In this document: one piece after another, positions 1-64,000 of the stretch
How the letters are laid out: the number at the start of each line of letters is the position of its first letter
Numbering within the stretch: position 1 is the stretch's first letter
From: Melioribacteraceae bacterium
GTDB taxonomy: Bacteria; Bacteroidota; Ignavibacteria; Ignavibacteriales; Melioribacteraceae
DNA: 64,000 bases
Assembly: GCA_021647785.1 (NCBI GenBank)
Contig: JAKIUC010000001.1
Coordinates: 1 to 64,000, forward strand
Direction: 5' to 3'
Made by a program: the position numbers and the translations under genes
The notes under the pieces: model-generated
What the model saw: the letters and a program-made list of their open reading frames with translations, nothing else
Database searches by the model: none
What the model was told of the DNA's origin: nothing

Positions 1-324
1 CAGATGTATGCCTCTGCACTATTAAATGCTTTGGTTGATGAATCGAATATAGAATTTCCAGTATTTATTGATAGTCCTATGCAAAAATTTGATGAAGAGC
101 ATGCAGAAAATATAATTAAGTATTTTTATCCTAATGTCTCTGATCAGGTTGTAATATTTCCACTGATTAATAAGGAATTAACCGAAAAAGAATATGATCA
201 GCTTCTATCAAATATAAGCAAAACTTATTTAATTAATAATATATCTACTGATAGTTCAGTATTTTTACCTACAAAACCTGAAAATTTTTTAACTACATAT
301 AACGAAATTTACAATGCAAATTAA
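1..324 (+). CDS. dndD: DndD-like SMC-type ATPase, C-terminal fragment
   Basis: The 5' part lies outside the window; the reading frame is open from base 1 (first codon CAG). Visible is the end of an SMC/Rad50-type ATPase head. A hydrophobic strand ending in FIDSP (Walker B/D-loop region) is followed by KFDEEHAENI and a YFYP..SDQVVIFP stretch. This matches the end of DndD, the ATPase of DNA phosphorothioation systems, where the corresponding motif reads roughly 'VIDTPxxRLDxEHRxN'. The next gene starts 11 bases before this stop and has a DndE domain, which supports the Dnd assignment. On sequence alone it could be another SMC-like defence ATPase. The upstream dndB/dndC genes are not in view. Confidence 0.65.
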   Translation, partial: QMYASALLNALVDESNIEFPVFIDSPMQKFDEEHAENIIKYFYPNVSDQVVIFPLINKELTEKEYDQLLSNISKTYLINNISTDSSVFLPTKPENFLTTYNEIYNAN

Positions 325-1894
325 TATTAAAACATCTAAAAAAAACCAAGAAGTAGTTAGAAAACTTACATCTAAGCTCCCTCACGGAACTAAAGAAAAT
401 GTAATTGCTAGAATTGCTTTAGGTTATTCTTTGCATACGGGGAAGAAATTTACCTCAAACGATTTTAATCTATACGATTCAAAAGGTAAAGAGTATAAAG
501 AACATATTCTTTTTGATGCGAAATACAGAGATTTTTATGTTGCAATGGTTTGTCAATATTATGGTATTTATAAAACTGCTGATACAATTGCTAAATATAT
601 AAAAATTCATATAGACCACGGTCTGGAATTGATGGATAATATTTTTAAAGATAATTTTAATTATACTTTTTTTGATTTTTTGGTTGAACATATTGAAAAA
701 GGGATTCTTCATTTAGTTGATTTAAATGTCTCATTAGATGCTGTAAAGAACAATCAACAATTTATCAAAAAATCATATTATTCAAATCCAATAAAGATTG
801 AAGTTGGAAATAATATTGAAGACTTTGAACCGATCCATTTAGAAATTAATAATACTACTCTTTATAATAATTGCCATATAGCAGTGGCTGGTAATACTGG
901 AACAGGAAAAACCCAATTTGCACTTGAATTTTTATCTCAGATATATGAGCAATCGAATGGACATGTGAATTTTATTTACTTAGATTTTAAAGGATTAAAA
1001 CAAAATGATATTAAAGAAATGGAGCTATTTTTTAATACAACAAAAACTAATTTTGTCGATGTTCCACACACCCCATTTCCAGTTAATCCTTTAACTTTTA
1101 TTGATAATATTAATGAAATCAATAAGAGTATGGGGATCGATAAGTTTGTTGATATTATATGCAAATATTCAAATTTGGGAATAAAACAGAAAGGAAAATT
1201 AAGAGAGGCTACAACCAAAGCGTTTGTTGAGCAAAAAGGAGATACATATCCCTCAATGGAACAAATAAATAAAATTTTACTAGAAATTGTTGGGGATAAA
1301 AAAGATACTTTAACTGAAATAATTGATGAATTAAGTAGATATAAAATATTTATTGAAGATCCCAAAAATCAATCCAACTTTTTCAATAAGAACCTTTATC
1401 TTTCCTTATCTGGTGATTTATCTAATTCAGTACGTTTTACTGCCTTATTTTTGATAATTAATTATATTTATAACACTTTTATGAATATGGATAACACCCC
1501 TGTTGAGAATAACTATATAGCCTTAAGATATGTAATTCTGATTGATGAAGCTCATGTAATATTTAAAGAAAAAAAATATCAGGATATTATTGAAAAAATG
1601 CTTAGAGAAATTCGCTCTAAAGGGGTTTCAGTTGTATTACTCTCTCAAGGAATTGATGAATACAACCAATCAGATTTTGATTTTTCAACTATGTGTGAAA
1701 TAGCATTTTTAATGGATATTAAAGATAAAAATCAAAAAATAATGGAAAAATTTTTAGGTTTGTCAGGTGCAAATGGTAAAATGATAGCCCGCAGTATGGA
1801 GAAAATAGTTAAAGGTCAAACTATTTCTAACATCAAAGAATTTGACAAAGCAAAACTATTTTCTGTAAAACAATTTCATGAAAGAAAATCTTAA
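314..1894 (+). CDS. dndE: DndE domain fused to HerA/FtsK-like ATPase
   Basis: Protein of 526 residues. Residues 1-115 resemble the small DndE protein of phosphorothioation systems: NVIARIALGYSL, then a DSKGKE stretch, then a KIHIDHGLE end. Residues ~170-520 are a HerA/VirB4-like P-loop ATPase with Walker A GNTGTGKT at 193-200 and Walker B ILIDEAH (D411, E412). A conserved REIRSKGVSVVLLSQ helix-strand follows. DndE is normally ~110 residues and stands alone, so this is a fusion. It overlaps the DndD-like gene by 11 bases, indicating translational coupling. Inferred role: DNA binding by the DndE part with ATP-driven translocation or remodelling by the HerA part during modification or target discrimination. 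Confidence 0.75.
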   Translation: MQINIKTSKKNQEVVRKLTSKLPHGTKENVIARIALGYSLHTGKKFTSNDFNLYDSKGKEYKEHILFDAKYRDFYVAMVCQYYGIYKTADTIAKYIKIHIDHGLELMDNIFKDNFNYTFFDFLVEHIEKGILHLVDLNVSLDAVKNNQQFIKKSYYSNPIKIEVGNNIEDFEPIHLEINNTTLYNNCHIAVAGNTGTGKTQFALEFLSQIYEQSNGHVNFIYLDFKGLKQNDIKEMELFFNTTKTNFVDVPHTPFPVNPLTFIDNINEINKSMGIDKFVDIICKYSNLGIKQKGKLREATTKAFVEQKGDTYPSMEQINKILLEIVGDKKDTLTEIIDELSRYKIFIEDPKNQSNFFNKNLYLSLSGDLSNSVRFTALFLIINYIYNTFMNMDNTPVENNYIALRYVILIDEAHVIFKEKKYQDIIEKMLREIRSKGVSVVLLSQGIDEYNQSDFDFSTMCEIAFLMDIKDKNQKIMEKFLGLSGANGKMIARSMEKIVKGQTISNIKEFDKAKLFSVKQFHERKS

Positions 1895-1911
1895 TTTAGC
1901 AGGGTAAAATT

Positions 1912-2994
1912 ATGTCTGAATATCAAAAAATATCAATTAAAAATTTAGTTTTGGATACAAACAATCCTCGTCTTCCAAAATCGATGGCAAATAAATCAGA
2001 AAAGGAGATTATTAATTTTTTCTTATCTGAGACATCATTAGTTGAATTAATGCTTGCAATTGGAAAAAACAATTTTTTTGAAGGAGAACAATTATTAGTA
2101 ATTCCTGAAAGTGAAAAATTTATTGTTATTGAAGGGAATAGGAGATTATCGGCTGTTAAGCTATTAAAAGAACCACAATTAGCAGATATTTATAAAAGTA
2201 AAGTAGAACAAGTAATTGATGAAGCTGATTATTTCCCAACTGAAATACCATGTTTAGTTTTTAAGGAAAAAGAGGAAATTCTTAAATACTTAGGTTTCAG
2301 ACATATTACAGGAATCAAACAATGGAAACTTTTAGAAAAAGCAAGATATATTACAAAACTAAAAGATGACATGTATTCAGCTGAACCACTCCAATTAGCA
2401 AGTCGTGAAATAGCTAAAATGATTGGTAGCAGACGCGATTATGTTTTAAGAATCTTGGTTGGATATAAATTATATGATATTATTGAAAAAAATGGTTTTT
2501 ATAAAATCAAAAATTTAAATGATACAACTTTTCATTTTAACTACATAGCAGATAGTTTAATTCGTTCTAATATTGCTGAATTTTTAGGTGTAAAACTAAA
2601 TGACGATATCCCAACTGATACATTGAATTTGGAACACTTGAAAGAGTGGACAAACTGGTTGTTTAATAAAGGTTTACCAAATAAAATAATTGGTGATAGT
2701 GAACATCTAAATACATTAAATAAAGTTGTTGCTTCTCCAGATGCTCTAAATGTATTTAGGAACGGTGAAAAATTATTTAAAGCATTTGAATATACAGATG
2801 GAATAGATGAACAATTTAGAAATGCTATTAATGAGGCAGTTAAACAATTAGAAAAAGCAGATAGTTTAACCCACAAGGTAAATAATTTTTATTCTGCTTT
2901 AATTGATGATTTACAGAATATCAATAAAATAATAAGAAAGATAAAAACAGTAAAAGACGAATTAGAAACGGATGATTTTGAAGATGAGCTTTGA
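1912..2994 (+). CDS. ParB/sulfiredoxin-fold N-terminal domain protein
   Basis: Protein of 360 residues. The N-terminus (about 5-120) has the ParB/Srx layout: ISIKNLVLDTNNPR, then a regular helix, then EGNRRLSAVKLL with E74-G-N-R-R78, the nucleotide/phosphate-binding motif of this fold. Further on are a FRHITGIKQWKLLEKARY segment and a helix-turn-helix-like region near 160-185 (EIAKMIGSRRDYVLRIL). The C-terminus is helical. Such proteins are frequent in defence islands, and DndB belongs to the same broad fold through its DGQHR motif. It starts 17 bases after dndE and overlaps the next gene, so all four genes form one operon. The molecular role is unknown; an ATP-using regulator or sensor that pairs with the next protein is an inference. 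Confidence 0.6.
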   Translation: MSEYQKISIKNLVLDTNNPRLPKSMANKSEKEIINFFLSETSLVELMLAIGKNNFFEGEQLLVIPESEKFIVIEGNRRLSAVKLLKEPQLADIYKSKVEQVIDEADYFPTEIPCLVFKEKEEILKYLGFRHITGIKQWKLLEKARYITKLKDDMYSAEPLQLASREIAKMIGSRRDYVLRILVGYKLYDIIEKNGFYKIKNLNDTTFHFNYIADSLIRSNIAEFLGVKLNDDIPTDTLNLEHLKEWTNWLFNKGLPNKIIGDSEHLNTLNKVVASPDALNVFRNGEKLFKAFEYTDGIDEQFRNAINEAVKQLEKADSLTHKVNNFYSALIDDLQNINKIIRKIKTVKDELETDDFEDEL

Positions 2995-3967
2995 ACAAAA
3001 ATTAATAGAGCAATTTGAATCACTGAATATTTCAGGAATTAATGCCTCCAAGCATCTACATCATTTATATGCTGATTATGTTGAATTAGTTTGTCTTATT
3101 TCAAATGAAATTGTTTCTAAATCTGATATTCTTGATAGATTGGTAGATAATGTTGATAATTCTTCAATAATTGGTAAAACGCTTGATGGAGAAATAGGAG
3201 ATATTGAAACAGAAATTTCAGATAAAAATGAAAGTTGGATAACTACAATTTTTAATGTCCTGTTAGAAAGAAAAGAATTCTTGAAAGATTCTTATGCATT
3301 CGATATTATTGAAAACCAGATTAAATTAAAAAGTACTATTGGTTCAACGCAAAAATTTTATTTGTATTTGTTGATTTCGTCGTCACTAAAATATTTCAAG
3401 AAATTACAAAATGTTATCACATCAGATTTTGAAATTCTCTCAGAAAAAGTATTAACTAAATTTTTACCACCAAAAGCGATCGTGAAAGCTTTTGGGAATA
3501 ATTCAGATTTTACTGGTAATGCGAAGGAGAAAATTGAGCGATTAGCATATTTATTAAATCTTGATGTTAATGATTATGAAATAAACCAAATATCTCCTAT
3601 TAGTAGCAAAGAGGAAGGTTTAGATATAATTGGTTGGATTCCCTTTGATGATTCTAATGCAAATACATTAATTATCTTAGTTCAATGTGGATGTGGGAAA
3701 AATTGGGTTAGCAAGAGATTTGAAACTAGCAGATATGAGAATTTTTATCGTTTTTATAAACATCCCCCAATACATACTCTATTTATACCGTATGCTCTTT
3801 CAAACAAAGATGGTAGATTTTACCAATCAAAAGATATTGCTACACCAACTTTGGTTTTTGAACGAATCAGAATTATGCAATATGTAAAAGCAATTGATTT
3901 TAATACTGATTTTCAGTCAAAGCAAATAATTGAAAAATGTATAGATTATCAAGAAGATATTGTATAG
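2984..3967 (+). CDS. Putative restriction-endonuclease-like protein (D-x(n)-QCGCGKNW core)
   Basis: I chose the ATG at 2984 (overlap of 11 bases with the upstream stop) over an in-frame ATG 12 bases earlier. The 328-residue product is helical up to about residue 200, then has EEGLDIIGW (D214, W218) and, 18 residues later, ILVQCGCGKNW (Q234, C235, C237, K239, W241). An acidic residue, a strand with Trp, a variable turn, then a hydrophobic strand ending in Q-C...K-W is a recurring layout in uncharacterised defence proteins, and it fits a degenerate PD-(D/E)xK core. I infer a nuclease-like effector partnered with the ParB-like protein. The function has not been shown, and the Cys pair could instead bind metal. 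Confidence 0.45.
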   Translation: MSFEQKLIEQFESLNISGINASKHLHHLYADYVELVCLISNEIVSKSDILDRLVDNVDNSSIIGKTLDGEIGDIETEISDKNESWITTIFNVLLERKEFLKDSYAFDIIENQIKLKSTIGSTQKFYLYLLISSSLKYFKKLQNVITSDFEILSEKVLTKFLPPKAIVKAFGNNSDFTGNAKEKIERLAYLLNLDVNDYEINQISPISSKEEGLDIIGWIPFDDSNANTLIILVQCGCGKNWVSKRFETSRYENFYRFYKHPPIHTLFIPYALSNKDGRFYQSKDIATPTLVFERIRIMQYVKAIDFNTDFQSKQIIEKCIDYQEDIV

Positions 3968-4049
3968 AAAGTTTTTTTTCAATATACAAACACAACTAAC
4001 CAAGAACCAACCATACGTAAGTGCTTTGTGTTATTTGAGAATATAGGAT

Positions 4050-4247
4050 ATGGAAAAGTTTGAAGTTAAAATATATTACTCAGGATATTGTACATATAAA
4101 ATAGATGCAGAAAATGAAGAACAAGCCATTAAAAAAGCACGTGATTTTGAAGTAAATAAAGATGAAGTATTATCTAATTTAGAAAACTGGCAAGAAGCGG
4201 ACGAAGCACTTAAAATTGAAAAATTAGATTGTGAAACAGCGCATTAA
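4050..4247 (+). CDS. Small DpnD/PcfM-like protein
   Basis: The 65-residue product has the pattern FEVKIYYSGYCTYKIDAENEEQAIKKA. It begins with a strand, then a short turn, then a strand with 'DAENEEQAIKKA', followed by an acidic W-containing tail. This is the pattern of the DpnD/PcfM C-terminal domain family of tiny proteins, found near restriction-modification genes and on conjugative plasmids. It lies 82 bases after the nuclease-like gene on the same strand and ends one base before the next start. The function of the family is not known to me. Its presence at the island edge suggests it belongs to the accessory region. Confidence 0.5.
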   Translation: MEKFEVKIYYSGYCTYKIDAENEEQAIKKARDFEVNKDEVLSNLENWQEADEALKIEKLDCETAH

Positions 4248-4248
4248 T

Positions 4249-4779
4249 ATGATTAAAAAAATCAAATTAAAATTAGCAGAATATCTTGCAAAGAAGAAGT
4301 TTTCTAGAAAGCAGAGTTCAGAAAAGAATTTCCAAAAGTTTTTTTCAGAGTCAAAGCAGATTCTTATCATTCTTCCAAAGTCAAATAATTCTTTAGTTGA
4401 AGAGGCTATTGAAATTATCCGATTTCTATCTATTCATAAAAAGGAATTATTTATAATTCAATCAAAAGATCAATTTTCATATTTACCGAATGATTTTAAA
4501 TATTCATCCCTAATAATTTCTGATGATGATAAAACAAAAATAGGATTGCCAAACAAAGAATTAATTAGTAAAATAAAGAAGCATACTTTCGATTTGGTTA
4601 TAGACTTAAATAGAGAGAATGATATTTTCTCAAGTGCAATTGCAAATATTCCTTTATCAGATTTTAGAATTGGATTTGTAAAAGTGGGTGCAGATTATTT
4701 CTATAATTTTCAAATTCCGAATGAAATTAATCCTGAAAAATCATACAGAAATTTATTAAATTCATTGAGGATGTTTTAA
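4249..4779 (+). CDS. Conserved hypothetical, DUF6913/GT9-like fold
   Basis: The chosen ATG follows the preceding stop by one base; an in-frame ATG 18 bases upstream would overlap that gene. The protein has 176 residues. A basic N-terminal helix is followed by alternating hydrophobic strands (QILIILPKS, LFIIQSK), then FDLVIDLN, RIGFVKVGADYFYNFQIP and a C-terminal RNLLNSLRMF. The FDLVIDLN...RIGF...YNF layout resembles the DUF6913 family of Bacteroidota and the nucleotide-sugar half of GT9 transferases, but it is too short to be an active glycosyltransferase. No catalytic residues can be assigned. Confidence 0.45.
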   Translation: MIKKIKLKLAEYLAKKKFSRKQSSEKNFQKFFSESKQILIILPKSNNSLVEEAIEIIRFLSIHKKELFIIQSKDQFSYLPNDFKYSSLIISDDDKTKIGLPNKELISKIKKHTFDLVIDLNRENDIFSSAIANIPLSDFRIGFVKVGADYFYNFQIPNEINPEKSYRNLLNSLRMF

Positions 4780-4804
4780 ATAATTAAACAACAAGTATAA
4801 TATT

Positions 4805-5161
4805 ATGAATGAGTTAATAAATTTTGAAATTAAAACAGAAAACGATATAGCAATATTTAAACTTAACGAAAATAGGTTTAATGCTGAAATTGCTGGAATG
4901 GTTAAAGCTGAGTTTACAATTACTCTTTCAGAAGAAGTTAATAAACTTGTTGTTGATATGTCGGAAGTTGAATATTGTGATAGTTCCGGTTTAAGTGCAT
5001 TGTTACTGGCTTTTAGAATACTACAAGCTGAAGAGGGAGAAATTAAACTTGCCTCACCTCAAAAAAGTGTGAGAACTTTAATTGAAATCTCCCAACTCGA
5101 TAAAATATTACCTATCTACAATTCTGTAGAAGAAGCAATCAAAGATTTTAAAAACAACTAA
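4805..5161 (+). CDS. STAS-domain anti-sigma factor antagonist
   Basis: Protein of 118 residues with a complete STAS fold. The motif VEYCDSSGLSALLLA (D59, S60, S61) is the SpoIIAA/RsbV-type phosphorylation site, where a partner-switching kinase phosphorylates a serine. Such proteins release a sigma factor or other target from an anti-sigma kinase. No cognate RsbW-like kinase or sigma factor is in the window. The gene stands 25 bases after the preceding gene and 11 bases before the symporter, so it heads or joins the 4.8-10.6 kb co-directional run. Confidence 0.85.
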   Translation: MNELINFEIKTENDIAIFKLNENRFNAEIAGMVKAEFTITLSEEVNKLVVDMSEVEYCDSSGLSALLLAFRILQAEEGEIKLASPQKSVRTLIEISQLDKILPIYNSVEEAIKDFKNN

Positions 5162-5172
5162 TATGGCGGTGT

Positions 5173-6627
5173 GTGGATCGTTCAATTGATTATGTAATAA
5201 TAGTTGCATACTTAATAGGTGTAGCTATTTTTGGAATGGTTAAAGGTGGAAAGCAAAAAACTTCCAAAGATTATTTCCAAGGTTCTGGTTCAGTAAAATG
5301 GTGGGCTGTTTGTTTCTCTATTGTTGCTGCTGAAACAAGTACACTCACTTTTATTTCAATTCCGGGGTTGGCTTATTTAACTAACCTCAATTTTCTTCAA
5401 GTAACTTTTGGATATTTACTTGGCAGAATTGTAATTGCAACAATATTACTACCATCCTACTTCAAGGGTGATTTATCAACTGCATATCAATTCTTAGAGA
5501 ATAGATTCGGGGGTAAGACACGTTCTTTTGCATCTATAGTTTTTATTTTTACAAGATTAGCTGCTGATGGAGTGCGATTATTTGCCACTGCAATTCCATT
5601 AAAACTTATGTTAGATATCAGCTACCCGTTAGCAATAATAATTATTGCTGTAATAGCTTTAACATATACCTACGTTGGCGGAGTAAAGGGAGTTATTTGG
5701 GTTGATGTTATTCAAATGATAATTTATCTCGGCGGAGCATTGATTGCTTTAGGATTCTTGGTTTTCAATTTTCTTCCGGATGGGTTTAATTCAATTATTT
5801 CCGCAGCCAGTATGGATAACAAATTAGAAATATTTAATTTTGGATTTAGCGGAGGGTTTGCAGAATTTTTTGCTAAGCCATACACACTCCTTGCCGGAGT
5901 CTTAGGCGGGGCTTTTCTTTCAATGGCTTCGCACGGTACTGACCAGCTTATTGTTCAAAGATTGCTCACTACAAAATCTTTGGATGCTGCAAAGAAAGCT
6001 ATTATTGGCAGTGGTGTATTGGTAATATTTCAATTTGCACTTTTTCTTTTGGTTGGATTAGGACTTTACGCATTTTACGGAACATACAATCTCTCAGAAA
6101 TTGGAATAAGTAAATCTGATGAAATATTTCCGATATTTATTATTCAGCAATTGCCGGTTGGTATTTCCGGAATAATTATAGCAGGACTCTTTGCTGCTGC
6201 TCTTTCAACACTCGCGGGTTCTATCAGTGCACTTTCTTCTTCCACTATGTTAGATTTATACAAACCGTTTACTGGAATAAATGACGAAGCGAAAGAACTT
6301 AAAATTTCAAGGTACTTCACAATAATGTGGGCAGTTCTATTAGTTGGTTCTGCGTTTTTCTTTATGTCATCTTCGCAGACAGTTGTAGAGCTGGCTCTAA
6401 GCATAGCATCTTTTACGTATGGCGGATTGCTCGGAACTTTTTTACTTGGGTTGTTAAACAAAAACGCAAAACAAGAAGATGCACTCGCTGGTTTTACAGC
6501 GGGTATTTTTATTATGATTACAGTAATTGCATTAGATCTCGCAGCATGGACGTGGTTTACACTTATTGGTGTTGCGGCAACTTTAATAGTTGGGTCGTTG
6601 TTAAGTAAACTTTCAAATAATAAATAA
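5173..6627 (+). CDS. Sodium:solute symporter (SSS family)
   Basis: Protein of 484 residues with about 13 predicted membrane helices. It shows SSS family features: KTSKDYFQGSGSVKWWAVCFSIVAAETS near the N-terminus (residues ~27-55), the Na+-site region ETSTLTFISIPG, GGVKGVIWVDVIQM near 170, and SMASHGTDQLIVQRLL near 250. The start is GTG (MDRSIDYVII), because the nearby ATG is in another frame. Likely role: Na+-coupled uptake of a small organic solute such as a sugar, amino acid or carboxylate; the substrate cannot be read from the sequence. Two bases separate it from the HAD phosphatase, so they are probably co-transcribed. Confidence 0.88.
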   Translation: MDRSIDYVIIVAYLIGVAIFGMVKGGKQKTSKDYFQGSGSVKWWAVCFSIVAAETSTLTFISIPGLAYLTNLNFLQVTFGYLLGRIVIATILLPSYFKGDLSTAYQFLENRFGGKTRSFASIVFIFTRLAADGVRLFATAIPLKLMLDISYPLAIIIIAVIALTYTYVGGVKGVIWVDVIQMIIYLGGALIALGFLVFNFLPDGFNSIISAASMDNKLEIFNFGFSGGFAEFFAKPYTLLAGVLGGAFLSMASHGTDQLIVQRLLTTKSLDAAKKAIIGSGVLVIFQFALFLLVGLGLYAFYGTYNLSEIGISKSDEIFPIFIIQQLPVGISGIIIAGLFAAALSTLAGSISALSSSTMLDLYKPFTGINDEAKELKISRYFTIMWAVLLVGSAFFFMSSSQTVVELALSIASFTYGGLLGTFLLGLLNKNAKQEDALAGFTAGIFIMITVIALDLAAWTWFTLIGVAATLIVGSLLSKLSNNK

Positions 6628-6629
6628 AA

Positions 6630-7472
6630 ATGATTAGTAAAGAAAAATTAAAAAAAATAAAATTAATAGTTTCTGATATGGATGGAACTCTGTTAAACAG
6701 TTCAAATGAAATTGGCACTGAAAGTTTGAAACTTATAAAAGCCCTTAGAGCAAAGGGGATGAGGTTCACCTTTGCAACTGGGCGTTTGCATAGTGCAGTT
6801 ATTGAGCATGCAAGATTACTTGGGTTAAAGACACCCCTAATTACTTTGGATGGCTCTTTAATTAAAAGCATGTACGATGAAATAATTTATGAGTCTTATA
6901 TTCCCAAAAGGTATGTTAAAAAAGCAATTAAGTTAGCAGACTTTCACCTTATGAATATTGGGCTTTGCCATGCAGATGCAATTTATTATACTGAAAATAG
7001 TCCGTTAGTACCAGAGTTGTTAGATAAATTTGGCGCAACTTATATTGAGGTTAATTCATTTGCTGAGTGTTTAGATGAAACTCTCGAAATAGTTATTGCC
7101 AGTGATTATAAGGGATCCGTAAGATTTATCGAAAAGAAAATGACCTTTCCAAGTACTTTTGGTTTAAATACATCATTCTATAAATCGCAGAGAAGGGGTG
7201 ATACATATTTCTTTGAAGTAAGGAAACATGGTTCAACAAAGGGGAAAGGGTTAATGAGACTTCTGAAAAGATTAAAGATTAATATTGAAGAAGTGGCGGT
7301 TATGGGAGATTGGCATAACGATAGAACCCTCTTTGAAACAAAAGCCGTTAAAGTGGCTGTTGAGAATGCTGTTATTGAAATTAAAGCTCGTGCCGACTTT
7401 ATAACTTCTAAATCTAACGAGGAAGATGGGGTAGCTGAATTTCTTGAAATGGTATTGAAGGCAAAGGAGTAA
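6630..7472 (+). CDS. Cof-type HAD-IIB phosphatase
   Basis: Protein of 280 residues, typical Cof/HAD-IIB length. Motif I is VSDMDGTLLN (nucleophile Asp at ~16, acid/base Asp two residues on). Motif II is TFATGR, and motif IV is VMGDWHNDRTLFE near residue 230; the usual GDxxND is present. A C2-type cap lies between residues ~85 and 190. Such enzymes dephosphorylate sugar phosphates, phosphoglycolate-like compounds or flavin/pyridoxal phosphates. The substrate is unknown. It lies directly after the symporter and 7 bases before the PgpH-like gene. Confidence 0.85.
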   Translation: MISKEKLKKIKLIVSDMDGTLLNSSNEIGTESLKLIKALRAKGMRFTFATGRLHSAVIEHARLLGLKTPLITLDGSLIKSMYDEIIYESYIPKRYVKKAIKLADFHLMNIGLCHADAIYYTENSPLVPELLDKFGATYIEVNSFAECLDETLEIVIASDYKGSVRFIEKKMTFPSTFGLNTSFYKSQRRGDTYFFEVRKHGSTKGKGLMRLLKRLKINIEEVAVMGDWHNDRTLFETKAVKVAVENAVIEIKARADFITSKSNEEDGVAEFLEMVLKAKE

Positions 7473-7479
7473 AGCTCTA

Positions 7480-9672
7480 ATGGATGTTAAACAAATAGCC
7501 AAGAGTAGAAGATTAAAAATTTTACTATTAATAGTTACAGTCTCGTTAATAGTTTTGATGTTTCCAAAAGGAGAATCGATTGATTCAGAAGTTCAAGTTA
7601 ATTCCATTTGGATTAAAAATGATTTGATTGCATCGCAAGCTTTTGAAATATTAAAAGACCCTCAGGATATTGAAAGAGAAAGAGTTAATGCTGCAAATAA
7701 AATTTATAAAATATTCGTAAAAGATAATAATGTTCCTCGTAAAGTACTTGAGGATATTAAACTCGGTAGTAAGGAATTAACGAATCAAATTAATTTGATA
7801 ATTTCATATCCCGATTCAAATTTTCTACTATCCAAACAAGTTCTGAAACCAAATGCATTTAATACGTTTATTAATATCCAGAATAAAACCATAGGTGATG
7901 GATTAACATTAAATCAAATCTACTCTTTCTGTACTTCTGAAATAAAAAGGATTTATAGACGTGGATATATTGATACGCCGTACACCGAAATTGAGAATGA
8001 TACTATTTCTGTTAGGGATGGTAAGTATGAGAAAAGCTATTTGAAAGAGAGGTTTTTTGATAGCACAGTTCTTTCAACATATCTCGATCAAAGAATTTAT
8101 AATCATATATCTAAGCAACAAGAGATTAAAAGTGCAATAAAAGAATTCCTTACTTTTTTTATAAAACCAAATATTCTGTATAGCCAAAGCAGTACAGAGG
8201 AAGCTAAGAAAGTTGCTGTAGATAGAGTTTCAATTAACCTTGGAATTGTTAATGAAAATGAAAGAATAGTTGCTAAACATGATAGAATTACTAATGATAC
8301 AAAAGTAAAAATTGATTCGTATAGAATTGCAAAAGGTTCAACCCTTTCTACATTTGATACAATTTTACAAAATATTGGAAAATTTTTACATATAACATTA
8401 TTGTTTGTTCCTTTTATTATCTACCTCTTTTTATTTAGAAAAAAAATATTTTATAACAATGTAAAGCTGTTGTTAATTTCGATTGTTATCCTGTTAGTTA
8501 GCTTTTCTGCATTTGTAATTTCTCAAATTGAAATTGATAGATCATTAGAATTTTTGATACTTGTTCCAGTAGCCTCAATGCTTTTAACTATTGTTTTCGA
8601 TTCGCGTATTGGGTTTTATGCAACTGTGGTTGTTGCTCTTGCTGTTGCCGGTATTAGAGGTAACGATTATATATTAGCTGTAACAAATATTGTAGCCGGC
8701 GGCTTGGCTGCTTATACGGTAAGAGATATTAAGAATAGAAATCAAATATTTCATTCCTTTCTCTATATATTATTTGGTTATGTTTTAAGCATACTTGCTT
8801 TTGGGTTGGAAAGATTTGACCCTTGGAGTATGATGCTTATCTCCTCGGCATATGCAGCTTCAAATGCTATAATTTCACCAGCATTAACATTTGGGTTAAT
8901 TATTTTTGTAGAGAAAATATTTAAAATCACTACCGAGTTAACACTATTTGAATTAACAGATTTTAACTCTCCTTTACTAAAAGGTTTAGCAAATAATGCC
9001 CCGGGTACTTTCGCACATTCAATAACTATAGGCTCAATGGTAGAAAATGCAGCACTAAAAATTGATGCAAACCCTATATTGGCAAGGGTCGGAGCGTATT
9101 ACCATGATATTGGAAAGACTATAAAACCGGAAGGTTTTATAGAAAATCAGTTAGATAATGTAAATATTCATGAAAACCTCTCACCTAAAGAGAGTCTCGA
9201 TTTGATACGTGAACATGTATTGGGCGGAATTGAATTAGCAAAAAAGCATAAATTACCAAAGGAGATAATTGATTTTATTCCGATGCACCATGGAACAATG
9301 GTTGTAAAATATTTTTGTGAAAAAGCAAAAGAACTTTATGGTGAAGATAATGTTAGTGAAAATGATTATCGCTACCCTGGTCCAAAACCAAACACAAGAG
9401 AAACTGCACTACTAATGCTTGCGGATGCTTCTGAATCTGCAGTGCGTTCAATGGATGAGCCTACACCAGAGAAGATCAAGAATTATATGAATAGTTTATT
9501 TAAAATCAGAATTGATGATGGGCAATTGGATGAAGCACCATTAACTTTTAATGATATTCATGAAATTAAAGAATCATTTTTAAGCATACTTATTAGTCAG
9601 CATCACAAGAGAATTAGGTACCCACAACAGGATGAGTTAGAAAATAAAAACGAAGATGAAACGAGCATGTAA
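7480..9672 (+). CDS. pgpH: PgpH-like 7TM-HD cyclic-di-AMP phosphodiesterase
   Basis: Protein of 730 residues with the complete PgpH architecture. It has one N-terminal membrane helix (~13-30), an extracytoplasmic 7TMR-HDED region (~40-295), a seven-helix membrane block (~305-485) and a cytosolic HD domain (~505-715). The HD residues include AHSITIGSMVENAA, YYHDIGK (H541-D542) and IPMHHGT. PgpH hydrolyses cyclic di-AMP to pApA and so controls turgor and envelope homeostasis. The acidic tail (residues ~715-730) is not conserved. No diadenylate cyclase is in the window. Confidence 0.85.
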   Translation: MDVKQIAKSRRLKILLLIVTVSLIVLMFPKGESIDSEVQVNSIWIKNDLIASQAFEILKDPQDIERERVNAANKIYKIFVKDNNVPRKVLEDIKLGSKELTNQINLIISYPDSNFLLSKQVLKPNAFNTFINIQNKTIGDGLTLNQIYSFCTSEIKRIYRRGYIDTPYTEIENDTISVRDGKYEKSYLKERFFDSTVLSTYLDQRIYNHISKQQEIKSAIKEFLTFFIKPNILYSQSSTEEAKKVAVDRVSINLGIVNENERIVAKHDRITNDTKVKIDSYRIAKGSTLSTFDTILQNIGKFLHITLLFVPFIIYLFLFRKKIFYNNVKLLLISIVILLVSFSAFVISQIEIDRSLEFLILVPVASMLLTIVFDSRIGFYATVVVALAVAGIRGNDYILAVTNIVAGGLAAYTVRDIKNRNQIFHSFLYILFGYVLSILAFGLERFDPWSMMLISSAYAASNAIISPALTFGLIIFVEKIFKITTELTLFELTDFNSPLLKGLANNAPGTFAHSITIGSMVENAALKIDANPILARVGAYYHDIGKTIKPEGFIENQLDNVNIHENLSPKESLDLIREHVLGGIELAKKHKLPKEIIDFIPMHHGTMVVKYFCEKAKELYGEDNVSENDYRYPGPKPNTRETALLMLADASESAVRSMDEPTPEKIKNYMNSLFKIRIDDGQLDEAPLTFNDIHEIKESFLSILISQHHKRIRYPQQDELENKNEDETSM

Positions 9673-9740
9673 AAGTCTTTACAAACAAAAGAATGATTAT
9701 AAGCGAGTTCCATGTGGCAAAATTATTATATTATAAACAC

Positions 9741-10646
9741 ATGAATAATTCTGAACTAAATCAGTTTCTTCAAGAATATTTAGCTTATTTAAAATTGGAG
9801 AAAAACTTATCAGAACAATCTGTTACTTCATATTCATCCGATATTAATAAGTTCCTAAATTTTATTGTTGAACAGAATATTACCGACCTCAATAATGTTA
9901 GTACAAAACTAATATCCAAGTACTTTGAACTAATGCGAGATTTGGGAATATCTTCATCAACTACATCCCGTTACCTTTCAGCAATAAAAGGGTTTTATAA
10001 ATACTTATCATCTCAAGAGTATATTCAAAAAGATCCTGTAGAGATTTTATCTTCTCGTATTTCTGGTCGGAAACTCCCCACGGTCTTATCTTTTAATGAG
10101 ATAGAGGAGATTTTGCAAGCTCCGGATACTACTACAAAATTGGGACTTAGGGATAAAGCAATGCTCGAACTCTTTTATTCATGCGGGCTGCGTGTATCGG
10201 AAGTAATCAATTTAAAATTAAGTGATTTGTATTTTACCGATGGAGTGATTCGAGTTTTGGGGAAAGGGTCAAAGCAAAGGATTATTCCGATAGGGAGTAG
10301 TGCTGTAAAGTGGATAACAGAATATGTAAAAATGCTACGTCCATTATTAGAAAAAAAAATGAAGAGTGAGAATATAATATTTTTAAACAATCGTGGAACA
10401 AAACTTTCCAGAATGGGAGTGTGGAAAATTGTTGATAAATATGTGAAAGAATCCAAAGTGGAAAAGGAATTTCATCCACATACATTTAGGCATAGCTTTG
10501 CAACTCATCTACTCGAAGGTGGGGCTGACTTACGTGCTGTACAAGAAATGCTCGGACATGCTGATATTTCCACAACTCAGATTTACACGCATATCGATAG
10601 AGAATTTGTAAAACAGATGCATCGTGATTTTCATCCGAGAGGGTAA
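9741..10646 (+). CDS. xerD: XerD/XerC-type tyrosine recombinase
   Basis: I chose the ATG at 9741 (MNNSELNQFLQEYL) over an in-frame ATG 48 bases upstream, because the extra residues do not match the family. The protein has 301 residues, normal for Xer. An N-terminal SAM-like core-binding domain (~1-95) precedes the catalytic domain. All catalytic residues are visible: R151 (CGLRVSEV), the K in LGKGSKQR, H247 and R250 (HTFRHS), H273 (LGHAD) and Y282 (TQIYTH). It resolves chromosome dimers at dif with a partner Xer. A phage or island integrase is less likely because its neighbours are housekeeping genes. Confidence 0.88.
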   Translation: MNNSELNQFLQEYLAYLKLEKNLSEQSVTSYSSDINKFLNFIVEQNITDLNNVSTKLISKYFELMRDLGISSSTTSRYLSAIKGFYKYLSSQEYIQKDPVEILSSRISGRKLPTVLSFNEIEEILQAPDTTTKLGLRDKAMLELFYSCGLRVSEVINLKLSDLYFTDGVIRVLGKGSKQRIIPIGSSAVKWITEYVKMLRPLLEKKMKSENIIFLNNRGTKLSRMGVWKIVDKYVKESKVEKEFHPHTFRHSFATHLLEGGADLRAVQEMLGHADISTTQIYTHIDREFVKQMHRDFHPRG

Positions 10647-10656
10647 GAGAAAAATC

Positions 10657-10825
10657 GTCATTCGTTCCACGTCATTTGTGGTCATTAAAAAGAGAAGAAG
10701 TCATTTGTTCCACGTCATTTGTGGTCATTAAAAGGGAAAGAGTCATTTGCACCGCGTCATTTGTGGTCATTAAAAGGGAAAGAGTCATTTGCACCGCGTC
10801 ATTTGTAGTCATTAAAAGAGAAATG
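10657..10825 (+). repeat. Four-copy ~42-bp tandem repeat
   Basis: Units begin at 10657, 10700, 10742 and 10784 (periods 43, 42, 42). Each unit carries GTCATTTG, CGTCATTTGTGGTCATTAAAA and a purine tail such as GGGAAAGA. Within a unit the core GTCATT occurs three times, so the repeat has an internal sub-period. Copies 2-4 are nearly identical and copy 1 is the most diverged, as expected for recent slippage or recombination. It fills the space between xerD and the convergent gene at 10835. It can be read as a short open frame in one frame, but that is a consequence of the repeat. Confidence 0.85.
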
Positions 10826-10834
10826 AATAGTAGT

Positions 10835-11878
10835 TTACTTATCTTTTGTCATAGATGAAATATATTCTGCAGCACGCATACCTGCATTTCCATCTAATGC
10901 TAAATACATTATTTTGTTTGCTTTTTTTCGCTCAATCTCTTTTCCCCTTGGATTATCAAGGCTTTCCGCAATAGCTGTCTCTATTTCATCAAACTTATCA
11001 ATTTGAATTGAAACGTTTTTAATCATCTTTCTAACCTCAGTAATAGTACGTTTCGATTCAGGTACTCGGAAAGTAATTATTGGTTTATTTAATGCACAGG
11101 CTTCGCCAATTAGTGAATTGTAATCCCCAACAAAAACATCAGCAATCATTAGATATGTTGTTACATCAAATTTATTTAAGAAGAATATATTCTCAATTGT
11201 TTTTAATTTTTCAATCTTTCTTTTCTCTGTCCAAGTATGAACTGTAACAAGTACATTGTATTTTTCTGCTAACTCTCCAACTCTGTCAATCCATCTATCA
11301 AGTGCCGATAGTCCATCAACATTCCATGTTGAAGTAAAAATAATTGTTTTCTTATTCTTATCCAGGGTCAATTCATCTTTAACTTTGTTTAGATAATTTT
11401 CATTGTAAGTACCATTAAAAGCAGCATCCAATTTTGGGTATCCAATTGCCTTTGTAGTTGTAATGCCAAGGGCTTTAGCGGTTTTAACCTGCTCTTCACT
11501 GCTAACAAAATATCTGTCAAAACGATTATAATTTTCCGGTGAAGTCCATCTTTTAAATTGATAAAGTCCATGGTCAAACCCAATTTTAACAATTTGATTA
11601 ACAGGAAATTTATAAGGGGCATGTCTTGCCATAATTACAGCTTTTGGAAAAGTTGGCATTCGCAAATACTTAATTTTATTTTTTGTTAGATAGTCTCGGG
11701 TTTTTTTATTCTTTGCAATAATTTCAATTTCTGGTAGATGTTTTTTAATCGGAATAAACATCTCGTAATCCAGTGGGTCTGCACAGTAAAAAACCAATCC
11801 CTTTGTTTTGCCGAAAAACCTTGCAAGATGCCAACCCAGTTTGTATGGATATTTATATATATAATATGCTGGAGTCAT
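10835..11878 (-). CDS. CDP-glycerol glycerophosphotransferase-like (TagB/TagF family)
   Basis: Protein of 347 residues. The C-terminal half (~165-330) has the family layout: KKTIIFTSTWN, VLVTVHTWTEKRKIE, IFFLNKFDVTTYLMIADVFVGDYNSLIGEACALNKPIITFR. The D-x-N-S-L-I-x-E-x-x-x-x-x-K-P-I motif is the nucleotide-binding signature of Glyphos_transf enzymes. A HGLYQFKRW stretch near 125 resembles the catalytic H-G-x-x region. It would transfer glycerol phosphate from CDP-glycerol to a membrane or surface glycan. The CDP-glycerol-making TagD-like enzyme at 17569 gives the pathway context. The start is followed closely by TPAYYIYKYPYKLG, possibly an amphipathic membrane-binding helix. Confidence 0.8.
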   Translation of the reverse strand: MTPAYYIYKYPYKLGWHLARFFGKTKGLVFYCADPLDYEMFIPIKKHLPEIEIIAKNKKTRDYLTKNKIKYLRMPTFPKAVIMARHAPYKFPVNQIVKIGFDHGLYQFKRWTSPENYNRFDRYFVSSEEQVKTAKALGITTTKAIGYPKLDAAFNGTYNENYLNKVKDELTLDKNKKTIIFTSTWNVDGLSALDRWIDRVGELAEKYNVLVTVHTWTEKRKIEKLKTIENIFFLNKFDVTTYLMIADVFVGDYNSLIGEACALNKPIITFRVPESKRTITEVRKMIKNVSIQIDKFDEIETAIAESLDNPRGKEIERKKANKIMYLALDGNAGMRAAEYISSMTKDK

Positions 11879-11954
11879 AAATTATTCTTAGCCAATTATT
11901 AAATACAGGATTTGATAATTTATACAAATTACCATCCTTATATATTAAATCTTT

Positions 11955-13001
11955 TTAAATCAAACTTTTTATATTGGTTGATAATGTTGAATTTGCAGTA
12001 AGGTTATATTTTTTACGAATTGCATTTGAAAATATTCCATCTGTAGAATTGGATAAAGCCAATAGAATTCTCCGTTGATTGTTATTTAACTGGTCGTATA
12101 TATTTTGAAAAATAACAGATTGGCTATTTATTATCTTCTCCATCCACGCTTCTTTGAAATTTTTACTGTTTTCGTTTTTGCCATTTCTTAGTTCGTCAAA
12201 TACTACGGATGCAAAATATTGTGTAAAATGTGGATGGCAGTTTGAATAATTTAATATATCATCAATTGTTTTTGTAGCAATGGTTAAGTTTTGCTTCGCA
12301 AATTTGTTTTTAATAAATGTAAATAACTCCTTTCTTGCTATCGATTTTATATCCATTTTTAAGGCATATTCGTAAAAAGGAGAATTTATATTACTAAAAA
12401 TGTTTTCCATTAAAGATTGTTTGCTTCCAAGAAAAACGTACGAAACATTTTTTTGATTTTGGAAAACAGAACGCATCCAATTAATTAGGAACTTATCTAT
12501 TCGTACGATTTCTTGGAATTCATCGAACGCTATACATATTTTTATGTTACGCTCTTTTGCTATCTTTTGTGGTAAGTTTAAGACTTCCTCAATATCAATT
12601 TGCTCTACAATCTCTTTGTTTCCAAATGATATTGAGGGATTTGCATTTACATCAAAATTGAGTTGAGGTTGCAGCCTTAACAAATATCTCCCAAGTTGTT
12701 TGCTTATTTTCTTTACATCCTCTTTCCAATTAAACAACTCCTTTGCAATTGTGTTTGAATATTTTCTACTGAAATCATCAAGAGATTGCACATTGTATAG
12801 ATCAAAATAGATAGTTTTAATATTGTTAGACTTTTTGTTAAACACTTGTTTTATCAGCGAAGATTTACCGTACCTACGGGGTGCAAATAACCAGATAGAA
12901 TAACCATTTGCAATATTCTGTAATAGATATTTTATCTCTTCTTTTCTATTACAGAAATTAGTTTTATCGGCTATTTTTCCAAAGACAAATGGATTTTTCA
13001 T
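11955..13001 (-). CDS. ATPase_2-type STAND-like AAA ATPase
   Basis: Protein of 348 residues of the 'archaeal ATPase' (ATPase_2) family. MKNPFVFGKI is followed by NRKEEIKYLLQ, Walker A APRRYGKSS near 40-48, Walker B KICIAFDEFQEI near 155-165, then SRQ-type sensor FLGSKQSLMENIF. The C-terminus (~300-348) is a winged-helix-like region. Such proteins are often single, mobile, autoregulated genes of unknown role. It interrupts a glycan cluster and is preceded by its own palindromic upstream region (see 13008-13057). The function is unknown; a signalling or defence NTPase is an inference. Confidence 0.8.
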   Translation of the reverse strand: MKNPFVFGKIADKTNFCNRKEEIKYLLQNIANGYSIWLFAPRRYGKSSLIKQVFNKKSNNIKTIYFDLYNVQSLDDFSRKYSNTIAKELFNWKEDVKKISKQLGRYLLRLQPQLNFDVNANPSISFGNKEIVEQIDIEEVLNLPQKIAKERNIKICIAFDEFQEIVRIDKFLINWMRSVFQNQKNVSYVFLGSKQSLMENIFSNINSPFYEYALKMDIKSIARKELFTFIKNKFAKQNLTIATKTIDDILNYSNCHPHFTQYFASVVFDELRNGKNENSKNFKEAWMEKIINSQSVIFQNIYDQLNNNQRRILLALSNSTDGIFSNAIRKKYNLTANSTLSTNIKSLI

Positions 13002-13007
13002 AATTCT

Positions 13008-13057
13008 ATATCGTATTTATGCGTGTCGTAATATTACGTGTCGTAAATATACGATAT
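13008..13057 (-). promoter_or_regulatory. Operator-like palindrome with direct repeats upstream of the ATPase gene
   Basis: Outer arms ATATCGTAT (13008-13016) and ATACGATAT (13049-13057) form a perfect 9-bp inverted repeat. Between them are two direct copies of CGTGTCGTAA (13022-13031 and 13037-13046), 15 bases apart. The block lies 6 bases upstream of the ATPase start and 31 bases downstream of where the divergent/adjacent glycosyltransferase ends. Placement against a start codon suggests binding of a regulator, possibly the ATPase itself. That role is inference. Confidence 0.55.
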
Positions 13058-13087
13058 AAATAATATGCTTGCAAATTTAAACTAAAT

Positions 13088-14098
13088 CTAATAATTAAAT
13101 TTATCTAATACTTTTCCCAACACTTCTTTTGGATAAACCTTTTTCATACACTCATGATGTTTTAAGTAACAACTCTTACCACCATGGCTTCCGCAAGGAC
13201 GGCACTCCATTTCTCTTTCAAAAACAAAATCGTTTTCACGGAACGGATAGTAACCAATTGACTGCACTGTTGGACCAAAGAATGCGAACACATCTGTCTC
13301 AACAGCATTTGCAATGTGAAGTGCCCCGCTATCGTTGCAAATCATTAAATCACATTTTGAAATTACAGCAGCTGATTCCAAAAGTGAAAGCTCGCCAGCA
13401 AGATTAATTCCATTTTTATTTGGAAGTACTTCGTTGCAAATTCCTCTTTCATCTTTACTCCCAATAAGAACTACTCCAAAATTATTATCAACCAACCGAT
13501 TTGAAAGAGTCTTGTAATATTCGGTTTGCCATTTTTTTGTGTTCCAGACAGAGCCAGGGGCTATTGCTATCAATTTTTTTGAGTTATCCTTTATTTCTTT
13601 AAGTAATGTTTCGGTTTTCTCAAACATCGCATCAGTTGGGAATAACTCTGTCTGATTGGAAAATTCATTTGCGGATAGAACTGAAAGTAACGATAAATTT
13701 TTCTTTGTTTTATGAATTCCATCAGGATGCGGAACTTTATGAGTTAAATGTTTTGATGCACTCCATCTATCAAATCCAATACGTACTGGTATCTTTGCAA
13801 GTTTAAGCAAAAGTGCCGTTGTTATTGAGCTGTGTGGAGTTATTGCAATATCGTATTGTTTCTTTTTTAATAATTGTAATGTTTTTATAAACGAAACTAT
13901 TTTGTTTTTTCGTTTATCGAAGATTATTATTTCATTTATGTTTGGGTTGTTTTCCAACACTCCGGAAGTTTGAGGAATTACCATTACATCAACCAAAGCA
14001 TTTGGGTACAATTCTTTTACGGCTTTTATTAATGGAGTAATAATAATTACAGCTCCAAGAAAGGCGGTTTGAACTATTAGTATTTTAGTTGGTGTCAA
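13088..14098 (-). CDS. waaF: Glycosyltransferase family 9 (heptosyltransferase-like)
   Basis: Protein of 336 residues with both Rossmann halves of GT9. N-terminal KILIVQTAFLGAVIIITPLIKAVKELYP is the acceptor-side signature. C-terminal IAIAPGSVWNTKKWQTEYY (near 180-200), CNDSGALHIANAVETDVFAFFGPT (near 253-275) and a late ECRPCGSHG-KSCYLKHHECMK are typical of ADP-heptose:LPS heptosyltransferases (RfaF/WaaF). Expected role: addition of a heptose to LPS inner core. It is transcribed away from the methyltransferase at 14432. Other GT9 members use different donors, so the sugar is not certain. Confidence 0.82.
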   Translation of the reverse strand: MTPTKILIVQTAFLGAVIIITPLIKAVKELYPNALVDVMVIPQTSGVLENNPNINEIIIFDKRKNKIVSFIKTLQLLKKKQYDIAITPHSSITTALLLKLAKIPVRIGFDRWSASKHLTHKVPHPDGIHKTKKNLSLLSVLSANEFSNQTELFPTDAMFEKTETLLKEIKDNSKKLIAIAPGSVWNTKKWQTEYYKTLSNRLVDNNFGVVLIGSKDERGICNEVLPNKNGINLAGELSLLESAAVISKCDLMICNDSGALHIANAVETDVFAFFGPTVQSIGYYPFRENDFVFEREMECRPCGSHGGKSCYLKHHECMKKVYPKEVLGKVLDKFNY

Positions 14099-14431
14099 TT
14101 GGTGAATCCACTTGTTTTTATTGTATAATTTGTTGCAAAGATAAATAATCTATTTATTAAGGGTGAATAGTTTCTTTTAATCTTTGAACAAAGTTCTCTA
14201 TTATCAAAGTTATTGTACTATTTCAATATCAATTCTGAAATTAAGTATTTGAAATGCTGATGCGAAATCGTATTTTAAGCATTATTTTTATTCCCAAAGT
14301 ATTTTTCATGTTAACAAGATTTATAAGTGTTGAAAGTAAAAATATTTGCGAAAAAATATTTTTCAAAAACACTTTAGAAAATTATTAAACAATAACGAAT
14401 TAAAATTTTTTGCTATTTATGGAGTTGTATA
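14099..14431. other. Gene-free divergent spacer
   Basis: Spacer of 333 bases between the divergently transcribed GT9 gene (minus) and methyltransferase (plus). It must hold both promoters. It is very AT-rich, with an imperfect palindrome AAAATATTT...AAATATTTTT near 14340-14362. There is no coding potential, tRNA or clear terminator. A Shine-Dalgarno GGAG is visible at 14421-14424 for the downstream TTG start. Confidence 0.5.
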
Positions 14432-15106
14432 TTGCCTAATAAAAATCATAAAACAAATTTCCAAGCTGCTAAAGAGTACGTAAAATTTGGGCTAAAAACT
14501 CAAGCAAATGGGAAAATTGAATCACCGTGTGGACCTGGAAGTTCACTAACAGCAGCAAACCAAACAATAAGATTTATTAATAGAATACTCAAAAAATATA
14601 AAGTTGAATCAATTCTGGATTTGGGTTGTGGAGATTGGAATTGGATGCAGCATGTTCAACTTAATTATAGGACAGGCAGATTGTTTAGTAAGGGGTTAAT
14701 TCATCAAGTCAATTATTTTGGATGGGATGCATCGGAAGAACTGATTAAAACAAATAAAGAAAAACATGGTAACGCTAATGTGAGATTTGAAGAAAAGGAT
14801 ATTGTTACCGAGGAATATCCGAATGTTGATTTGGTAATTTGCCGGGATGTTCTTTTTCACCTTGATATTGAATTGGGGGAAAAGGTTGTTAAAAAAATAT
14901 TAAATTCTGGTGCAAAGTATTTTTTGAGTACTAGTTTTCCCAAAACAAAGCAAAATGGTAGCATCAAGAAGTATAATTATATTGATAATTGGGGATACTA
15001 TCCAATTAACTTGGATATAGCACCATTCAGTTTAGCACCATTTAAAACTAAAAGCCTCTATGAGAAATCTCAAAATAGGTATATGTTTTTGTATGATTTG
15101 AAGTGA
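14432..15106 (+). CDS. Class I SAM-dependent methyltransferase
   Basis: Protein of 224 residues starting at TTG, 7 bases after GGAG; the nearby ATG at 14419 is in a frame that stops after six codons. Motif I is SILDLGCGDWNWMQHV near 65-80, the acidic post-I segment is NYFGWDASEELIKTNKE, and motif IV is VDLVICRDVLFHL near 132-145. The fold is complete. Within the surface-glycan cluster it probably methylates a sugar or a transferred group, but no target is predictable. It is the first gene of the plus-strand glycan run. Confidence 0.78.
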   Translation: MPNKNHKTNFQAAKEYVKFGLKTQANGKIESPCGPGSSLTAANQTIRFINRILKKYKVESILDLGCGDWNWMQHVQLNYRTGRLFSKGLIHQVNYFGWDASEELIKTNKEKHGNANVRFEEKDIVTEEYPNVDLVICRDVLFHLDIELGEKVVKKILNSGAKYFLSTSFPKTKQNGSIKKYNYIDNWGYYPINLDIAPFSLAPFKTKSLYEKSQNRYMFLYDLK

Positions 15107-15113
15107 TCTATTT

Positions 15114-15236
15114 ATGAGTCCACTATAAAAAGGTAACAAACGGTTAAAACCGTTAAAGAATAGTCTGTTTGTAGTTTCTATTCCCACGTTTGAAAACGCA
15201 GGTTAATGAAAAAAGACCTTTTTAGAATGGACTCAT
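15114..15236. repeat. MITE-like element with ~20-bp terminal inverted repeats
   Basis: Left end ATGAGTCCA then CTATAAAAAGGT (15114 on); right end ACCTTTTTAGAA then TGGACTCAT (to 15236). The ends are inverted repeats with few mismatches. Inside is AACGGTTAAAACCGTT, a perfect palindrome, and CGTTTGAAAACG, a second one. At 123 bases it carries no gene. It lies between two glycan genes on the same strand. Both flanks are T-rich, so a target duplication cannot be called. Confidence 0.6.
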
Positions 15237-15358
15237 TTATAAATCATAATTAGGGTTTAACAGTTTGGATAATTGTAGTTTTTATATTCAAAGTCTTCAA
15301 AAAGTAATATGATATGGTTTGAATTTAATAATTGAAAATTATAAAGAGAAATAGTTTA

Positions 15359-16105
15359 ATGTATAAAAAAGTGATTTGGATGTATTGGGAGAATAAGAAA
15401 GGTTCAAAAAAACCACCCTATTTAGACTTATGTTTAGAAACAATAAAGTGTCATAAGGGTTCATTTGAGATAAAACTTTTAAATGAAAAAACTATCAATG
15501 AATATATTGACGTACCACCAATAGTTAATAGGCTTGAACATTTAGCTCATAAAGCTGATTATATTAGGTTTATGTTACTTTATAAGTATGGTGGAATATG
15601 GTTAGATAGTGATATTATATTAATGAGAAATATTGATGATGCAGTTATAACGCAACTTACAGAGTATGATTACGTGGGTTACGGAATTGAGTATGGTAAA
15701 CCATCAATTAATTTTATGGCAACAAGAAAAAATTGCAGATTACTAGGAGACCAATTAGAAAAAGCTGACGCGGTGTTGAAAAAAAGAGCATTAAAATATT
15801 TCTACAGAAGGAAAATAAAAATAGAGTGGACAGCGATTGGGTATGATATAATGTGGCCGATGTCTTCAAAATATAAATATTTTCATCATGAGTTTAATAT
15901 GTTTGCACCAACTCTTTGGTCAGACCATGAGGAATTTAAAAAGGAAGATGTTGAAATAGAGAAGTATTTATCGCATAACCCATTTGCTACAATGCTTTTC
16001 AACAAGATGATGGTAGATTCATACAGAGATATGGATGCAAAAACTATTTTGAATGGTAATACGTTGTTGTCAAAATTATTTCAAAAAGCCTTAAAAAAAT
16101 GTTGA
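15359..16105 (+). CDS. Capsular-polysaccharide/GT32-type glycosyltransferase
   Basis: I place the start at the ATG giving MYKKVIWMYWENKKG; a TTG 27 bases upstream is in frame and possible. The 248-residue protein has the GT32/Caps_synth signature: KVIWMYWE, then HKADYIRFMLLYKYGGIWLDSDIILM (near 70-100), where D-S-D is the metal-binding DxD. No signal peptide. Such enzymes transfer a hexose to a surface glycan in the cytosol. It follows the MITE-like element and precedes the GT2-LicD fusion. Confidence 0.8.
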   Translation: MYKKVIWMYWENKKGSKKPPYLDLCLETIKCHKGSFEIKLLNEKTINEYIDVPPIVNRLEHLAHKADYIRFMLLYKYGGIWLDSDIILMRNIDDAVITQLTEYDYVGYGIEYGKPSINFMATRKNCRLLGDQLEKADAVLKKRALKYFYRRKIKIEWTAIGYDIMWPMSSKYKYFHHEFNMFAPTLWSDHEEFKKEDVEIEKYLSHNPFATMLFNKMMVDSYRDMDAKTILNGNTLLSKLFQKALKKC

Positions 16106-16226
16106 TATGAGCATTAATCGAAGGTATTAAAAAAATCTCACTAAAGTTTAATTCTTCATCTTTAGTAAATAAAACAAGCTATTGTTATATTTATACTTTA
16201 CAATATTGAAGAAACTGTAAACAATT

Positions 16227-17561
16227 ATGAATGCTCAGCTAGAAAAAATATCAATTTTAATTTCTAATTTTAACAATAGTAGATTTGTAGAAGAATCCAT
16301 CGAATCGGTTATTAATCAGACTTCTGATAGATGGAAAATATATTTAATTGGTGCTAGTACCAATAATTCAAAGAATATTTACTCGAAGTACGAAAATAAT
16401 CCTAAGATTCGTATCATTTACAATGAAGAAAATATTGGATATGTAAAGTCAATAAAAAGATTGATAGAGCAATCTGAAAATGATATAATTGGAATTCTAG
16501 AAGCAGATGATAAACTTCATGAAACAGCGATTGAAAAAGTTTTAAACAAATATAGCATGTATTACAAAGCTGGTTTTGTTTATACCAACTTTTGGTTTTG
16601 TGATAAAAATATTAATAGTAAAAAATTAGGATTTTGTAAACTAATCCCCAATGGATTTACGAATTTAGACTCTTTATTTACAAGTTATTTTATAACCTTT
16701 AGAAAATCTATTTATGAAAAAACGGATGGGTATGATGAATCTATCTTACATACAGAAAATATAGATTTGGTTTATAAAATGGAAGAGGTTACCAGATTAC
16801 ATTTTGTAAATGAACCATTATATTATTTAAGAAAAGATGAGAAATCTATTTCTAAAAGAATTAAAAAAAGAGTTCAACAATTCAAAAATAATCAAAAAGC
16901 AAAAGACAATGCCTATCAACGAAGAGGATTACCAAATAGAAATAGTTTAATTGAAAGAGTAATAAATCCAGATTTCGATTACTTCAAAAAAAGAAGAATA
17001 AGAAAAACACCTTCAACTATTAATAAAAATGATGGACTTGAAAATTTGCTTAGTGCAAAAAAGATATTTAAAAAACTTGGTATAGACTATTGGCTAACTG
17101 ATGGTACACTCCTCGGATATTATAGGGAAAAAGATTTTATAAAACATGATTGTGATCTTGATTTAGGCAGCTTTATTAAAGATTATGATGATAGAATTAT
17201 TAGAGAGTTTTTAAATGAGGGATGGGAATTATATAGAACATACGGTAAAAAAAATCTCGGATTTGAACTATCTCTTATTCGTGATTATTTACAATTAGAT
17301 ATATTTTTCTTTTATGAAGAGAGTGGAAAGCTTTGGCATGGTGCTTGGCACAAAACAAAAGAAGGACTTAATTTAATTAAATATTATTACGAACCATTTG
17401 AACTTGGGAAAGGTGAATTTTTGAATCACGAATTTTCAATTCCAAAAGATACATTAAAGTATATTACCACAAAGTATGGTGAATCCTGGAATAAACCAGT
17501 TAAAAATTGGGATTGGGCAGATGGTCCAAGTAACTCAAAACGAACATCAATTTTCTTATAG
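16227..17561 (+). CDS. Bifunctional GT2 glycosyltransferase - LicD-family phosphotransferase
   Basis: Protein of 444 residues in two parts. Residues ~5-215 are a GT2 fold: ISILISNFNNSRFVEESIESVINQT, GILEADD (metal DxD-like) and SIYEKTDGYDESI. Residues ~275-440 are a LicD/fukutin-like domain: DYWLTDGTLLGYYREKDFI (G293 starts GTLLG) followed by KHDCDLDLG with the metal-binding D-x-D pair near 307-312. LicD proteins move phosphocholine or another phospho-alcohol from a CDP-activated donor to a glycan. The fusion suggests one enzyme adds a sugar and then decorates it. The next gene, 7 bases on, makes a CDP-activated glycerol. Confidence 0.8.
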   Translation: MNAQLEKISILISNFNNSRFVEESIESVINQTSDRWKIYLIGASTNNSKNIYSKYENNPKIRIIYNEENIGYVKSIKRLIEQSENDIIGILEADDKLHETAIEKVLNKYSMYYKAGFVYTNFWFCDKNINSKKLGFCKLIPNGFTNLDSLFTSYFITFRKSIYEKTDGYDESILHTENIDLVYKMEEVTRLHFVNEPLYYLRKDEKSISKRIKKRVQQFKNNQKAKDNAYQRRGLPNRNSLIERVINPDFDYFKKRRIRKTPSTINKNDGLENLLSAKKIFKKLGIDYWLTDGTLLGYYREKDFIKHDCDLDLGSFIKDYDDRIIREFLNEGWELYRTYGKKNLGFELSLIRDYLQLDIFFFYEESGKLWHGAWHKTKEGLNLIKYYYEPFELGKGEFLNHEFSIPKDTLKYITTKYGESWNKPVKNWDWADGPSNSKRTSIFL

Positions 17562-17568
17562 GATAGAA

Positions 17569-17952
17569 ATGATAAAAGTAATTACATACGGAACGTTCGA
17601 TCTTTTCCACTATGGGCATTTGAAAATATTGGAAAGGGCTAAAGAGTTAGGGGATTATTTAATTGTTGCCGTCTCAACCGATGAATTTAACGCTACAAAA
17701 CATAAGGCAAATATTTATCCTTATCAGCATAGAAGTGAAATAGTAAAAGCAATTGAATATGTTGATGAAGTTATTCCGGAAAATAGTTGGGAACAGAAAA
17801 CAGAAGATATTATAACAAAAAATATTGATGTTTTTGTAATGGGTAGTGATTGGGAAGGAGAATTCGATTCTCTTTCTAAACATTGTAAAGTTGTTTATCT
17901 ACCAAGAACAGAGAATATTTCTTCAACTCAAATAAAAGATAGTTTCAAATAA
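17569..17952 (+). CDS. tagD: Glycerol-3-phosphate cytidylyltransferase (TagD-like)
   Basis: I start at the ATG giving MIKVITYGTFDLFHYGHLK; an open frame extends upstream into the previous gene but is not family-like. The 127-residue protein is the standard TagD length. TYGTFDLFHYGH carries the HxGH nucleotidyltransferase motif, and RTENISSTQIK matches the C-terminal RTxGISTT signature. It would make CDP-glycerol from CTP and glycerol-3-phosphate. The matching acceptors in this window are the LicD-type domain immediately upstream and the TagB/F-like enzyme at 10835. A FAD/ethanolamine-type relative cannot be fully excluded. Confidence 0.85.
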   Translation: MIKVITYGTFDLFHYGHLKILERAKELGDYLIVAVSTDEFNATKHKANIYPYQHRSEIVKAIEYVDEVIPENSWEQKTEDIITKNIDVFVMGSDWEGEFDSLSKHCKVVYLPRTENISSTQIKDSFK

Positions 17953-17974
17953 AAGGAAGTCTAAAACAAGAGTA

Positions 17975-18832
17975 ATGATAAATACAAGTCTGATAATTAC
18001 AGTATTTAATAGAAGTCACTTAATTAGAAAAGCACTTCTATCTTTGCAGAATCAATCTGTTAAACCAGATGAGCTTATTCTTTCGGATGATGGTTCAACA
18101 GAGGATATTGTTGCAGCTATTTCAGATATTGTGCAAAGTTTTGACTTTCCTGTAAAATTTGTACAGCAAGAGAATAAAGGATTTAGGCTTGCTAAATGTA
18201 GAAACAATGGTGTTAGAAACTCCAATGGAAATTTACTAATCTTTTTGGATCAAGATTTAATTCACACTAAAAATGTGATAGATACATTTATAAAAAGTTA
18301 TAAAAAAAGTATATTTATTTCTGGTGTTCCAATATGGTTAAGTAAAGAAAAGAGTGCTTTGATAACTGATGATAAAATAATAAATAACAATTTCCTTGAA
18401 CTGATTTCTGATTCAGAGAGAAGATATATAGATAAGCATTATAGAAAAAATAAATTTTACTATTATATGCACAAGTTAAATTTGGTTAACAAACCCCCAT
18501 TAAGAGGAGGATGTTGTGCAATTGATAAAGAGGACTTTGTTGCTATTAATGGTTATGACGAAAAATATATTGGTTGGGGTTCGGAAGATGATGATATGGG
18601 ACACAGATTGTATAGCTTCGGAAGGGCGGGTGTTAATCCATTTAGAAAAGAATATACACTTCATCTTTATCACGAAAAAGCAAGTATTAAGAATGTTAGA
18701 CTAAAGGAACAAGCTAATTATAGATATCATAGTAGTAAAAGAGAAAAAATCTTAAGTGGTGAATTTAGAACAGAATATGGTTTTGATAATCCTTTTGATG
18801 AGGATACTGTTTCAGTTGTTAAGTTAAATTGA
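17975..18832 (+). CDS. GT2 glycosyltransferase with GT7-type C-terminal domain
   Basis: Protein of 285 residues. N-terminal TSLIITVFNRSHLIRKALLSLQNQS and DELILSDDGSTED are GT2 donor-binding segments; LLIFLDQDLI carries the DxD-like motif near 90. The middle GGCCAIDKEDFVAINGYDEKYIGWGSEDDDMGHRL (~180-215) is the Glyco_transf_7C signature, typical of two-part galactosyl/GalNAc-type transferases and chondroitin-synthase-like enzymes. Likely cytosolic, acting on lipid-linked glycan. It lies 22 bases after tagD in the same run. Confidence 0.83.
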   Translation: MINTSLIITVFNRSHLIRKALLSLQNQSVKPDELILSDDGSTEDIVAAISDIVQSFDFPVKFVQQENKGFRLAKCRNNGVRNSNGNLLIFLDQDLIHTKNVIDTFIKSYKKSIFISGVPIWLSKEKSALITDDKIINNNFLELISDSERRYIDKHYRKNKFYYYMHKLNLVNKPPLRGGCCAIDKEDFVAINGYDEKYIGWGSEDDDMGHRLYSFGRAGVNPFRKEYTLHLYHEKASIKNVRLKEQANYRYHSSKREKILSGEFRTEYGFDNPFDEDTVSVVKLN

Positions 18833-18872
18833 ACTATATAAATTTAGAATAATTTGAATTTCAGGAGTTAGA

Positions 18873-19766
18873 TTGATTAAAGTTAGTGGTTTTACCTATG
18901 TAAGGAATGGCTTTTCTTTTGGCTATCCCTTTGTTGAATCAATAAAATCGTTATTGCCAATGGTTGATGAATTGATAGTGGTGGTGGGTGATTCTGAAGA
19001 TGGAACACGTGAAGCTATTGAAAACATTGGAGATAATAAGATAAAGATTATTGATACTGTATGGGATGAAGAGTTGAGACTAAGTGGAAAAATATTTGCA
19101 GAACAATCAAATATTGGATTAAACAATGCAACTGGCGATTGGTGTTTTCACCTTCAAGTTGATGAGGTTTTACACGAAACAGCTAAATATGAAATTAGTA
19201 GTCTGATTGACTTTGCAAACAATATCGATAATGTTGATGGATACATCTTCCCATTTTACCATTTTTGGGGGGATTATAATCATATTAGGAATACCAGAAA
19301 AACACATAAATATGAAACTCGATTATTTAAAAACAACAGAAATATTTTCTCTTTTCGTGATTCGCAAGGCTTTAGAAAAGAGTGTAAAAAAGATACAAAC
19401 AAGAAAGAGATTAAATTAAATGTTCTAAAAGCAAATGTTCCTATTTATCACTATTCTTATACAAGAAATCCTAAGTTGATGAAGAAGAAATCTAATTATT
19501 TTCATCGTTTTTGGCATAATGATAGTTGGTTAGAAGTGAATACAGATAGTTTACAATTTGACTATAATATTGTTGACAAATTAGAGGTTTTTAATGGAGA
19601 GCATCCTTCTTATATGAAAGATGTAATTAGTAACCAAGATTGGGAATTTGAATATGATCCTTCTAAATCGGATATGAGTTTACGTGATAAGATTTTAAAT
19701 GGAATTGAAAAATTAACCAATCGTAGATTATTTTCGTATGAAAATTATAAATTAATTAAACACTGA
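18873..19766 (+). CDS. GT2-like glycosyltransferase
   Basis: Protein of 297 residues. The start is TTG, 5 bases after a strong AGGAG (18863-18867). N-terminal MIKVSGFTYVRNGFSFGYPFVES, DELIVVVGDSEDGT and GDWCFHLQVDEVLHE place it with a GT2 subgroup in which QVDEV replaces the usual DxD. The acceptor is unknown. Its stop overlaps the next ATG by one base, so both are co-translated. Confidence 0.75.
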   Translation: MIKVSGFTYVRNGFSFGYPFVESIKSLLPMVDELIVVVGDSEDGTREAIENIGDNKIKIIDTVWDEELRLSGKIFAEQSNIGLNNATGDWCFHLQVDEVLHETAKYEISSLIDFANNIDNVDGYIFPFYHFWGDYNHIRNTRKTHKYETRLFKNNRNIFSFRDSQGFRKECKKDTNKKEIKLNVLKANVPIYHYSYTRNPKLMKKKSNYFHRFWHNDSWLEVNTDSLQFDYNIVDKLEVFNGEHPSYMKDVISNQDWEFEYDPSKSDMSLRDKILNGIEKLTNRRLFSYENYKLIKH

Positions 19767-20521
19767 TGACAGAGCAAACAACTAAAATATCAGTAGTAAT
19801 TATTACAAAAAATGAAGAGAGAAACATCGAGAGATGTTTACAATCAATTAGTTGGGTGGATGAAATTGTTGTTGTTGATTCTGGTTCCTCGGATAGAACA
19901 ATTGAGATTTGTGAAAAGTATAATTGTATAATTGTAAAATCTGCTTGGTTAGGGTTTGGACGAACAAAAAAACTTGCTGTTGATTCTGCTACGAACAATT
20001 GGATTTTCTCGATTGATTCCGATGAAGAAGTAACCGAAGAACTTAAGCGTAAAATCCAAGAAGTTTTGAGGAACCCAAAATTTAATGGATATAGAATAAA
20101 GCGGAAATCATTTTATCTTGAACGTTTAATAAAACATTGTGGGTGGAATACAGATTTTCCTCTGAGATTGTTCAATAGAAAATACGGAAATTTTAATAAT
20201 AAAGAGGTTCACGAATCTGTACAAATAGGTGAAAATGTTTTAACTATCAAAGAACATTTGTTTCACTACACTTATCCTACAATTGAAATTCACCTTGAGA
20301 AAATGAATAGGTATTCTACAATTCAAGCAAAAGAGATGTACAATTCTGGCAAAAGTTATTCTGTTTTATTATCAGTTTTGTTTGGGATAAACAAATTTAT
20401 TAATATGTACATTTTTAGATTAGGAATATTGGATGGGAAAGAGGGATTGATTCTTTGTTCAATAACTTCATTCGGAGTTTACTTAAAATATATTAAACTC
20501 TGGAAGTTAAATAATAAATAA
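19766..20521 (+). CDS. WaaE/KdtX-like GT2 LPS-core glycosyltransferase
   Basis: Protein of 251 residues. ISVVIITKNEERNIERCLQSISWVDEIVVVDSGSSDRT is the GT2 donor site; IFSIDSDEEVTEELKRKI supplies the DxDxE metal site. The order and length match WaaE/KdtX-type enzymes that add a glucose to the inner core heptose of LPS. It precedes the lipid A flippase-type transporter MsbA at 20591, consistent with core synthesis followed by export. Confidence 0.78.
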   Translation: MTEQTTKISVVIITKNEERNIERCLQSISWVDEIVVVDSGSSDRTIEICEKYNCIIVKSAWLGFGRTKKLAVDSATNNWIFSIDSDEEVTEELKRKIQEVLRNPKFNGYRIKRKSFYLERLIKHCGWNTDFPLRLFNRKYGNFNNKEVHESVQIGENVLTIKEHLFHYTYPTIEIHLEKMNRYSTIQAKEMYNSGKSYSVLLSVLFGINKFINMYIFRLGILDGKEGLILCSITSFGVYLKYIKLWKLNNK

Positions 20522-20590
20522 ATTTCATTTATATTAACGCTAACTTCTCTTATTTTTGTTGTTCGTATATTTAACATTTGTACAGATTAA

Positions 20591-22447
20591 ATGAAAATAT
20601 TTTTAAGAATTTTATCATACGTAAAACCTTTTTGGAAGCATTTAGGATTAGCTGTTGTAAGCATTTTCATGTTTGCTATGATGAATGGTTTATCAATATA
20701 CTTAACCATTCCTCTTTTAGATACTTTATTTAACCAAAGCAACTCTGATGTAATTCAGAAAGTGAGTAATCCTAGTAGTACTTCTTTATTACCAGAGTGG
20801 CTTATAAATTCTGTTAACTCTATAAAGCAAACCTTTCAAGAATCAATTCTTTCAGGAAGTATTGATGAAGTTCTATTTAAAATTAGTCTTTTGATAGTTC
20901 TTGCCTTTATTTTAAAAAATATATTTAGTTATATATCAAATTATTTTATTGCGCATGTAGAGCAAGGAATTATTAGAAATCTTAGAGATGATTTATTTAA
21001 ACATATTTTAAAACTACCACTCTCCTTTTTTAAGAACGAAAAGTCAGGCGATATAATTTCGCGCTTTACAAACGATGTTAGCATACTTCAGCAAAGTATA
21101 ACGCAAGTATTCCTAAATGTTTTTCAGGAGCCCCTTACAGTGCTTGTGTTTTTCGGAATTGCATTTTCAATTAGCTGGAAACTTACACTTTTTTCTCTGT
21201 TAATTGTACCATTTTCTATTATTATAATTGCAAGTATTGGTGCACTTTTAAGAAAATTGAGTTATATATTACAGCAAAAATTAGGTGCCTTAGTAACAAT
21301 ACTTCATGAAACAATTTCTGGAATAAAGATTGTAAAAGCATTTGGGAAGGAAGATTACGAATACAGTAAATTTAAAGAAGAGAATCAAAATTACTTTAAA
21401 CTAATTATAAAATTAATACGAATCAGAAATATTTCGTCTCCATCAACTGAAATAGTAGCTGTTTTATTAGGAGCAGCAATATTGTTTTTTGGAGGGAAAT
21501 TAGTCCTTGTTGAACATGAACTAAAAGCAAGTGAGTTTATGGGATTTCTTTTTGCCATATTTCAAATGATGCCATCATTAAAAAAAATGAGTCAGTTAAA
21601 CAATAAGGTTCAAGAATCAATTGGTGCAGGAATGAGAATTTTTGAAATATTGGATACTTCAACATCTATTCAAAACATTGAAAAACCTCTTTCACTTAAT
21701 TCATTTAAAAGTGAACTTAAATTTGAAGATGTAACATTTAGTTATTCCGACTCACCAGAAAAAATTCTCAACAAAGTAAGCTTTACTGCAATGAAAGGTG
21801 AAATTATTGCTTTTGTAGGAAGTTCAGGTGCAGGTAAAACAACTTTAGTAGATTTAATACCACGCTTCTTTGACCCAACTGGAGGGAAAATATTAATTGA
21901 TGGAACTGATATTAAAGAAGTGAGAATTAAAGACCTCCGCAAGTATATGGGAATAGTTACGCAAGAGACAATACTATTTAATGAAACGGTTTTTAATAAT
22001 ATTGCTTATGGGTTAACGGATATTCCTAAAGAACGGGTAATTGAAGTTGCTAAAATTGCAAATGCCCATAATTTTATTGAAGATATGCCAAATGGATATG
22101 ATACAATAGTTGGCGAGAAGGGTACAAAAATTTCTGGAGGGCAGCGTCAGCGTCTTTCCATTGCTCGTGCCTTGCTGAAAAATCCGCCAATAATGATTTT
22201 TGATGAAGCAACTTCTGCACTTGATAACGAATCGGAAGTATTGGTACAGGAAGCTATTGAGCATTTAATGAAAGAACGTACTACCTTTGTAATAGCTCAT
22301 AGATTAAGTACAATTAGAAATGCTGATAAAATCATAGTTATGGATAAAGGTAAAATTGTTCAGCAAGGAAAACATGAGGAGTTACTTGCTGATGAAACAG
22401 GCATTTATAAAAAATTATACGAATTACAATTTAGATCACAGGCTTAG
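20591..22447 (+). CDS. msbA: MsbA-like lipid exporter ABC transporter
   Basis: Half-transporter of 618 residues. Six membrane helices occupy residues ~1-320, and a single ATPase domain occupies ~365-610. Walker A is GSSGAGKTTL near 415, the signature is ISGGQRQRLSIARAL near 520, and Walker B is PIMIFDEATSALDNES near 540, with H-loop AHRLST near 575. The length and order match MsbA, which flips lipid A-core across the inner membrane; a generic lipid or peptide exporter is the alternative. Its place after the LPS-type glycosyltransferases supports MsbA. Confidence 0.83.
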   Translation: MKIFLRILSYVKPFWKHLGLAVVSIFMFAMMNGLSIYLTIPLLDTLFNQSNSDVIQKVSNPSSTSLLPEWLINSVNSIKQTFQESILSGSIDEVLFKISLLIVLAFILKNIFSYISNYFIAHVEQGIIRNLRDDLFKHILKLPLSFFKNEKSGDIISRFTNDVSILQQSITQVFLNVFQEPLTVLVFFGIAFSISWKLTLFSLLIVPFSIIIIASIGALLRKLSYILQQKLGALVTILHETISGIKIVKAFGKEDYEYSKFKEENQNYFKLIIKLIRIRNISSPSTEIVAVLLGAAILFFGGKLVLVEHELKASEFMGFLFAIFQMMPSLKKMSQLNNKVQESIGAGMRIFEILDTSTSIQNIEKPLSLNSFKSELKFEDVTFSYSDSPEKILNKVSFTAMKGEIIAFVGSSGAGKTTLVDLIPRFFDPTGGKILIDGTDIKEVRIKDLRKYMGIVTQETILFNETVFNNIAYGLTDIPKERVIEVAKIANAHNFIEDMPNGYDTIVGEKGTKISGGQRQRLSIARALLKNPPIMIFDEATSALDNESEVLVQEAIEHLMKERTTFVIAHRLSTIRNADKIIVMDKGKIVQQGKHEELLADETGIYKKLYELQFRSQA

Positions 22448-22516
22448 ATAATATATTGATATATTTTTGTAATAAAAAGATTACGATTAAAATTAAGAAA
22501 ATAGATTAAGATAAAA

Positions 22517-23413
22517 ATGAAACTTGGAATAATACCAAATACTAACAAAGAAAATATAATTAATGTTGTTGAACTTTTTATCGAGAAGTTAGAGGGTCGA
22601 GATTTTCAGTGTACGTTTAGTAATCACTTTCACAAATTAGTGGATAAAAATCGGTTGTTCGAAAAATATAAATTCCTCTCCAACAAAGAGTTGTTTTCAA
22701 AAAATGATTTAATAGTTTCTATTGGAGGTGATGGTACACTCTTAACTTCGAGCTATAATGGAAGGGAGTACGGTACGCCAATGTTAGGAATCAATTTTGG
22801 TAAACTTGGTTTTCTTGCAGAATATGAAATCAACAATCTTGATAGGCTTATTGAGGAATTAGAAAAGGGTGACTATAAAATAGAAGAACGAATGACTCTG
22901 TGTGGTGAGTGTTCTGATATAAATAAAAAATCTCTTTTTGCAATTAATGATATTGTAATTGACAAAGGACATTGGCCAAAGATGATTGATATTGAGCTAC
23001 GTATTGACAACGAGGATGTTTCTACTTTTTCTGCCGATGGAATTATTATCTCAACCCCCACTGGCTCAACGGGATATTCACTATCTGTTGGCGGACCAAT
23101 TGTTAATCCAATTGCAAAAGCAATTACTATCAGTCCAATCTCTCCGCATACATTAACTATGCGACCATTGGTAATTGGAGATAACCAGAAGATAACTGTA
23201 CGTGTTAAATCGGCTGAGAATAGAATACATGTTAGCTGTGATGGTCAGAGGGTTACACATTATAACTCACCAAAAAAATTTTCAATATATAGCAGCAAAA
23301 CAACAATTAAACTTTTACATACTAAATCAACCAGCTATTACAATACTTTACGTAATAAATTATATTGGGGAGTTGATGTTAGAAAAAATAATTTAAAAGG
23401 AAAAAATGAATAA
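22517..23413 (+). CDS. nadK: NAD kinase
   Basis: Protein of 298 residues. VSIGGDGTLLTSS near 70-80 is the GGDG NAD-kinase motif, followed by LGINFGKLGFLAE and, near 180, STPTGSTGYSLSVGGPIVNP, the second conserved nucleotide-binding region. These residues phosphorylate NAD to NADP. The length is typical. It overlaps the next gene by 8 bases. No regulation is visible. Confidence 0.93.
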   Translation: MKLGIIPNTNKENIINVVELFIEKLEGRDFQCTFSNHFHKLVDKNRLFEKYKFLSNKELFSKNDLIVSIGGDGTLLTSSYNGREYGTPMLGINFGKLGFLAEYEINNLDRLIEELEKGDYKIEERMTLCGECSDINKKSLFAINDIVIDKGHWPKMIDIELRIDNEDVSTFSADGIIISTPTGSTGYSLSVGGPIVNPIAKAITISPISPHTLTMRPLVIGDNQKITVRVKSAENRIHVSCDGQRVTHYNSPKKFSIYSSKTTIKLLHTKSTSYYNTLRNKLYWGVDVRKNNLKGKNE

Positions 23414-23918
23414 TATGAGTAAAATATTTTTAATTCTAATCTTGTCTCTTATCACAATAACAGCACAGAAAAAAAATAAAATATTAATTGATAGTACATC
23501 AGGAAAGCCAATGTTGGTAGGGCTTTGCGATAGGGAAGCATTTGCTGACACTAATTTTGCATGGTGGTTTAATTCTGGGTATAAATTTTACCAATTAGAT
23601 ACAACAGTTATAGCTGGGTTAAAAGAAGTTAGTAAAGAATATACAATTACAATTGTAATGGGAACATGGTGCAGCGATAGCAGAAGGGAAGTTCCAAGAT
23701 TTTATAAAATAACGGATGAGTTAAATTATCCGAAAGAAAAAATAACTTTGATTAATGTTGATAGAAGTAAAACGGAAGTTGACATTAATGTTGAAAGTAT
23801 GGATATAGAATTGGTGCCAACATTTATTATTTATTCCGAAGGAAAAGAGATAGGAAGAATTATTGAAACCCCAAATAAAAGTTTGGAGAAAGACTTGTTG
23901 GAAATACTTAATAAATAA
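23406..23918 (+). CDS. Exported thioredoxin-like protein with CxxS site
   Basis: Protein of 170 residues with an N-terminal hydrophobic segment (MNNMSKIFLILILSLITIT, then AQ), probably a signal peptide. The thioredoxin fold starts near residue 70: TITIVMGTWCSDSRREVPRFY, then ITLINVDRSK, then VPTFIIY with the cis-proline. The active site is C-S-D-S, so only the first Cys is present. A monothiol, reductase-dead or glutathione-type activity is possible. Similar WCSDSRRE proteins occur in related bacteria, so it is probably a conserved variant. It is coupled to nadK by the 8-base overlap. Confidence 0.75.
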   Translation: MNNMSKIFLILILSLITITAQKKNKILIDSTSGKPMLVGLCDREAFADTNFAWWFNSGYKFYQLDTTVIAGLKEVSKEYTITIVMGTWCSDSRREVPRFYKITDELNYPKEKITLINVDRSKTEVDINVESMDIELVPTFIIYSEGKEIGRIIETPNKSLEKDLLEILNK

Positions 23919-23946
23919 TTTAAATAAATAGTTTTTTGAAAACCAA

Positions 23947-24182
23947 TTGTAGAACGAAAGTCCTTCCTGTCCCTTGTGGATTTCGTTTCTATCTAATAGC
24001 AAGAGCAAATCAGGAGATTCGCTCTACAAATTATTCCGCAAAAGATCCCGCAAAAAGAACGGGACATGACGGAATAGGTAAACACATAAAAACCTTCAAG
24101 GTTTATGAAATAAACAAGTTAGCAAAACTAATAAATTGAATATGTTTCATTAGCAGTATTAAGTCATAAAACCTTGAAGGTT
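23947..24182. repeat. Mosaic of short palindromic repeats
   Basis: The 285 bases between two genes contain four palindromic blocks. (1) TTGTAGAACGAA (23947-23958) and TTCGCTCTACAA (24018-24029) are inverted ends with one mismatch, enclosing 59 bases. (2) TATTCCG ... CGGAATA with an inner CCCG/CGGG pair spans about 24032-24077. (3) AAACCTTCAAGGTTT lies at 24090-24104. (4) AAACCTTGAAGGTT lies at 24168-24182, a reversed-centre relative of (3). There is no gene. Blocks 3 and 4 look like REP-type units. Confidence 0.6.
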
Positions 24183-24203
24183 AGGTCGAACAATTATAAA
24201 CAC

Positions 24204-24791
24204 ATGAAAAAAATAGCCATAATTATATTATTTTTTAGCTCATTCCTTTTTTCTCAAGGTTTCCAATTGGGCGATGCTCGCGGATTATTTGTTTCTGTTG
24301 GCGTTGGACCAAAAATGCCTATTGGAAACTTCTCGGCTACAAACGATATTGGTATTGGGTTTGATATTACTGCATCTTATACTGACAATCAATTTTTGCC
24401 TCTGTTTTTTAATCTTAAATTAGGGTATCAAACTTTCCCAGGCGCAACCAAAATGTACAAGACATCAGATTATGCATCATTTACAACCAACGAATTTTTT
24501 GTTATGCCAGGTATTAAATTCTACTTCCCTCCAGTTGTTACTGATGAATTATTGATTATGCCACTGGTTGAGGTTGGACCATCTCTTGGTCTCTTTTTTA
24601 ATACACATGTTTTCAAATCTGCAAGTAATAAAGCAAATTTTGATGAAACAGCAACAAAATTTGGTTTCCATTTGGGTGGCGGAATTTCGATGTTCTTTTT
24701 AGAAGGAATATTGAGCTATCATTTTTTTCAAGACTACCAAGCTATTTCGTTCGATCTTCGTGTTCAAATTCCAATATTTGCAAAAATTTAG
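24204..24791 (+). CDS. Outer-membrane beta-barrel protein
   Basis: I start at the ATG giving MKKIAIIILFF; the frame opens 30 bases earlier with a TTG inside a palindromic repeat. The 195-residue product has a clear signal peptide ending near LFSQG, then alternating polar/aromatic strands: GLFVSVGVGPKMPIGNFS, FDITASYT, FFNLKLGYQTF, LIMPLVEVGPSLGLFF, FGFHLGGGISMFF and a C-terminal LRVQIPIFAKI. This is an 8-to-10-strand OmpA/OmpW-like barrel. It has no plug or peptidoglycan-binding domain. The function is unknown, likely a small porin or surface protein. Confidence 0.7.
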   Translation: MKKIAIIILFFSSFLFSQGFQLGDARGLFVSVGVGPKMPIGNFSATNDIGIGFDITASYTDNQFLPLFFNLKLGYQTFPGATKMYKTSDYASFTTNEFFVMPGIKFYFPPVVTDELLIMPLVEVGPSLGLFFNTHVFKSASNKANFDETATKFGFHLGGGISMFFLEGILSYHFFQDYQAISFDLRVQIPIFAKI

Positions 24792-24799
24792 AGGTAATT

Positions 24800-25579
24800 A
24801 TGGAGTACAAAAATTTATTATTTGAAGAAGTTAACAACATTGCAAAAGTTACAATTAACAGACCCGACAAACTTAACGCACTTAACAATGAAACATTCAG
24901 AGAATTAAATCAACTTTTTGACTATATCCGAAAAGCAAAAACTATTTCTGTTGTTATCGTTACTGGTGCTGGTGAAAAGGCTTTTGTTGCTGGTGCAGAT
25001 ATAAATGAACTTTCAGTGTTGGATAAAAAAAGTGGAAGTAAATTCTCTCTCTTTGGACAATCAGTTTTTAGTAAAATTGAAAAACTTAATAAGCCAGTTA
25101 TTGCAGCTATAAATGGATTTGCACTTGGTGGTGGTTGTGAGCTTGCCCTCGCTTGCCATATTAGGCTTGCATCAGAAAATGCCAAGTTTGGACAGCCAGA
25201 AGTTAACCTTGGAATTATTCCTGGCTATGGCGGAACACAAAGACTTGCTCGCCAAATTGGTAAAGGACGTGCGATGGAGTATATTCTTACTGGAGATATG
25301 ATTTCAGCAGCAGAAGCTTTGAGAATCGGATTAGTGAATAAAGTTTATTCATCGGATGAACTTCTTGCCAAAGCTAATGAAATGGCTGAAAAAATTGTAT
25401 CAAAAGGAAAGGTTGCTATTACAGCATCTCTAAATTCTATTAACGCAGTAGATAATCTCTCGTTGGAAGATGGCTTAAAATTGGAAGCTGATGAATTTGG
25501 AAAGTGCTGCGAAACTGATGAGTTTAAGGAAGGAACTTCTGCATTTTTAGAAAAGAGAAAACCTAATTTTGAACGATAA
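24800..25579 (+). CDS. Enoyl-CoA hydratase/crotonase
   Basis: Protein of 259 residues. VTINRPDKLNALN, VVIVTGAGEKAFVAGADINEL (oxyanion hole) and GFALGGGCELALAC plus GQPEVNLGIIPGYGGTQRL carry both catalytic Glu residues of the family. The enzyme hydrates trans-2-enoyl-CoA to 3-hydroxyacyl-CoA in fatty-acid or butyryl-CoA metabolism. An RBS-like GAGGT (24790-24794) sits just before the start. No other beta-oxidation genes are adjacent. Confidence 0.9.
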   Translation: MEYKNLLFEEVNNIAKVTINRPDKLNALNNETFRELNQLFDYIRKAKTISVVIVTGAGEKAFVAGADINELSVLDKKSGSKFSLFGQSVFSKIEKLNKPVIAAINGFALGGGCELALACHIRLASENAKFGQPEVNLGIIPGYGGTQRLARQIGKGRAMEYILTGDMISAAEALRIGLVNKVYSSDELLAKANEMAEKIVSKGKVAITASLNSINAVDNLSLEDGLKLEADEFGKCCETDEFKEGTSAFLEKRKPNFER

Positions 25580-25591
25580 TTCTTTAAGATA

Positions 25592-26575
25592 ATGTTACTT
25601 AAAAGAAAATTCATATATGCACTTGTAGTAGTTACAATTGTATTAATAATTTCTAATATTTTGTTAGAAGTAAATTTCAAAAAAGAAAAAAAAACTATTC
25701 CGGAAGTTTCGCTAAATGAGATTGAACTGAAGTTTTCTACTACATTAAGTAGCTACGGAATTTTAAGTGATTGGATTAAAAAAAAATATGTAAATAGTAA
25801 ACTTTCCGATTCTCTTGATTACATATTTAATGTTACTTTGCCGCAAGATGTCTCAATCCCTACATTGATAAAGGACTTAAATAATTCTTTCAATTCTGCA
25901 AGTATAAATATTGAAACAACCGAGAAAAAAAATTATAGCAATACTCGGATAAAAATTTACTCTAATGAGAAACTAAAGTTACAAGCAAATTTGAAACACT
26001 CTAAAAAAATCATCCGAAAATATGCAGAGTATTCTTTTCTTCTGTATGTTGATTTCAACAATGCAGAAACTAATTGGAAGGAAATTAAAAATATTTTTTA
26101 CGATTTTACTTATCTAATAACCCCATCGAAGGCAGCATTGGAAGCGAAGAACAACTTTGATGGGAAATATGCTATGCTATTAAATGACCAACTACGTGGA
26201 ACAGAATATGCACTCGAAGAAGATTACAGCAAGCAGAAATTGATTAACAGAATACGTTCAATAGTAATTAGTTTTGGAAAAGATAAAATATATTTGATTG
26301 ATGAAACATCTGCTCTCTTCAATTCAAAAATTTATAGTTTATTACGTGATGAGTTTAGTAAAAGAGGAATTAGATTAATTTCACTTCAAAAATATCCGAA
26401 GTTAAAAGGGAATACAAATCAAGAATTAATTTCACTATTCCAATTTTATACTACAAGTCTTAAGGGAAAAGAAGGGAAAACATTTGTACTAAATTTGAAT
26501 GATTTCTTAAAACTACAGCCTCATATTGATATACAGATAAAAATTGGGGATAGGGTTGTTGAGGTGAAATTTTAA
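25592..26575 (+). CDS. Membrane-anchored protein of unknown function
   Basis: Protein of 327 residues. One N-terminal membrane helix (RKFIYALVVVTIVLIISN) is followed by a periplasmic region rich in charged residues. A TLPQDVSIPTLIKDLNNSFNS segment, a SASINIETTE strand and a LYVDFNNAE strand suggest alpha/beta folding, perhaps a sugar-binding or deacetylase-related unit. I see no catalytic motif and do not recognise a family. It lies 12 bases after the crotonase gene and 2 bases before the convergent M16 gene. Confidence 0.5.
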   Translation: MLLKRKFIYALVVVTIVLIISNILLEVNFKKEKKTIPEVSLNEIELKFSTTLSSYGILSDWIKKKYVNSKLSDSLDYIFNVTLPQDVSIPTLIKDLNNSFNSASINIETTEKKNYSNTRIKIYSNEKLKLQANLKHSKKIIRKYAEYSFLLYVDFNNAETNWKEIKNIFYDFTYLITPSKAALEAKNNFDGKYAMLLNDQLRGTEYALEEDYSKQKLINRIRSIVISFGKDKIYLIDETSALFNSKIYSLLRDEFSKRGIRLISLQKYPKLKGNTNQELISLFQFYTTSLKGKEGKTFVLNLNDFLKLQPHIDIQIKIGDRVVEVKF

Positions 26576-26577
26576 AC

Positions 26578-27939
26578 TCAAACAACATTTCCATCAATAT
26601 CCAAATCAACAATATCCAAATCATTAACCCCTTCTAACTGCGGCAGTACCGATTCTTTATCTCCAACAACAAGATAAATTAGTTCGTCAGTAATAATTTT
26701 CTCTTTCACAATATTCTCAATTTCAACTTTGGAACATGAATTGATTTTATCAATGTAGTTATCGAAATAGTTGTTAGATAGATTATACTTTTTCATTGTA
26801 GAGAGATTGTGAGCAATCTGTGAATATGTTTCAAACATTGCTGGAAAGCGTTTCACTAAGTATGACTTGGTAAATTCTATTTCATCATTAGTAATTTCTA
26901 TTTTAATTCCTGCAATTTCTTTTTGAATCTCTTTAATTGCTTCTTTGGTATCCTTGCCGTTTACTGATGTTGAAATTTCAAAATGCCCAGTTTCTTTACG
27001 ATACATAAATGCAGAAGAAATTCCATAAGTGAAGCCCTTAGCCTCGCGCAAGTTCAAGTTTAGTCTGCTCGAAAACTGTCCGCCCAAAATTGAGTTTGCA
27101 ATTACTTTGGCAAAATAATCGGTCTCATCTCTTTTGTCCGCAATATGTCCAATCCTAATTTCAGATTGAGCAGCGTCCTCTTTGTGAATAAAATAGAATT
27201 TTGAATTTTGCTTTTTAGGGGTAATATCAATTTTCTTTTCAAGTTTAATATGATTAGGAATGTTAAAAAATTTATTAAGCAAAGAGTTCAGCACGGTAAC
27301 TTCAACATTCCCGACAACAACAAACTGTGTGTTTGATGGAATAAAATATTTCTTGTAAAAACCCTTTACATCACTATTGGTAAGGGTGTTAACTTCATTA
27401 ATATTTCCAAGAATTGAATTTTTATAATTTGTTTCGTTAAAAATAATTTTATCAAAAATAGAAGTTGCAACATAGGAAGGGTCATCTTGGTTTTGAGTAA
27501 TTTTAGCCGTTAATTTTTTCTGTTCTCGGCTAAAATCATCTGCCGTAAATTTGGGGGAGTGATAAACGAGCGAAAGTAATTCAACAGAGCGTTCTAAGTT
27601 CTCTTTTAATGTGAGCATACTTAAATGAATATTATCGTTATCAGTAGAGACACCGAATATAGAGCCGAGCGATTCTATTTCGTCATCCAATTTAAGTGAG
27701 TCAAACTCTCCTGCCCCTTCATCTACAAGCAGAGATGTTAAGTGAGCTAAACCACTTTTGTTTACAGGGTCAAACTTACTTCCTCCATTTACAAGCATAT
27801 TTAATTGTACAATTGGAAGACTATTTTTTTGAACAAAAAGAACTTCTAAGCCGTTCTCCAAAACAAACTTGTTGAATTTTGGGAGGTGGAATTCAATTGC
27901 TCCTTTTGATTTAGGAGAATTATTACGTTCAATTTTCAT
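26578..27939 (-). CDS. M16-family peptidase, degenerate (partner) subunit
   Basis: I start at the ATG for MKIERNNSPK, 7 bases after AAGGAG; a longer start is 36 bases upstream. The 453-residue protein has the M16 two-domain fold, but the catalytic H-x-x-E-H is replaced by H66-L-T-S-L70, so Glu and the second His are missing. The C-terminal half keeps the R/Y substrate-recognition region (RLNLNLREAKGFTYGISS). It overlaps the gene upstream by 11 bases. In pairs of this kind the inactive member supports the active one in a heterodimer. Confidence 0.82.
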   Translation of the reverse strand: MKIERNNSPKSKGAIEFHLPKFNKFVLENGLEVLFVQKNSLPIVQLNMLVNGGSKFDPVNKSGLAHLTSLLVDEGAGEFDSLKLDDEIESLGSIFGVSTDNDNIHLSMLTLKENLERSVELLSLVYHSPKFTADDFSREQKKLTAKITQNQDDPSYVATSIFDKIIFNETNYKNSILGNINEVNTLTNSDVKGFYKKYFIPSNTQFVVVGNVEVTVLNSLLNKFFNIPNHIKLEKKIDITPKKQNSKFYFIHKEDAAQSEIRIGHIADKRDETDYFAKVIANSILGGQFSSRLNLNLREAKGFTYGISSAFMYRKETGHFEISTSVNGKDTKEAIKEIQKEIAGIKIEITNDEIEFTKSYLVKRFPAMFETYSQIAHNLSTMKKYNLSNNYFDNYIDKINSCSKVEIENIVKEKIITDELIYLVVGDKESVLPQLEGVNDLDIVDLDIDGNVV

Positions 27940-29209
27940 TATTATTCTCCTTTGGTACAATGTGCAATTCAACAAAGTGTTTGCTTAAATATTTTTTTGC
28001 TGCTTCTTTTATTTTTATAGGCTCCAATTGTTGAAATCGTTTTAAATCATACACGAACGAGTTTGGTTCACTTAGATTTGTGCTATAGTTATTTATTTGG
28101 TTTACAATAGAATTCAAATTTTGAAGTGAGTAAATAAATGATGATTTCACAGTATTAATTGAACGATGAAATTCTTTCTCGGAAATTCCAATCTCCATTA
28201 TTTTATCTAACTCATGTTCTATTTCTGCTTTTAACATTTTTAAACTAACGCCAGGCTTAGCTGTTGCAATAATTATAAACATACCTGTTAGATTTGCAGA
28301 GTATTGAAAACTTGAGATATCTTGTGCAATCTGTTTATCAAAAACAAGTGATTTGAAAAGCCTTCCATTTTTTGAACCAGTAAGAACATCCGATAAAATA
28401 TCAAGTGTTGCATCATCTGTATCATACAGTTTAGCAGTTTCCCAAGTTAAGTAGAGTTTGGAGAGTTGAACATTATCTTCGTGAACAATTAATTTGTTCT
28501 CGGTTAATCTAATAGGTGGAACTGAGATTTCCGGAATTGGTTTCCCCTTTGGAATTTCATCAAAGTACTTTTTCACTAACTCCAACGCAATATCATATTC
28601 TATATCACCGCCAACTACAAGACTGGCGTTGTTTGGAGAGTAGTATGTTTTAAAAAATTCTCTCACATCAGTAAGTTCAAATTTTTCAATGTCTTTCATC
28701 CATCCAATTGTGGGCCAATGATATGGATGGTTTTTGGGGAAAAGGTTTGAAAAAATTAATTCCCAAGATAGTCCGTATGGCTGATTGTCGTATCTTTGCC
28801 GACGCTCGTTCATAACAACATCTTTTTGGTTATCTAATTTTTCTTGTGTAAGTGCTTCAAGTAGAAAACCCATGCGGTCAGACTCTAACCAGAGTGCCAG
28901 CTCAAGAGAGTTTGATGGAAGTGTTTCAAAATAATTTGTTCTATCAAAACTTGTTGAACCGTTAAGATTTCCACCTGCTTCTTCAATATATTTAAAGTGC
29001 TTTTCCTTCGGAACATTTTTTGAACCTTGAAACATCATATGTTCAAAGAGATGGGCAAAGCCAGTTTTACAGTTGGTTTCATTGGCTGAGCCAACTTTGT
29101 ACCATAAGTTTACAGAAACAATAGGTAAACTTTTATCTTTATAGAGAACTACTTCCAGTCCGTTATCTAAGGTGTGCTTTTCATATTTGATATTTAGAAT
29201 ATTGTTCAT
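27929..29209 (-). CDS. M16-family zinc peptidase, active subunit
   Basis: Protein of 426 residues. H53-L-F-E56-H57 in FAHLFEHMMFQGS is the inverted zinc-binding motif of pitrilysin/processing-peptidase enzymes. A further Glu, in KDVVMNERRQRYDN near 130, completes the metal site. No signal peptide is evident, so it may act in the cytosol or be exported without one. It is co-translated with the degenerate partner at 26578. Probable role: turnover of small peptides, possibly signal or import peptides. Confidence 0.87.
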   Translation of the reverse strand: MNNILNIKYEKHTLDNGLEVVLYKDKSLPIVSVNLWYKVGSANETNCKTGFAHLFEHMMFQGSKNVPKEKHFKYIEEAGGNLNGSTSFDRTNYFETLPSNSLELALWLESDRMGFLLEALTQEKLDNQKDVVMNERRQRYDNQPYGLSWELIFSNLFPKNHPYHWPTIGWMKDIEKFELTDVREFFKTYYSPNNASLVVGGDIEYDIALELVKKYFDEIPKGKPIPEISVPPIRLTENKLIVHEDNVQLSKLYLTWETAKLYDTDDATLDILSDVLTGSKNGRLFKSLVFDKQIAQDISSFQYSANLTGMFIIIATAKPGVSLKMLKAEIEHELDKIMEIGISEKEFHRSINTVKSSFIYSLQNLNSIVNQINNYSTNLSEPNSFVYDLKRFQQLEPIKIKEAAKKYLSKHFVELHIVPKENNNEN

Positions 29210-29353
29210 TTATAGTTGCAATTAACTTATTGAAATAATTAAAGGTGTAAAGATAGACTTTTTATTTGAGAATATTACATCGACTGCATTTTATTTTAAC
29301 CCAATGTTATTTTAACCCAAGGACTCTCACAGACAAGGTTTTTGTAGATCAAT

Positions 29354-29375
29354 CCTAAATGGATTAGGCTCTATC
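29354..29375 (-). pseudogene. Duplicated fragment of the nucleotidyltransferase C-terminus
   Basis: On the minus strand this 22-mer and its flank can be read IEPNPFRIDLQK. It differs by one base from 29452-29473, inside the upstream nucleotidyltransferase gene, where the product reads IEPHPFRLEDF. The copy begins 5 bases past that gene's stop. It is a partial duplication or the relic of a second, deleted nucleotidyltransferase. Confidence 0.5.
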
Positions 29376-29379
29376 AATA

Positions 29380-29688
29380 TTAGCTTTCAATTATTTGCCC
29401 GAATTGAATTATTTCATTTGCTAAAGGATTAGTCGTGTTGAAATCTTCAAGCCTAAATGGATGAGGCTCTATCCGGCTGTCAATTTTACGTCTAATTCTC
29501 ATTAGTTCAAGTTGAATATTAGCAGAGCTATCAAAATCTTTTAGGACTACAGCAATGTCAATATCACTATCTTTATGGTTTGTTCCCTTGGCATATGAAC
29601 CAAAGAGTATTACTTCAGCGGTGTCGTATTTATTTCTGACTCTTAAAGCAAACTCACTAACTATATTTATAATTTCCGATTTATCCAT
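29380..29688 (-). CDS. Minimal nucleotidyltransferase (MNT-type antitoxin)
   Basis: Protein of 102 residues. VILFGSYAKGTNHKDSDIDIAVVL holds the G-S-x-A-K-G and D-x-D of the MNT/Pol-beta superfamily, and RIEPHPFRLEDF the downstream signature. MNT proteins normally sit next to a HEPN toxin and AMPylate or block it. No complete HEPN gene is present. The 58 bases upstream still encode a plausible HEPN tail in another frame (29667-29725), so the pair appears broken. Confidence 0.85.
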   Translation of the reverse strand: MDKSEIINIVSEFALRVRNKYDTAEVILFGSYAKGTNHKDSDIDIAVVLKDFDSSANIQLELMRIRRKIDSRIEPHPFRLEDFNTTNPLANEIIQFGQIIES

Positions 29689-29725
29689 TCTTTAAATTCT
29701 TTAATTCGTTCAATCCATAAAGTTG
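29667..29725 (-). pseudogene. Possible HEPN toxin C-terminal remnant
   Basis: In a different frame from the MNT gene, minus-strand sequence reads TTLWIERIKEFKEWINRKL then stop, ending 19 bases inside the MNT gene. HEPN genes commonly overlap their MNT partner this way. The frame is cut at 29726, exactly where the 53-bp palindromic element begins, so the rest of the gene appears to have been lost by insertion or recombination. The identity rests on ~19 residues and context. Confidence 0.35.
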
Positions 29726-29811
29726 TATACCGACAATGAAATGGTTTTCGGATTTTGAAAGTAAATGTTGTCGGTATATAACAATCCCGCTATGCGGGAT
29801 GTTGTGTATAT
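29726..29811 (+). repeat. 53-bp TACCGACAA inverted-repeat element (copy 1) plus a GC-rich hairpin
   Basis: Perfect 11-bp ends TATACCGACAA (29726-29736) and TTGTCGGTATA (29768-29778) enclose the motif TGAAATGGTTTTCGGATTTT. Immediately to the right is a hairpin ATCCCGC-TAT-GCGGGAT (29784-29800) flanked by TAACA and GTTGTGTATAT. A second copy of the 53-bp unit, inverted and about 90% identical, is at 34313-34366; its neighbouring hairpin has different arms but the same flanks (see there). Confidence 0.75.
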
Positions 29812-29897
29812 ATTCTTTTGTGCATTGCTTGTAAAATAGACGTTTGAAATCATCATAACGTGCATTTAAATTGAAGGAAGTTATTATATCAAGCCAA

Positions 29898-31142
29898 TCA
29901 CTTCTCTGTTAGAGTTTTTTCGGACAATATAAACTCAATTCTTTCCAATTTTCCATCTATATTTTTGTTTGGTTCAATGTTAAATATTTTACAAAGCAAT
30001 GGATAGATGTCGATATTCCAGAGTGAGCCAGTTTTATATCCAGCTTTAAAATTTGGTCCGTTGGCTACAAATATTGCGTGCATATCAATGCTGTTATTAT
30101 CGAACCCATGATTACCACCGCCATCATTTATACTCATAATTGATAATTGTCTATTATTTACAATTGACCACCCAAGCTCTGCAACGAGAAGTATCGAATA
30201 TATATTATCACTTTTATTAAAGTGATAATACTCTGGCATACTTTCTTTTTTGTATAATTTAAAGTGGTTTTGGTTTCTATCTAATCTTGCGTAAACAGAA
30301 TCAAAATCATCAACATTGGGTTCAATCATAGTTACTGTTTTAGTTCCACCAATTTTGTAGTTGAACCCTTTTAGAATATTTTCAAGATTTATAGCTCTTG
30401 AAGGAGCAACCTCAGTCATTCCATGGTCCGAAACAAAGATTATATTTAAACTATCCTTCATCCCAATTTTCAGAAGTTCCTCGTTCAAATATCCCACCAA
30501 TCCATCTAACCTTTTAATCGATTTATTTATTTCAGGCGAGTTGGGACCAAACTCATGTCCGTAAGTATCAGTATCATCAAAGTATAATGTAATAAAATGG
30601 GGGCGTTCGTTCTGCGGTAACTTAAGCCAATCAATCACTCCATCAATACGTTCTTTATATGGTAAGTTGTGTTCATATTTCTTGAAGTACGTTGGTCTTC
30701 GGTTTGTATCGTTAAGCTCTGAGCCTGGCCAAAAGAAGCTTGCTGTTTTAATACCATTCTTTTCAGCAGTTGTCCAAAATGCTTCTCCTTTGTACCAATC
30801 TGGGTTTCTCACAGCAGAAGAATCAGATAAACTATAGGTAGCGGTAGTTTCAACATTTTCAAAATGGTTAAAAATTATTCCATGATTCTCGGCAAACATT
30901 CCAGTAATTATCGAAAGATGGTTTGGAAAAGTTTTGCTGGGGAAGACTGGACGAAGCGAAGAGGCTCTTACTCCATTATTAATAACTTCATTTAAGTTGG
31001 GTGTAATATCTCTGTTCAAATAATCCCAGCGGAAGCCATCGAAAGAAACGAGCAGCACATAAGGCTTTGGCTGTGCGGAAAGTATTAGTGTTAAAAAAAA
31101 TATAAAAATCAATAATTTGGAGAAGGAGAATTTGTTTAACAT
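29898..31142 (-). CDS. Exported type I phosphodiesterase/nucleotide pyrophosphatase (ENPP-like)
   Basis: Protein of 414 residues with an N-terminal signal peptide (SKLLIFIFFLTLILS then AQ). Metal and nucleophile residues of the alkaline-phosphatase-superfamily ENPP group are visible: SFDGFRWDYL (metal Asp), PSKTFPNHLSIITGM (nucleophile Thr), YFDDTDTYGHEFGP, VSDHGMTEV and GNHGFDNNSIDMHAIFVA (late His). It would hydrolyse phosphodiesters or pyrophosphates in the periplasm or at the surface. The substrate is not predictable. Confidence 0.88.
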   Translation of the reverse strand: MLNKFSFSKLLIFIFFLTLILSAQPKPYVLLVSFDGFRWDYLNRDITPNLNEVINNGVRASSLRPVFPSKTFPNHLSIITGMFAENHGIIFNHFENVETTATYSLSDSSAVRNPDWYKGEAFWTTAEKNGIKTASFFWPGSELNDTNRRPTYFKKYEHNLPYKERIDGVIDWLKLPQNERPHFITLYFDDTDTYGHEFGPNSPEINKSIKRLDGLVGYLNEELLKIGMKDSLNIIFVSDHGMTEVAPSRAINLENILKGFNYKIGGTKTVTMIEPNVDDFDSVYARLDRNQNHFKLYKKESMPEYYHFNKSDNIYSILLVAELGWSIVNNRQLSIMSINDGGGNHGFDNNSIDMHAIFVANGPNFKAGYKTGSLWNIDIYPLLCKIFNIEPNKNIDGKLERIEFILSEKTLTEK

Positions 31143-31284
31143 AGTTTTAAGTAATTTTAGTTTATGAATAGATTCAATATTTAATAATATAAAATATCCT
31201 GTAAAAATTAAACATGAACTTTAAATTACTCTATTTTTTACTTATTGCTAAGTCCTAACATATGGATGTACTTAGTGTATTCAA

Positions 31285-31375
31285 AAAAGCCCAACTTCTA
31301 TGGTATTTCAACATTTTTTTTAATAAAGAACATGGAGAAAAAAAATGTTATAAATAATGCAGAAGTTGGGCTTTT
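31285..31375 (-). terminator. Nested inverted-repeat structure after the TonB receptor
   Basis: AAAAGCCCAACTTCT (31285-31299) and AGAAGTTGGGCTTTT (31361-31375) form a perfect 15-bp stem. Inside the 61-base loop is a second stem, AACATTTTTTTT with AAAAAAAATGTT. On the minus strand the outer stem ends in GGGCTTTTTT, like an intrinsic terminator for the TonB gene ending at 31410, but the loop is unusually long. It could also be a mobile structured element that serves as a terminator. Confidence 0.6.
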
Positions 31376-31409
31376 AGAGTTTTGATAATTTTTATTGTAT
31401 TTATAATTT

Positions 31410-33971
31410 TCAAAACAAAAAAGTTAGACCCACATTCCACCATCTATCGCGCCCATACCAAAGTAAAGCAGAATCTTCTAAATGGTCAACACCATCAATG
31501 GCATCAACCACGTAGCTTTCATTCAATAAATTAAAGAGATGAAAGTTAACAGAAAGGCGTTTGATAATTGAATTGTCCAATTGATACTCTACACCTATGT
31601 GTATGTTAAGCAGATATGAATTTGGCAGCATCCAACTGTTTATTCCCGCTTCGTTTTTATCGGCTCGCAGAGTAGGGTCAAACTGAGCATACTGCCGCCC
31701 TTTATAGTTAAGAATTGGGTTAACATAAATTGATGTATTACTGCTAATTCTTGAATTATACAGAAAACCTATTGATGCAGTAGTCATTGGGAAGTTGGCA
31801 AGATATATTCCATTAACAAAGCTATCAGAGTACTCTACTTCTGTGGGATTATCTTCCGGCGATTTAGCAGTAAGGGCATCGCTTGTATATTTGTTTGATG
31901 AGGTTGAGAGCATTCCAATGAGAGTAAGTGAATTTGCAATTTTATAATTTGCCTCTAATTCAATACCTATATGTTTAGAATCGGCACCAGAAATATTGTA
32001 GAAGAAGAACCGCCCGGTACTCCAATCTGCTTCAGTTCTGTTAAATGCTTTCTCTTTCCAGATGGTGTAAAAGGCATTAACTACAAGAAATAACTTGTTT
32101 GTTTTTAACCCATAGCCAGTTTCAAAACTTAAAACATTTTCATTCATAACATTTTTATATAACTTATTACTAAAATCAAAAACATTGTAAGCAAGTGGGG
32201 GTTTCGAAATATATCCAAAATTAAAATAAAAATTATTAAACTGATTAAGATTATAATTCAATCCACTTTTAATAGAATACCCAATAAAGTTTTTCCAGCC
32301 AGTTTCTCTATTTGGGTCATCGTTAGTGAAATTATAAAAGTCAATTCTATTATATTTAGTATTGGAAAGACTCATATTTGCATAGTATGAAAAATATCTG
32401 TTTTTAAATTCATACTGCAAAAACCCGCCAAAATGTTTGGCGTAACTATTTGCATTAAAATCTACAGTATCACCTTCAACAAGTAATTTCCCAAAGTTGT
32501 TATACCCAGCCCATCCAATTGTATAATCGCCACCCAAAAGATTACTAACCTCTTGATGGTTGTTTGCTTCGTAGTCTCTAAAATCAATTCCTAAAGTAAG
32601 TTTAGAATTACTAAAAGAGTAATTTAAAGTTGAAAGAAACCCAAACCATTGGTGGGTGTGGCTAAAGAAACGCAACGCATTTTCAGTTTTATTCCTTGTT
32701 GTGCTATAAGTAGAATCGATATTATTTGAATTGTAATTATATTCCTTATCAAAATCAATTTGTCCATCTTCCGTTGTACTAAACTGTGCCCAAGGGGGAA
32801 CTGTACCGCCACCTTCACCAGGCGTGTAGTAAAGAAGATTAGTCATTAATAGATTGTCGCTTATCTTCCAATTGTGGTTAAGGTTAATTGTTGGTTTGTG
32901 AAACTTGTTATCTCTCATTGATATAGATTTCCCTTGCATGTAACCCCAGTCTGCGTTATAGCGTTTTCCATACTTATCCCAAGTAGATTTTTTCTGCATA
33001 GTTTTTCGCTGACCATGTTCTTGAGGTGAGCCAATAGCTTGCAGCTCTAAAGAGTTATTTCCAAAAACACCGCCAATGCCAATGTAATAAGTATATTCGT
33101 TAAGCCAAGTTTGGTCGGCATAACCATCCCAATCCTTTTTACTTAGAAGAGCGGTTACAGTTAGTTTATTAGGAATTATATGTTGATTAAAAGCAACAGA
33201 AAATTTTCTAAAATTATCAGAGCCAACTTCAGAACTTAGTTTTACAAATGTGTTGTTAGAATTTACGCCCATTGTTTGTACGTTAATAAGTCCTCCAATG
33301 GCAGATGAAGAATATGGATTAGTAGTTAACCCACGCTGTACTTGGATGTTATCCACCACATCACTAATACCTGACCAGTTAGACCAATAAATTTCACCGT
33401 TTTCAGGATTGTTAATAGGAATTCCATTAATCATAACAGCAAAATGTGTGTGGTCAAAACCACGCAAGCTCATTCGTAAATCGCCAGTGCCGCCACCTTG
33501 CGGAGAAATATAAATACTTGGAGTTGATTGAAGAAGAAATGGAACATCCTGCGAACCGAGTGAACGCTGAACATCACGTGAGCTTTTTTCTGAAAAAGCA
33601 ATAGGGGTCTCTCTTAAACTTGCTTTGTTTTCGCTAACAACAGTTTCGTTTAATAAAATGGATTTTGGAGTAAGAGAAAAATTAAGAGTTGTACCCTCCG
33701 TTATTGTAACAGATTTTGAAATAGTTTGAAACCCTAAGTATGAACACGTTATTGTGTAAATCCCATCCTTAAGGTTTTCAATAAAATAAATTCCACCCAT
33801 ATCCGTAGAGGAACCAGAGTTAATTTCGGTAATAAAAATGTTAGAGTTTGGTAATGGCTGGTTGTTTTGTGAGTTAGTAACCTTTCCTTTTAATGTAAAG
33901 GTTTGTGAGTTTGCAGTTACTGCAAATAGTGTGATGAGGAGAACTCCCCAATAAGATAATTTGTTAAACAC
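31410..33971 (-). CDS. TonB-dependent outer-membrane receptor with carboxypeptidase-regulatory-like domain
   Basis: I start at a GTG (first residues VFNKLSYWGVLLITL), 8 bases after AAAGGA. A longer start 51 bases upstream would put a hydrophilic stretch ahead of the signal peptide. The receptor has ~853 residues. After the signal peptide there is a CarboxypepD_reg-like domain (FTLKGKVTNSQNNQPLPNSNIFI), then a plug (RDVQRSLGSQDVPFLLQSTPSIY, MINGIPINNPENGEIYW, QVQRGLTTNPYSSSAIGGLINVQ), then a 22-strand barrel ending WWNVGLTFLF. It imports a ligand using TonB energy. The ligand is not predictable. A paralogue is at 36309. Confidence 0.88.
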   Translation of the reverse strand: MFNKLSYWGVLLITLFAVTANSQTFTLKGKVTNSQNNQPLPNSNIFITEINSGSSTDMGGIYFIENLKDGIYTITCSYLGFQTISKSVTITEGTTLNFSLTPKSILLNETVVSENKASLRETPIAFSEKSSRDVQRSLGSQDVPFLLQSTPSIYISPQGGGTGDLRMSLRGFDHTHFAVMINGIPINNPENGEIYWSNWSGISDVVDNIQVQRGLTTNPYSSSAIGGLINVQTMGVNSNNTFVKLSSEVGSDNFRKFSVAFNQHIIPNKLTVTALLSKKDWDGYADQTWLNEYTYYIGIGGVFGNNSLELQAIGSPQEHGQRKTMQKKSTWDKYGKRYNADWGYMQGKSISMRDNKFHKPTINLNHNWKISDNLLMTNLLYYTPGEGGGTVPPWAQFSTTEDGQIDFDKEYNYNSNNIDSTYSTTRNKTENALRFFSHTHQWFGFLSTLNYSFSNSKLTLGIDFRDYEANNHQEVSNLLGGDYTIGWAGYNNFGKLLVEGDTVDFNANSYAKHFGGFLQYEFKNRYFSYYANMSLSNTKYNRIDFYNFTNDDPNRETGWKNFIGYSIKSGLNYNLNQFNNFYFNFGYISKPPLAYNVFDFSNKLYKNVMNENVLSFETGYGLKTNKLFLVVNAFYTIWKEKAFNRTEADWSTGRFFFYNISGADSKHIGIELEANYKIANSLTLIGMLSTSSNKYTSDALTAKSPEDNPTEVEYSDSFVNGIYLANFPMTTASIGFLYNSRISSNTSIYVNPILNYKGRQYAQFDPTLRADKNEAGINSWMLPNSYLLNIHIGVEYQLDNSIIKRLSVNFHLFNLLNESYVVDAIDGVDHLEDSALLWYGRDRWWNVGLTFLF

Positions 33972-34275
33972 TTCATATATCCTTTCCGATATATTATATA
34001 AAAAAATAAATTTGTTATACAAACTTATAAATAAAGAGGGGAATATCTAAGATAAAACATGGTGATGTTTGGCTGTGGAGAATAAATATTTATTTTTTCT
34101 CGATATTTAGTAGTAGTAATTAAGCAAATATGGCTAAGTTATTATCAAAGTTTAGAATCGCTCCATTTAGGTAATGGTTCACTGATGGTCGGATATTTCG
34201 GTTACGACAAAAATATCATAAATAAAATGCCCAATAGCTCAGTATTTCAGTGTAACACGAAAATATACACAACAC

Positions 34276-34304
34276 AAATTGGTTTTCGGAAGGAAAACCA
34301 ATTT
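34276..34304. repeat. 12-bp hairpin beside the second TACCGACAA element
   Basis: Arms AAATTGGTTTTC (34276-34287) and GAAAACCAATTT (34293-34304) are perfectly complementary with a 5-base loop. It lies immediately left of the 54-bp element copy at 34313-34366. In both copies of that element, the junction has the form TATAACA-[hairpin]-TGTTGTGTATAT, but the hairpin differs (GC-rich at 29784). A conserved frame with exchangeable hairpins is unusual. Confidence 0.65.
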
Positions 34305-34309
34305 TGTTG

Positions 34310-34516
34310 TTATATACCGACAACTTTCAACTTTAAAAATCCGAAAACCATTTCATTGTCGGTATAATAAATATTTTTTGATTTTGGTTTTCTTAATTTG
34401 AAGTCCACCATTTTAAGACGACCGCTCTCAAGAAAATTTTTTGCTTTCAAATAAGGTTTTTCTAACTTTCGTTTTTTAAGAGAATCAATCGCTTTTTTCC
34501 TTTCTCTAACTTTCAT
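34310..34516 (-). pseudogene. Toxin gene of RelE/ParE-like type, 3'-truncated by a repeat
   Basis: The 68-residue frame begins MKVRERKKAIDSLKKRKLEK, YLKAKNFLESGRLKMVDFKLRKPKSKNIYY. This resembles the N-terminal half of a type II toxin family in which '...DFKxRxPKSxxIYYFRI' continues into the catalytic part. Here translation continues into the 54-bp element and reads YTDNEMVFGF..., so the last third of the toxin is missing. The start overlaps the antitoxin stop as ATGA, after a GAGG-type RBS. It is probably inactive. Confidence 0.5.
34313..34366 (-). repeat. 54-bp TACCGACAA inverted-repeat element (copy 2)
   Basis: TATACCGACAA (34313-34323) and TTGTCGGTATA (34356-34366) are the same 11-bp ends as at 29726-29778. 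The unit lies in the opposite orientation and differs at a few internal bases and one indel. It forms the 3' end of the truncated toxin frame. No transposase is in the window. Confidence 0.75.
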
Positions 34517-34719
34517 CCTCGAAAATCAATCAAATCATCTTTTCCCATCTTTTTTGATTTTTCGACAGCTTTTTGTGAGGAAAGAGGCAAATCATCAAAA
34601 TTAATTTCATGCAAAACTACAATATTTTCAGAAGCATAATATTCTTCAATTAGGTCTTCAAATGTTTGAAAAACTGTTTTTGATAGTTTTTTTTCTTCTT
34701 TGATAGTAATAGTCGTCAT
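34513..34719 (-). CDS. Small antitoxin-like protein
   Basis: Protein of 68 residues. N-terminal TTITIKEEKKLSKTVFQTFEDLIEEYY is a possible DNA-binding beta-helix unit and the C-terminus (INFDDLPLSSQKAVEKSKKMGKDDLIDFRG) is a charged toxin-binding tail. Size, order and the 4-base overlap with the truncated toxin fit a type II antitoxin. The family could not be named with certainty. With the toxin broken, the gene may be a solitary antitoxin. Confidence 0.55.
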   Translation of the reverse strand: MTTITIKEEKKLSKTVFQTFEDLIEEYYASENIVVLHEINFDDLPLSSQKAVEKSKKMGKDDLIDFRG

Positions 34720-34827
34720 ACTTTCTGTTTAATAAGGCTATAAATATTGACACAAAGCTAAATAAATAGTAAAGTAAAATCGGCTAAGTTCTAATTAAGA
34801 CAGCTCTGCATAAATAGAGAAATATCG

Positions 34828-34957
34828 TACCTACGGCACTTGTTCTTTTTCTTAGATGTTTATTTACCATAATTTCGTCCCAATGGGACTATAAACTCCA
34901 GAGGAGTGACATTATGGTAATATCACAATGTCATAAATGTAAAAGTGCCATCGGCAC
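34828..34957. repeat. Cluster of short perfect palindromes
   Basis: The 348 bases between antitoxin and HigA-like gene hold no gene but several palindromes. CCTACGGCAC lies near 34828; TTACCATAAT / ATTATGGTAA (34864-34873, 34911-34920) enclose GTCCCAATGGGAC (34877-34889); GTGCCATCGGCAC lies at 34945-34957. The right part (34995-35055) contains GTCTGTGAGACTC, whose reverse complement recurs near 29327-29336 (CTCTCACAGACA). This is a repeat-rich spacer typical of intergenic REP-type DNA. Confidence 0.5.
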
Positions 34958-35067
34958 GACATTATTTGCTGTGTTAGATAGAACTTAGCCGTAAAAATCA
35001 AATGTCTGTGAGACTCTTATGCCGAGGGCATCCTTACAGGACAGAGGTTTTTGTTACACTTTGTTGT

Positions 35068-35391
35068 TTATACAATTTCTAAGTGAGAATTTGTATCAAA
35101 ATCAATAGTCATTTTTACTTTTGCTTTTAGTGCATTAAAAACTTTTATAATTGTTGATAATCTAACATTTTTTGTATTATTTTCTATTTTTGATATCTGA
35201 GCTTTTTGAACGCCTACTAATTTTCCAAGTTGTTCTTGAGTCAAGTTTTTTTCTTTTCTTGCTTTTTTAATCATGTCTCCAAGAATATCCAATTTAAGAT
35301 CAAATTCAAATTGTTCTCTATCCACGGTACCTTTTGCTCCAATATATTTGTCTGTTAATTCTTCAAGTGTTAGAGTTTTCATTTTAGTCAT
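35068..35391 (-). CDS. higA: HigA-like XRE-family antitoxin
   Basis: Protein of 107 residues. The helix-turn-helix (KEKNLTQEQLGKLVGVQKAQISKIEN, ~50-75) is a typical XRE domain; the leading ~45 residues, starting MTKMKTLTLEELTDKYIGAKG, would contact the toxin. It overlaps the toxin gene by 8 bases, giving the toxin-first order usual for higBA. It likely represses its own promoter and neutralises HigB. Confidence 0.82.
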   Translation of the reverse strand: MTKMKTLTLEELTDKYIGAKGTVDREQFEFDLKLDILGDMIKKARKEKNLTQEQLGKLVGVQKAQISKIENNTKNVRLSTIIKVFNALKAKVKMTIDFDTNSHLEIV

Positions 35392-35725
35392 AATCTTTTT
35401 CCTTAAAATATTGTTTTCTTATTTTTTCAGCTTTTTCAATTTCTGATTTTGGTGTCTTTTTGGTTTTTTTTATAAATCCATGAGTTGCAACTACAAGTGT
35501 TTCTGTCTTTTCAGTTTTATCCCAAAATGCCAATAGTCTAATCTGTTTTTTCAGAAATTTAGTTCTGAATTCCCAAATGTTTCCATCCAATTTCTTAAAA
35601 AGTTCAGGGTCATTTACATCTCTTGATTTCCAGACATTATAAATGACTTTTAGTCTTGTCTTGTTATCAAGACTATTGATAAATTCTTCTGCCCATTCAA
35701 GAAATATTATTTCATATTTTATCAT
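35384..35725 (-). CDS. higB: HigB/Gp49-like mRNA-interferase toxin
   Basis: Protein of 113 residues of the phage-derived Gp49-like/HigB family. Strands YEIIFLEWAEEFINSLD, IWEFRTKFLKKQIRLLAFWDKTE and TLVVATHGFIKKTKKTPKSEIEKAEKIRKQY reproduce the family consensus, including the THGFxKKTxKTPxxEI tail. It would cleave ribosome-bound mRNA. Complete, with an intact antitoxin downstream, so probably an active module. Confidence 0.85.
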   Translation of the reverse strand: MIKYEIIFLEWAEEFINSLDNKTRLKVIYNVWKSRDVNDPELFKKLDGNIWEFRTKFLKKQIRLLAFWDKTEKTETLVVATHGFIKKTKKTPKSEIEKAEKIRKQYFKEKDYD

Positions 35726-35927
35726 TCAAATCTTTTTATACTAATATAGCAACTATTTCCTTATTAGGAAACTATTAATTTAAAAATGAGTTATTCTGAG
35801 TTCACTCTCAATAATGTGCAAAAAGGTTTATTGTTTTTTCATGAGATGGGTTTAATAAGGTAATCCCTCAATGCGGGACTAAGGTTAATTTTTGTAGAAT
35901 AAGTTTTTTATTAAAAGAACTAACTTT

Positions 35928-36119
35928 TCAAAGTTCTTCGAAATCTAATAGTTTTGCTTTTCTCTCTTTCACAGCTTTCATCCTATTCTTTACTTCTGAT
36001 ATCCACAACTTACGTATTTCTTCCTCTTCATGCTCAATGCTTGCAAGAATTAGTTCTGCAAATGCTACTCTTTCGTTTGGTGGTAATGCGAGGGCTTTGT
36101 CTAATAGGATTGTTTCCAT
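35928..36119 (-). CDS. Orphan antitoxin (addiction-module protein)
   Basis: Protein of 63 residues matching the addiction-module family often paired with ParE: LALPPNERVAFAELILASIE then EEEEIRKLWISEVKNRMKAVKERKAKLLDFEEL. Downstream, where the toxin would be expected, are ~200 bases without a frame, so the partner is missing. It might protect against a toxin elsewhere. Confidence 0.7.
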   Translation of the reverse strand: METILLDKALALPPNERVAFAELILASIEHEEEEIRKLWISEVKNRMKAVKERKAKLLDFEEL

Positions 36120-36161
36120 AACAGTAATTCCGTTTAAATCTTGAATAGTTTAAACATACAA

Positions 36162-36208
36162 AATATCCCGACAAATATGAAGTTCAAATTCAAATTTGTC
36201 GGGATATT
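36162..36208. repeat. 15-bp perfect inverted repeat
   Basis: AATATCCCGACAAAT (36162-36176) and ATTTGTCGGGATATT (36194-36208) are perfectly complementary with a 17-base loop. It shares CCGACAA with the 53/54-bp elements but is not a copy. It lies between the orphan antitoxin and the terminator of the TonB receptor. Confidence 0.65.
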
Positions 36209-36221
36209 ATTTCTGTGGAAT

Positions 36222-36254
36222 AAAAAAAAGACCCCCAAATGGAGGTCTTTTTGT
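36222..36254 (-). terminator. Rho-independent terminator of the TonB receptor
   Basis: AAAAAGACC-CCCAAATGG-AGGTCTTTTT makes a stem with A-run/T-run flanks on both strands. On the minus strand it follows the receptor stop at 36309 by ~55 bases. The symmetric A/T flanks let it work in either direction. Confidence 0.8.
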
Positions 36255-36308
36255 AAAGTAATATAAATCTTAACTATCTATGAGGCGTAAACCTCTATGA
36301 AGATTTAT

Positions 36309-39050
36309 TTAGTTAAATGCAATAGAAATACCTGCATTATATGTACGTGGTAAACCAAAGAATACTTCTGCTCTTTGAGCTGAGTGACTTGGTGCACCAC
36401 GAACACCGTTGTAAGAACTATTATCAGTTGCATCTTGAATATAAATAGTATCTAATAAATTAAATACATGTGCGAATAGTGTAAAAGTTGTACCACCTAA
36501 GTTTATTGGCAACTTATAATTAAAGTTTACATTAAGTAAATTATAACTTGGTGTTTCCCAACTTTGTTCTTTATCTGTTTTATCTGTTCTGTCAGTTGGA
36601 TTCCATCTAGCATACATATTGGAATACATGCTGAAAAGAACTTGAACTGACATCCCTTTTACTGGGTATAATGTAGCACCCAATACTACAGAAGTTTGAG
36701 GCTGATCACCAACTTTTAGGTCTTTAACATAATAGTTATATGTTGTATCTGTTTGAGTAGCTGAATAATCTTTATAAGTTCCTGAAACATTATCAGTATA
36801 AATCCAATTACCTAAAGAAATAATAGCATCAAGTTTTAACAATGAAGCTGGCATATAGTTTAACTCTAACTCAACACCCATATGGCGAGCATCAATACCA
36901 CTTAAGTTAATAATGTCATCATTACCGTCAGCATTTTGTATAGTCATGGTGTTGGCTCTATCAGCCCAAGTTGTATAATAAACATTAAGATTTGTATTAA
37001 GTTTGTTTTTGAAGAATTTATTATTTGTTCCAATTTCGAAAGATAAAAATGTTTCATTTATTGGATTCTCGACAATAGAACCATCACCATCATCAATTAC
37101 ATTATCAAAAATAGGAACTTTACTAACATAGCCAGCATTAGCATAAATACTATTTGTTGTTGTTAAACGGTAGCTTGCACCACCCTTCGCTTGATATCCA
37201 TAAATCCAATCAGGATTAGCAGTAACATAATTACCACTCCCATCATCTTCAAATAAGTTTGTATAGCCATAAGAAATCATTGACCATCCTACAGTTCCAT
37301 AGGCAGTAATTTTATCTTTAGAATATTCACCTTGCAGGTATGCACCAAACCAGTCAACAGTATTTGTAAAGTTATAAGCAATCTTATCGCCAAGTTTTTT
37401 CTTTTGCGATTCAGGAGTAGTATCAAAATCATTTCCTTTATAGGTAAAATAATTACCGCCAAGAAGGTCTCTAACTTCTCTAAAGTGATCAATTTCAGCC
37501 TTTCTCCAATCAATACCAAAAGATGTTTTAAAATTGTCATTTACTTTCCAAAATGCTTTTGAAATTACACCCACTGTCCATTGGTTGTTGCGGCTATTTC
37601 TTAAAATGGCAAGTGACTCACCAGCTACTTTTGCATTACCTTTTCTGTCAACCGTTCCTCTATTCATTTCAATATTAGCATCCCAGTCAGCAATTCGTGA
37701 TGGTTCAGAACCATAGTCCCAAATGAAAGCACCAGTTGTTCTTGATCCAGATGCTATCCTATTATCATATGTTCCTGTTCCACCTCCACGTCCACCAGAC
37801 CAGTATGCTGTGGTATATAGACTAACTTTTTTAGAGAGTTGAGAATACCAGTTTAAGTTAACAATTGGTTTATGGAAGAAGTTTTCTCTTTCATTTATAA
37901 AGTTAGGGTCATAACGGTCAATTTCACTACTACCACCCCACTGTTTTCCAGTATAAGAAGAACTTACTTTATTCCAATTCTGATTGTAAAGTCTTCCATT
38001 TCTCGATTCATCAAAAGCAGATAAATCAGCGTCAGAATAACCAAGTTCATTTTTAGCATACTCTTGGTCATAAGCTGCAGCATTTTGTTTGTATAAGTTT
38101 TGACCGTGACGCTGCGGAGCACCAATAGCATAAAATTCTAATCTGTTATTTTGGTTAAGTTCATAACTCATTCCAAGATAGTATGCCCACGCATCTGTCC
38201 ATGTTTTATCAATAAGTCCGTTACCAGTCTTTTTAACAGCGTTAAAATTAACAGCAAACTTACCCATTTTACCAGAACTTGCACCAAGAGATGTTTTTAT
38301 GAAACCATCGTTACCAAATTCTTGTTTGAAGTTAACACCAAATTTTTGTGCTGTAGGGTCTGAAACAATGTTCATAGTACCACCAACAGAAGGTGTAGTT
38401 AATGTTGTAGCAGAAAGACCTCTCTGTAACTGAATAGAAGAAGTAGCATCTCCAAGACCATCCCAGTTAGACCAATATACCCAGCCATTTTCCATGTCGT
38501 TTACAGGAACACCATTAATCATAATTGTAATGTTTCTTTGATCAAAACCACGAATGTTTATTCTTGCATCACCAGAACCACCACCTTGTGCAGTTGCATA
38601 AACTGAAGGAGTTGTGTTTAGAATTAATGGAATATCTCTTGAACCCAATTGTTCCTGCATCTCTTTTTTATCGATATTTGAGAAAGCAACAGGGGTTTCT
38701 CTCTCTGTAGCACGGTCGGCAAGCACTGTAACGTTAAGAGAGAATTGGTGATCTTTTAAAGAAAAGTTTAACTCCATGTTGTTGGATAGGTTAACAGTCT
38801 CTTCAATTGTTTCGAAACCGATATAACTACATACAATAGTATATTCTCCGGCTTCTAATGATGGAATAGAATACTTTCCATCAACATCAGTTGCGGCACC
38901 CATTGATGTACCTTTTACATACACATTAGCCCCTACTAAGTTTTCACCAGCTTCAGTGCTGGTTACTACTCCAGAAAGTGTATAACTTTGTGCGAATAGT
39001 GCTGAAGTTAAAAACATTATCAGTACTAAGGTTTTGTAAATCTTCATCAT
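36309..39050 (-). CDS. TonB-dependent outer-membrane receptor, paralogue
   Basis: Protein of 913 residues. A signal peptide (TLVLIMFLTSALFAQ) is followed by a CarboxypepD_reg-like domain (YTLSGVVTSTEAGENLVGANVYVKG), a plug (KEMQEQLGSRDIPLILNTTPSVYA, IMINGVPVNDMENGWVYWSNW, IQLQRGLSATTLTTPSVGGTMNIV) and a long barrel that ends YNAGISIAFN. Plug motifs are clearly related to the receptor at 31410, so the two are paralogues. The ligand is unknown. It has its own terminator at 36222. Confidence 0.9.
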   Translation of the reverse strand: MMKIYKTLVLIMFLTSALFAQSYTLSGVVTSTEAGENLVGANVYVKGTSMGAATDVDGKYSIPSLEAGEYTIVCSYIGFETIEETVNLSNNMELNFSLKDHQFSLNVTVLADRATERETPVAFSNIDKKEMQEQLGSRDIPLILNTTPSVYATAQGGGSGDARINIRGFDQRNITIMINGVPVNDMENGWVYWSNWDGLGDATSSIQLQRGLSATTLTTPSVGGTMNIVSDPTAQKFGVNFKQEFGNDGFIKTSLGASSGKMGKFAVNFNAVKKTGNGLIDKTWTDAWAYYLGMSYELNQNNRLEFYAIGAPQRHGQNLYKQNAAAYDQEYAKNELGYSDADLSAFDESRNGRLYNQNWNKVSSSYTGKQWGGSSEIDRYDPNFINERENFFHKPIVNLNWYSQLSKKVSLYTTAYWSGGRGGGTGTYDNRIASGSRTTGAFIWDYGSEPSRIADWDANIEMNRGTVDRKGNAKVAGESLAILRNSRNNQWTVGVISKAFWKVNDNFKTSFGIDWRKAEIDHFREVRDLLGGNYFTYKGNDFDTTPESQKKKLGDKIAYNFTNTVDWFGAYLQGEYSKDKITAYGTVGWSMISYGYTNLFEDDGSGNYVTANPDWIYGYQAKGGASYRLTTTNSIYANAGYVSKVPIFDNVIDDGDGSIVENPINETFLSFEIGTNNKFFKNKLNTNLNVYYTTWADRANTMTIQNADGNDDIINLSGIDARHMGVELELNYMPASLLKLDAIISLGNWIYTDNVSGTYKDYSATQTDTTYNYYVKDLKVGDQPQTSVVLGATLYPVKGMSVQVLFSMYSNMYARWNPTDRTDKTDKEQSWETPSYNLLNVNFNYKLPINLGGTTFTLFAHVFNLLDTIYIQDATDNSSYNGVRGAPSHSAQRAEVFFGLPRTYNAGISIAFN

Positions 39051-39361
39051 AGAATTTCCTTATGATTTGTTAGTGAATAAGTTAATTAGGTTGTTAAATT
39101 CAGGTAGTAATTATAGCAAATAAATAATTTAATAGGTAAAAATTTTTGCATATTTAATGATAAGTTAATGTTCAATCCTTTTTCCTATATCTCTGGCTTT
39201 TTTTGAATAAGATAAATTGATTTCAGTTAAAAAATAAGTACTTTGTAAATGAAATGCTATAGTAGAATAAAAAAAAGTAGTGGAATAAAATAAATGTTTT
39301 TTGTAATATATTCTATAAAGAGTATTTTAGCAGCATTATTTTTATAGCAGGTTAAATTTAG
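39051..39361. other. Divergent promoter region
   Basis: Spacer of 311 bases between the TonB receptor (minus) and the KdsC-like gene (plus). It is AT-rich, without palindromes or coding potential. It must carry both promoters; I cannot assign boxes with confidence. Confidence 0.4.
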
Positions 39362-39853
39362 ATGAAAAATTTTAATTCCAAATTAACAAAAATAAAATTA
39401 GTAATTACAGATGTTGATGGAGTACTTACTGACGGCGGACTTTACTACACCCAAGAGGGATTGGTAATGAAAAAGTTTAATGTAAAAGATGGCATTGGAA
39501 CCAGACGGTTAAAAGAGTTTGGTTTTGAATGTGGAATAATTTCAACCGATAGTTTAGAATTAATTGAAGTTCGTAACAGAAGATTGAAAATGGATTTTGT
39601 AATTACTGACATCTGGAATAAATTAGAAAAGTTAAAAGAAATTTGCAAAGAGAAAAATTTAGAGTTAGAGAATGTAGCTTACATTGGAGATGATATTAAT
39701 GATTTAGAAATAATTAATGGCGTTGGGTTTTCTGCTGCACCAAGTGATGCGGTTAGTTTAATTTTAGATTCTGTTGACTATGTCTGCAAAAGAAAAGGGG
39801 GGGATGGAGTTTTTCGGGAGTTTGCAGAATTAATAATCTCTGCTCATAATTAA
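39362..39853 (+). CDS. kdsC: KdsC-like HAD phosphatase (KDO 8-phosphate phosphatase family)
   Basis: Protein of 163 residues, the compact capless HAD of KdsC length. Motif I is VITDVDGVLTDGG (nucleophile Asp in DVDG); VKDGIGTRRLKEFGFECGIISTDS and VAYIGDDINDLEII carry the remaining motifs. KdsC removes phosphate from KDO-8-P in LPS synthesis and is tetrameric. The gene has no kdsA/kdsB/kdsD neighbour, so a close relative acting on another keto-sugar (neuraminate-type) is possible. Confidence 0.85.
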   Translation: MKNFNSKLTKIKLVITDVDGVLTDGGLYYTQEGLVMKKFNVKDGIGTRRLKEFGFECGIISTDSLELIEVRNRRLKMDFVITDIWNKLEKLKEICKEKNLELENVAYIGDDINDLEIINGVGFSAAPSDAVSLILDSVDYVCKRKGGDGVFREFAELIISAHN

Positions 39854-39871
39854 ATGTTTTTTCGTATAAAC

Positions 39872-39899
39872 GTAGGGACGTAGCTCGCTATGTCCCTAC
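39872..39899. terminator. Hairpin between convergent genes
   Basis: GTAGGGACGTAGC and GCTATGTCCCTAC (one mismatch) make a 13-bp stem with a 2-base loop, lying between kdsC (plus) and the racemase-like gene (minus), whose stop codon it touches. Position suits a bidirectional terminator. There is no strong T-run, so it may also be a REP-type element. Confidence 0.5.
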
Positions 39900-41386
39900 T
39901 ACCTGTTAGCATTAGTAAAATTTTTGATGAGTCTATATGTAAATGGAATCTGTTTTTTAAATCTTTCCATTAGTTCATTAGCAATTGTGGAATCTGAAAA
40001 TGGGATTCGCTTTACATATTCTTGAATTTCACCTTGGGTTCTACCATACTTATACTGATATGTAAAATTCTTTTCATCCTTCAACTCATTATTTTTGTTT
40101 CCCAAGTTTGGAACGCTTATATAAAACTCGCTATTCTCAATTCTACTATCGTTAAATAAATTATTACTACTTAGGTATGTATATAACTCTTTAGCAGTAT
40201 TAATAGCAGGGTCAATTAGTGCTATCTCTTTCTCCATAAGGTTACGGTAGATGAACTTATTATCCTCTTTGTAATTATATGCAAACTTAAAAACGTTATT
40301 AAAACTATCTGTGAAGAACGGATAGTGTGTACACCCAAGAATTACAGACTTCAATTTTATTTTGTTATCTGAGTTCCTAATTTTTTCAAGCAAAGATACA
40401 ACATGGTATTTGATGTAATTATCAATTGAGTTTAGTTGAATCTCAGTAGGTAGTTCTTTACTTCCAGTAAACAAAATTTGATTATTTGAAAAATCAAAAT
40501 TATATCTATTCAAAATTGTTATATCAATCAAAGCATTTTTATTTGTAAATGATGGTCCCCTATAATTATTTCGGACTGAAGTTAATGAATTATCTAAATA
40601 ATCTTTTTCATCATCAATTGCGGCTGCAAGTCCAATGCCAGCTTGCTGAAATGTAATAATCTCACCAGAAAAATTTAACTTTTTCTTTTGCTCCAAAACT
40701 GTATTCGGATATCCATTTGATGCGACCGTTCCGGCAGTTGCCATAATTCCTATTGTAGCACTTTCATCTTTACTGATACTCTCTAATGCTCCTCTTACAC
40801 CAGCACCAATTACACCAATAACTTTTAAATCTAATCCGGCATCAGCAATAAATTTTTCAACATCATTTTTTCCATAAGCTGTAGCTGTGTTACAGGCAAT
40901 AACAATAGCTTTAACAGGAGCTTTGTCTGTTTTGTATTGCTGAGAATTTTGGTTTGGGTAATATTTATTTCCAAGTAGGAATTGAACATCCTTAATTATA
41001 TGTTCTTTCAACAGATCAGTTTTCTTATTTCCGGAATATTCTCCATACGGCATATTTGCTTTATCGCCAAGATAGATAAATGATTCGTTCAAAAAATCTA
41101 TTTTGTTATCACCAGCTTTTTCATATTTATGAGAATTATTATTAAAGTTATCGGAGTTAAGTATAGCATCAAGAACAGTTAATCCACCTGTTCCAGAATC
41201 AAATATTCCAATTGGTAATTTTCTGTTTTTGGAAGGATAGTTGTTGAAGTTGATGTAGAAGAAGCTATTCTTGTTATTTATTATTTCAGTTTGAATTGAT
41301 TTGTTCGATTCGACTTTAGTATTTTTACACGAGATTGTTACATACTGAAGTGCGATAAATAAAAACAGTATAAAAAACTTTTTCAT
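39899..41386 (-). CDS. Exported glutamate-racemase-like lipoprotein
   Basis: Protein of 495 residues of the aspartate/glutamate racemase superfamily. It starts with a signal sequence and lipobox (TISC20). PIGIFDSGTGGLTVLDAIL, YLGDKANMPYG, VIACNTATAYG (first catalytic Cys), VIGVIGAGVRGALES and SVILGCTHYPFF (second catalytic Cys) are the MurI motifs. MurI is ~270 residues and cytosolic; here there are long extra segments. Placement beyond the inner membrane is unexpected because MurI makes D-Glu for peptidoglycan precursors in the cytosol. Neighbouring AmpG-like and NagK-like genes suggest a peptidoglycan-linked role. Confidence 0.7.
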   Translation of the reverse strand: MKKFFILFLFIALQYVTISCKNTKVESNKSIQTEIINNKNSFFYINFNNYPSKNRKLPIGIFDSGTGGLTVLDAILNSDNFNNNSHKYEKAGDNKIDFLNESFIYLGDKANMPYGEYSGNKKTDLLKEHIIKDVQFLLGNKYYPNQNSQQYKTDKAPVKAIVIACNTATAYGKNDVEKFIADAGLDLKVIGVIGAGVRGALESISKDESATIGIMATAGTVASNGYPNTVLEQKKKLNFSGEIITFQQAGIGLAAAIDDEKDYLDNSLTSVRNNYRGPSFTNKNALIDITILNRYNFDFSNNQILFTGSKELPTEIQLNSIDNYIKYHVVSLLEKIRNSDNKIKLKSVILGCTHYPFFTDSFNNVFKFAYNYKEDNKFIYRNLMEKEIALIDPAINTAKELYTYLSSNNLFNDSRIENSEFYISVPNLGNKNNELKDEKNFTYQYKYGRTQGEIQEYVKRIPFSDSTIANELMERFKKQIPFTYRLIKNFTNANR

Positions 41387-41412
41387 TTTAACTCCATATT
41401 GCTAAAAGTGGT

Positions 41413-41593
41413 TTCTGCCAAAGCATCCATTCGGAGGTTTCGTTCAACCAACACGGTGGAATGGAAAAATAATCTGTTTAACTGAGCAGAGCAAAAAATG
41501 GTGGTTTCGGCTCCGCTCAACCACCATGTACGGTTGGAGTAAAAAGTCCGTTGACTGAGCGGAGCGAGCCTCCGGATGGATGCTTGGGCAGAA
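41413..41593. repeat. 181-bp element with ~28-bp imperfect terminal inverted repeats
   Basis: The left end TTCTGCCAAAGCATCCAT (41413 on) and the right end ATGGATGCTTGGGCAGAA (to 41593) are inverted repeats with one mismatch that continue inward as CGGAGGTTT / AGCCTCCG. Inside is a hairpin TGGTGGTT...AACCACCA. There is no transposase. A spurious minus frame crosses it. It fills the 208-base gap between the racemase-like and permease genes, ending two bases before the permease stop. Confidence 0.65.
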
Positions 41594-41594
41594 G

Positions 41595-43436
41595 TCACTC
41601 TTTCTTCATTCCAAAGGTTGCGTCTAATGGAATAAATTTGGTAATAATAAATGCTGGAATTGTTGAAAACACAACCCAAACGAAAAAGTGCTGATAGCCA
41701 ATTAACTCTTGCAGCCAGCCGCTTACCATTCCTGGTATCATCATTCCAAGTGCCATGAAACCGGTTGTTATTGCAAAGTGAGCCGTTTTGTGTTTGCCAT
41801 CTGAGATGTAAATCATATAGAGCATATATGCGGTAAAACCAAATCCATATCCAAACTGCTCAACTGCTACTGCGAGATTTATTAGGAAGAATGATTCTGG
41901 CATAACATACGCTAAATAGATGTAAACTGTATTTGGTAAGTTTATTGCAATCAGCATCCACCAAAGCCAGCTTTTTAATCCATGTTTCGCAGCAACAAAA
42001 CCGCCAAGTATTCCACCAAGAGTAAGAGCAATAATTCCAACAGTTCCATATACAAGACCAACCTCACCAGTAGTAAGTCCAAGTCCGCCAACTTCTTTTG
42101 CATCAAGTAAAAATGGTGCGGCTAACTTAACTAACTGTGCTTCGCCAAGCCTGTAAAGGAGAAGGAACGCAATTATAACTCCAATATGTTTTCGTTTAAA
42201 AAATATTATAAATGTATCAATAAATTCTTTGAATACGGACTTTTCACCTTTTGCTATTGATGGTTTATCGTTTGGTGAGTAGGGAATAATAAATTTATGA
42301 TAGATAAAAAAGAGTAAGAATAATCCTGTTAAAATTGAAAATGTAATTACCCAAGAGAATTTTATATTTCCGGAGCGTGCTTCAAAAGTGGCTGAGGATA
42401 GTGTGTGCAGTTTTGGGTCAAGCTGAATAACTGCAAAGGCAGGCTTATTCCAATTTAATTTATTGAATGTAAAGCGTGTACCTTCAATTAGTGAAATGCT
42501 TTTATCGCCCCCGCTTGCACCAAAGTTTACAACAATTTCATCCTCGTCTGGTTTGTTAGAAAGATGAAAATAAATTAGACCAACATCCCCAACACCTTCT
42601 GTTTTATTTATAACTGGTTTTTCAACACCAAAAGTATTTTTAATAAACTTTTCTAAAGCAGATAACTCTTTTGGCGAGGTTACTGTAGAAGAAGACTCAC
42701 CACCTTCAACACTGTAAAATCCATTTTTAGTATTCCATGTTTTTGCAAGGGTTAAAATTGAATCAATTTTGGGTTGAGTTGTTGTACCTGTACTAATCTC
42801 TATGTTGGATGAACTAACAAGAATTCTTAGTTCCCCATCAAGTGCATCAAGTTTAAGCGAGTCGGGATTAAAGATTTGCACTTCGGCACTTGGGTTGGCA
42901 TTCACTTTAATATCAAGTGCAGGAAGTCCAGTAGTAGTCTCAAAATAACCAGCAAGAATAATTAAAAGTCCTTGTCCGGTAATCATAGCAAGGCGATAGA
43001 ATGTTGATCTTATTCCAACAAAATATGCTTGCTTATGTTCCGATAGACCAATCATGTAAAAGCCATCTGCGGCAATATCGTGAGTGGCGGAGCTAAAGGC
43101 AAGCAGCCAGAAGAACAAAAGTGTGTATTGAAAAAAATTGGGAACAGGAATAGTTAAAGCAACACCCGCAAGACCCGCACCAATAAAGAGCTGCATTGTA
43201 ATAATCCAGAACCGTTTGGTTTTAAAGATATCAACAATTGGCGACCAGAGGGGTTTAATTACCCAGGGGAGGTAGAGCCAGCTAGTATAAAGTGCAATAT
43301 CACCATTTGAAATACCAAGCCGTTTATACATTATAACGGAAACAGTCATTACAATTATGTAAGGAATTCCTTCAGCATAATAGAGGGATGGTACCCATGC
43401 CCATGGATTAACTTTACTTTTTTTTTGTTCCGTCAT
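41595..43436 (-). CDS. ampG: AmpG-like MFS permease with ~190-residue insert
   Basis: Protein of 613 residues. The N-terminal half has AmpG-family features: WVPSLYYAEGIPYIIVMTVSVIMYKRLGIS, SWLYLPWVIKPLWSPIVD and FSSATHDIAADGFYMIGL. AmpG imports anhydro-muropeptides for recycling. Between about residues 165 and 357, where AmpG has a short loop, lies a non-membrane segment rich in Ser/Thr and charged residues; it would face the periplasm or cytosol depending on loop number. The remaining helices follow. Context with a NagK-like kinase and a racemase-like protein supports recycling. Confidence 0.78.
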   Translation of the reverse strand: MTEQKKSKVNPWAWVPSLYYAEGIPYIIVMTVSVIMYKRLGISNGDIALYTSWLYLPWVIKPLWSPIVDIFKTKRFWIITMQLFIGAGLAGVALTIPVPNFFQYTLLFFWLLAFSSATHDIAADGFYMIGLSEHKQAYFVGIRSTFYRLAMITGQGLLIILAGYFETTTGLPALDIKVNANPSAEVQIFNPDSLKLDALDGELRILVSSSNIEISTGTTTQPKIDSILTLAKTWNTKNGFYSVEGGESSSTVTSPKELSALEKFIKNTFGVEKPVINKTEGVGDVGLIYFHLSNKPDEDEIVVNFGASGGDKSISLIEGTRFTFNKLNWNKPAFAVIQLDPKLHTLSSATFEARSGNIKFSWVITFSILTGLFLLFFIYHKFIIPYSPNDKPSIAKGEKSVFKEFIDTFIIFFKRKHIGVIIAFLLLYRLGEAQLVKLAAPFLLDAKEVGGLGLTTGEVGLVYGTVGIIALTLGGILGGFVAAKHGLKSWLWWMLIAINLPNTVYIYLAYVMPESFFLINLAVAVEQFGYGFGFTAYMLYMIYISDGKHKTAHFAITTGFMALGMMIPGMVSGWLQELIGYQHFFVWVVFSTIPAFIITKFIPLDATFGMKKE

Positions 43437-43449
43437 AAAATTGCCTGGC

Positions 43450-44646
43450 TTATTTATTGATTCTCTTTGTATCTATAATATTAAACGCTTCTTTAATCTC
43501 CTCAAAAGCTACTTTAATCTCATCCTCTTCCAATTCTTTTTTAGCAATATTTGCTGCAATGTTAAAGTACTTTGCTTTTATTTTTCCCTTTCTCTCAAAA
43601 AATCCATTCCCATAGTTTCGTACAACTTCAATTGCCCAGTTTGTAATATACTCTTCGTAATCAGTAGGTTCAACAGCTTTAGCAAATAGAAGTTCAATCC
43701 TTCTTTTGTTAATTCCTATCGCTTTCAATAATGGAATAGTATAGAGTAAAAACAATCTATCTTCGTGGTTAACAGAATCGTATATACTATAGATATCAGA
43801 ATCATCAGATTCTATAAAATTATTTATATCAAATTCATCATCATCAAATTCATCGTCATCATAGAATTCTTCATCAAAATCAATTTCAATCGAATTAAAG
43901 AGTACAATTTTTTCTTCGGGTTGTAACAAATTTAATTCGTTACCACTAGGCACTACTTCATCTTCCCAAACATCAGTTAAAAGCATAATTATCTGTTTTT
44001 TTTCTATTGTATCATCAAAATCTTTTTTGTTTTTTTCAGAAAGGAACCTATCTATGTGGATATCAAAAAAAGTTAAAATATCGTTTAATGATGTTGATAT
44101 TGATTTTATCTCATCATAATTTGGAGTGAATACAACAATGTTAACTAATGTGTTGTAATTTAAAGGAAACGCAGTTATAGATGATTTCCAATTTTTTATA
44201 GCTTCATCCATATTTCCATTTTTCATATAGAAAAGTGCTAATTCATTTAAACATTCTGACTTAAATATGTATTCATCTTCTGCAAAATTTTCTAAAGCAT
44301 TCTTATATGTCTGTTCAGCTTTTTCATTTTCATTATTTTTGATATATATGAATGCCAAATGCGAATGTAAAACAAATTTATTTGGGAATAATTTTATGCC
44401 TTTTAAAATTGCTGTTTTAGCTTCTTCAAATTTTCTATTACTTAAATAAACTGTAGAGAGCAAACTATATAAAATGTAATTTTGTGGAGAGATTTTAATC
44501 TCATTTTCTAATATCTTAATAGATTCATTAAGTCCTTTATCCATAAGGTCAAGTGCGATATCAGCAGAATCTTTAAAAAAATTAGGTTCATCTCTATCCG
44601 ATGAATCTTCATGATTGTTAGAGTTTAATTGAAATATTTTTGCCAT
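43450..44646 (-). CDS. TPR-repeat protein with acidic middle
   Basis: Protein of 398 residues. Tetratricopeptide repeats are visible at ~30-170 (ILENEIKISPQNYILYSLLSTVYLSNRKFEEAKTAILKGI and following). A run of Asp/Glu (DEEFYDDDEFDDDEFD, ~268-283) precedes a helical tail. No signal peptide. Such proteins act as scaffolds; the partner is unknown. It sits 14 bases upstream of the AmpG-like gene on the same strand. Confidence 0.68.
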   Translation of the reverse strand: MAKIFQLNSNNHEDSSDRDEPNFFKDSADIALDLMDKGLNESIKILENEIKISPQNYILYSLLSTVYLSNRKFEEAKTAILKGIKLFPNKFVLHSHLAFIYIKNNENEKAEQTYKNALENFAEDEYIFKSECLNELALFYMKNGNMDEAIKNWKSSITAFPLNYNTLVNIVVFTPNYDEIKSISTSLNDILTFFDIHIDRFLSEKNKKDFDDTIEKKQIIMLLTDVWEDEVVPSGNELNLLQPEEKIVLFNSIEIDFDEEFYDDDEFDDDEFDINNFIESDDSDIYSIYDSVNHEDRLFLLYTIPLLKAIGINKRRIELLFAKAVEPTDYEEYITNWAIEVVRNYGNGFFERKGKIKAKYFNIAANIAKKELEEDEIKVAFEEIKEAFNIIDTKRINK

Positions 44647-44702
44647 TTTCTTTGTCCACTTATTAAAATTAGAAACTACAAATATAGAAAGGATTAATTA
44701 AT

Positions 44703-45626
44703 CTACCTATTAGAGAAATATTTTTTTGCCATTAAAGCTGCTCCCATCTGCGGGTTTAACTTAGCGGCTACAATTTGAACAGCAGAAATATTTTCAACTC
44801 TTTTGCGGAACAAGTTTGCGTAGTAATTATTAGTTGAAATTGTTCCGCCAATTAAACTAATTGATAAAACATCTTCATTTATTTTTTCTTTCATTGCTGA
44901 GATGTGTTCAATAAGTTCATCTATTTCAGAATCCAAAATATTTCTACAAATTAAGTCATTCTGTTCTGCTGCTTCAATTACTAATGGTGCAACTTTAGGG
45001 ATATCAAAATTGTTTTTATAAACTTCATTAATTAATTGAACAGAATTATTAATGTTAAAATTATCTTTTAATAATTTAGTAAGTATTGTTCCGTTATTTC
45101 TACCATCAAAAGATTTTGCAACAGCATTTAAACCAGCTTGCCCAATATGAAACCCGCTTCCTTCATCTCCAAGTATTCTGCCAAAACCTCCAACTCTATG
45201 AATATTGTCATTCAAATCTTTTCCAAACATGATTGAACCAGTACCTGCAATTAAAATACTTCCAGGCTTTCCAGCAAATGCTCCTTCAAGTGCAATGCGT
45301 GCATCACTTTCAACTCTGAAATTATTTGTTTTGATATTACGATTCTGCATTTCTTTAAGTACAGAATTCTCAAGACGCTCTGCATCCTCTCTACGTCCAG
45401 CACCGGCAGTGCCAATTAGAATTGATTGAATATCGCTGAGAGAAATATTTGCTTCATTAGTAAGAGTTGTGAGCAATTCTATAATAGAGTGTGCAACATC
45501 ATTAATATCAAAAACTAAAAAATTGGATGGACCGCCAACTCCTTCTTGAATAATATTCAAGTTTTCATCAATTAGAACAGCCTTCGTTTTAGTTCCGCCT
45601 CCATCAATACCAACAAAAAAGTTCAT
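44703..45626 (-). CDS. BadF-type N-acetylglucosamine/muramic-acid kinase
   Basis: Protein of 307 residues of the BadF/BadG/BcrA/BcrD ATPase family in its sugar-kinase branch. FVGIDGGGTKTKAVLI is the phosphate-1 loop, ILIGTAGAGRREDAERL the phosphate-2 region, ILIAGTGSIMFG the sugar-binding turn and SLIGGTISTNNYY the adenosine region. It would phosphorylate GlcNAc or MurNAc from peptidoglycan turnover, which fits the AmpG-like permease ~1.3 kb away. Confidence 0.8.
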   Translation of the reverse strand: MNFFVGIDGGGTKTKAVLIDENLNIIQEGVGGPSNFLVFDINDVAHSIIELLTTLTNEANISLSDIQSILIGTAGAGRREDAERLENSVLKEMQNRNIKTNNFRVESDARIALEGAFAGKPGSILIAGTGSIMFGKDLNDNIHRVGGFGRILGDEGSGFHIGQAGLNAVAKSFDGRNNGTILTKLLKDNFNINNSVQLINEVYKNNFDIPKVAPLVIEAAEQNDLICRNILDSEIDELIEHISAMKEKINEDVLSISLIGGTISTNNYYANLFRKRVENISAVQIVAAKLNPQMGAALMAKKYFSNR

Positions 45627-45790
45627 TTAAATTCCTATGTGAAATTTGTGAGTTCCAAAATATAAAAAAGAAAGGTAATTAGAAACAAACTAATTACTTA
45701 AATATGCTTAATTCACAAAAAAACAAGATGTTATATACAATAATTACTATATTTGAGGTCGAATAGCTATTATTTTAATAGGAAAGTAGA

Positions 45791-46471
45791 ATGAGTTTGA
45801 AATTATTTTTAACTCCAACAATTATATTATTTTTGTTTCTCTTTTGTGTTCCACTTACCTTTGTTGCACAAGTAACTCCGCAATACTTAAACAACCCAAA
45901 TTATGAGTTAGAGATTGGGAAATATAAAATTTACAAAACTAAACAAGTTGATATTGTAATGCTTGGCAACTCGCTAACTCACGGAGCAAACTGGAATGAA
46001 TTATTAGGACGAACTTCAATTTCTGAACAAGGCATTCCAAGTGATATAAGTGCAGGCGTTATAAATAGAATGGAATATATTTATAAAGTGAAACCAACAT
46101 TATGCTTTATCATGATTGGTGTAAATGATATTTTTAGTTGGATTCCTGTTGATACGGTATTTGCGAATTATAAAATAATTGTTGAAAATCTTAAAAGAAA
46201 AAATATTATTCCAGTAATTCAGTCAGTACTTTATGCGGGTAGGATGCAAGAATTGGCGGAGGGTAGAAATAGGGAAATTACAAAGCTAAATAAATTACTT
46301 GTAGGTTACTCGAAAGAAAATAACATTGAGTATATTAATCTTAATAAAAAAATGTCACGCTCTTTTTTTCTTAAAAGCCCTTTAACGTATGACGGAATTC
46401 ACTTAACTGGTCAGGGTTTTAAAATATGGGGAAGAGAAGTTGATAAAATACTACGCAAGTATAGTCTATAA
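45791..46471 (+). CDS. Exported SGNH/GDSL hydrolase
   Basis: Protein of 226 residues with a signal segment (TPTIILFLFLFCVPLTFVAQ). The catalytic Ser is S61 in VMLGNSLTHGANWNELL; MIGVNDIFSW supplies the GxND block, and YDGIHLTGQGFKIWG the C-terminal D-x-x-H. It is a lipase/acyl-esterase-type fold acting outside the cytosol. It starts the six-gene plus-strand run and probably acts on the same acylated polymer as the next genes. Confidence 0.82.
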   Translation: MSLKLFLTPTIILFLFLFCVPLTFVAQVTPQYLNNPNYELEIGKYKIYKTKQVDIVMLGNSLTHGANWNELLGRTSISEQGIPSDISAGVINRMEYIYKVKPTLCFIMIGVNDIFSWIPVDTVFANYKIIVENLKRKNIIPVIQSVLYAGRMQELAEGRNREITKLNKLLVGYSKENNIEYINLNKKMSRSFFLKSPLTYDGIHLTGQGFKIWGREVDKILRKYSL

Positions 46472-46491
46472 TTAATTAGGATCGATAAAAA

Positions 46492-47970
46492 ATGAATGAT
46501 AAAAACTCAAATAATTTACTAATAATTTTTGGTATTTCTCTAATTCTCTTAATTGCTAATTCTTATATGCCAGAAGGTGTTGAAATATTTGGTTTAGAAA
46601 TTAAGCAAGTTGATTTTCTTGGTGATATTAGAACAGATGATTTTTATGATGATGATAGTTATGAAGATGAGGAATATGAAGAAGATGAATATTTTGAGGG
46701 AGAAGATGATGAGTATTTTGAGGATAATGAGAGTGAAAATGATACCTCGTTCTTAGAAGGAAAGCCGAGATACAATTTGGCTGCAATTATTAATTTTAAT
46801 ATTTTCACAGAGTTTGTGGTTAGTGAGATAGATAAACTTTCAAATAATTATATACTCCCTTCTCAAAAAAAGAGAGGTGGTAATTTAAGTGGTAACTTAA
46901 AACAGTTAAACAAGTTTTTCTCTGCTCTAAAAAAAACGAAAAACAAACAAGTAAGAATAGCTCATTATGGAGATTCTACTCTTGAGGGTGATTTAATTTC
47001 AGCCGATCTTAGAGAACTGTTTCAAAAAAAGTTTGGCGGAAATGGTGTAGGGCTACTTCCAATTACTTCGCATGATGCAAAATTTAGAAAAACTACGGAC
47101 CTTAGTTTTTCTGACGATTGGATAACTGAAACAGTTTTTTCAAGAAATAAAGATAGGCTACCTGTAGGAATTAATGGGCAGGTTTTTGTAAACTCGGATG
47201 GTAGCTGGGTTAAAATGAAAACAAACAACAGGTATAAAACTGTACGAAAATTTGATGTTGCAAAGCTGTTCTATTCTAAAGCCAAAAGTAATGCAAAAAT
47301 AAAATATATTTTAAACGGAAAAAAAGGGGTTACTAAATCGCTATCTGCAGGAAAGGGTTTAAAGGTTCTTGAAATTAAAAATAAAGGCTCTAAATCAATT
47401 AAAATTGAATTCCCGAGAAGTGAATCGGCATACTATTATGGAGTAAGTTTAGAGAGTAAAAGTGGTGTGTTTGTTGATAACTATGCTTTAAGAGGTAACT
47501 CGGGGGTTGATCTTAAAAAAATTAGTAATGAATATTTAAAAGATTTTCAAAAGGAGATGGATTATAAATTAATAATTCTCGAATTCGGATTAAACATTTT
47601 GAGTGGACGAAAAACAAATTTTACTAAGTATGAAAGAGATATGGTGAAAATTATAAATAAAATGAAAAAAGCCATGCCTGACGCAAGTTTTCTTTTAGTG
47701 GGCGTACATGATAAATGTATAAAAAAGGGATCAAAATTTATTACTGACCCAACCGTATTAAAACTGATAAAAGCTCAAAAGAGTATTGCTGATAAAGCTG
47801 ATATTGCATTTTGGAATTTATTTGAAGCTATGGGTGGTGAAAACTCAATGGTGGAGTGGGTAAACGCAAATCCTCCAAGAGCATTTAAAGATTATATACA
47901 CTTCAACGATATTGGAGCTAAGAAGGAAGCCGAAATGTTATTTGCTGAATTAATGAAAAAATATAAATAA
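46492..47970 (+). CDS. Membrane-anchored SGNH-like protein with acidic linker (DltD/AlgJ-like role)
   Basis: Protein of 492 residues. One N-terminal membrane helix is followed by a highly acidic stretch (DDFYDDDSYEDEEYEEDE and on, ~45-85). The catalytic domain has RIAHYGDSTLEGDLI with S162 and, near the end, DYIHFNDIGAKKEAEML supplying D-x-x-H. The region between, with YYYGVSLESKSGVFVDNY, is beta-rich. SGNH proteins of this kind transfer or remove acyl groups outside the membrane, as DltD and AlgJ/AlgX do with an MBOAT partner. The MBOAT is three genes downstream. Confidence 0.72.
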   Translation: MNDKNSNNLLIIFGISLILLIANSYMPEGVEIFGLEIKQVDFLGDIRTDDFYDDDSYEDEEYEEDEYFEGEDDEYFEDNESENDTSFLEGKPRYNLAAIINFNIFTEFVVSEIDKLSNNYILPSQKKRGGNLSGNLKQLNKFFSALKKTKNKQVRIAHYGDSTLEGDLISADLRELFQKKFGGNGVGLLPITSHDAKFRKTTDLSFSDDWITETVFSRNKDRLPVGINGQVFVNSDGSWVKMKTNNRYKTVRKFDVAKLFYSKAKSNAKIKYILNGKKGVTKSLSAGKGLKVLEIKNKGSKSIKIEFPRSESAYYYGVSLESKSGVFVDNYALRGNSGVDLKKISNEYLKDFQKEMDYKLIILEFGLNILSGRKTNFTKYERDMVKIINKMKKAMPDASFLLVGVHDKCIKKGSKFITDPTVLKLIKAQKSIADKADIAFWNLFEAMGGENSMVEWVNANPPRAFKDYIHFNDIGAKKEAEMLFAELMKKYK

Positions 47971-47980
47971 GAGATTAATT

Positions 47981-49714
47981 ATGATTGACTTTTCATCATT
48001 GCAGGGAGAAACCCTCTGGGAACGATGGCAATATTTTGCCCAAACTACCCCAGATAAAGAGGCTATCATTCATTGGCGTGCTGTTGAAGAACCAGTTAGA
48101 TGGACATATTCATCATTGCTTGAAACTGCAAATAAATTTTCAGCATATCTTAAAAATATTGGAGTAAAGAAGGGTGATGTTTGTGCATTAATTATCAGAC
48201 ACGATCCATATTTTTATCCGTTATACCTTGGTATTACTGGTATTGGAGCATTGCCTTCTGTTTTAGCATATCCTAATCCAAGGTTGCATCCAGATAAGTT
48301 CAGACAAGGTTTAGCCGGCATGGCACTACGTTCAGGACTTGATTGGATATTAACAGAAACAGCACTTGAAGAAATTATTCTTCCATTTGTAGAGAACAAA
48401 GATACTACTGTAAACGAACTATACTTTCCATTGGAATGGGATTTAGAGAGAGATATAAATTCTGAAACTATTCAGGAATTAAGCGATATTAGAGCAGAGA
48501 TAAAACCAGATGAACCAATGCTGTTGCAGCATTCCTCTGGTACCACTGGGCTTCAGAAGCCTGTTGTTCTTTCGCATGTGGCAATTTTAAAGCATGTAGA
48601 GAATTATGGAAAATCAATTAATCTTTCTGCTGATGATAAAATTGTAAGCTGGCTTCCACTCTATCACGATATGGGATTAATTGCAGCATACCACTTAGCA
48701 CTTGCTTCTGGAATAACAATGATTCAGATTGATCCGTTTGAGTGGGTACTTGCACCAATAATACTATTTATGGCAGTATCGGAAGAGAAAGCCACTCTTA
48801 CTTGGCTTCCAAATTTTGCATACAATTTATTAGCCGATAAACTTTCGGATGAGGATATGGAAGACCTTTCTCTCGAAAGTTTGAGAATGGTTTGTAATTG
48901 TAGTGAACCAGTCCGCTCTGAAAGTCATAAAAAATTTAAAGAGAGATTTGAACAATTTGGATTCAATAAAAATGCGTTAGCAGCAATGTATGCAATGGCT
49001 GAAACTACATTAACTATTTCGCAAACTACCACAGGTAAACAAGCAGAAGAAATCTCTGTAGATAGGGAAATGTTAGCAAGTGGAACTATAGATCTAACTG
49101 ATGATGAAGCTATAGCAAGAGTTTGTGTCTCCTCGGGAAAATTAATTGATGAATGTACTTTAAAAATTGTTGACGAATTTAGAAATGAGCTTTCGAGTGA
49201 TGGTGTTGGCGAAATTGCTGTTAAATCTGTTTCAATGTTTTCAGGTTATAGAAATTATCCGGAGAAGACTGCTGAAGTACTTGATGATGAAGGCTGGTAC
49301 TACACTGGTGATATTGGTTTTATGCATAAAGATGAACTCTATGTTATTGGACGAAAAAAAGATATTATAATAGTTGCGGGTAATAATATTTATCCGGAAG
49401 ATGTTGAAGATGTTGTAAGCAAAGTTGATGGAGTTATACCTGGAAGAGTTATTGCATTTGGAGAGGATGATATTGAACTTGGAACCGAACAAGTTAGTGT
49501 AGTAGCTGAAACCAGACTAATAACAGATGATGATTTTGATAAATTAAGAGTAGCAATTCTACGTGCTGGTATGGAAGTAAGTATTAATATACATAATGTT
49601 TATTTAGTTCCACCTCGTTGGCTAATTAAAAGTTCCTCTGGCAAAGCAAGCAGGAAAGCAAACAGACAAAGAATAATTAGTAAAAGTGATGATAAAGTTT
49701 GGAGTAAAAAATGA
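47981..49714 (+). CDS. Fatty-acyl-AMP ligase-like adenylating enzyme
   Basis: Protein of 577 residues of the adenylate-forming superfamily. LLQHSSGTTGLQKPV is the P-loop, SWLPLYHDMGLIAAYHL the FAAL-type A5-like segment, EGWYYTGDIG the ATP-ribose site and SSGKASRKANRQRI the C-terminal catalytic Lys region. FAAL enzymes activate an acyl acid as AMP ester and load an acyl carrier protein rather than CoA. The ACP gene overlaps its stop by 4 bases, so they form a pair. Confidence 0.85.
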   Translation: MIDFSSLQGETLWERWQYFAQTTPDKEAIIHWRAVEEPVRWTYSSLLETANKFSAYLKNIGVKKGDVCALIIRHDPYFYPLYLGITGIGALPSVLAYPNPRLHPDKFRQGLAGMALRSGLDWILTETALEEIILPFVENKDTTVNELYFPLEWDLERDINSETIQELSDIRAEIKPDEPMLLQHSSGTTGLQKPVVLSHVAILKHVENYGKSINLSADDKIVSWLPLYHDMGLIAAYHLALASGITMIQIDPFEWVLAPIILFMAVSEEKATLTWLPNFAYNLLADKLSDEDMEDLSLESLRMVCNCSEPVRSESHKKFKERFEQFGFNKNALAAMYAMAETTLTISQTTTGKQAEEISVDREMLASGTIDLTDDEAIARVCVSSGKLIDECTLKIVDEFRNELSSDGVGEIAVKSVSMFSGYRNYPEKTAEVLDDEGWYYTGDIGFMHKDELYVIGRKKDIIIVAGNNIYPEDVEDVVSKVDGVIPGRVIAFGEDDIELGTEQVSVVAETRLITDDDFDKLRVAILRAGMEVSINIHNVYLVPPRWLIKSSSGKASRKANRQRIISKSDDKVWSKK

Positions 49715-49950
49715 TAAGTGATAGATTAAAAAAAATAATTTGTGATGAATTATATCTTGATTCTTCCACAATTGAAATTAATGATGAAACTGAGGCTACT
49801 GAAGTTCCAGGTTGGGATTCATTAAACCATGCTAATATTATTGTTGCAATCGAGAAAGATTATGGAGTTCGTTTTAAAGGACTTGAAGTTCTAAAGTGCA
49901 ATAATGTTGGAGCTTTACAAAACTTGATTGATTCAAAAGTATCAGATTAA
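49711..49950 (+). CDS. Acyl carrier protein
   Basis: Protein of 79 residues with four helices and the phosphopantetheine site GWDSL (S37). LDSSTIEINDETEATEVPGWDSLNHANIIVAIEKDYGVRF is typical. It should receive an acyl group from the upstream ligase and hand it to the MBOAT transferase. It resembles DltC in position. It is translationally coupled to the ligase by a 4-base overlap. Confidence 0.88.
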   Translation: MISDRLKKIICDELYLDSSTIEINDETEATEVPGWDSLNHANIIVAIEKDYGVRFKGLEVLKCNNVGALQNLIDSKVSD

Positions 49951-49965
49951 AAATTATAGGTAAGT

Positions 49966-51462
49966 ATGTTCGGAATTGATTTTACTAAAATCCCCGACCT
50001 TTTCTTGTACGATCCAAATTATCCGCTTCTATTTGGGTCTTCGTTATTTCTGTTTCTCTTTTTTGCACTATTAGTTTTTTATAGAATTTTTGCAAAGTCG
50101 AATAATGCAAGAATACTGGTCTTAATTATTTTCTCTCTCTACTTTTATTATATGGCTGGTGGTGTATTCCTCTTACTCCTCATTGCAAATGCAATCCTCA
50201 ATTTTTATTTTGGAAAGGGGATGGGTGCTACTAAAGTAGAGGGGAAAAGACGCAATTATCTACTGTTGGCTCTGCTGTTCAACCTTGGGTTATTAGTTTA
50301 TTTTAAATATTCAAATTTCTTTATCCAGTTAGTGAATGATATTAATTTAGGTCAGTTTGAATTAATAGATATTATTCTTCCTATCGGTATTTCATTCTAT
50401 ACTTTTAAATCGTTGAGTTACATTCTTGATATTTATTTAGAAGCAATGGAACCAACAAAGAGCTTTAGAGATTATTTCCTCTTTGTTACTTTCTTCCCGA
50501 ATATACTTGCTGGTCCAATTGATAGAGCAGCTAAATTTTTACCTCAGATTAACAAATCGTATTCACTTACTCGTAAAGAAATTGCATTGGGTTTAATGTT
50601 AATTATGATGGGACTAATTAAGAAAATTATGATTGCCGATTATATTAGTCTCAATTTTGTTGATAGAGTTTTTGATTCGCCAGTTAGATTTACTGGAGTT
50701 GAAAATTTGTTGGCTGTTTATGGTTATGCATTGCAGTTGTATTGTGATTTTTCAGGATACTCGGATATTGCTATTGGAATTGCATTGCTTCTTGGCTTTA
50801 AACTGATGGAGAATTTTAATTATCCATTTAAGGCTAAAAGTATTTCAGAATTTTGGAGAAGGTGGCACATATCACTTTCAAGTTGGTTGTTGGATTATGT
50901 GTTTCGTCCGCTACAAATAACCTTACGCAATTGGAGGAAGGCTGGAAATATTACTGCTTTAATTATAACCTTTGTTCTTGTAGGGTTTTGGCACGGTGCA
51001 AGTTGGGCGTTTTTGGTTTGGGGTTTATTGCACGGTATATATATGGCTATTGGTATGCTGGTACAAGGACCAAAGAGAAAATTCTATAATAAATATAATT
51101 TAACTAATTCAAAAATATTAGGCGGAATGCAGATATTTATTACTTTCAATTTAGTAGCTTTTTCATTTATTTTCTTTAGAGCAAATAGTTTTGAATCTGC
51201 TTTGGAAGTTATAAATCAAATTCTCTTTTTCTTTAAACCCACTGTGTTTATTCAGTTTGTTGAAGGATTTACTCCAACTTTCATACTTCTTATCTTAGGA
51301 TTTCTTTTCCACTTTTTACCAAGTTCGTTGGGGGATAAGGTTACTGATAAGTTATCAAAATTAAATATATTTGTTCAAGCAATAATTTTCACAGTTGTTA
51401 TTTGGGTAGTTACTCAAGTACAATCGGCTGATTTACAACCATTTATATATTTTCAATTTTAA
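49966..51462 (+). CDS. MBOAT O-acyltransferase (DltB/AlgI family)
   Basis: Protein of 498 residues with 10 or more membrane helices. FFPNILAGPIDRAAKFLPQI, CDFSGYSDIAIGIALLLGFKL, SEFWRRWHISLSSWLLDYVFRPL and FVLVGFWHGASWAFLVWGLLHG are the AlgI/DltB landmarks; H343 in FWHGASW is the proposed catalytic His. It would pass an acyl group across the inner membrane to an extracytoplasmic acceptor. It follows its ACP by 15 bases. Confidence 0.9.
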   Translation: MFGIDFTKIPDLFLYDPNYPLLFGSSLFLFLFFALLVFYRIFAKSNNARILVLIIFSLYFYYMAGGVFLLLLIANAILNFYFGKGMGATKVEGKRRNYLLLALLFNLGLLVYFKYSNFFIQLVNDINLGQFELIDIILPIGISFYTFKSLSYILDIYLEAMEPTKSFRDYFLFVTFFPNILAGPIDRAAKFLPQINKSYSLTRKEIALGLMLIMMGLIKKIMIADYISLNFVDRVFDSPVRFTGVENLLAVYGYALQLYCDFSGYSDIAIGIALLLGFKLMENFNYPFKAKSISEFWRRWHISLSSWLLDYVFRPLQITLRNWRKAGNITALIITFVLVGFWHGASWAFLVWGLLHGIYMAIGMLVQGPKRKFYNKYNLTNSKILGGMQIFITFNLVAFSFIFFRANSFESALEVINQILFFFKPTVFIQFVEGFTPTFILLILGFLFHFLPSSLGDKVTDKLSKLNIFVQAIIFTVVIWVVTQVQSADLQPFIYFQF

Positions 51463-51465
51463 TAT

Positions 51466-54417
51466 ATGTTTATCAGAATTAAAATATCATCCATTTTTTT
51501 ATTACTTGTTGCAATTAGTTTATCAAACCTTTTTGCTCAAGAGGTAAATAGAAGCGAGCAGTTAAAAGCATCTGCAATTAAACAGATTGAAGCAAAAAAA
51601 TATATTGAGGCAATTGATTTACTTAACAAATATATTTCTTCTTCTCCTCGCGACACCGAAGGTTATACATTAAGAGGAACCTCGTTTGAGACAATAGGAC
51701 AATATCAAAATGCAGTTTTAGATTTAAGACGAGCTTTAAGGTTAGACCAAAATAATACAACTGCCCGCATAGCCCTTGCAAGAACGGAAGCTATTTGGCA
51801 CAAGCAGTTAAGAAAAAAAATAAAAGGTCACGAAAGAGAGATTGCAATTGACCCTTCAAATCCTTTCAATTATTTAGAGATTGGAAAATCGTACCGATGG
51901 CTTGAGGAGTGGCAAACAGCAGAAGATTGGTATGACCAGTATTTAGCACGCGATGATGATGCATCCCCAGATGAAATTATTAGATATACTGAAATTCTCG
52001 CTAAGAATAATCACATCACAAAAGGGGAAAAAATATTAAAAGTATTTGTAGATAGATATCCGGAAGATTGGAGGCTATGGAGCCGTTACGGTTACTTCTC
52101 TCTCTGGCTTGCAAAATATAAACAAGCAAAAATTGCGTTCGAAAATGCACTTGGGTTCAAACCATTTTTTAAGGAAGCACAAGATGGATTGGATATAGTA
52201 ACTAAGAAAGGTTATATAACACAATACGACCCACAATCATTTGATAAAGAATTTCCGATAGACAGATACTACCGTTTGTTGCGGAAAAATCCGGATGATG
52301 CCGAGATGAGGTTTAAATTAGTTAATGATTTAATTAAGGCAAACAGAATTGAAGAAGCCTATCAGCAGTTGGAAATTTTAGGAATTGATTATTCTGAGGA
52401 ACCAAATTATATTGAGAAATGGGACTATGTTACTGAATATAGGGATAGTGTTTATAATATAAGAATTGAGGAATTGGAAGCGAGAGTTGAAGCGGATCCT
52501 ACTGATAAAGAATCGGTTTTACAATTAGTTGAGTATTATAGTTATCTCGAAGAGTATGAAGAAATTACATTTTTGTTAGAAAACTATTTAGAACTTGTTC
52601 CCGAAGAAAAAGACCCGCGTGTTAAGTTTGAATACGCTCAAGCCCTTGCCTGGAATAGATATTTTGGAGATGCCGGACTTGTACTTGATGAATTAATTGA
52701 GGAATATCCGCAAAATTTGGATTACAAATTATTTAGAGCACAAACTGCAATTTGGACAGAAACGGATATTGAATTAGCAACTAAATATGTTGATGAAGTT
52801 CTTGAAAAACGTCCGAATAATATTGATGCCTTAGTTTCAAAAGCAACGCTACTAATAATGGATGAAGATTTTGAAGAAGCACAAGCAACAATAGATAAAG
52901 CGAAATTAATCGATGCTGGAAATAATGAAGTATTCACAATTCAATCCAGATTAGAGTTTCAAATAATTCGTGCTCGTGAAAGAGAGATATACGCCATCCT
53001 TGATGAGGGGCGTAGTGTACTTGGTGATGAAGGGTGTGAAGAAGCGTTACCCTATTATGAAGAGTATCTTGAAAAAGCAGAACCAAATAATATTGTAAAA
53101 CGAGAATATGCTGATGTACTTTTTTGTGCAAAATATTATGATGAAGCTCTAACCATTTATGATAATCTTTTGGAAGAAGGATATGATTATAAAACTTCAT
53201 TAGAGCGTGGAAAACTTTATTATGAAACTGGAGATTCAGTGCGTGCTATGGAGGCTTTCAAAGCTTTAGTTGAAGAAGATTCAACAGAGTTTCAACCACG
53301 TTTATATCTTGGCGATTCTTACTCCAAGATGGGCGAAAATGATTCGGCAATGACTGTTTATGAAGAACTTCTTACTTGGGATTTAGATTCAATGCAAGTC
53401 TATCTTGTTGAGCAAAGAATTTCATGGATACCACCAACTGGTATAAGTGCAATATTAAGTGCCTTTCCATCAAGTATCGGAATTGCACCACAAGTACAAA
53501 CTTATTTTGATAATCTTAGTTTTGCCATGAATAAAATAGGAGTCAGAATTGAACTCGGTGTTTTTCAGCATCTTACTCTTGGCGTTTCATTTTATCGTAC
53601 TAATACTACGGCAAATTGGGAAACTTTAGATTCTGCATCTGTATATTATATCGATTCTGTTGCCAGGGCTAATACTTTTGATTCTACAGGCTTCACTGGA
53701 AAAAGATTGTACACTTCATTTAAAGGACATATAATAATACCTTTTTCTCAAGAGTTAGTTCTCTCACTTGCTTTAGGAATAATTAACACAGATGGTTTTG
53801 AAAGCCAAGATGAAACAGAGATTTCATTTGGTTACGATAATCAAAATGATTTTGGAGCCTATATTTACTATTATGCATCTGATGCAAATCTAATTCTCTA
53901 TTCACCATATCTTATTGATTATAGTTTTAAAGATAGAACAAGAATGACGGCATCAATTTTTAAGGTAAAGGGATACTATAAACATTCATCAGGATTGTTG
54001 TTCGATTCTTTCTTCGATTATCTCTCTATCTCTGATGGAAATGCGGGAAATAATTTTCAATTACGAATGGGATATCAATTTACAGAACCGTTCACAGCTG
54101 GTTACGAATATTTCTATCAAAATTATAAGTATAAAGATATGTTAGTTTATTACTCACCTCAAAATTTTGATACACATTCTCTTTGGGCAGATTTTTTATT
54201 AGAAGATGAAGAAATTACAAAGGTTGGCTTAGGTGGGAAACTTGGGTATGCACCTTCAACATCCCAACTAATTTTAGAAGGACACTTGAATGCAAAGTAT
54301 AAACCACTCTCTAATTTAATGCTGCAAGGTAATTTAACAATGGGGCAAAGCTCACAGTACAATTCTGCTTATAGATATTTTGGAGCAAACATATCTGCTT
54401 ATTGGACTTTTTGGTAA
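51466..54417 (+). CDS. TPR protein with C-terminal outer-membrane beta-barrel (polysaccharide-export-like)
   Basis: Protein of 983 residues with a signal peptide (SIFLLLVAISLSNLFAQ). Tetratricopeptide repeats span ~25-680 (for example YIEAIDLLNKYISSSPRDTEGYTLRGTSFETIGQYQNAVLDLRRALRL). A linker at ~660-690 is followed by an aromatic-rich strand region to the end (~690-983), finishing YFGANISAYWTFW, like a BcsC/PelB/PgaA-type barrel. In those systems the TPR part threads a polysaccharide and the barrel exports it. A polymerase gene is not adjacent. It starts 3 bases after the MBOAT stop. Confidence 0.72.
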   Translation: MFIRIKISSIFLLLVAISLSNLFAQEVNRSEQLKASAIKQIEAKKYIEAIDLLNKYISSSPRDTEGYTLRGTSFETIGQYQNAVLDLRRALRLDQNNTTARIALARTEAIWHKQLRKKIKGHEREIAIDPSNPFNYLEIGKSYRWLEEWQTAEDWYDQYLARDDDASPDEIIRYTEILAKNNHITKGEKILKVFVDRYPEDWRLWSRYGYFSLWLAKYKQAKIAFENALGFKPFFKEAQDGLDIVTKKGYITQYDPQSFDKEFPIDRYYRLLRKNPDDAEMRFKLVNDLIKANRIEEAYQQLEILGIDYSEEPNYIEKWDYVTEYRDSVYNIRIEELEARVEADPTDKESVLQLVEYYSYLEEYEEITFLLENYLELVPEEKDPRVKFEYAQALAWNRYFGDAGLVLDELIEEYPQNLDYKLFRAQTAIWTETDIELATKYVDEVLEKRPNNIDALVSKATLLIMDEDFEEAQATIDKAKLIDAGNNEVFTIQSRLEFQIIRAREREIYAILDEGRSVLGDEGCEEALPYYEEYLEKAEPNNIVKREYADVLFCAKYYDEALTIYDNLLEEGYDYKTSLERGKLYYETGDSVRAMEAFKALVEEDSTEFQPRLYLGDSYSKMGENDSAMTVYEELLTWDLDSMQVYLVEQRISWIPPTGISAILSAFPSSIGIAPQVQTYFDNLSFAMNKIGVRIELGVFQHLTLGVSFYRTNTTANWETLDSASVYYIDSVARANTFDSTGFTGKRLYTSFKGHIIIPFSQELVLSLALGIINTDGFESQDETEISFGYDNQNDFGAYIYYYASDANLILYSPYLIDYSFKDRTRMTASIFKVKGYYKHSSGLLFDSFFDYLSISDGNAGNNFQLRMGYQFTEPFTAGYEYFYQNYKYKDMLVYYSPQNFDTHSLWADFLLEDEEITKVGLGGKLGYAPSTSQLILEGHLNAKYKPLSNLMLQGNLTMGQSSQYNSAYRYFGANISAYWTFW

Positions 54418-54612
54418 ACGATTATTTTTTTGAAGTTTTACAAAAAGGGAAGAATTCTTATTACTTTAACCCCAAGTAATTCTATACATTACTCCGCCAC
54501 TGCAGATTACCCGTTTTTTATTTACTGCAAAATATTTTTTTCATTTCCGTTAATTATACTTGACAATAATTTTGGGTAGTGCTATTTTTAGAATTCAAAT
54601 TTTATTGAATAT

Positions 54613-54684
<72 letters not shown>

Positions 54685-54689
54685 CAAAG

Positions 54690-54713
54690 AACCTCATGCA
54701 ATTGAGGTTTTTT
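54690..54713 (+). terminator. Terminator of tRNA-Asn
   Basis: AACCTCA-TGCAAT-TGAGGTT followed by TTTT begins 5 bases after the tRNA. A 7-bp stem, 6-base loop and T-run make a standard intrinsic terminator. Confidence 0.85.
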
Positions 54714-55196
54714 AGTTTTAAATCTAAAGAAGTTCTAAACCGTTGAGGAAGTGTTTCATAAAAATCTTTACGACTTAGGCGCTTAGCCAAAGACTTTTAT
54801 GAACAAATTGTTCGTGTTGAAAAAACTGATCTATATTAAAGAAATAGTTATTTGTCCGCTGCCGCGGATTGCCGTTATTTGCGATGCTGTCATTGATTGT
54901 TATAATAAATGACTATTATTGACGTGAAGCAAATGACAATAATGATTCATTATTTACAACTTTATGATTTCCAATGAATGTGGCTTTTTTCCAGCCATGT
55001 GCTGTAAAAACTTAGTCTCTTTGCGGTTCCTTCTCCAAGTTCAAATAGTTTTCTAATTTATGAGAAAATAATCTTAATAAAAGAAAGATGCTACTACATA
55101 AATTTACCTTTTCCTAAACTTAATAGTAAAAAATTGCAATAAATAATTTAGGCACGTATTTTGTCTAACCGCTTTATAAATAAAATAGGAATTGTG
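54714..55196. other. Gene-free spacer
   Basis: 483 bases without a supported gene between the tRNA terminator and the epimerase. TGTCATT and AAATGAC motifs recur in opposite orientation near 54888-54938, similar in style to the tandem repeat at 10657, but no full palindrome is present. The promoter for the decarboxylase operon must lie at the right end. No integrase or other island marker follows the tRNA. Confidence 0.5.
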
Positions 55197-55604
55197 ATGC
55201 ACATAAATAAAATTGAACATATTGGAATTGCAGTAAAGAGTATTGAAGAAGCACTTAAGTACTATGAAGGAGTTTTAGGGTTAGAATGTTATGCAGTGGA
55301 GGAAGTTAAGGAACAAAAAGTTAAGACTGCATTTTTAAAAATTGGAGAGACAAAAATTGAACTTCTCGAAGCTACTAATGACGATAGCCCAATTGCAAAG
55401 TTTATTGAAAAGCGTGGTGAAGGGGTTCAGCACATTGCCTTTGCTGTTAACGGAATTGAAAATGTTTTAGCTGAAGTGAAGGAAAAAGGAATTCGCTTAA
55501 TAGATGAGAAACCTCGAAAGGGTGCGGAAGGATTGGATATTGCATTCCTACATCCAAAATCAACTGGTGGTGTATTAACAGAGTTTTGTGAAAAAAACAA
55601 TTAG
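55197..55604 (+). CDS. mce: Methylmalonyl-CoA epimerase
   Basis: I chose the ATG giving [21 protein letters not shown], preceded by AGGA; a TTG 36 bases upstream is in frame but not family-like. The 135-residue VOC-fold protein has the metal ligands H (KIEHIGIAV), H ([10 protein letters not shown]) and E (LTEFCE). It interconverts R- and S-methylmalonyl-CoA and leads the decarboxylase operon. Confidence 0.9.
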
Positions 55605-55661
55605 ATAAAGATAATAGATTAAAAGATGTAAGGATATTTATACATCTTAAAAGGAGTTAAA

Positions 55662-57221
55662 ATGGGAATGGAAAACAAGATAGAAGAACTACTAAAAAAG
55701 CGTGAAGAAGCTCGCATGGGCGGCGGAGAAAAACGAATTAATGCCCAGCATGGCAAAGGGAAGATGACTGCTCGTGAGCGGATTGAATTACTCCTTGACG
55801 AAGGTAGTTTTGAAGAGTTTGATATGTTTGTGCATCATAGAACAGTAGGGTTTGGTCTTGAAAATCAGCAGTATCTTTCGGACGGTGTTGTTACTGGGTA
55901 TGGTACTATTGATGGAAGATTAGTTTATGTGTTTTCTCAAGACTTTACAGTTTTCGGAGGATCGCTATCTGAAATGTACGCACAAAAAATAGTAAAGGTA
56001 ATGGAGAAAGCAATGAAAGTTGGTGCACCTATCATTGGAATAAACGATAGCGGTGGTGCAAGAATTCAGGAAGGTGTTAAAAGTCTTGGTGGTTATGCCG
56101 ATATTTTCCAACAGAATATTATGGCATCTGGTGTTGTGCCGCAAATCTCAGCAATATTTGGTCCTTGTGCAGGTGGTGCTGTTTACTCTCCTGCATTAAC
56201 CGACTTTACAATTATGTCGAAAGGAACAAGCTATATGTTTGTTACTGGTCCTAAAGTTGTAAAGACTGTAACTGGCGAAGTTGTAACAACTGAAGAACTT
56301 GGTGGTGCTCAAGTTCATGCTACAAAATCTGGCGTTACTCATTTTGTTTCCGAAGATGAAGAAGAAGGGATGATGTTAATCAGAAAAATTTTGAGTTACC
56401 TACCGCAGAATAATATGGAAGACCCTCCGCACAGAGTTTGTAGTGACCCTATTGATAGACTAGATGATTTATTAAATAATATAATTCCAGAGAGTGCCAA
56501 TAAACCGTACGATGTTAAAGATGTAATATTATCTATTGTTGATGATGGTGAATTCCTTGAAGTACATAGACAGTATGCTCAAAACATAGTTGTAGGGTTT
56601 GCAACATTTAATGGTGGCTCAGTTGGTATTGTTGCTAATCAGCCAAGTTACCTTGCTGGAGTTTTAGATATAAATGCTTCTAGAAAAGCAGCACGCTTTG
56701 TAAGGTTCTGTGATGCTTTTAATATTCCAATAGTTACACTTGTTGATGTACCCGGATTTTTACCAGGCACAACACAGGAGTATGGTGGTATTATTATCCA
56801 CGGAGCAAAATTACTTTTTGCTTATGGCGAAGCAACTGTTCCTAAAATTACAATAATTCTCCGAAAGGCTTATGGTGGTGCTTATGATGTAATGAGTTCC
56901 AAACATCTTAGGGGTGATATCAATTACTCTTGGCCAGGAGCAGAGATTGCAGTAATGGGAGCTAAAGGAGCAGTTGAAGTTCTCTATTCGAAAGAGGCAA
57001 AAGCTATTACTGATGCAGATGAAAAAGCAAAATTTATTAAAGAGAAAGAGGAAGAGTATAAAGAGAAATTTGCTAATCCCTATGTTGCTGCTAAGTATGG
57101 TTACATCGATGATGTAATTGAACCTCGCAATACAAGGTTCAGAATAATTAGAGCATTGCAGATGCTTTCAACAAAGAAAGATAGCAACCCTCCAAAGAAA
57201 CATTCAAATCTTCCATTATAA
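55662..57221 (+). CDS. mmdA: Methylmalonyl-CoA decarboxylase, carboxyltransferase alpha subunit
   Basis: Protein of 519 residues starting after AAAGGAG. MIG-type carboxyltransferase motifs are [70 protein letters not shown] and [48 protein letters not shown]. It moves the carboxyl group of methylmalonyl-CoA to biotin on MmdC. A propionyl-CoA carboxylase beta reading is possible, but the neighbouring OadG/OadB partners favour the decarboxylase. Confidence 0.9.
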
Positions 57222-57233
57222 TAAGGAGCAGTT

Positions 57234-57593
57234 ATGTTTGAGCAATTTAGCTTATCAAATATTTGGGAGAATGATGGAGTATTGATTTCTGTTGTTGGGT
57301 ATATAGTTGTTTTTGTTTCTTTACTTTCACTTGCAATAATAATTACATACTTCCAAAAAGTTCTTCAGTTAAAACAGAGAAAGAAGTTAAAATCTGCTGG
57401 TCATCATGCTGCTGATGCGGATGACCTCTCAATTTCTGGTGAAGTAAGTGCTGCCATTTCAACAGCTCTATACCTGCATTACGAGGAAAAACATGATTTA
57501 GAAAATACAGTATTAACAATTAAAAGGGTTCAAAGAACATATTCGCCGTGGAGTTCTAAACTATACGGGTTAAGAGAAAATCCAAAGAGATAA
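57234..57593 (+). CDS. OadG-like gamma/delta subunit
   Basis: Protein of 119 residues. One membrane helix (DGVLISVVGYIVVFVSLLSLAIIITYF) and a soluble tail match OadG/MmdD, which ties the carboxyltransferase to the membrane part. Its C-terminal region (AADADDLSISGEVSAAISTALYLHYEEKHD) is typical. It lies between mmdA and mmdC with 12- and 9-base gaps. Confidence 0.85.
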   Translation: MFEQFSLSNIWENDGVLISVVGYIVVFVSLLSLAIIITYFQKVLQLKQRKKLKSAGHHAADADDLSISGEVSAAISTALYLHYEEKHDLENTVLTIKRVQRTYSPWSSKLYGLRENPKR

Positions 57594-57602
57594 GGTTTTA
57601 AA

Positions 57603-58040
57603 ATGAAAAAATTTAAATTTAATATTAGAGGAAACAGCTACAGCGTTGAGATTTTAAATCTTGAAGACAATGTAGCAGAGGTTGAAGTAAACGGTTCAAC
57701 ATATCAAGTAGAAATTGAAAAAACTATCAAAGAAACAAAAACACCAAAATTAATGCGACCGAAAATTATTCATTCTGGTGGGCATGATGCAGCAAAGACA
57801 AGCAAGCCAAGTGCTGCAAAGGGTGTTGGGTTTGTTAAAGCTCCGCTGCCAGGCACAATATTAGAACTTAAAATTAATATTGGTGATGAGGTAAAAGTAG
57901 GTGATACACTTCTGATAATGGAAGCAATGAAAATGGAAAACAACATCAAATCTGATAAGGCTGGAAAAGTGACTGCCATTAAAATTAACAATGGCGATTC
58001 AGTTCTTGAAGGAGATGTTCTAATTGAGATAGGGGAATAG
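57603..58040 (+). CDS. mmdC: Biotin carboxyl carrier subunit (MmdC-like)
   Basis: Protein of 145 residues. The biotinyl motif is EAMKMEN with K110 the biotinylated Lys. The N-terminal beta domain (~1-45) and a flexible Lys/Ala/Gly/Pro linker (~55-85) precede the biotinyl barrel. It shuttles carboxyl groups from MmdA to the membrane subunit. Confidence 0.92.
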   Translation: MKKFKFNIRGNSYSVEILNLEDNVAEVEVNGSTYQVEIEKTIKETKTPKLMRPKIIHSGGHDAAKTSKPSAAKGVGFVKAPLPGTILELKINIGDEVKVGDTLLIMEAMKMENNIKSDKAGKVTAIKINNGDSVLEGDVLIEIGE

Positions 58041-58043
58041 CAA

Positions 58044-59189
58044 ATGGAAGGCATAAATCAATTTATTCGCTTTACCGGCTTTGCTAATCTTACTATTGAA
58101 CATGTTGTAATGCTTTGCATTGGCTTAATTTTCATTTACCTTGCAATCAAAAAAGAGTATGAGCCACTTCTACTTGTTCCAATTGGGTTTGGAATTTTAA
58201 TGGGGAATATTCCATTTGTTGAGCATGTTGGCTTGCAGATTGGACTTTACGAGGATGGCTCTGTTCTTAACTACTTATATTTTGGAGTGATGAAAGGTAT
58301 CTATCCTCCTTTAATATTTCTTGGAATTGGAGCAATGACGGATTTCTCCGCACTCCTTTCAAATCCGAAATTAATGTTGCTTGGTGCAGCTGCACAAGTT
58401 GGAATATTTTTAACATTTATGGCAGCCTTAGCTCTTGGATTTAGTGTTGAACAAGCTGCTGCAATTGGAATTATTGGCGGTGCTGATGGACCAACTGCAA
58501 TATTTCTTTCATCAAAGTTAGCACCAGAGTTGCTCGGAGCCATTGCTATTGCTGCATATTCCTACATGGCACTTGTTCCGGTTATTCAACCCCCAATAAT
58601 TAAACTACTTACAAGCAAAGAGGAAAGACAGATAAAAATGAAACCTCCGAGAGCTGTTACAAAGCTGGAAAAAATGTCTTTCCCAATTGTTGGACTTTTT
58701 CTAACCACTTTTATCTCGCCGGGAGCCTTGCCATTATTAGGTATGCTCTTCTTTGGAAATCTTTTAAAAGAATCTGGAGTTACTAAACGCCTTGCAGATA
58801 CTGCCGCAAAACCATTAATTGATATTGTTACAATTCTGTTGGGTTTAACAGTAGGTGCTTCAACACAGGCAACACAATTTTTAACAAAAGAATCTATTAT
58901 GATTTTTGTACTTGGTGCAATTTCATTTATGATTGCTACCGCTGGCGGAGTTCTATTTGCAAAATTTATGAATCTCTTTTTGAAAAAGGATGATAAACTA
59001 AATCCTATGATTGGAGCAGCAGGAGTATCGGCAGTGCCTGATAGTGCAAGGGTTGTGCATATGCTTGGTTTGGCAGAGGATTCATCAAATTATTTATTGA
59101 TGCACGCAATGGCACCCAATGTTTCCGGAGTAATTGGGTCAGCAGTTGCTGCCGGTATTTTAATGGGATTTTTGTTGAAAGTGTTTTAG
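58044..59189 (+). CDS. oadB: Sodium-pumping decarboxylase beta subunit (OadB/MmdB)
   Basis: Integral membrane protein of 381 residues. GGADGPTAIFLSSKLAPELLGAIAIAAYSYMALVPVIQPPI is the conserved central region; PLLGMLFFGNLLKESGVTKRL and GAAGVSAVPDSARVVHMLG follow. It decarboxylates carboxybiotin and exports 2 Na+. Last gene of the operon. Confidence 0.93.
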   Translation: MEGINQFIRFTGFANLTIEHVVMLCIGLIFIYLAIKKEYEPLLLVPIGFGILMGNIPFVEHVGLQIGLYEDGSVLNYLYFGVMKGIYPPLIFLGIGAMTDFSALLSNPKLMLLGAAAQVGIFLTFMAALALGFSVEQAAAIGIIGGADGPTAIFLSSKLAPELLGAIAIAAYSYMALVPVIQPPIIKLLTSKEERQIKMKPPRAVTKLEKMSFPIVGLFLTTFISPGALPLLGMLFFGNLLKESGVTKRLADTAAKPLIDIVTILLGLTVGASTQATQFLTKESIMIFVLGAISFMIATAGGVLFAKFMNLFLKKDDKLNPMIGAAGVSAVPDSARVVHMLGLAEDSSNYLLMHAMAPNVSGVIGSAVAAGILMGFLLKVF

Positions 59190-59714
59190 TTTTCATCTTG
59201 TAGTGGGTGTAAAGTTTGACTCCAATACATGGCTATAAATATTAGAGTATAAATTAACTAATACCTTGCAATTATGATAAGTCGGGGAAATCCACTGCCG
59301 TATTGTCCGATAGACTTCTTTCGAAGATTATTCTTGCGAAAAAAAACTCCCCGAAAAATTGGGGTAGGCAAGACAAGAGTGGCTTGCTTTTCTACTTTTA
59401 AATTTGTCCTATTGTACAATGCATGTTAATTCCATAAATTTATAACAAACCTCTGGACGCATATTCAACAGTGGTTTGCTTAGACTTCCATTGGAAAAGT
59501 ATTATTTTCAAGTAAAACTTTTTTCTCTTTACACTCATTGTGTTAGGAATCACAATCACCCCATTCCATATACCTTAGCGATTGGAACTACCAATTCATT
59601 GTAATAGCTTGGCATTTGGAATTGAAAAATTAAATTTAAAATATCAAACACTTTAGGGAAATCCTTATGGTACAATTGGAAAAATATTTAATAATAGATA
59701 ATGGCATTAATAAT
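59190..59714. other. Gene-free spacer
   Basis: 525 bases without a supported gene. The visible structures are CCCC-GAAAAATT-GGGG at ~59351-59366 and GCAAG...CTTGC (~59370-59391), which together may form the oadB terminator region although they are 160-200 bases past the stop. The promoter of the next gene must lie to the right. No riboswitch pattern was recognised. Confidence 0.4.
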
Positions 59715-62700
59715 ATGAAACGAATAATATTCATTCTATTTTTATCATTTAGCTCAATATTTTCACAAGACCCAAATTGGAGTTCTTTCATTACTTTCCC
59801 TCAGTATCCCTCACCTTATTTTAACGATTGGGAAAGAAACCCGAATATTGGTAATCTAAATATCAATTATACTGGCTCTGCTCCAGTCGAGTTTTATTTT
59901 GAGATTGTTATTAGCCTCGATGAATATGGAGAAGCTATTCGTGGACGTACAGAGAATAGAGAATATTTATCTGGTCCAGTCTCTGAAATGTTAACATTTA
60001 ACGACATCTCAGATTGGGTGAGTACAAATATAAATGCAGATTTGGAGAGGGTTATAATACAAACTGGTAAATTGCCAGAATCTGACTATTCAATTTGTGT
60101 TAGTGCATTTTCATTAAATGGTAATTTATTAACAGAGGCTTGTACCAATTTTGAAATTGCATTACCAAATCCTCCACAACTTATATCGCCCGAAGATGAA
60201 GGTTCTATTGAAGTTGCACTACCTACTTTTATGTGGAATCCAGTTACTACGCCTGCCGATGTTTTAGTTTACTATCACCTTAAAATTGTTGAAAAACTTG
60301 AAAGACAAGATACTTACAGAGCATTAGAGGCAAATGTTCCAGTAGTAGAAACAGAAATACCATACGAGAATTTATACACCTTCCGCTTGGATGATTATCC
60401 GCTTGAGCAAAACCAAACTTATGTTTGGCAAGTTCAAGCTACTAATGATGAAGGAATGCCAGTCTCCACAAATGATGGATACTCGGAAATATGGCAATTC
60501 ACTTTTGGAAGCCCAAGCAGCGGAATTGAAGTTGATACCCTTATGCTTATTGAGGATTTTGCATACATATTTGATTTAGAGCAATTAAATATTACCGATA
60601 ATCAAACGTACTTAAATCTTGATGGCTCGTGCAGAATGTTGATAAGAGGCTCTGATGGGATTGATAAATATGTTGATGTATTTGCTCAGAATTTAATGGT
60701 ACAGAAAGAAACGTATGATAATCCAGTATTTCTCGGTGGTAATATTATTGGCTCTATCTATGACGAAATTATACCCAAAGAGATTACTGGAAGTTTTTTC
60801 CGTCCGACTGAGCTTGAGTTTATTCCACCACAACAGTTTACAATTGGAGGAGAGTTCTATCTTGGTGAAGATGTTACTATTCCATTAAATGGAAGACTAA
60901 GTTATATCGATAAAGAATTGATTGGAGATATTTCTCTTATTGGTGATCCAACCACACCAATATTTGAGCTTGGAGATGGTTCGTTTGAACTAAATATTAC
61001 AGCACTCTCACTCACTTATCCAAATGTAGAAACAAATCTTGAAGGGAAGCTATCTATCTTTGGAACTCCATCCAATTGTACTGTAACTGAAATAGACATT
61101 GATAAAGATGGTTCTTATAGTGCAAACATTGGCTGCAATCTTAATCAAGAAATTGCACTACTGCAAGGTTCAACCCTTTTTAATTTAAATATTAATAATA
61201 TTGAAGGAAAAATTAGTGGTAATCTTTTAAGAGATAAAATGGATTATAACATATTAGTTGATGGCGGCTTAGTCTTTAATACTAATCCGGATAATTCGTT
61301 TGGTGCAGAAGTTATATTTGAATTAAAGCCAAATGATTTTAAACTAATTTCGTTTAATCCATCTGCTGATATTGATGCCTCATCCATTGATTTTGGCTGG
61401 GTTAAGTGGAATATGGAAAGAATGAAGTTAAACAACTTAGCTTATCAAAATGGTATTTGGGATTTTGATTTATCAATGAATATTGATATTTCATTCCCGG
61501 ATTTTACTGATAGAAAACTTCCAACAATTCAAGATATTTCTTTTACTCCAAGAGGGTTTGAGTTCCCTGAAATAAAATATAATAATTTTTCAATCCCTAA
61601 TATCAACTTCATGGCGTTTGACCTTGAGATTTATGGCTTCTCAGCACCAGCATTCACTTTCGATTTAAGTAAGTGGACTCCAGGTTCAATAGCCCAAATG
61701 AATTTTGGTTGGAATGTAAAATTCAATATGCCAAATTTACCAAATGGAACTGATGAAAAATTTCGATTCCCTAATTATAATTTAAAGGCAAGCATTAAGA
61801 ATGGAAATTTCAATCTAAGTTTGCCAAGGTTAGAATTCCCATCCGGTATGAACATTCCTTTATCTGGACTTGCACGTTTTAACGTAAACCTTTTTGAAGG
61901 AGAATTGAATACAAATTTTGATGGTTCGCTGATGAACTTTCTACCTGATGTTAAAATTGGCGGCGAAATTACTTTACCCGAAGCACTACAATGTGATGGA
62001 CAAGAGGGGAGTATAAAATTAGAGACAATGCTAAACCTTAATGGAAATGGGAGCATTAGTGGTATAATTGAAGATGTAGTTCCCAAATGCCCTATAAACA
62101 TTGGACTTGCATCTCTATACATGAAAAAATCGAAAGTAGAATTTAAAAATGAAGATGGGCAGAAAATATATTTAGATGGTGAAGCTGGTATTAAATTCAC
62201 ATCAGATCCAAGACAAAAAGAAGTTGGAAAAATTTCCGTTATTTACGAAGTATTAAATAACGAAATAATAAAAGCAGAAGGCGAGATAAAAGAAAAATTC
62301 ACTTGGGATTTAGCTGGCGAAAATCCAACCTTCTCGTTTGAAATAGAAAGGGCAAAAATTGATGAGGGTAAATTAAAAATTGATGGACGCTCTCAACTTG
62401 TTATGGATGGTGGCGAAAAGATGGGCGTTACATTTGATAAGTTCACAATCGATTTAGACGAATACAGTATTGATGATGGTAGAGTAATATTTGATGAACC
62501 ATTTGCAATGGTAGTTGACGGATTAGAGAATGATGAAATAAATTTTAGGGCAGTACCTAAAGGAAATGTTCCAAAGACGGAGAACTTTCTTTATTACGAA
62601 TTACCAGATAAAATTGCACTCGACAAAAATGGCTTTACTGTTGTGGGAAAAAGCAAAGCTTTGTTAAATTATCAAGGCAAAGAACTCGGTGATTTAACAA

Positions 62701-64000
62701 CAGAATTTAGCGAGGATTTTTCATTCTCACTTGCTCCTTTCAAAGTTGCAAGAGGTAAGTGCGATATCTTTTTTAAAGAAGATAGAGTTGCATATTTTAA
62801 TGCAGATGGTTTCTTTCCAGATTTAAATTATTTCTTAAATCGTGTAATACCCGATAAGATTCCTTTGCCAACATTAGGGATTGCATATCTTCAAATAAAA
62901 CGTGATGATAACTTACTTATCAATTTAAGGACAGAAGGGAACTCTACCCGCTTCAGCACAAGAGATGGTGAACCTGTAGAATTAGTATTTCCTTCAATGC
63001 AATTCGACCTTCCTGAAGCTCCAAGAATTTTGGTCAATTTTGATATTTCGTTCGATGATGTAACTGGGGAAGTTACTGATGGTTTCATTAGCGGAGTAAT
63101 TCCTGAAGAAAGCATTCCTACTTTTGATTTAACTCGTGTCGGAATTCCTTACACAATCTACTCAATATACTACGGCAATATTGATGGAATTAATAAATTC
63201 CGTTTAACTGGAAAAGCAAAATTATTTGAAACCGAAGTAGCTTGTCAAGATTCAATGACATTAACTCTTTCACAAAATGGAATTCTCGAAGGAAGAGTTG
63301 CATGCGATGTAGAGCAAATTATTCCTCTAATTCCGGATAGCGACAAATTGAATTTGCATCTTAATACTGTCTCAGGAGAATTCAATGCAGATTTATTAAA
63401 TCTTGCACGCAATTTCGATTTCGATTTGCAATTAGATTCTGACGTTAGATTTAACATGAGTGAAAATGAATCTTGGGGTGTATGGACTTTACTCGGACTA
63501 AATTTTGAAGGACTACGTTTGATTGATTCTAGAATTGATGATGTTCCAATTCCCAAAATAGATTTAGAACGATTCAAAATAGGAATTGAAAATTTTACAC
63601 TAGGAAGATTAGATTACAACTCCACTCCAGATGCAGATGGCAATAGTGGATGGGATTTTGAATTTGGAATGGATCTGGATTTAGAATTCCCAAGTCTCGG
63701 ACTTGAAATTCCAAATATTCCTAATGTACTATTGAATAGAACTGGCTTTCATACAATGAATAGAATTTCCATCCCCTCATTTCCTGATAGCTTGGCTTTT
63801 GAATTTCAGGGTATTGAATTAAAACCTCTTGCATTCCGTATGCCTCGGTTAGATTTTAATTGGTTTAATCCTATGGGTGGTGGTGAAAACAACAATTGGG
63901 ATTTTGATATTGATTTTGAAATTAACTTCCCAAATATGGAGGGTGGCTCTGGTTCAATGCGATACCCACGTTTAACAATGCTTGATGCAAGTTTTATAGA
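59715..64000 (+). CDS. Giant exported beta-rich protein (5' part; continues off the window)
   Basis: Open frame of at least 1428 residues with no stop before the window end. The start ATG gives a signal peptide (MKRIIFILFLSFSSIFSQ); another ATG 48 bases upstream is in frame but lacks one. Residues ~150-270 look like a fibronectin type III-like module (NPPQLISPEDEGSIEVALPTFMWNP ... YVWQVQA). Beyond ~270 the sequence is a long series of beta-strand segments with recurring NxxGxIxG and FPxxxF patterns (e.g. FNLNINNIEGKISG, DGSLMNFLPDVKIGGEITLP). The function is unknown; a surface or periplasm-spanning scaffold is an inference. Confidence 0.8.
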   Translation, partial: MKRIIFILFLSFSSIFSQDPNWSSFITFPQYPSPYFNDWERNPNIGNLNINYTGSAPVEFYFEIVISLDEYGEAIRGRTENREYLSGPVSEMLTFNDISDWVSTNINADLERVIIQTGKLPESDYSICVSAFSLNGNLLTEACTNFEIALPNPPQLISPEDEGSIEVALPTFMWNPVTTPADVLVYYHLKIVEKLERQDTYRALEANVPVVETEIPYENLYTFRLDDYPLEQNQTYVWQVQATNDEGMPVSTNDGYSEIWQFTFGSPSSGIEVDTLMLIEDFAYIFDLEQLNITDNQTYLNLDGSCRMLIRGSDGIDKYVDVFAQNLMVQKETYDNPVFLGGNIIGSIYDEIIPKEITGSFFRPTELEFIPPQQFTIGGEFYLGEDVTIPLNGRLSYIDKELIGDISLIGDPTTPIFELGDGSFELNITALSLTYPNVETNLEGKLSIFGTPSNCTVTEIDIDKDGSYSANIGCNLNQEIALLQGSTLFNLNINNIEGKISGNLLRDKMDYNILVDGGLVFNTNPDNSFGAEVIFELKPNDFKLISFNPSADIDASSIDFGWVKWNMERMKLNNLAYQNGIWDFDLSMNIDISFPDFTDRKLPTIQDISFTPRGFEFPEIKYNNFSIPNINFMAFDLEIYGFSAPAFTFDLSKWTPGSIAQMNFGWNVKFNMPNLPNGTDEKFRFPNYNLKASIKNGNFNLSLPRLEFPSGMNIPLSGLARFNVNLFEGELNTNFDGSLMNFLPDVKIGGEITLPEALQCDGQEGSIKLETMLNLNGNGSISGIIEDVVPKCPINIGLASLYMKKSKVEFKNEDGQKIYLDGEAGIKFTSDPRQKEVGKISVIYEVLNNEIIKAEGEIKEKFTWDLAGENPTFSFEIERAKIDEGKLKIDGRSQLVMDGGEKMGVTFDKFTIDLDEYSIDDGRVIFDEPFAMVVDGLENDEINFRAVPKGNVPKTENFLYYELPDKIALDKNGFTVVGKSKALLNYQGKELGDLTTEFSEDFSFSLAPFKVARGKCDIFFKEDRVAYFNADGFFPDLNYFLNRVIPDKIPLPTLGIAYLQIKRDDNLLINLRTEGNSTRFSTRDGEPVELVFPSMQFDLPEAPRILVNFDISFDDVTGEVTDGFISGVIPEESIPTFDLTRVGIPYTIYSIYYGNIDGINKFRLTGKAKLFETEVACQDSMTLTLSQNGILEGRVACDVEQIIPLIPDSDKLNLHLNTVSGEFNADLLNLARNFDFDLQLDSDVRFNMSENESWGVWTLLGLNFEGLRLIDSRIDDVPIPKIDLERFKIGIENFTLGRLDYNSTPDADGNSGWDFEFGMDLDLEFPSLGLEIPNIPNVLLNRTGFHTMNRISIPSFPDSLAFEFQGIELKPLAFRMPRLDFNWFNPMGGGENNNWDFDIDFEINFPNMEGGSGSMRYPRLTMLDASFI

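Follow-up and report, generated by a model that had tools for sequence, protein, structure and literature searches.

A candidate peptidoglycan O-acylation operon with a Dlt-like ligase and carrier protein in an uncultured Ignavibacteria-type bacterium

A six-gene block of an uncultured Ignavibacteria-type bacterium encodes two SGNH enzymes, a FAAL-type ligase, an ACP, an MBOAT protein and a TPR-barrel protein. We consider it about evenly balanced whether the locus is an OAP-type (PatA/Ape1-like) peptidoglycan O-acylation machine in which the acetyl-CoA donor side has been swapped for a Dlt-like FAAL and ACP. Parts of PMC12148441 set the carrier-fed Dlt system apart from other MBOAT/SGNH pathways, which are said there to lack a similar carrier protein. 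The orthologous group analyzed here spans carrier-fed and carrier-less kinds, and a short MBOAT segment, seemingly changed more than once, discriminates between them. With this segment, carrier-fed acylation can be predicted cheaply from sequence, and a direct experiment on donor choice becomes available. The locus is also a candidate for peptidoglycan carrying something longer than acetyl.

Organization of the locus

In the window (the whole 64,000-nucleotide stretch that was analyzed), the block occupies 45791–54417, all on the + strand, in the order SGNH1, SGNH2, FAAL, ACP, MBOAT and TPR plus 16-strand barrel. Pfam/NCBIfam matches back the family assignments of the six genes. The features are:

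39899..41386, – strand, glutamate-racemase-like protein (TIGR00067 99.6 bits, below the cut-off of 146.65)
41595..43436, – strand, AmpG-family muropeptide-transporter-like MFS protein (TIGR00901 164.4 bits, below the cut-off of 350)
44703..45626, – strand, BadF-type sugar kinase, NagK-like, divergent from the block (Pfam 145.5 bits; NCBIfam NagK_SO3507 139.7, below the cut-off of 370)
45791..46471, + strand, SGNH1, small GDSL/SGNH hydrolase or transferase, 226 aa (Pfam Lipase_GDSL_2 60.3 bits)
46492..47970, + strand, SGNH2, membrane-anchored Ape1-like SGNH with inserted beta-sandwich, 492 aa
46507..46641, + strand, SGNH2 N-terminal module, TM helix plus (K/R)xxD..xDI(K/R)xD motif
47981..49714, + strand, FAAL-type acyl-AMP ligase, 577 aa (from its top PDB matches)
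49711..49950, + strand, ACP with GWDSL phosphopantetheine site, 79 aa (Pfam PP-binding 28 bits, cut-off 20.8)
49966..51462, + strand, MBOAT, DltB-like, 498 aa (Pfam MBOAT 96.4 bits; TIGR04091 LTA_dltB 200.4 bits, below the cut-off of 375)
50896..50949, + strand, predicted carrier-docking segment of MBOAT, residues 311–328 (aligned with DltB helix HC)
51442..51459, + strand, C-terminal acyl-shuttle hexapeptide of MBOAT, FIYFQF (FXYXXF)
51466..54417, + strand, TPR superhelix plus 16-strand outer-membrane barrel, 983 aa (TPR from Pfam matches, barrel from a structure model)
54613–54684, tRNA, 3' of the block
54686–54713, terminator-like hairpin, 3' of the tRNA

A preliminary description of this DNA had the genes separated by 3–16 bases with one overlap. 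The packing is indeed tight, with spacings of 20, 10, –4, 15 and 3 bases, and the overlap is real (four bases, an ATGA shared by FAAL and ACP), but the gap of 20 bases lies outside that range. When the six-gene order was sought in other genomes, many Ignavibacteria contigs were found to repeat the content in identical order, with recurrence across Ignavibacteriales; hence the block is not a chance arrangement. In the cultured relative Stygiobacter electus 09-Me, SGNH1, SGNH2, FAAL and ACP lie together in this order, with no MBOAT seen beside them; Melioribacter roseus is another relative in culture. The block most likely ends at 54417, since a tRNA and then a terminator-like hairpin come next.

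The donor side

The top PDB matches of the ligase include the fatty acyl-adenylate ligase 3pbk and the FadD32 and FadD23 AMP ligases, and DltA is not among the best 60 of its 177 PDB matches. Beyond its active-site motif, the ligase could be aligned with no large gap to 3kxw, which we take to be a FAAL and which was the one structure compared. The highest NCBIfam score, against our preferred reading, comes from a long-chain fatty-acid-CoA ligase model (309.1 bits, versus 307.6 for the fatty acyl-AMP ligase model), both scores being under cut-offs. As judged from sequence, kinship of the ligase to fatty acyl-AMP ligases is supported, and the presence of such an enzyme points to an acyl chain of fatty-acid type over acetate. 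FAALs load holo-ACP, not CoA, according to part of PMC8460268. A search of one literature library found no paper joining FAAL with MBOAT and SGNH, nor acyl-AMP ligase with MBOAT.

Both PDB matches of the MBOAT at E 0.001 are DltB, and its predicted docking segment aligns with DltB Met302, Val305 and Ile306, residues that contact DltC. At this position, LGG was found in none of 72 FAAL/ACP-linked MBOATs versus 14 of 19 unlinked ones. The pattern, counted as LGG with N, S, G or R as the next residue, was defined after viewing the alignment of FAAL-linked and FAAL-less MBOATs, and the independent data for the rule are the outgroup and plasmid sets. Of 11 non-DltB MBOATs retrieved for the plasmid set, 10 have LGG. 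The one DltB of that set, a yardstick (L206) that stands alone, without dltA or dltC, does not. The eleventh non-DltB MBOAT, L198, does not match the pattern and carries no annotation; L197 is likewise unannotated in its stretch. At another plasmid-set locus, L199, a non-ribosomal-synthetase gene lies ∼3 kb downstream.

Five MBOATs without a detected FAAL/ACP also lack LGG. Two of these (L066, L155) are explained; L077 and the two in L081 are not. A distant AMP ligase (24%) sits between the two L081 MBOATs, and another (22%) lies ∼5.6 kb from that of L077 on the opposite strand. Attributing the odd MBOATs to such a neighbor is unsafe, since L079 has one (23%) ∼1.5 kb from an LGG MBOAT.

The FAAL/ACP-linked MBOATs form one clade of 57 rows (support 100/100), comprising 52 with FAAL, four with ACP only, and one with FAAL on another contig. 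The MBOAT of L107 (FAAL, no LGG) is sister to L059_6 (LGG), with support of 100/99, and that of L139 is sister to L080_8 (98/96). From these two pairs, donor switches look to have been repeated. The SGNH2 tree places L082, which has no FAAL, with FAAL-linked L060 and L064 (100/100), whereas the L082 MBOAT falls in the FAAL-less clade (100/97). These differing placements suggest that the donor side was exchanged and the acceptor enzyme kept. The backbone of the SGNH2 tree is poor (of 25 inner branches, 9 are starred and 11 open).

The C-terminal FXYXXF motif was found in 39 of 44 MBOATs. Among the five exceptions, one is truncated where its contig stops, and four retain the Tyr without the first Phe. 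Tyr495 is invariant across 29 aligned rows. The predicted docking of the carrier on the DltB-like MBOAT segment is supported by the LGG comparison. The Dlt logic proposed at the outset, which combines ligase, carrier, MBOAT and SGNH and operates here in an envelope of Gram-negative type, is strengthened by the docking segment and shuttle motif.

The SGNH enzymes and the acceptor

SGNH1 has a signal-peptide-like N-terminus (judged by eye), and its closest solved chains are sialate O-acetylesterases. The Pfam GDSL score of SGNH2 (29.4 bits) is slightly short of the cut-off of 32.9; its fold is nonetheless clear. The modeled protein matches the peptidoglycan O-acetylesterase Ape1 (4k3u) with Z 39.0 over 342 aligned residues, insert included, and the profile match has E 3.6e-29. 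The Ape1 match spans both domains, whereas that to PatB is limited to the SGNH core (Z about 16). The SGNH motifs are conserved across 31 rows. This fold does not separate esterase from transferase, and a de-O-acetylase role is putative.

In the MBOAT tree, the window protein falls in a 24-row clade (100/100) that also holds the MBOATs of B. finegoldii and P. massiliensis. Both of these come from SGNH/SGNH/MBOAT loci, which we call OAP by their arrangement. The tree's three MBOATs from loci of the AlgF or cellulose type group apart from the window protein. The FAAL-linked and FAAL-less groups appear as sisters against OAP with support of only 91/81, and the SGNH2 tree gives no specific tie of the window SGNH2 to Bacteroides Ape1b. 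In Bacteroides, the SGNH/SGNH/MBOAT arrangement is described as OAP, and the peptidoglycan there is 27–69% O-acetylated (part of PMC1199599); gene content and chemistry, not genetics, form the basis for assigning this function.

Because SGNH2 is Ape1-like and the MBOAT groups with Bacteroides OAP-type MBOATs, peptidoglycan is a likelier acceptor than the undescribed surface polymer first proposed, and the acceptor is probably not such a polymer. Ordinary OAP membership is withheld, since the operon has an ACP and a FAAL, and the MBOAT has a DltB-like segment in place of LGG. Acyl group, acceptor and barrel role are all inferred.

Muropeptide-salvage-like genes lying divergent to the block in the window favor peptidoglycan. 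Peptidoglycan-recycling neighbors were rejected as sole proof of the acceptor: NlpC/P60 and dipeptide epimerase are weakened as peptidoglycan evidence because both also flank an exopolysaccharide-type locus, one without acylation genes, in two genomes without an MBOAT orthologue (L175, L184). Nor is the Ape1 fold proof of peptidoglycan, because Ape1-like SGNH genes also adjoin a barrel paralogue in the exopolysaccharide-type locus (five loci, one of which, L176, is in G013, an 86% complete genome without an MBOAT orthologue).

The TPR-barrel protein and alternative targets

The barrel part has no Pfam match, and its 16 strands come from the structure model. The realigned fold list is led by 4y25 (Z 22.1), which we take to be PgaA, followed by PelB (Z 20.1) and BcsC (Z 19.3). 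Ranked by Foldseek E-value, eukaryotic TPR proteins lead and BcsC is 16th; the NCBIfam BcsC model gives 23 of 858 bits. The modeled fold supports a PgaA/PelB/BcsC-like protein with a putative export role, in keeping with the BcsC/PelB-like barrel described earlier. Having an export-type barrel adjoin the acylation genes tells against our preferred reading.

No cognate GT2 synthase was found in the six-gene operon (ORFs, Pfam), consistent with the initial view that no polymerase is adjacent. The proposed search for a synthase elsewhere in the genome located one on contig C75, beside a barrel paralogue whose other neighbors are a GH9, a KaiC-like ATPase and an Ape1-like SGNH. The best NCBIfam match of this GT2 is PgaC_IcaA (200 of 422 bits).

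With this barrel fold and a paralogue beside a PgaC-like synthase, the main rival to peptidoglycan is an exopolysaccharide made by the C75 locus or a close relative, acylated in the periplasm and exported through the TPR-barrel. We rate this as unlikely. Among genomes ≥90% complete and ≤5% contaminated, GT2 is present in 76 of 78 with an MBOAT orthologue versus 20 of 30 without, and MBOAT and GT2 lie ≤18 kb apart on the same strand in eight f3 genomes (G089, G094, G096, G097, G103, G107, G119 and G122). Yet the barrel and the GT2 locus are near-universal in the order, occurring also in genomes without an MBOAT orthologue, so this co-occurrence is confounded by ancestry. Moreover, GT2 was not detected in G002 (94% complete) or G017 (100%), both with an MBOAT orthologue, and the placement of the window MBOAT with the OAP type also argues against an exopolysaccharide.

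FAAL-linked MBOATs at three annotated other-phylum loci (L138, L139, L158) neighbor glycan genes (GT4, GT2, epimerase, methyltransferase or carbamoyltransferase). This favors an exopolysaccharide, and also another envelope glycan such as O-antigen/LPS. The outgroup FAAL-MBOAT locus L145 adjoins an amino-acid permease, as might be expected if the ligase, like that of true Dlt, loaded an amino or hydroxy acid instead of a fatty acid. Either variant seems improbable to us: no glycosyltransferase adjoins the window operon, and the ligase's solved relatives, described above, are of the fatty acyl-AMP-ligase type.

Coupling of the barrel to acylation, as first described, holds in part. Co-occurrence with the acylation genes was found, and the synteny is real in one family: the barrel lies ≤3 kb from MBOAT in at least 33 of 64 f1 loci, versus at least 0 of 5 in f2 and at least 2 of 37 in f3. 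But 126 of 146 genomes have a member of the barrel family, and 29 of these are among the 47 that lack an MBOAT orthologue, where 47 is an upper bound since the orthologue cut (E < 1e-120) also drops contig-end fragments (G041, G078, G102, G131). This wider distribution shows that the barrel is not tied to acylation, and it was rejected as an obligate component. The barrel could instead be an exporter or envelope protein merely sharing the operon in one family, a tentative reading to which we give somewhat less than an even chance. Its adjacency exceeds what drift would predict, being kept in f1 both with FAAL (at least 19 of 38) and without (at least 14 of 26), and in the split genome G023, where the barrel remains with SGNH2/SGNH1 (L189).

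Proposed mechanism and likeness to known systems

For a peptidoglycan O-acylation machine with a swapped donor side, we envisage five steps. Judging from its family, the FAAL would convert a carboxylic acid to acyl-AMP and load it onto the ACP. The cytoplasmic DltB-like MBOAT segment would then receive the acyl-ACP, as the LGG comparison supports. By homology to PatA and DltX, the MBOAT would then acylate the Tyr within its C-terminal FIYFQF on the periplasmic side. An SGNH enzyme, presumably tethered to MBOAT through the N-terminal membrane module of SGNH2, would move it from Tyr to Ser to a glycan hydroxyl, most likely of peptidoglycan. Either SGNH could be the transferase, and the other may be an esterase removing the acyl group. 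Finally, the TPR-barrel may act as an outer-membrane partner, whether as a client that acylation serves on the envelope side or as an exporter encoded in the same operon.

Nine other loci encode the SGNH2 module as a free-standing microprotein. These copies point to a docking part; inspection of the nine sequences found no FXYXXF. A bolder picture, which we regard as a long shot, has fatty-type acyl esters, loaded by FAAL and carrier, on peptidoglycan, where the lipid tails, possibly with the TPR-barrel, help anchor the outer membrane to the wall. It would involve a natural donor swap from acetyl-CoA to acyl-ACP, with docking by a membrane microprotein or fused module.

A named relative is the Bacteroides OAP cluster (ape1b, ape1c, pat), whose core of two esterases and an MBOAT is similar. 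Besides the shared MBOAT clade, both have an Ape1-like SGNH with a membrane module, a C-terminal FIYFQF and a second SGNH, although SGNH1 need not equal Ape1c. The OAP cluster, however, lacks FAAL, ACP and barrel, its MBOAT carries LGG, and the order of its two SGNH genes differs. PatA/PatB of Neisseria and Campylobacter likewise pair an MBOAT with an SGNH and use a C-terminal acyl-Tyr shuttle (part of PMC12148441), but the PatA donor is acetyl-CoA, whereas the window operon encodes FAAL and ACP. PatB resembles SGNH2 in the SGNH core alone.

DltXABCD, which D-alanylates teichoic acid, also encodes ligase, carrier, MBOAT and SGNH together, and its DltB docking segment has a counterpart in the window MBOAT. 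The Dlt shuttle Tyr is on the DltX microprotein, whereas that of the window is on the MBOAT C-terminus; the window further differs in its probable FAAL-type ligase, Gram-negative-type envelope and Ape1-like SGNH. The PgaA/PelB/BcsC exporters share a TPR superhelix and 16-strand barrel with the window protein, which, unlike them, has no synthase in its operon.

Other observations

The ∼390–400-aa gene preceding outgroup MBOATs was considered as an SGNH and rejected, with no Pfam match at E 1e-4 (two examined) and nothing in PDB below E 0.8 (one examined). A promoter scan was uninformative (50 sites versus 43.9 in shuffles). Among four related loci, dN/dS was 0.12–0.29 in six pairs, which are not independent. 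No ratio is given for three loci farther apart, since two of their three pairs were saturated in synonymous distance. In the stretch 59190–64000, a 1444-aa frame runs off the window.

Gene content and distribution

Sequence evidence (gene set and order, clades, a motif dichotomy, model folds and stand-alone modules) supported and sharpened the Dlt-like logic proposed in the preliminary description. Its suggestion of an undescribed surface polymer is probably wrong; we infer that acyl-ACP is the donor and peptidoglycan the acceptor. The acyl chain, and the tasks of each SGNH protein and of the barrel, are likewise putative. ORF positions checked in the window bore out the placement of all six genes:

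45791–54417, + strand: SGNH1, SGNH2, FAAL-type ligase, ACP, MBOAT and TPR-barrel genes, with successive intergenic gaps of 20, 10, –4, 15 and 3 bases

Family searches returned two GDSL/SGNH proteins, a FAAL-type AMP-binding ligase, a small ACP with a GWDSL site, an MBOAT and a long TPR protein. Two NCBIfam models scored best for the ligase, that for long-chain fatty-acid-CoA ligase at 309.1 bits and that for fatty acyl-AMP ligase at 307.6, each below its cut-off; AMP ligases were favoured among its PDB rows. A tRNA and a terminator-like hairpin lie downstream of the block, whose MBOAT is the single MBOAT match in its genome (4.25 Mb, 99 contigs).

Across 146 genomes (this one and 145 relatives), matches were found to MBOAT in 110 (E 1e-20), FAAL in 67 (E 1e-100) and TPR-barrel in 126 (E 1e-60). 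We chose E < 1e-120 as the cut for MBOAT orthologues, giving 106 loci in 99 genomes. FAAL lies within 3 kb of the orthologue at 38/64 loci of f1 (the window's family), 5/5 of family f2 and 15/37 of f3. For the barrel, the counts are at least 33/64, 0/5 and 2/37, lower bounds with 114 of the 126 barrel genomes among the matches listed. When named genomes were scanned with the FAAL alignment, 551 stretches matched, of which 543 are relatives. The best 80, corresponding to 77 loci, are mostly Ignavibacteria (Melioribacter, Stygiobacter and others), with more distant loci in Elusimicrobia, Omnitrophota, Zixibacteria, Lindowbacteria, Acidobacteria, Verrucomicrobia and myxobacteria. At three annotated outgroup loci with glycan matches (L138, L139 and L158), genes for GT4, GT2, epimerase, methyltransferase or carbamoyltransferase neighbour the MBOAT–FAAL set; at a fourth outgroup locus, L145, the neighbour is an amino-acid permease. 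Tandem FAAL duplications occur in L056, L059, L068, L097, L120, L121 and L125, and may mean two acyl substrates.

The MBOAT carries marks of a putative carrier-fed donor side

The MBOAT tree (75 rows) contains one clade of 57 rows (supports 100/100), 52 with FAAL, four with ACP only and one with FAAL on another contig. Eight FAAL-less rows form its sister (99/97), and the SGNH genes persist in most of them. Fourteen positions separate the FAAL-linked from the FAAL-less clade. Six fall within residues 313–336, where FAAL-less MBOATs have LGGN(K/Q/R)KG and FAAL-linked ones are DltB-like. PMC11035591 places DltC contacts on DltB at Met302, Val305, Ile306, Met309 and Lys312 of helix HC, plus Arg317; the first three align to residues 314, 317 and 318 of the window's MBOAT, and Met309 faces a gap.

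LGG was scored in 91 distinct MBOATs, each 350 aa or longer, and was present in 0/72 with a nearby FAAL or ACP gene versus 14/19 without. The unlinked MBOATs lacking LGG are those of L066, L155 and L077 and two in L081. FAAL on another contig accounts for L066, and the L155 locus was fetched by its FAAL; the L077 and L081 MBOATs are without such explanation. At L081, a 490-aa AMP ligase, 24% identical to FAAL, is flanked by the two non-LGG MBOATs (7181–12563), possibly another carrier-fed type. Ten of 12 plasmid loci, which were not used in finding the LGG rule, have LGG and one has no pattern match; a stand-alone DltB among the 12 lacks it. The change seems to have been repeated, since two FAAL-linked MBOATs without LGG, those of L107 and L139, pair with unlinked ones that have it, L059_6 (100/99) and L080_8 (98/96) respectively; some branches involved are long. 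ACP is retained beside a non-LGG MBOAT at three loci without FAAL (L063, L086 and L087), and FAAL was not found in their genomes (G103, G092 and G105, respectively) at E 1e-100.

The window MBOAT ends in FIYFQF. In PatA and DltX, the acyl group is carried by the Tyr of FXYXXF (PMC12148441). Of 44 MBOATs, 39 have this motif; among the remaining five, one is truncated at the end of its contig and four retain the Tyr. Tyr495 is invariant across 29 aligned rows. MBOAT/SGNH pathways other than Dlt are stated in PMC12148441 to lack a similar carrier protein. The window's group departs from that pattern, and here the MBOAT itself bears the shuttle motif.

The acceptor side resembles peptidoglycan O-acetylation

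The SGNH2 model (mean pLDDT 81.9) scored Z 39.0 against Ape1 (4k3u; 342 residues) and Z 35 against Campylobacter Ape1; the following rows scored 18.6, with PatB near 16. A sequence profile reached the 4k3u chain at E 3.6e-29. Ape1 has been described with a CBM35-like module (PMC6174289).

The window MBOAT groups with those of Bacteroides finegoldii and Phocaeicola massiliensis in a clade of 24 rows (100/100). The former's locus (L196) reads RND transporter, SGNH, SGNH, MBOAT; the latter's (L197), by HMM, SGNH, SGNH, MBOAT. This arrangement matches the Bacteroides O-acetyl-peptidoglycan (OAP) cluster as given in PMC1199599: ape1b, ape1c and pat, with a putative cation-efflux transporter upstream. 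The values given there for peptidoglycan O-acetylation are 69.4% for B. fragilis and 27.0% for B. thetaiotaomicron. From arrangement, we infer that L196 and L197 are these OAP loci.

In the SGNH2 tree, whose backbone is poor (9/25 inner branches starred), FAAL-linked and FAAL-less rows are intermixed. SGNH2 of FAAL-less L082 groups with L060 and L064 (100/100), and its MBOAT lies in the FAAL-less clade (100/97). Because these placements disagree, the donor cassette has probably been exchanged while the acceptor-side enzyme was retained.

At its N-terminus, SGNH2 has a TM helix and the short motif (K/R)xxD..xDI(K/R)xD. An HMM of this module was trained solely on the N-termini of full-length SGNH2 proteins (52 rows). 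Run on 1.85 Mb of DNA from the loci, some of them included twice, it matched SGNH2 genes and stand-alone frames in nine distinct loci:

L061, L118, L119, L120, L121, L123, L127 (=L068), L130 (=L057), L132: stand-alone module frames

The frames span 57–90 codons stop to stop (E 1.1e-13 to 4.1e-18; best other match 0.59); these membrane microproteins, homologous to the SGNH2 N-terminus, sit just upstream of FAAL. SGNH1 is at the locus in 8/9 cases; no catalytic SGNH was found near the L130/L057 module. Four related copies have dN/dS of 0.12–0.29. Of the 48 MBOAT genes (46 loci) whose upstream sequence extends to 7 kb or more, the module is present at 44, the others being L066, L069, L077 and L079; the L069 genome has SGNH2 and SGNH1 on another contig (L189). 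A Phocaeicola OAP-type SGNH also has it (E 7e-07). We read the module as the part docking the SGNH side on the MBOAT.

The barrel and an exopolysaccharide-type locus

The barrel model has 16 strands (mean pLDDT 81.6, pTM 0.39). Its three best solved matches in the realigned list were 4y25 (PgaA; Z 22.1), PelB (20.1) and BcsC (19.3), with OmpG at ∼16; Foldseek ordered by E-value placed TPR proteins first. A second barrel copy lies on another contig:

G000, contig C75, 64000–83900 (L194): exopolysaccharide-type locus with GH9, KaiC-like ATPase, TPR-barrel paralogue, Ape1-like SGNH, two GPI-family proteins, ROK kinase and GT2

The preliminary description had suggested seeking a GT2 synthase elsewhere, and this PgaC-like GT2 beside the paralogue answers to it (best NCBIfam match PgaC_IcaA, 200 bits; cut-off 422). 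PgaC-like GT2 occurs in 120/146 genomes. In eight f3 genomes, no more than 18 kb separates the acylation MBOAT from this GT2, and both are on one strand (see L084 and L085). Among genomes ≥90% complete and ≤5% contaminated, GT2 is present in 76/78 with an MBOAT orthologue versus 20/30 without, but this association is confounded by descent because whole clades are without both. These findings make an exopolysaccharide a possible acceptor, though a less probable one than peptidoglycan. At L178, a fatty-acid-hydroxylase-family protein accompanies the exopolysaccharide-type locus.

Other regions of the window

39899–45626, – strand: muropeptide-salvage-like set running divergently from the acylation operon, with Glu-racemase-like protein, AmpG-like transporter, TPR protein and NagK-like kinase
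55161–59189: methylmalonyl-CoA epimerase-like protein, then carboxylase, OadG/biotin-carrier and OadB-like frames, by eye a putative decarboxylase sodium-pump-like set
59667–64000: large repetitive open frame of at least 1444 aa, continuing past the window end
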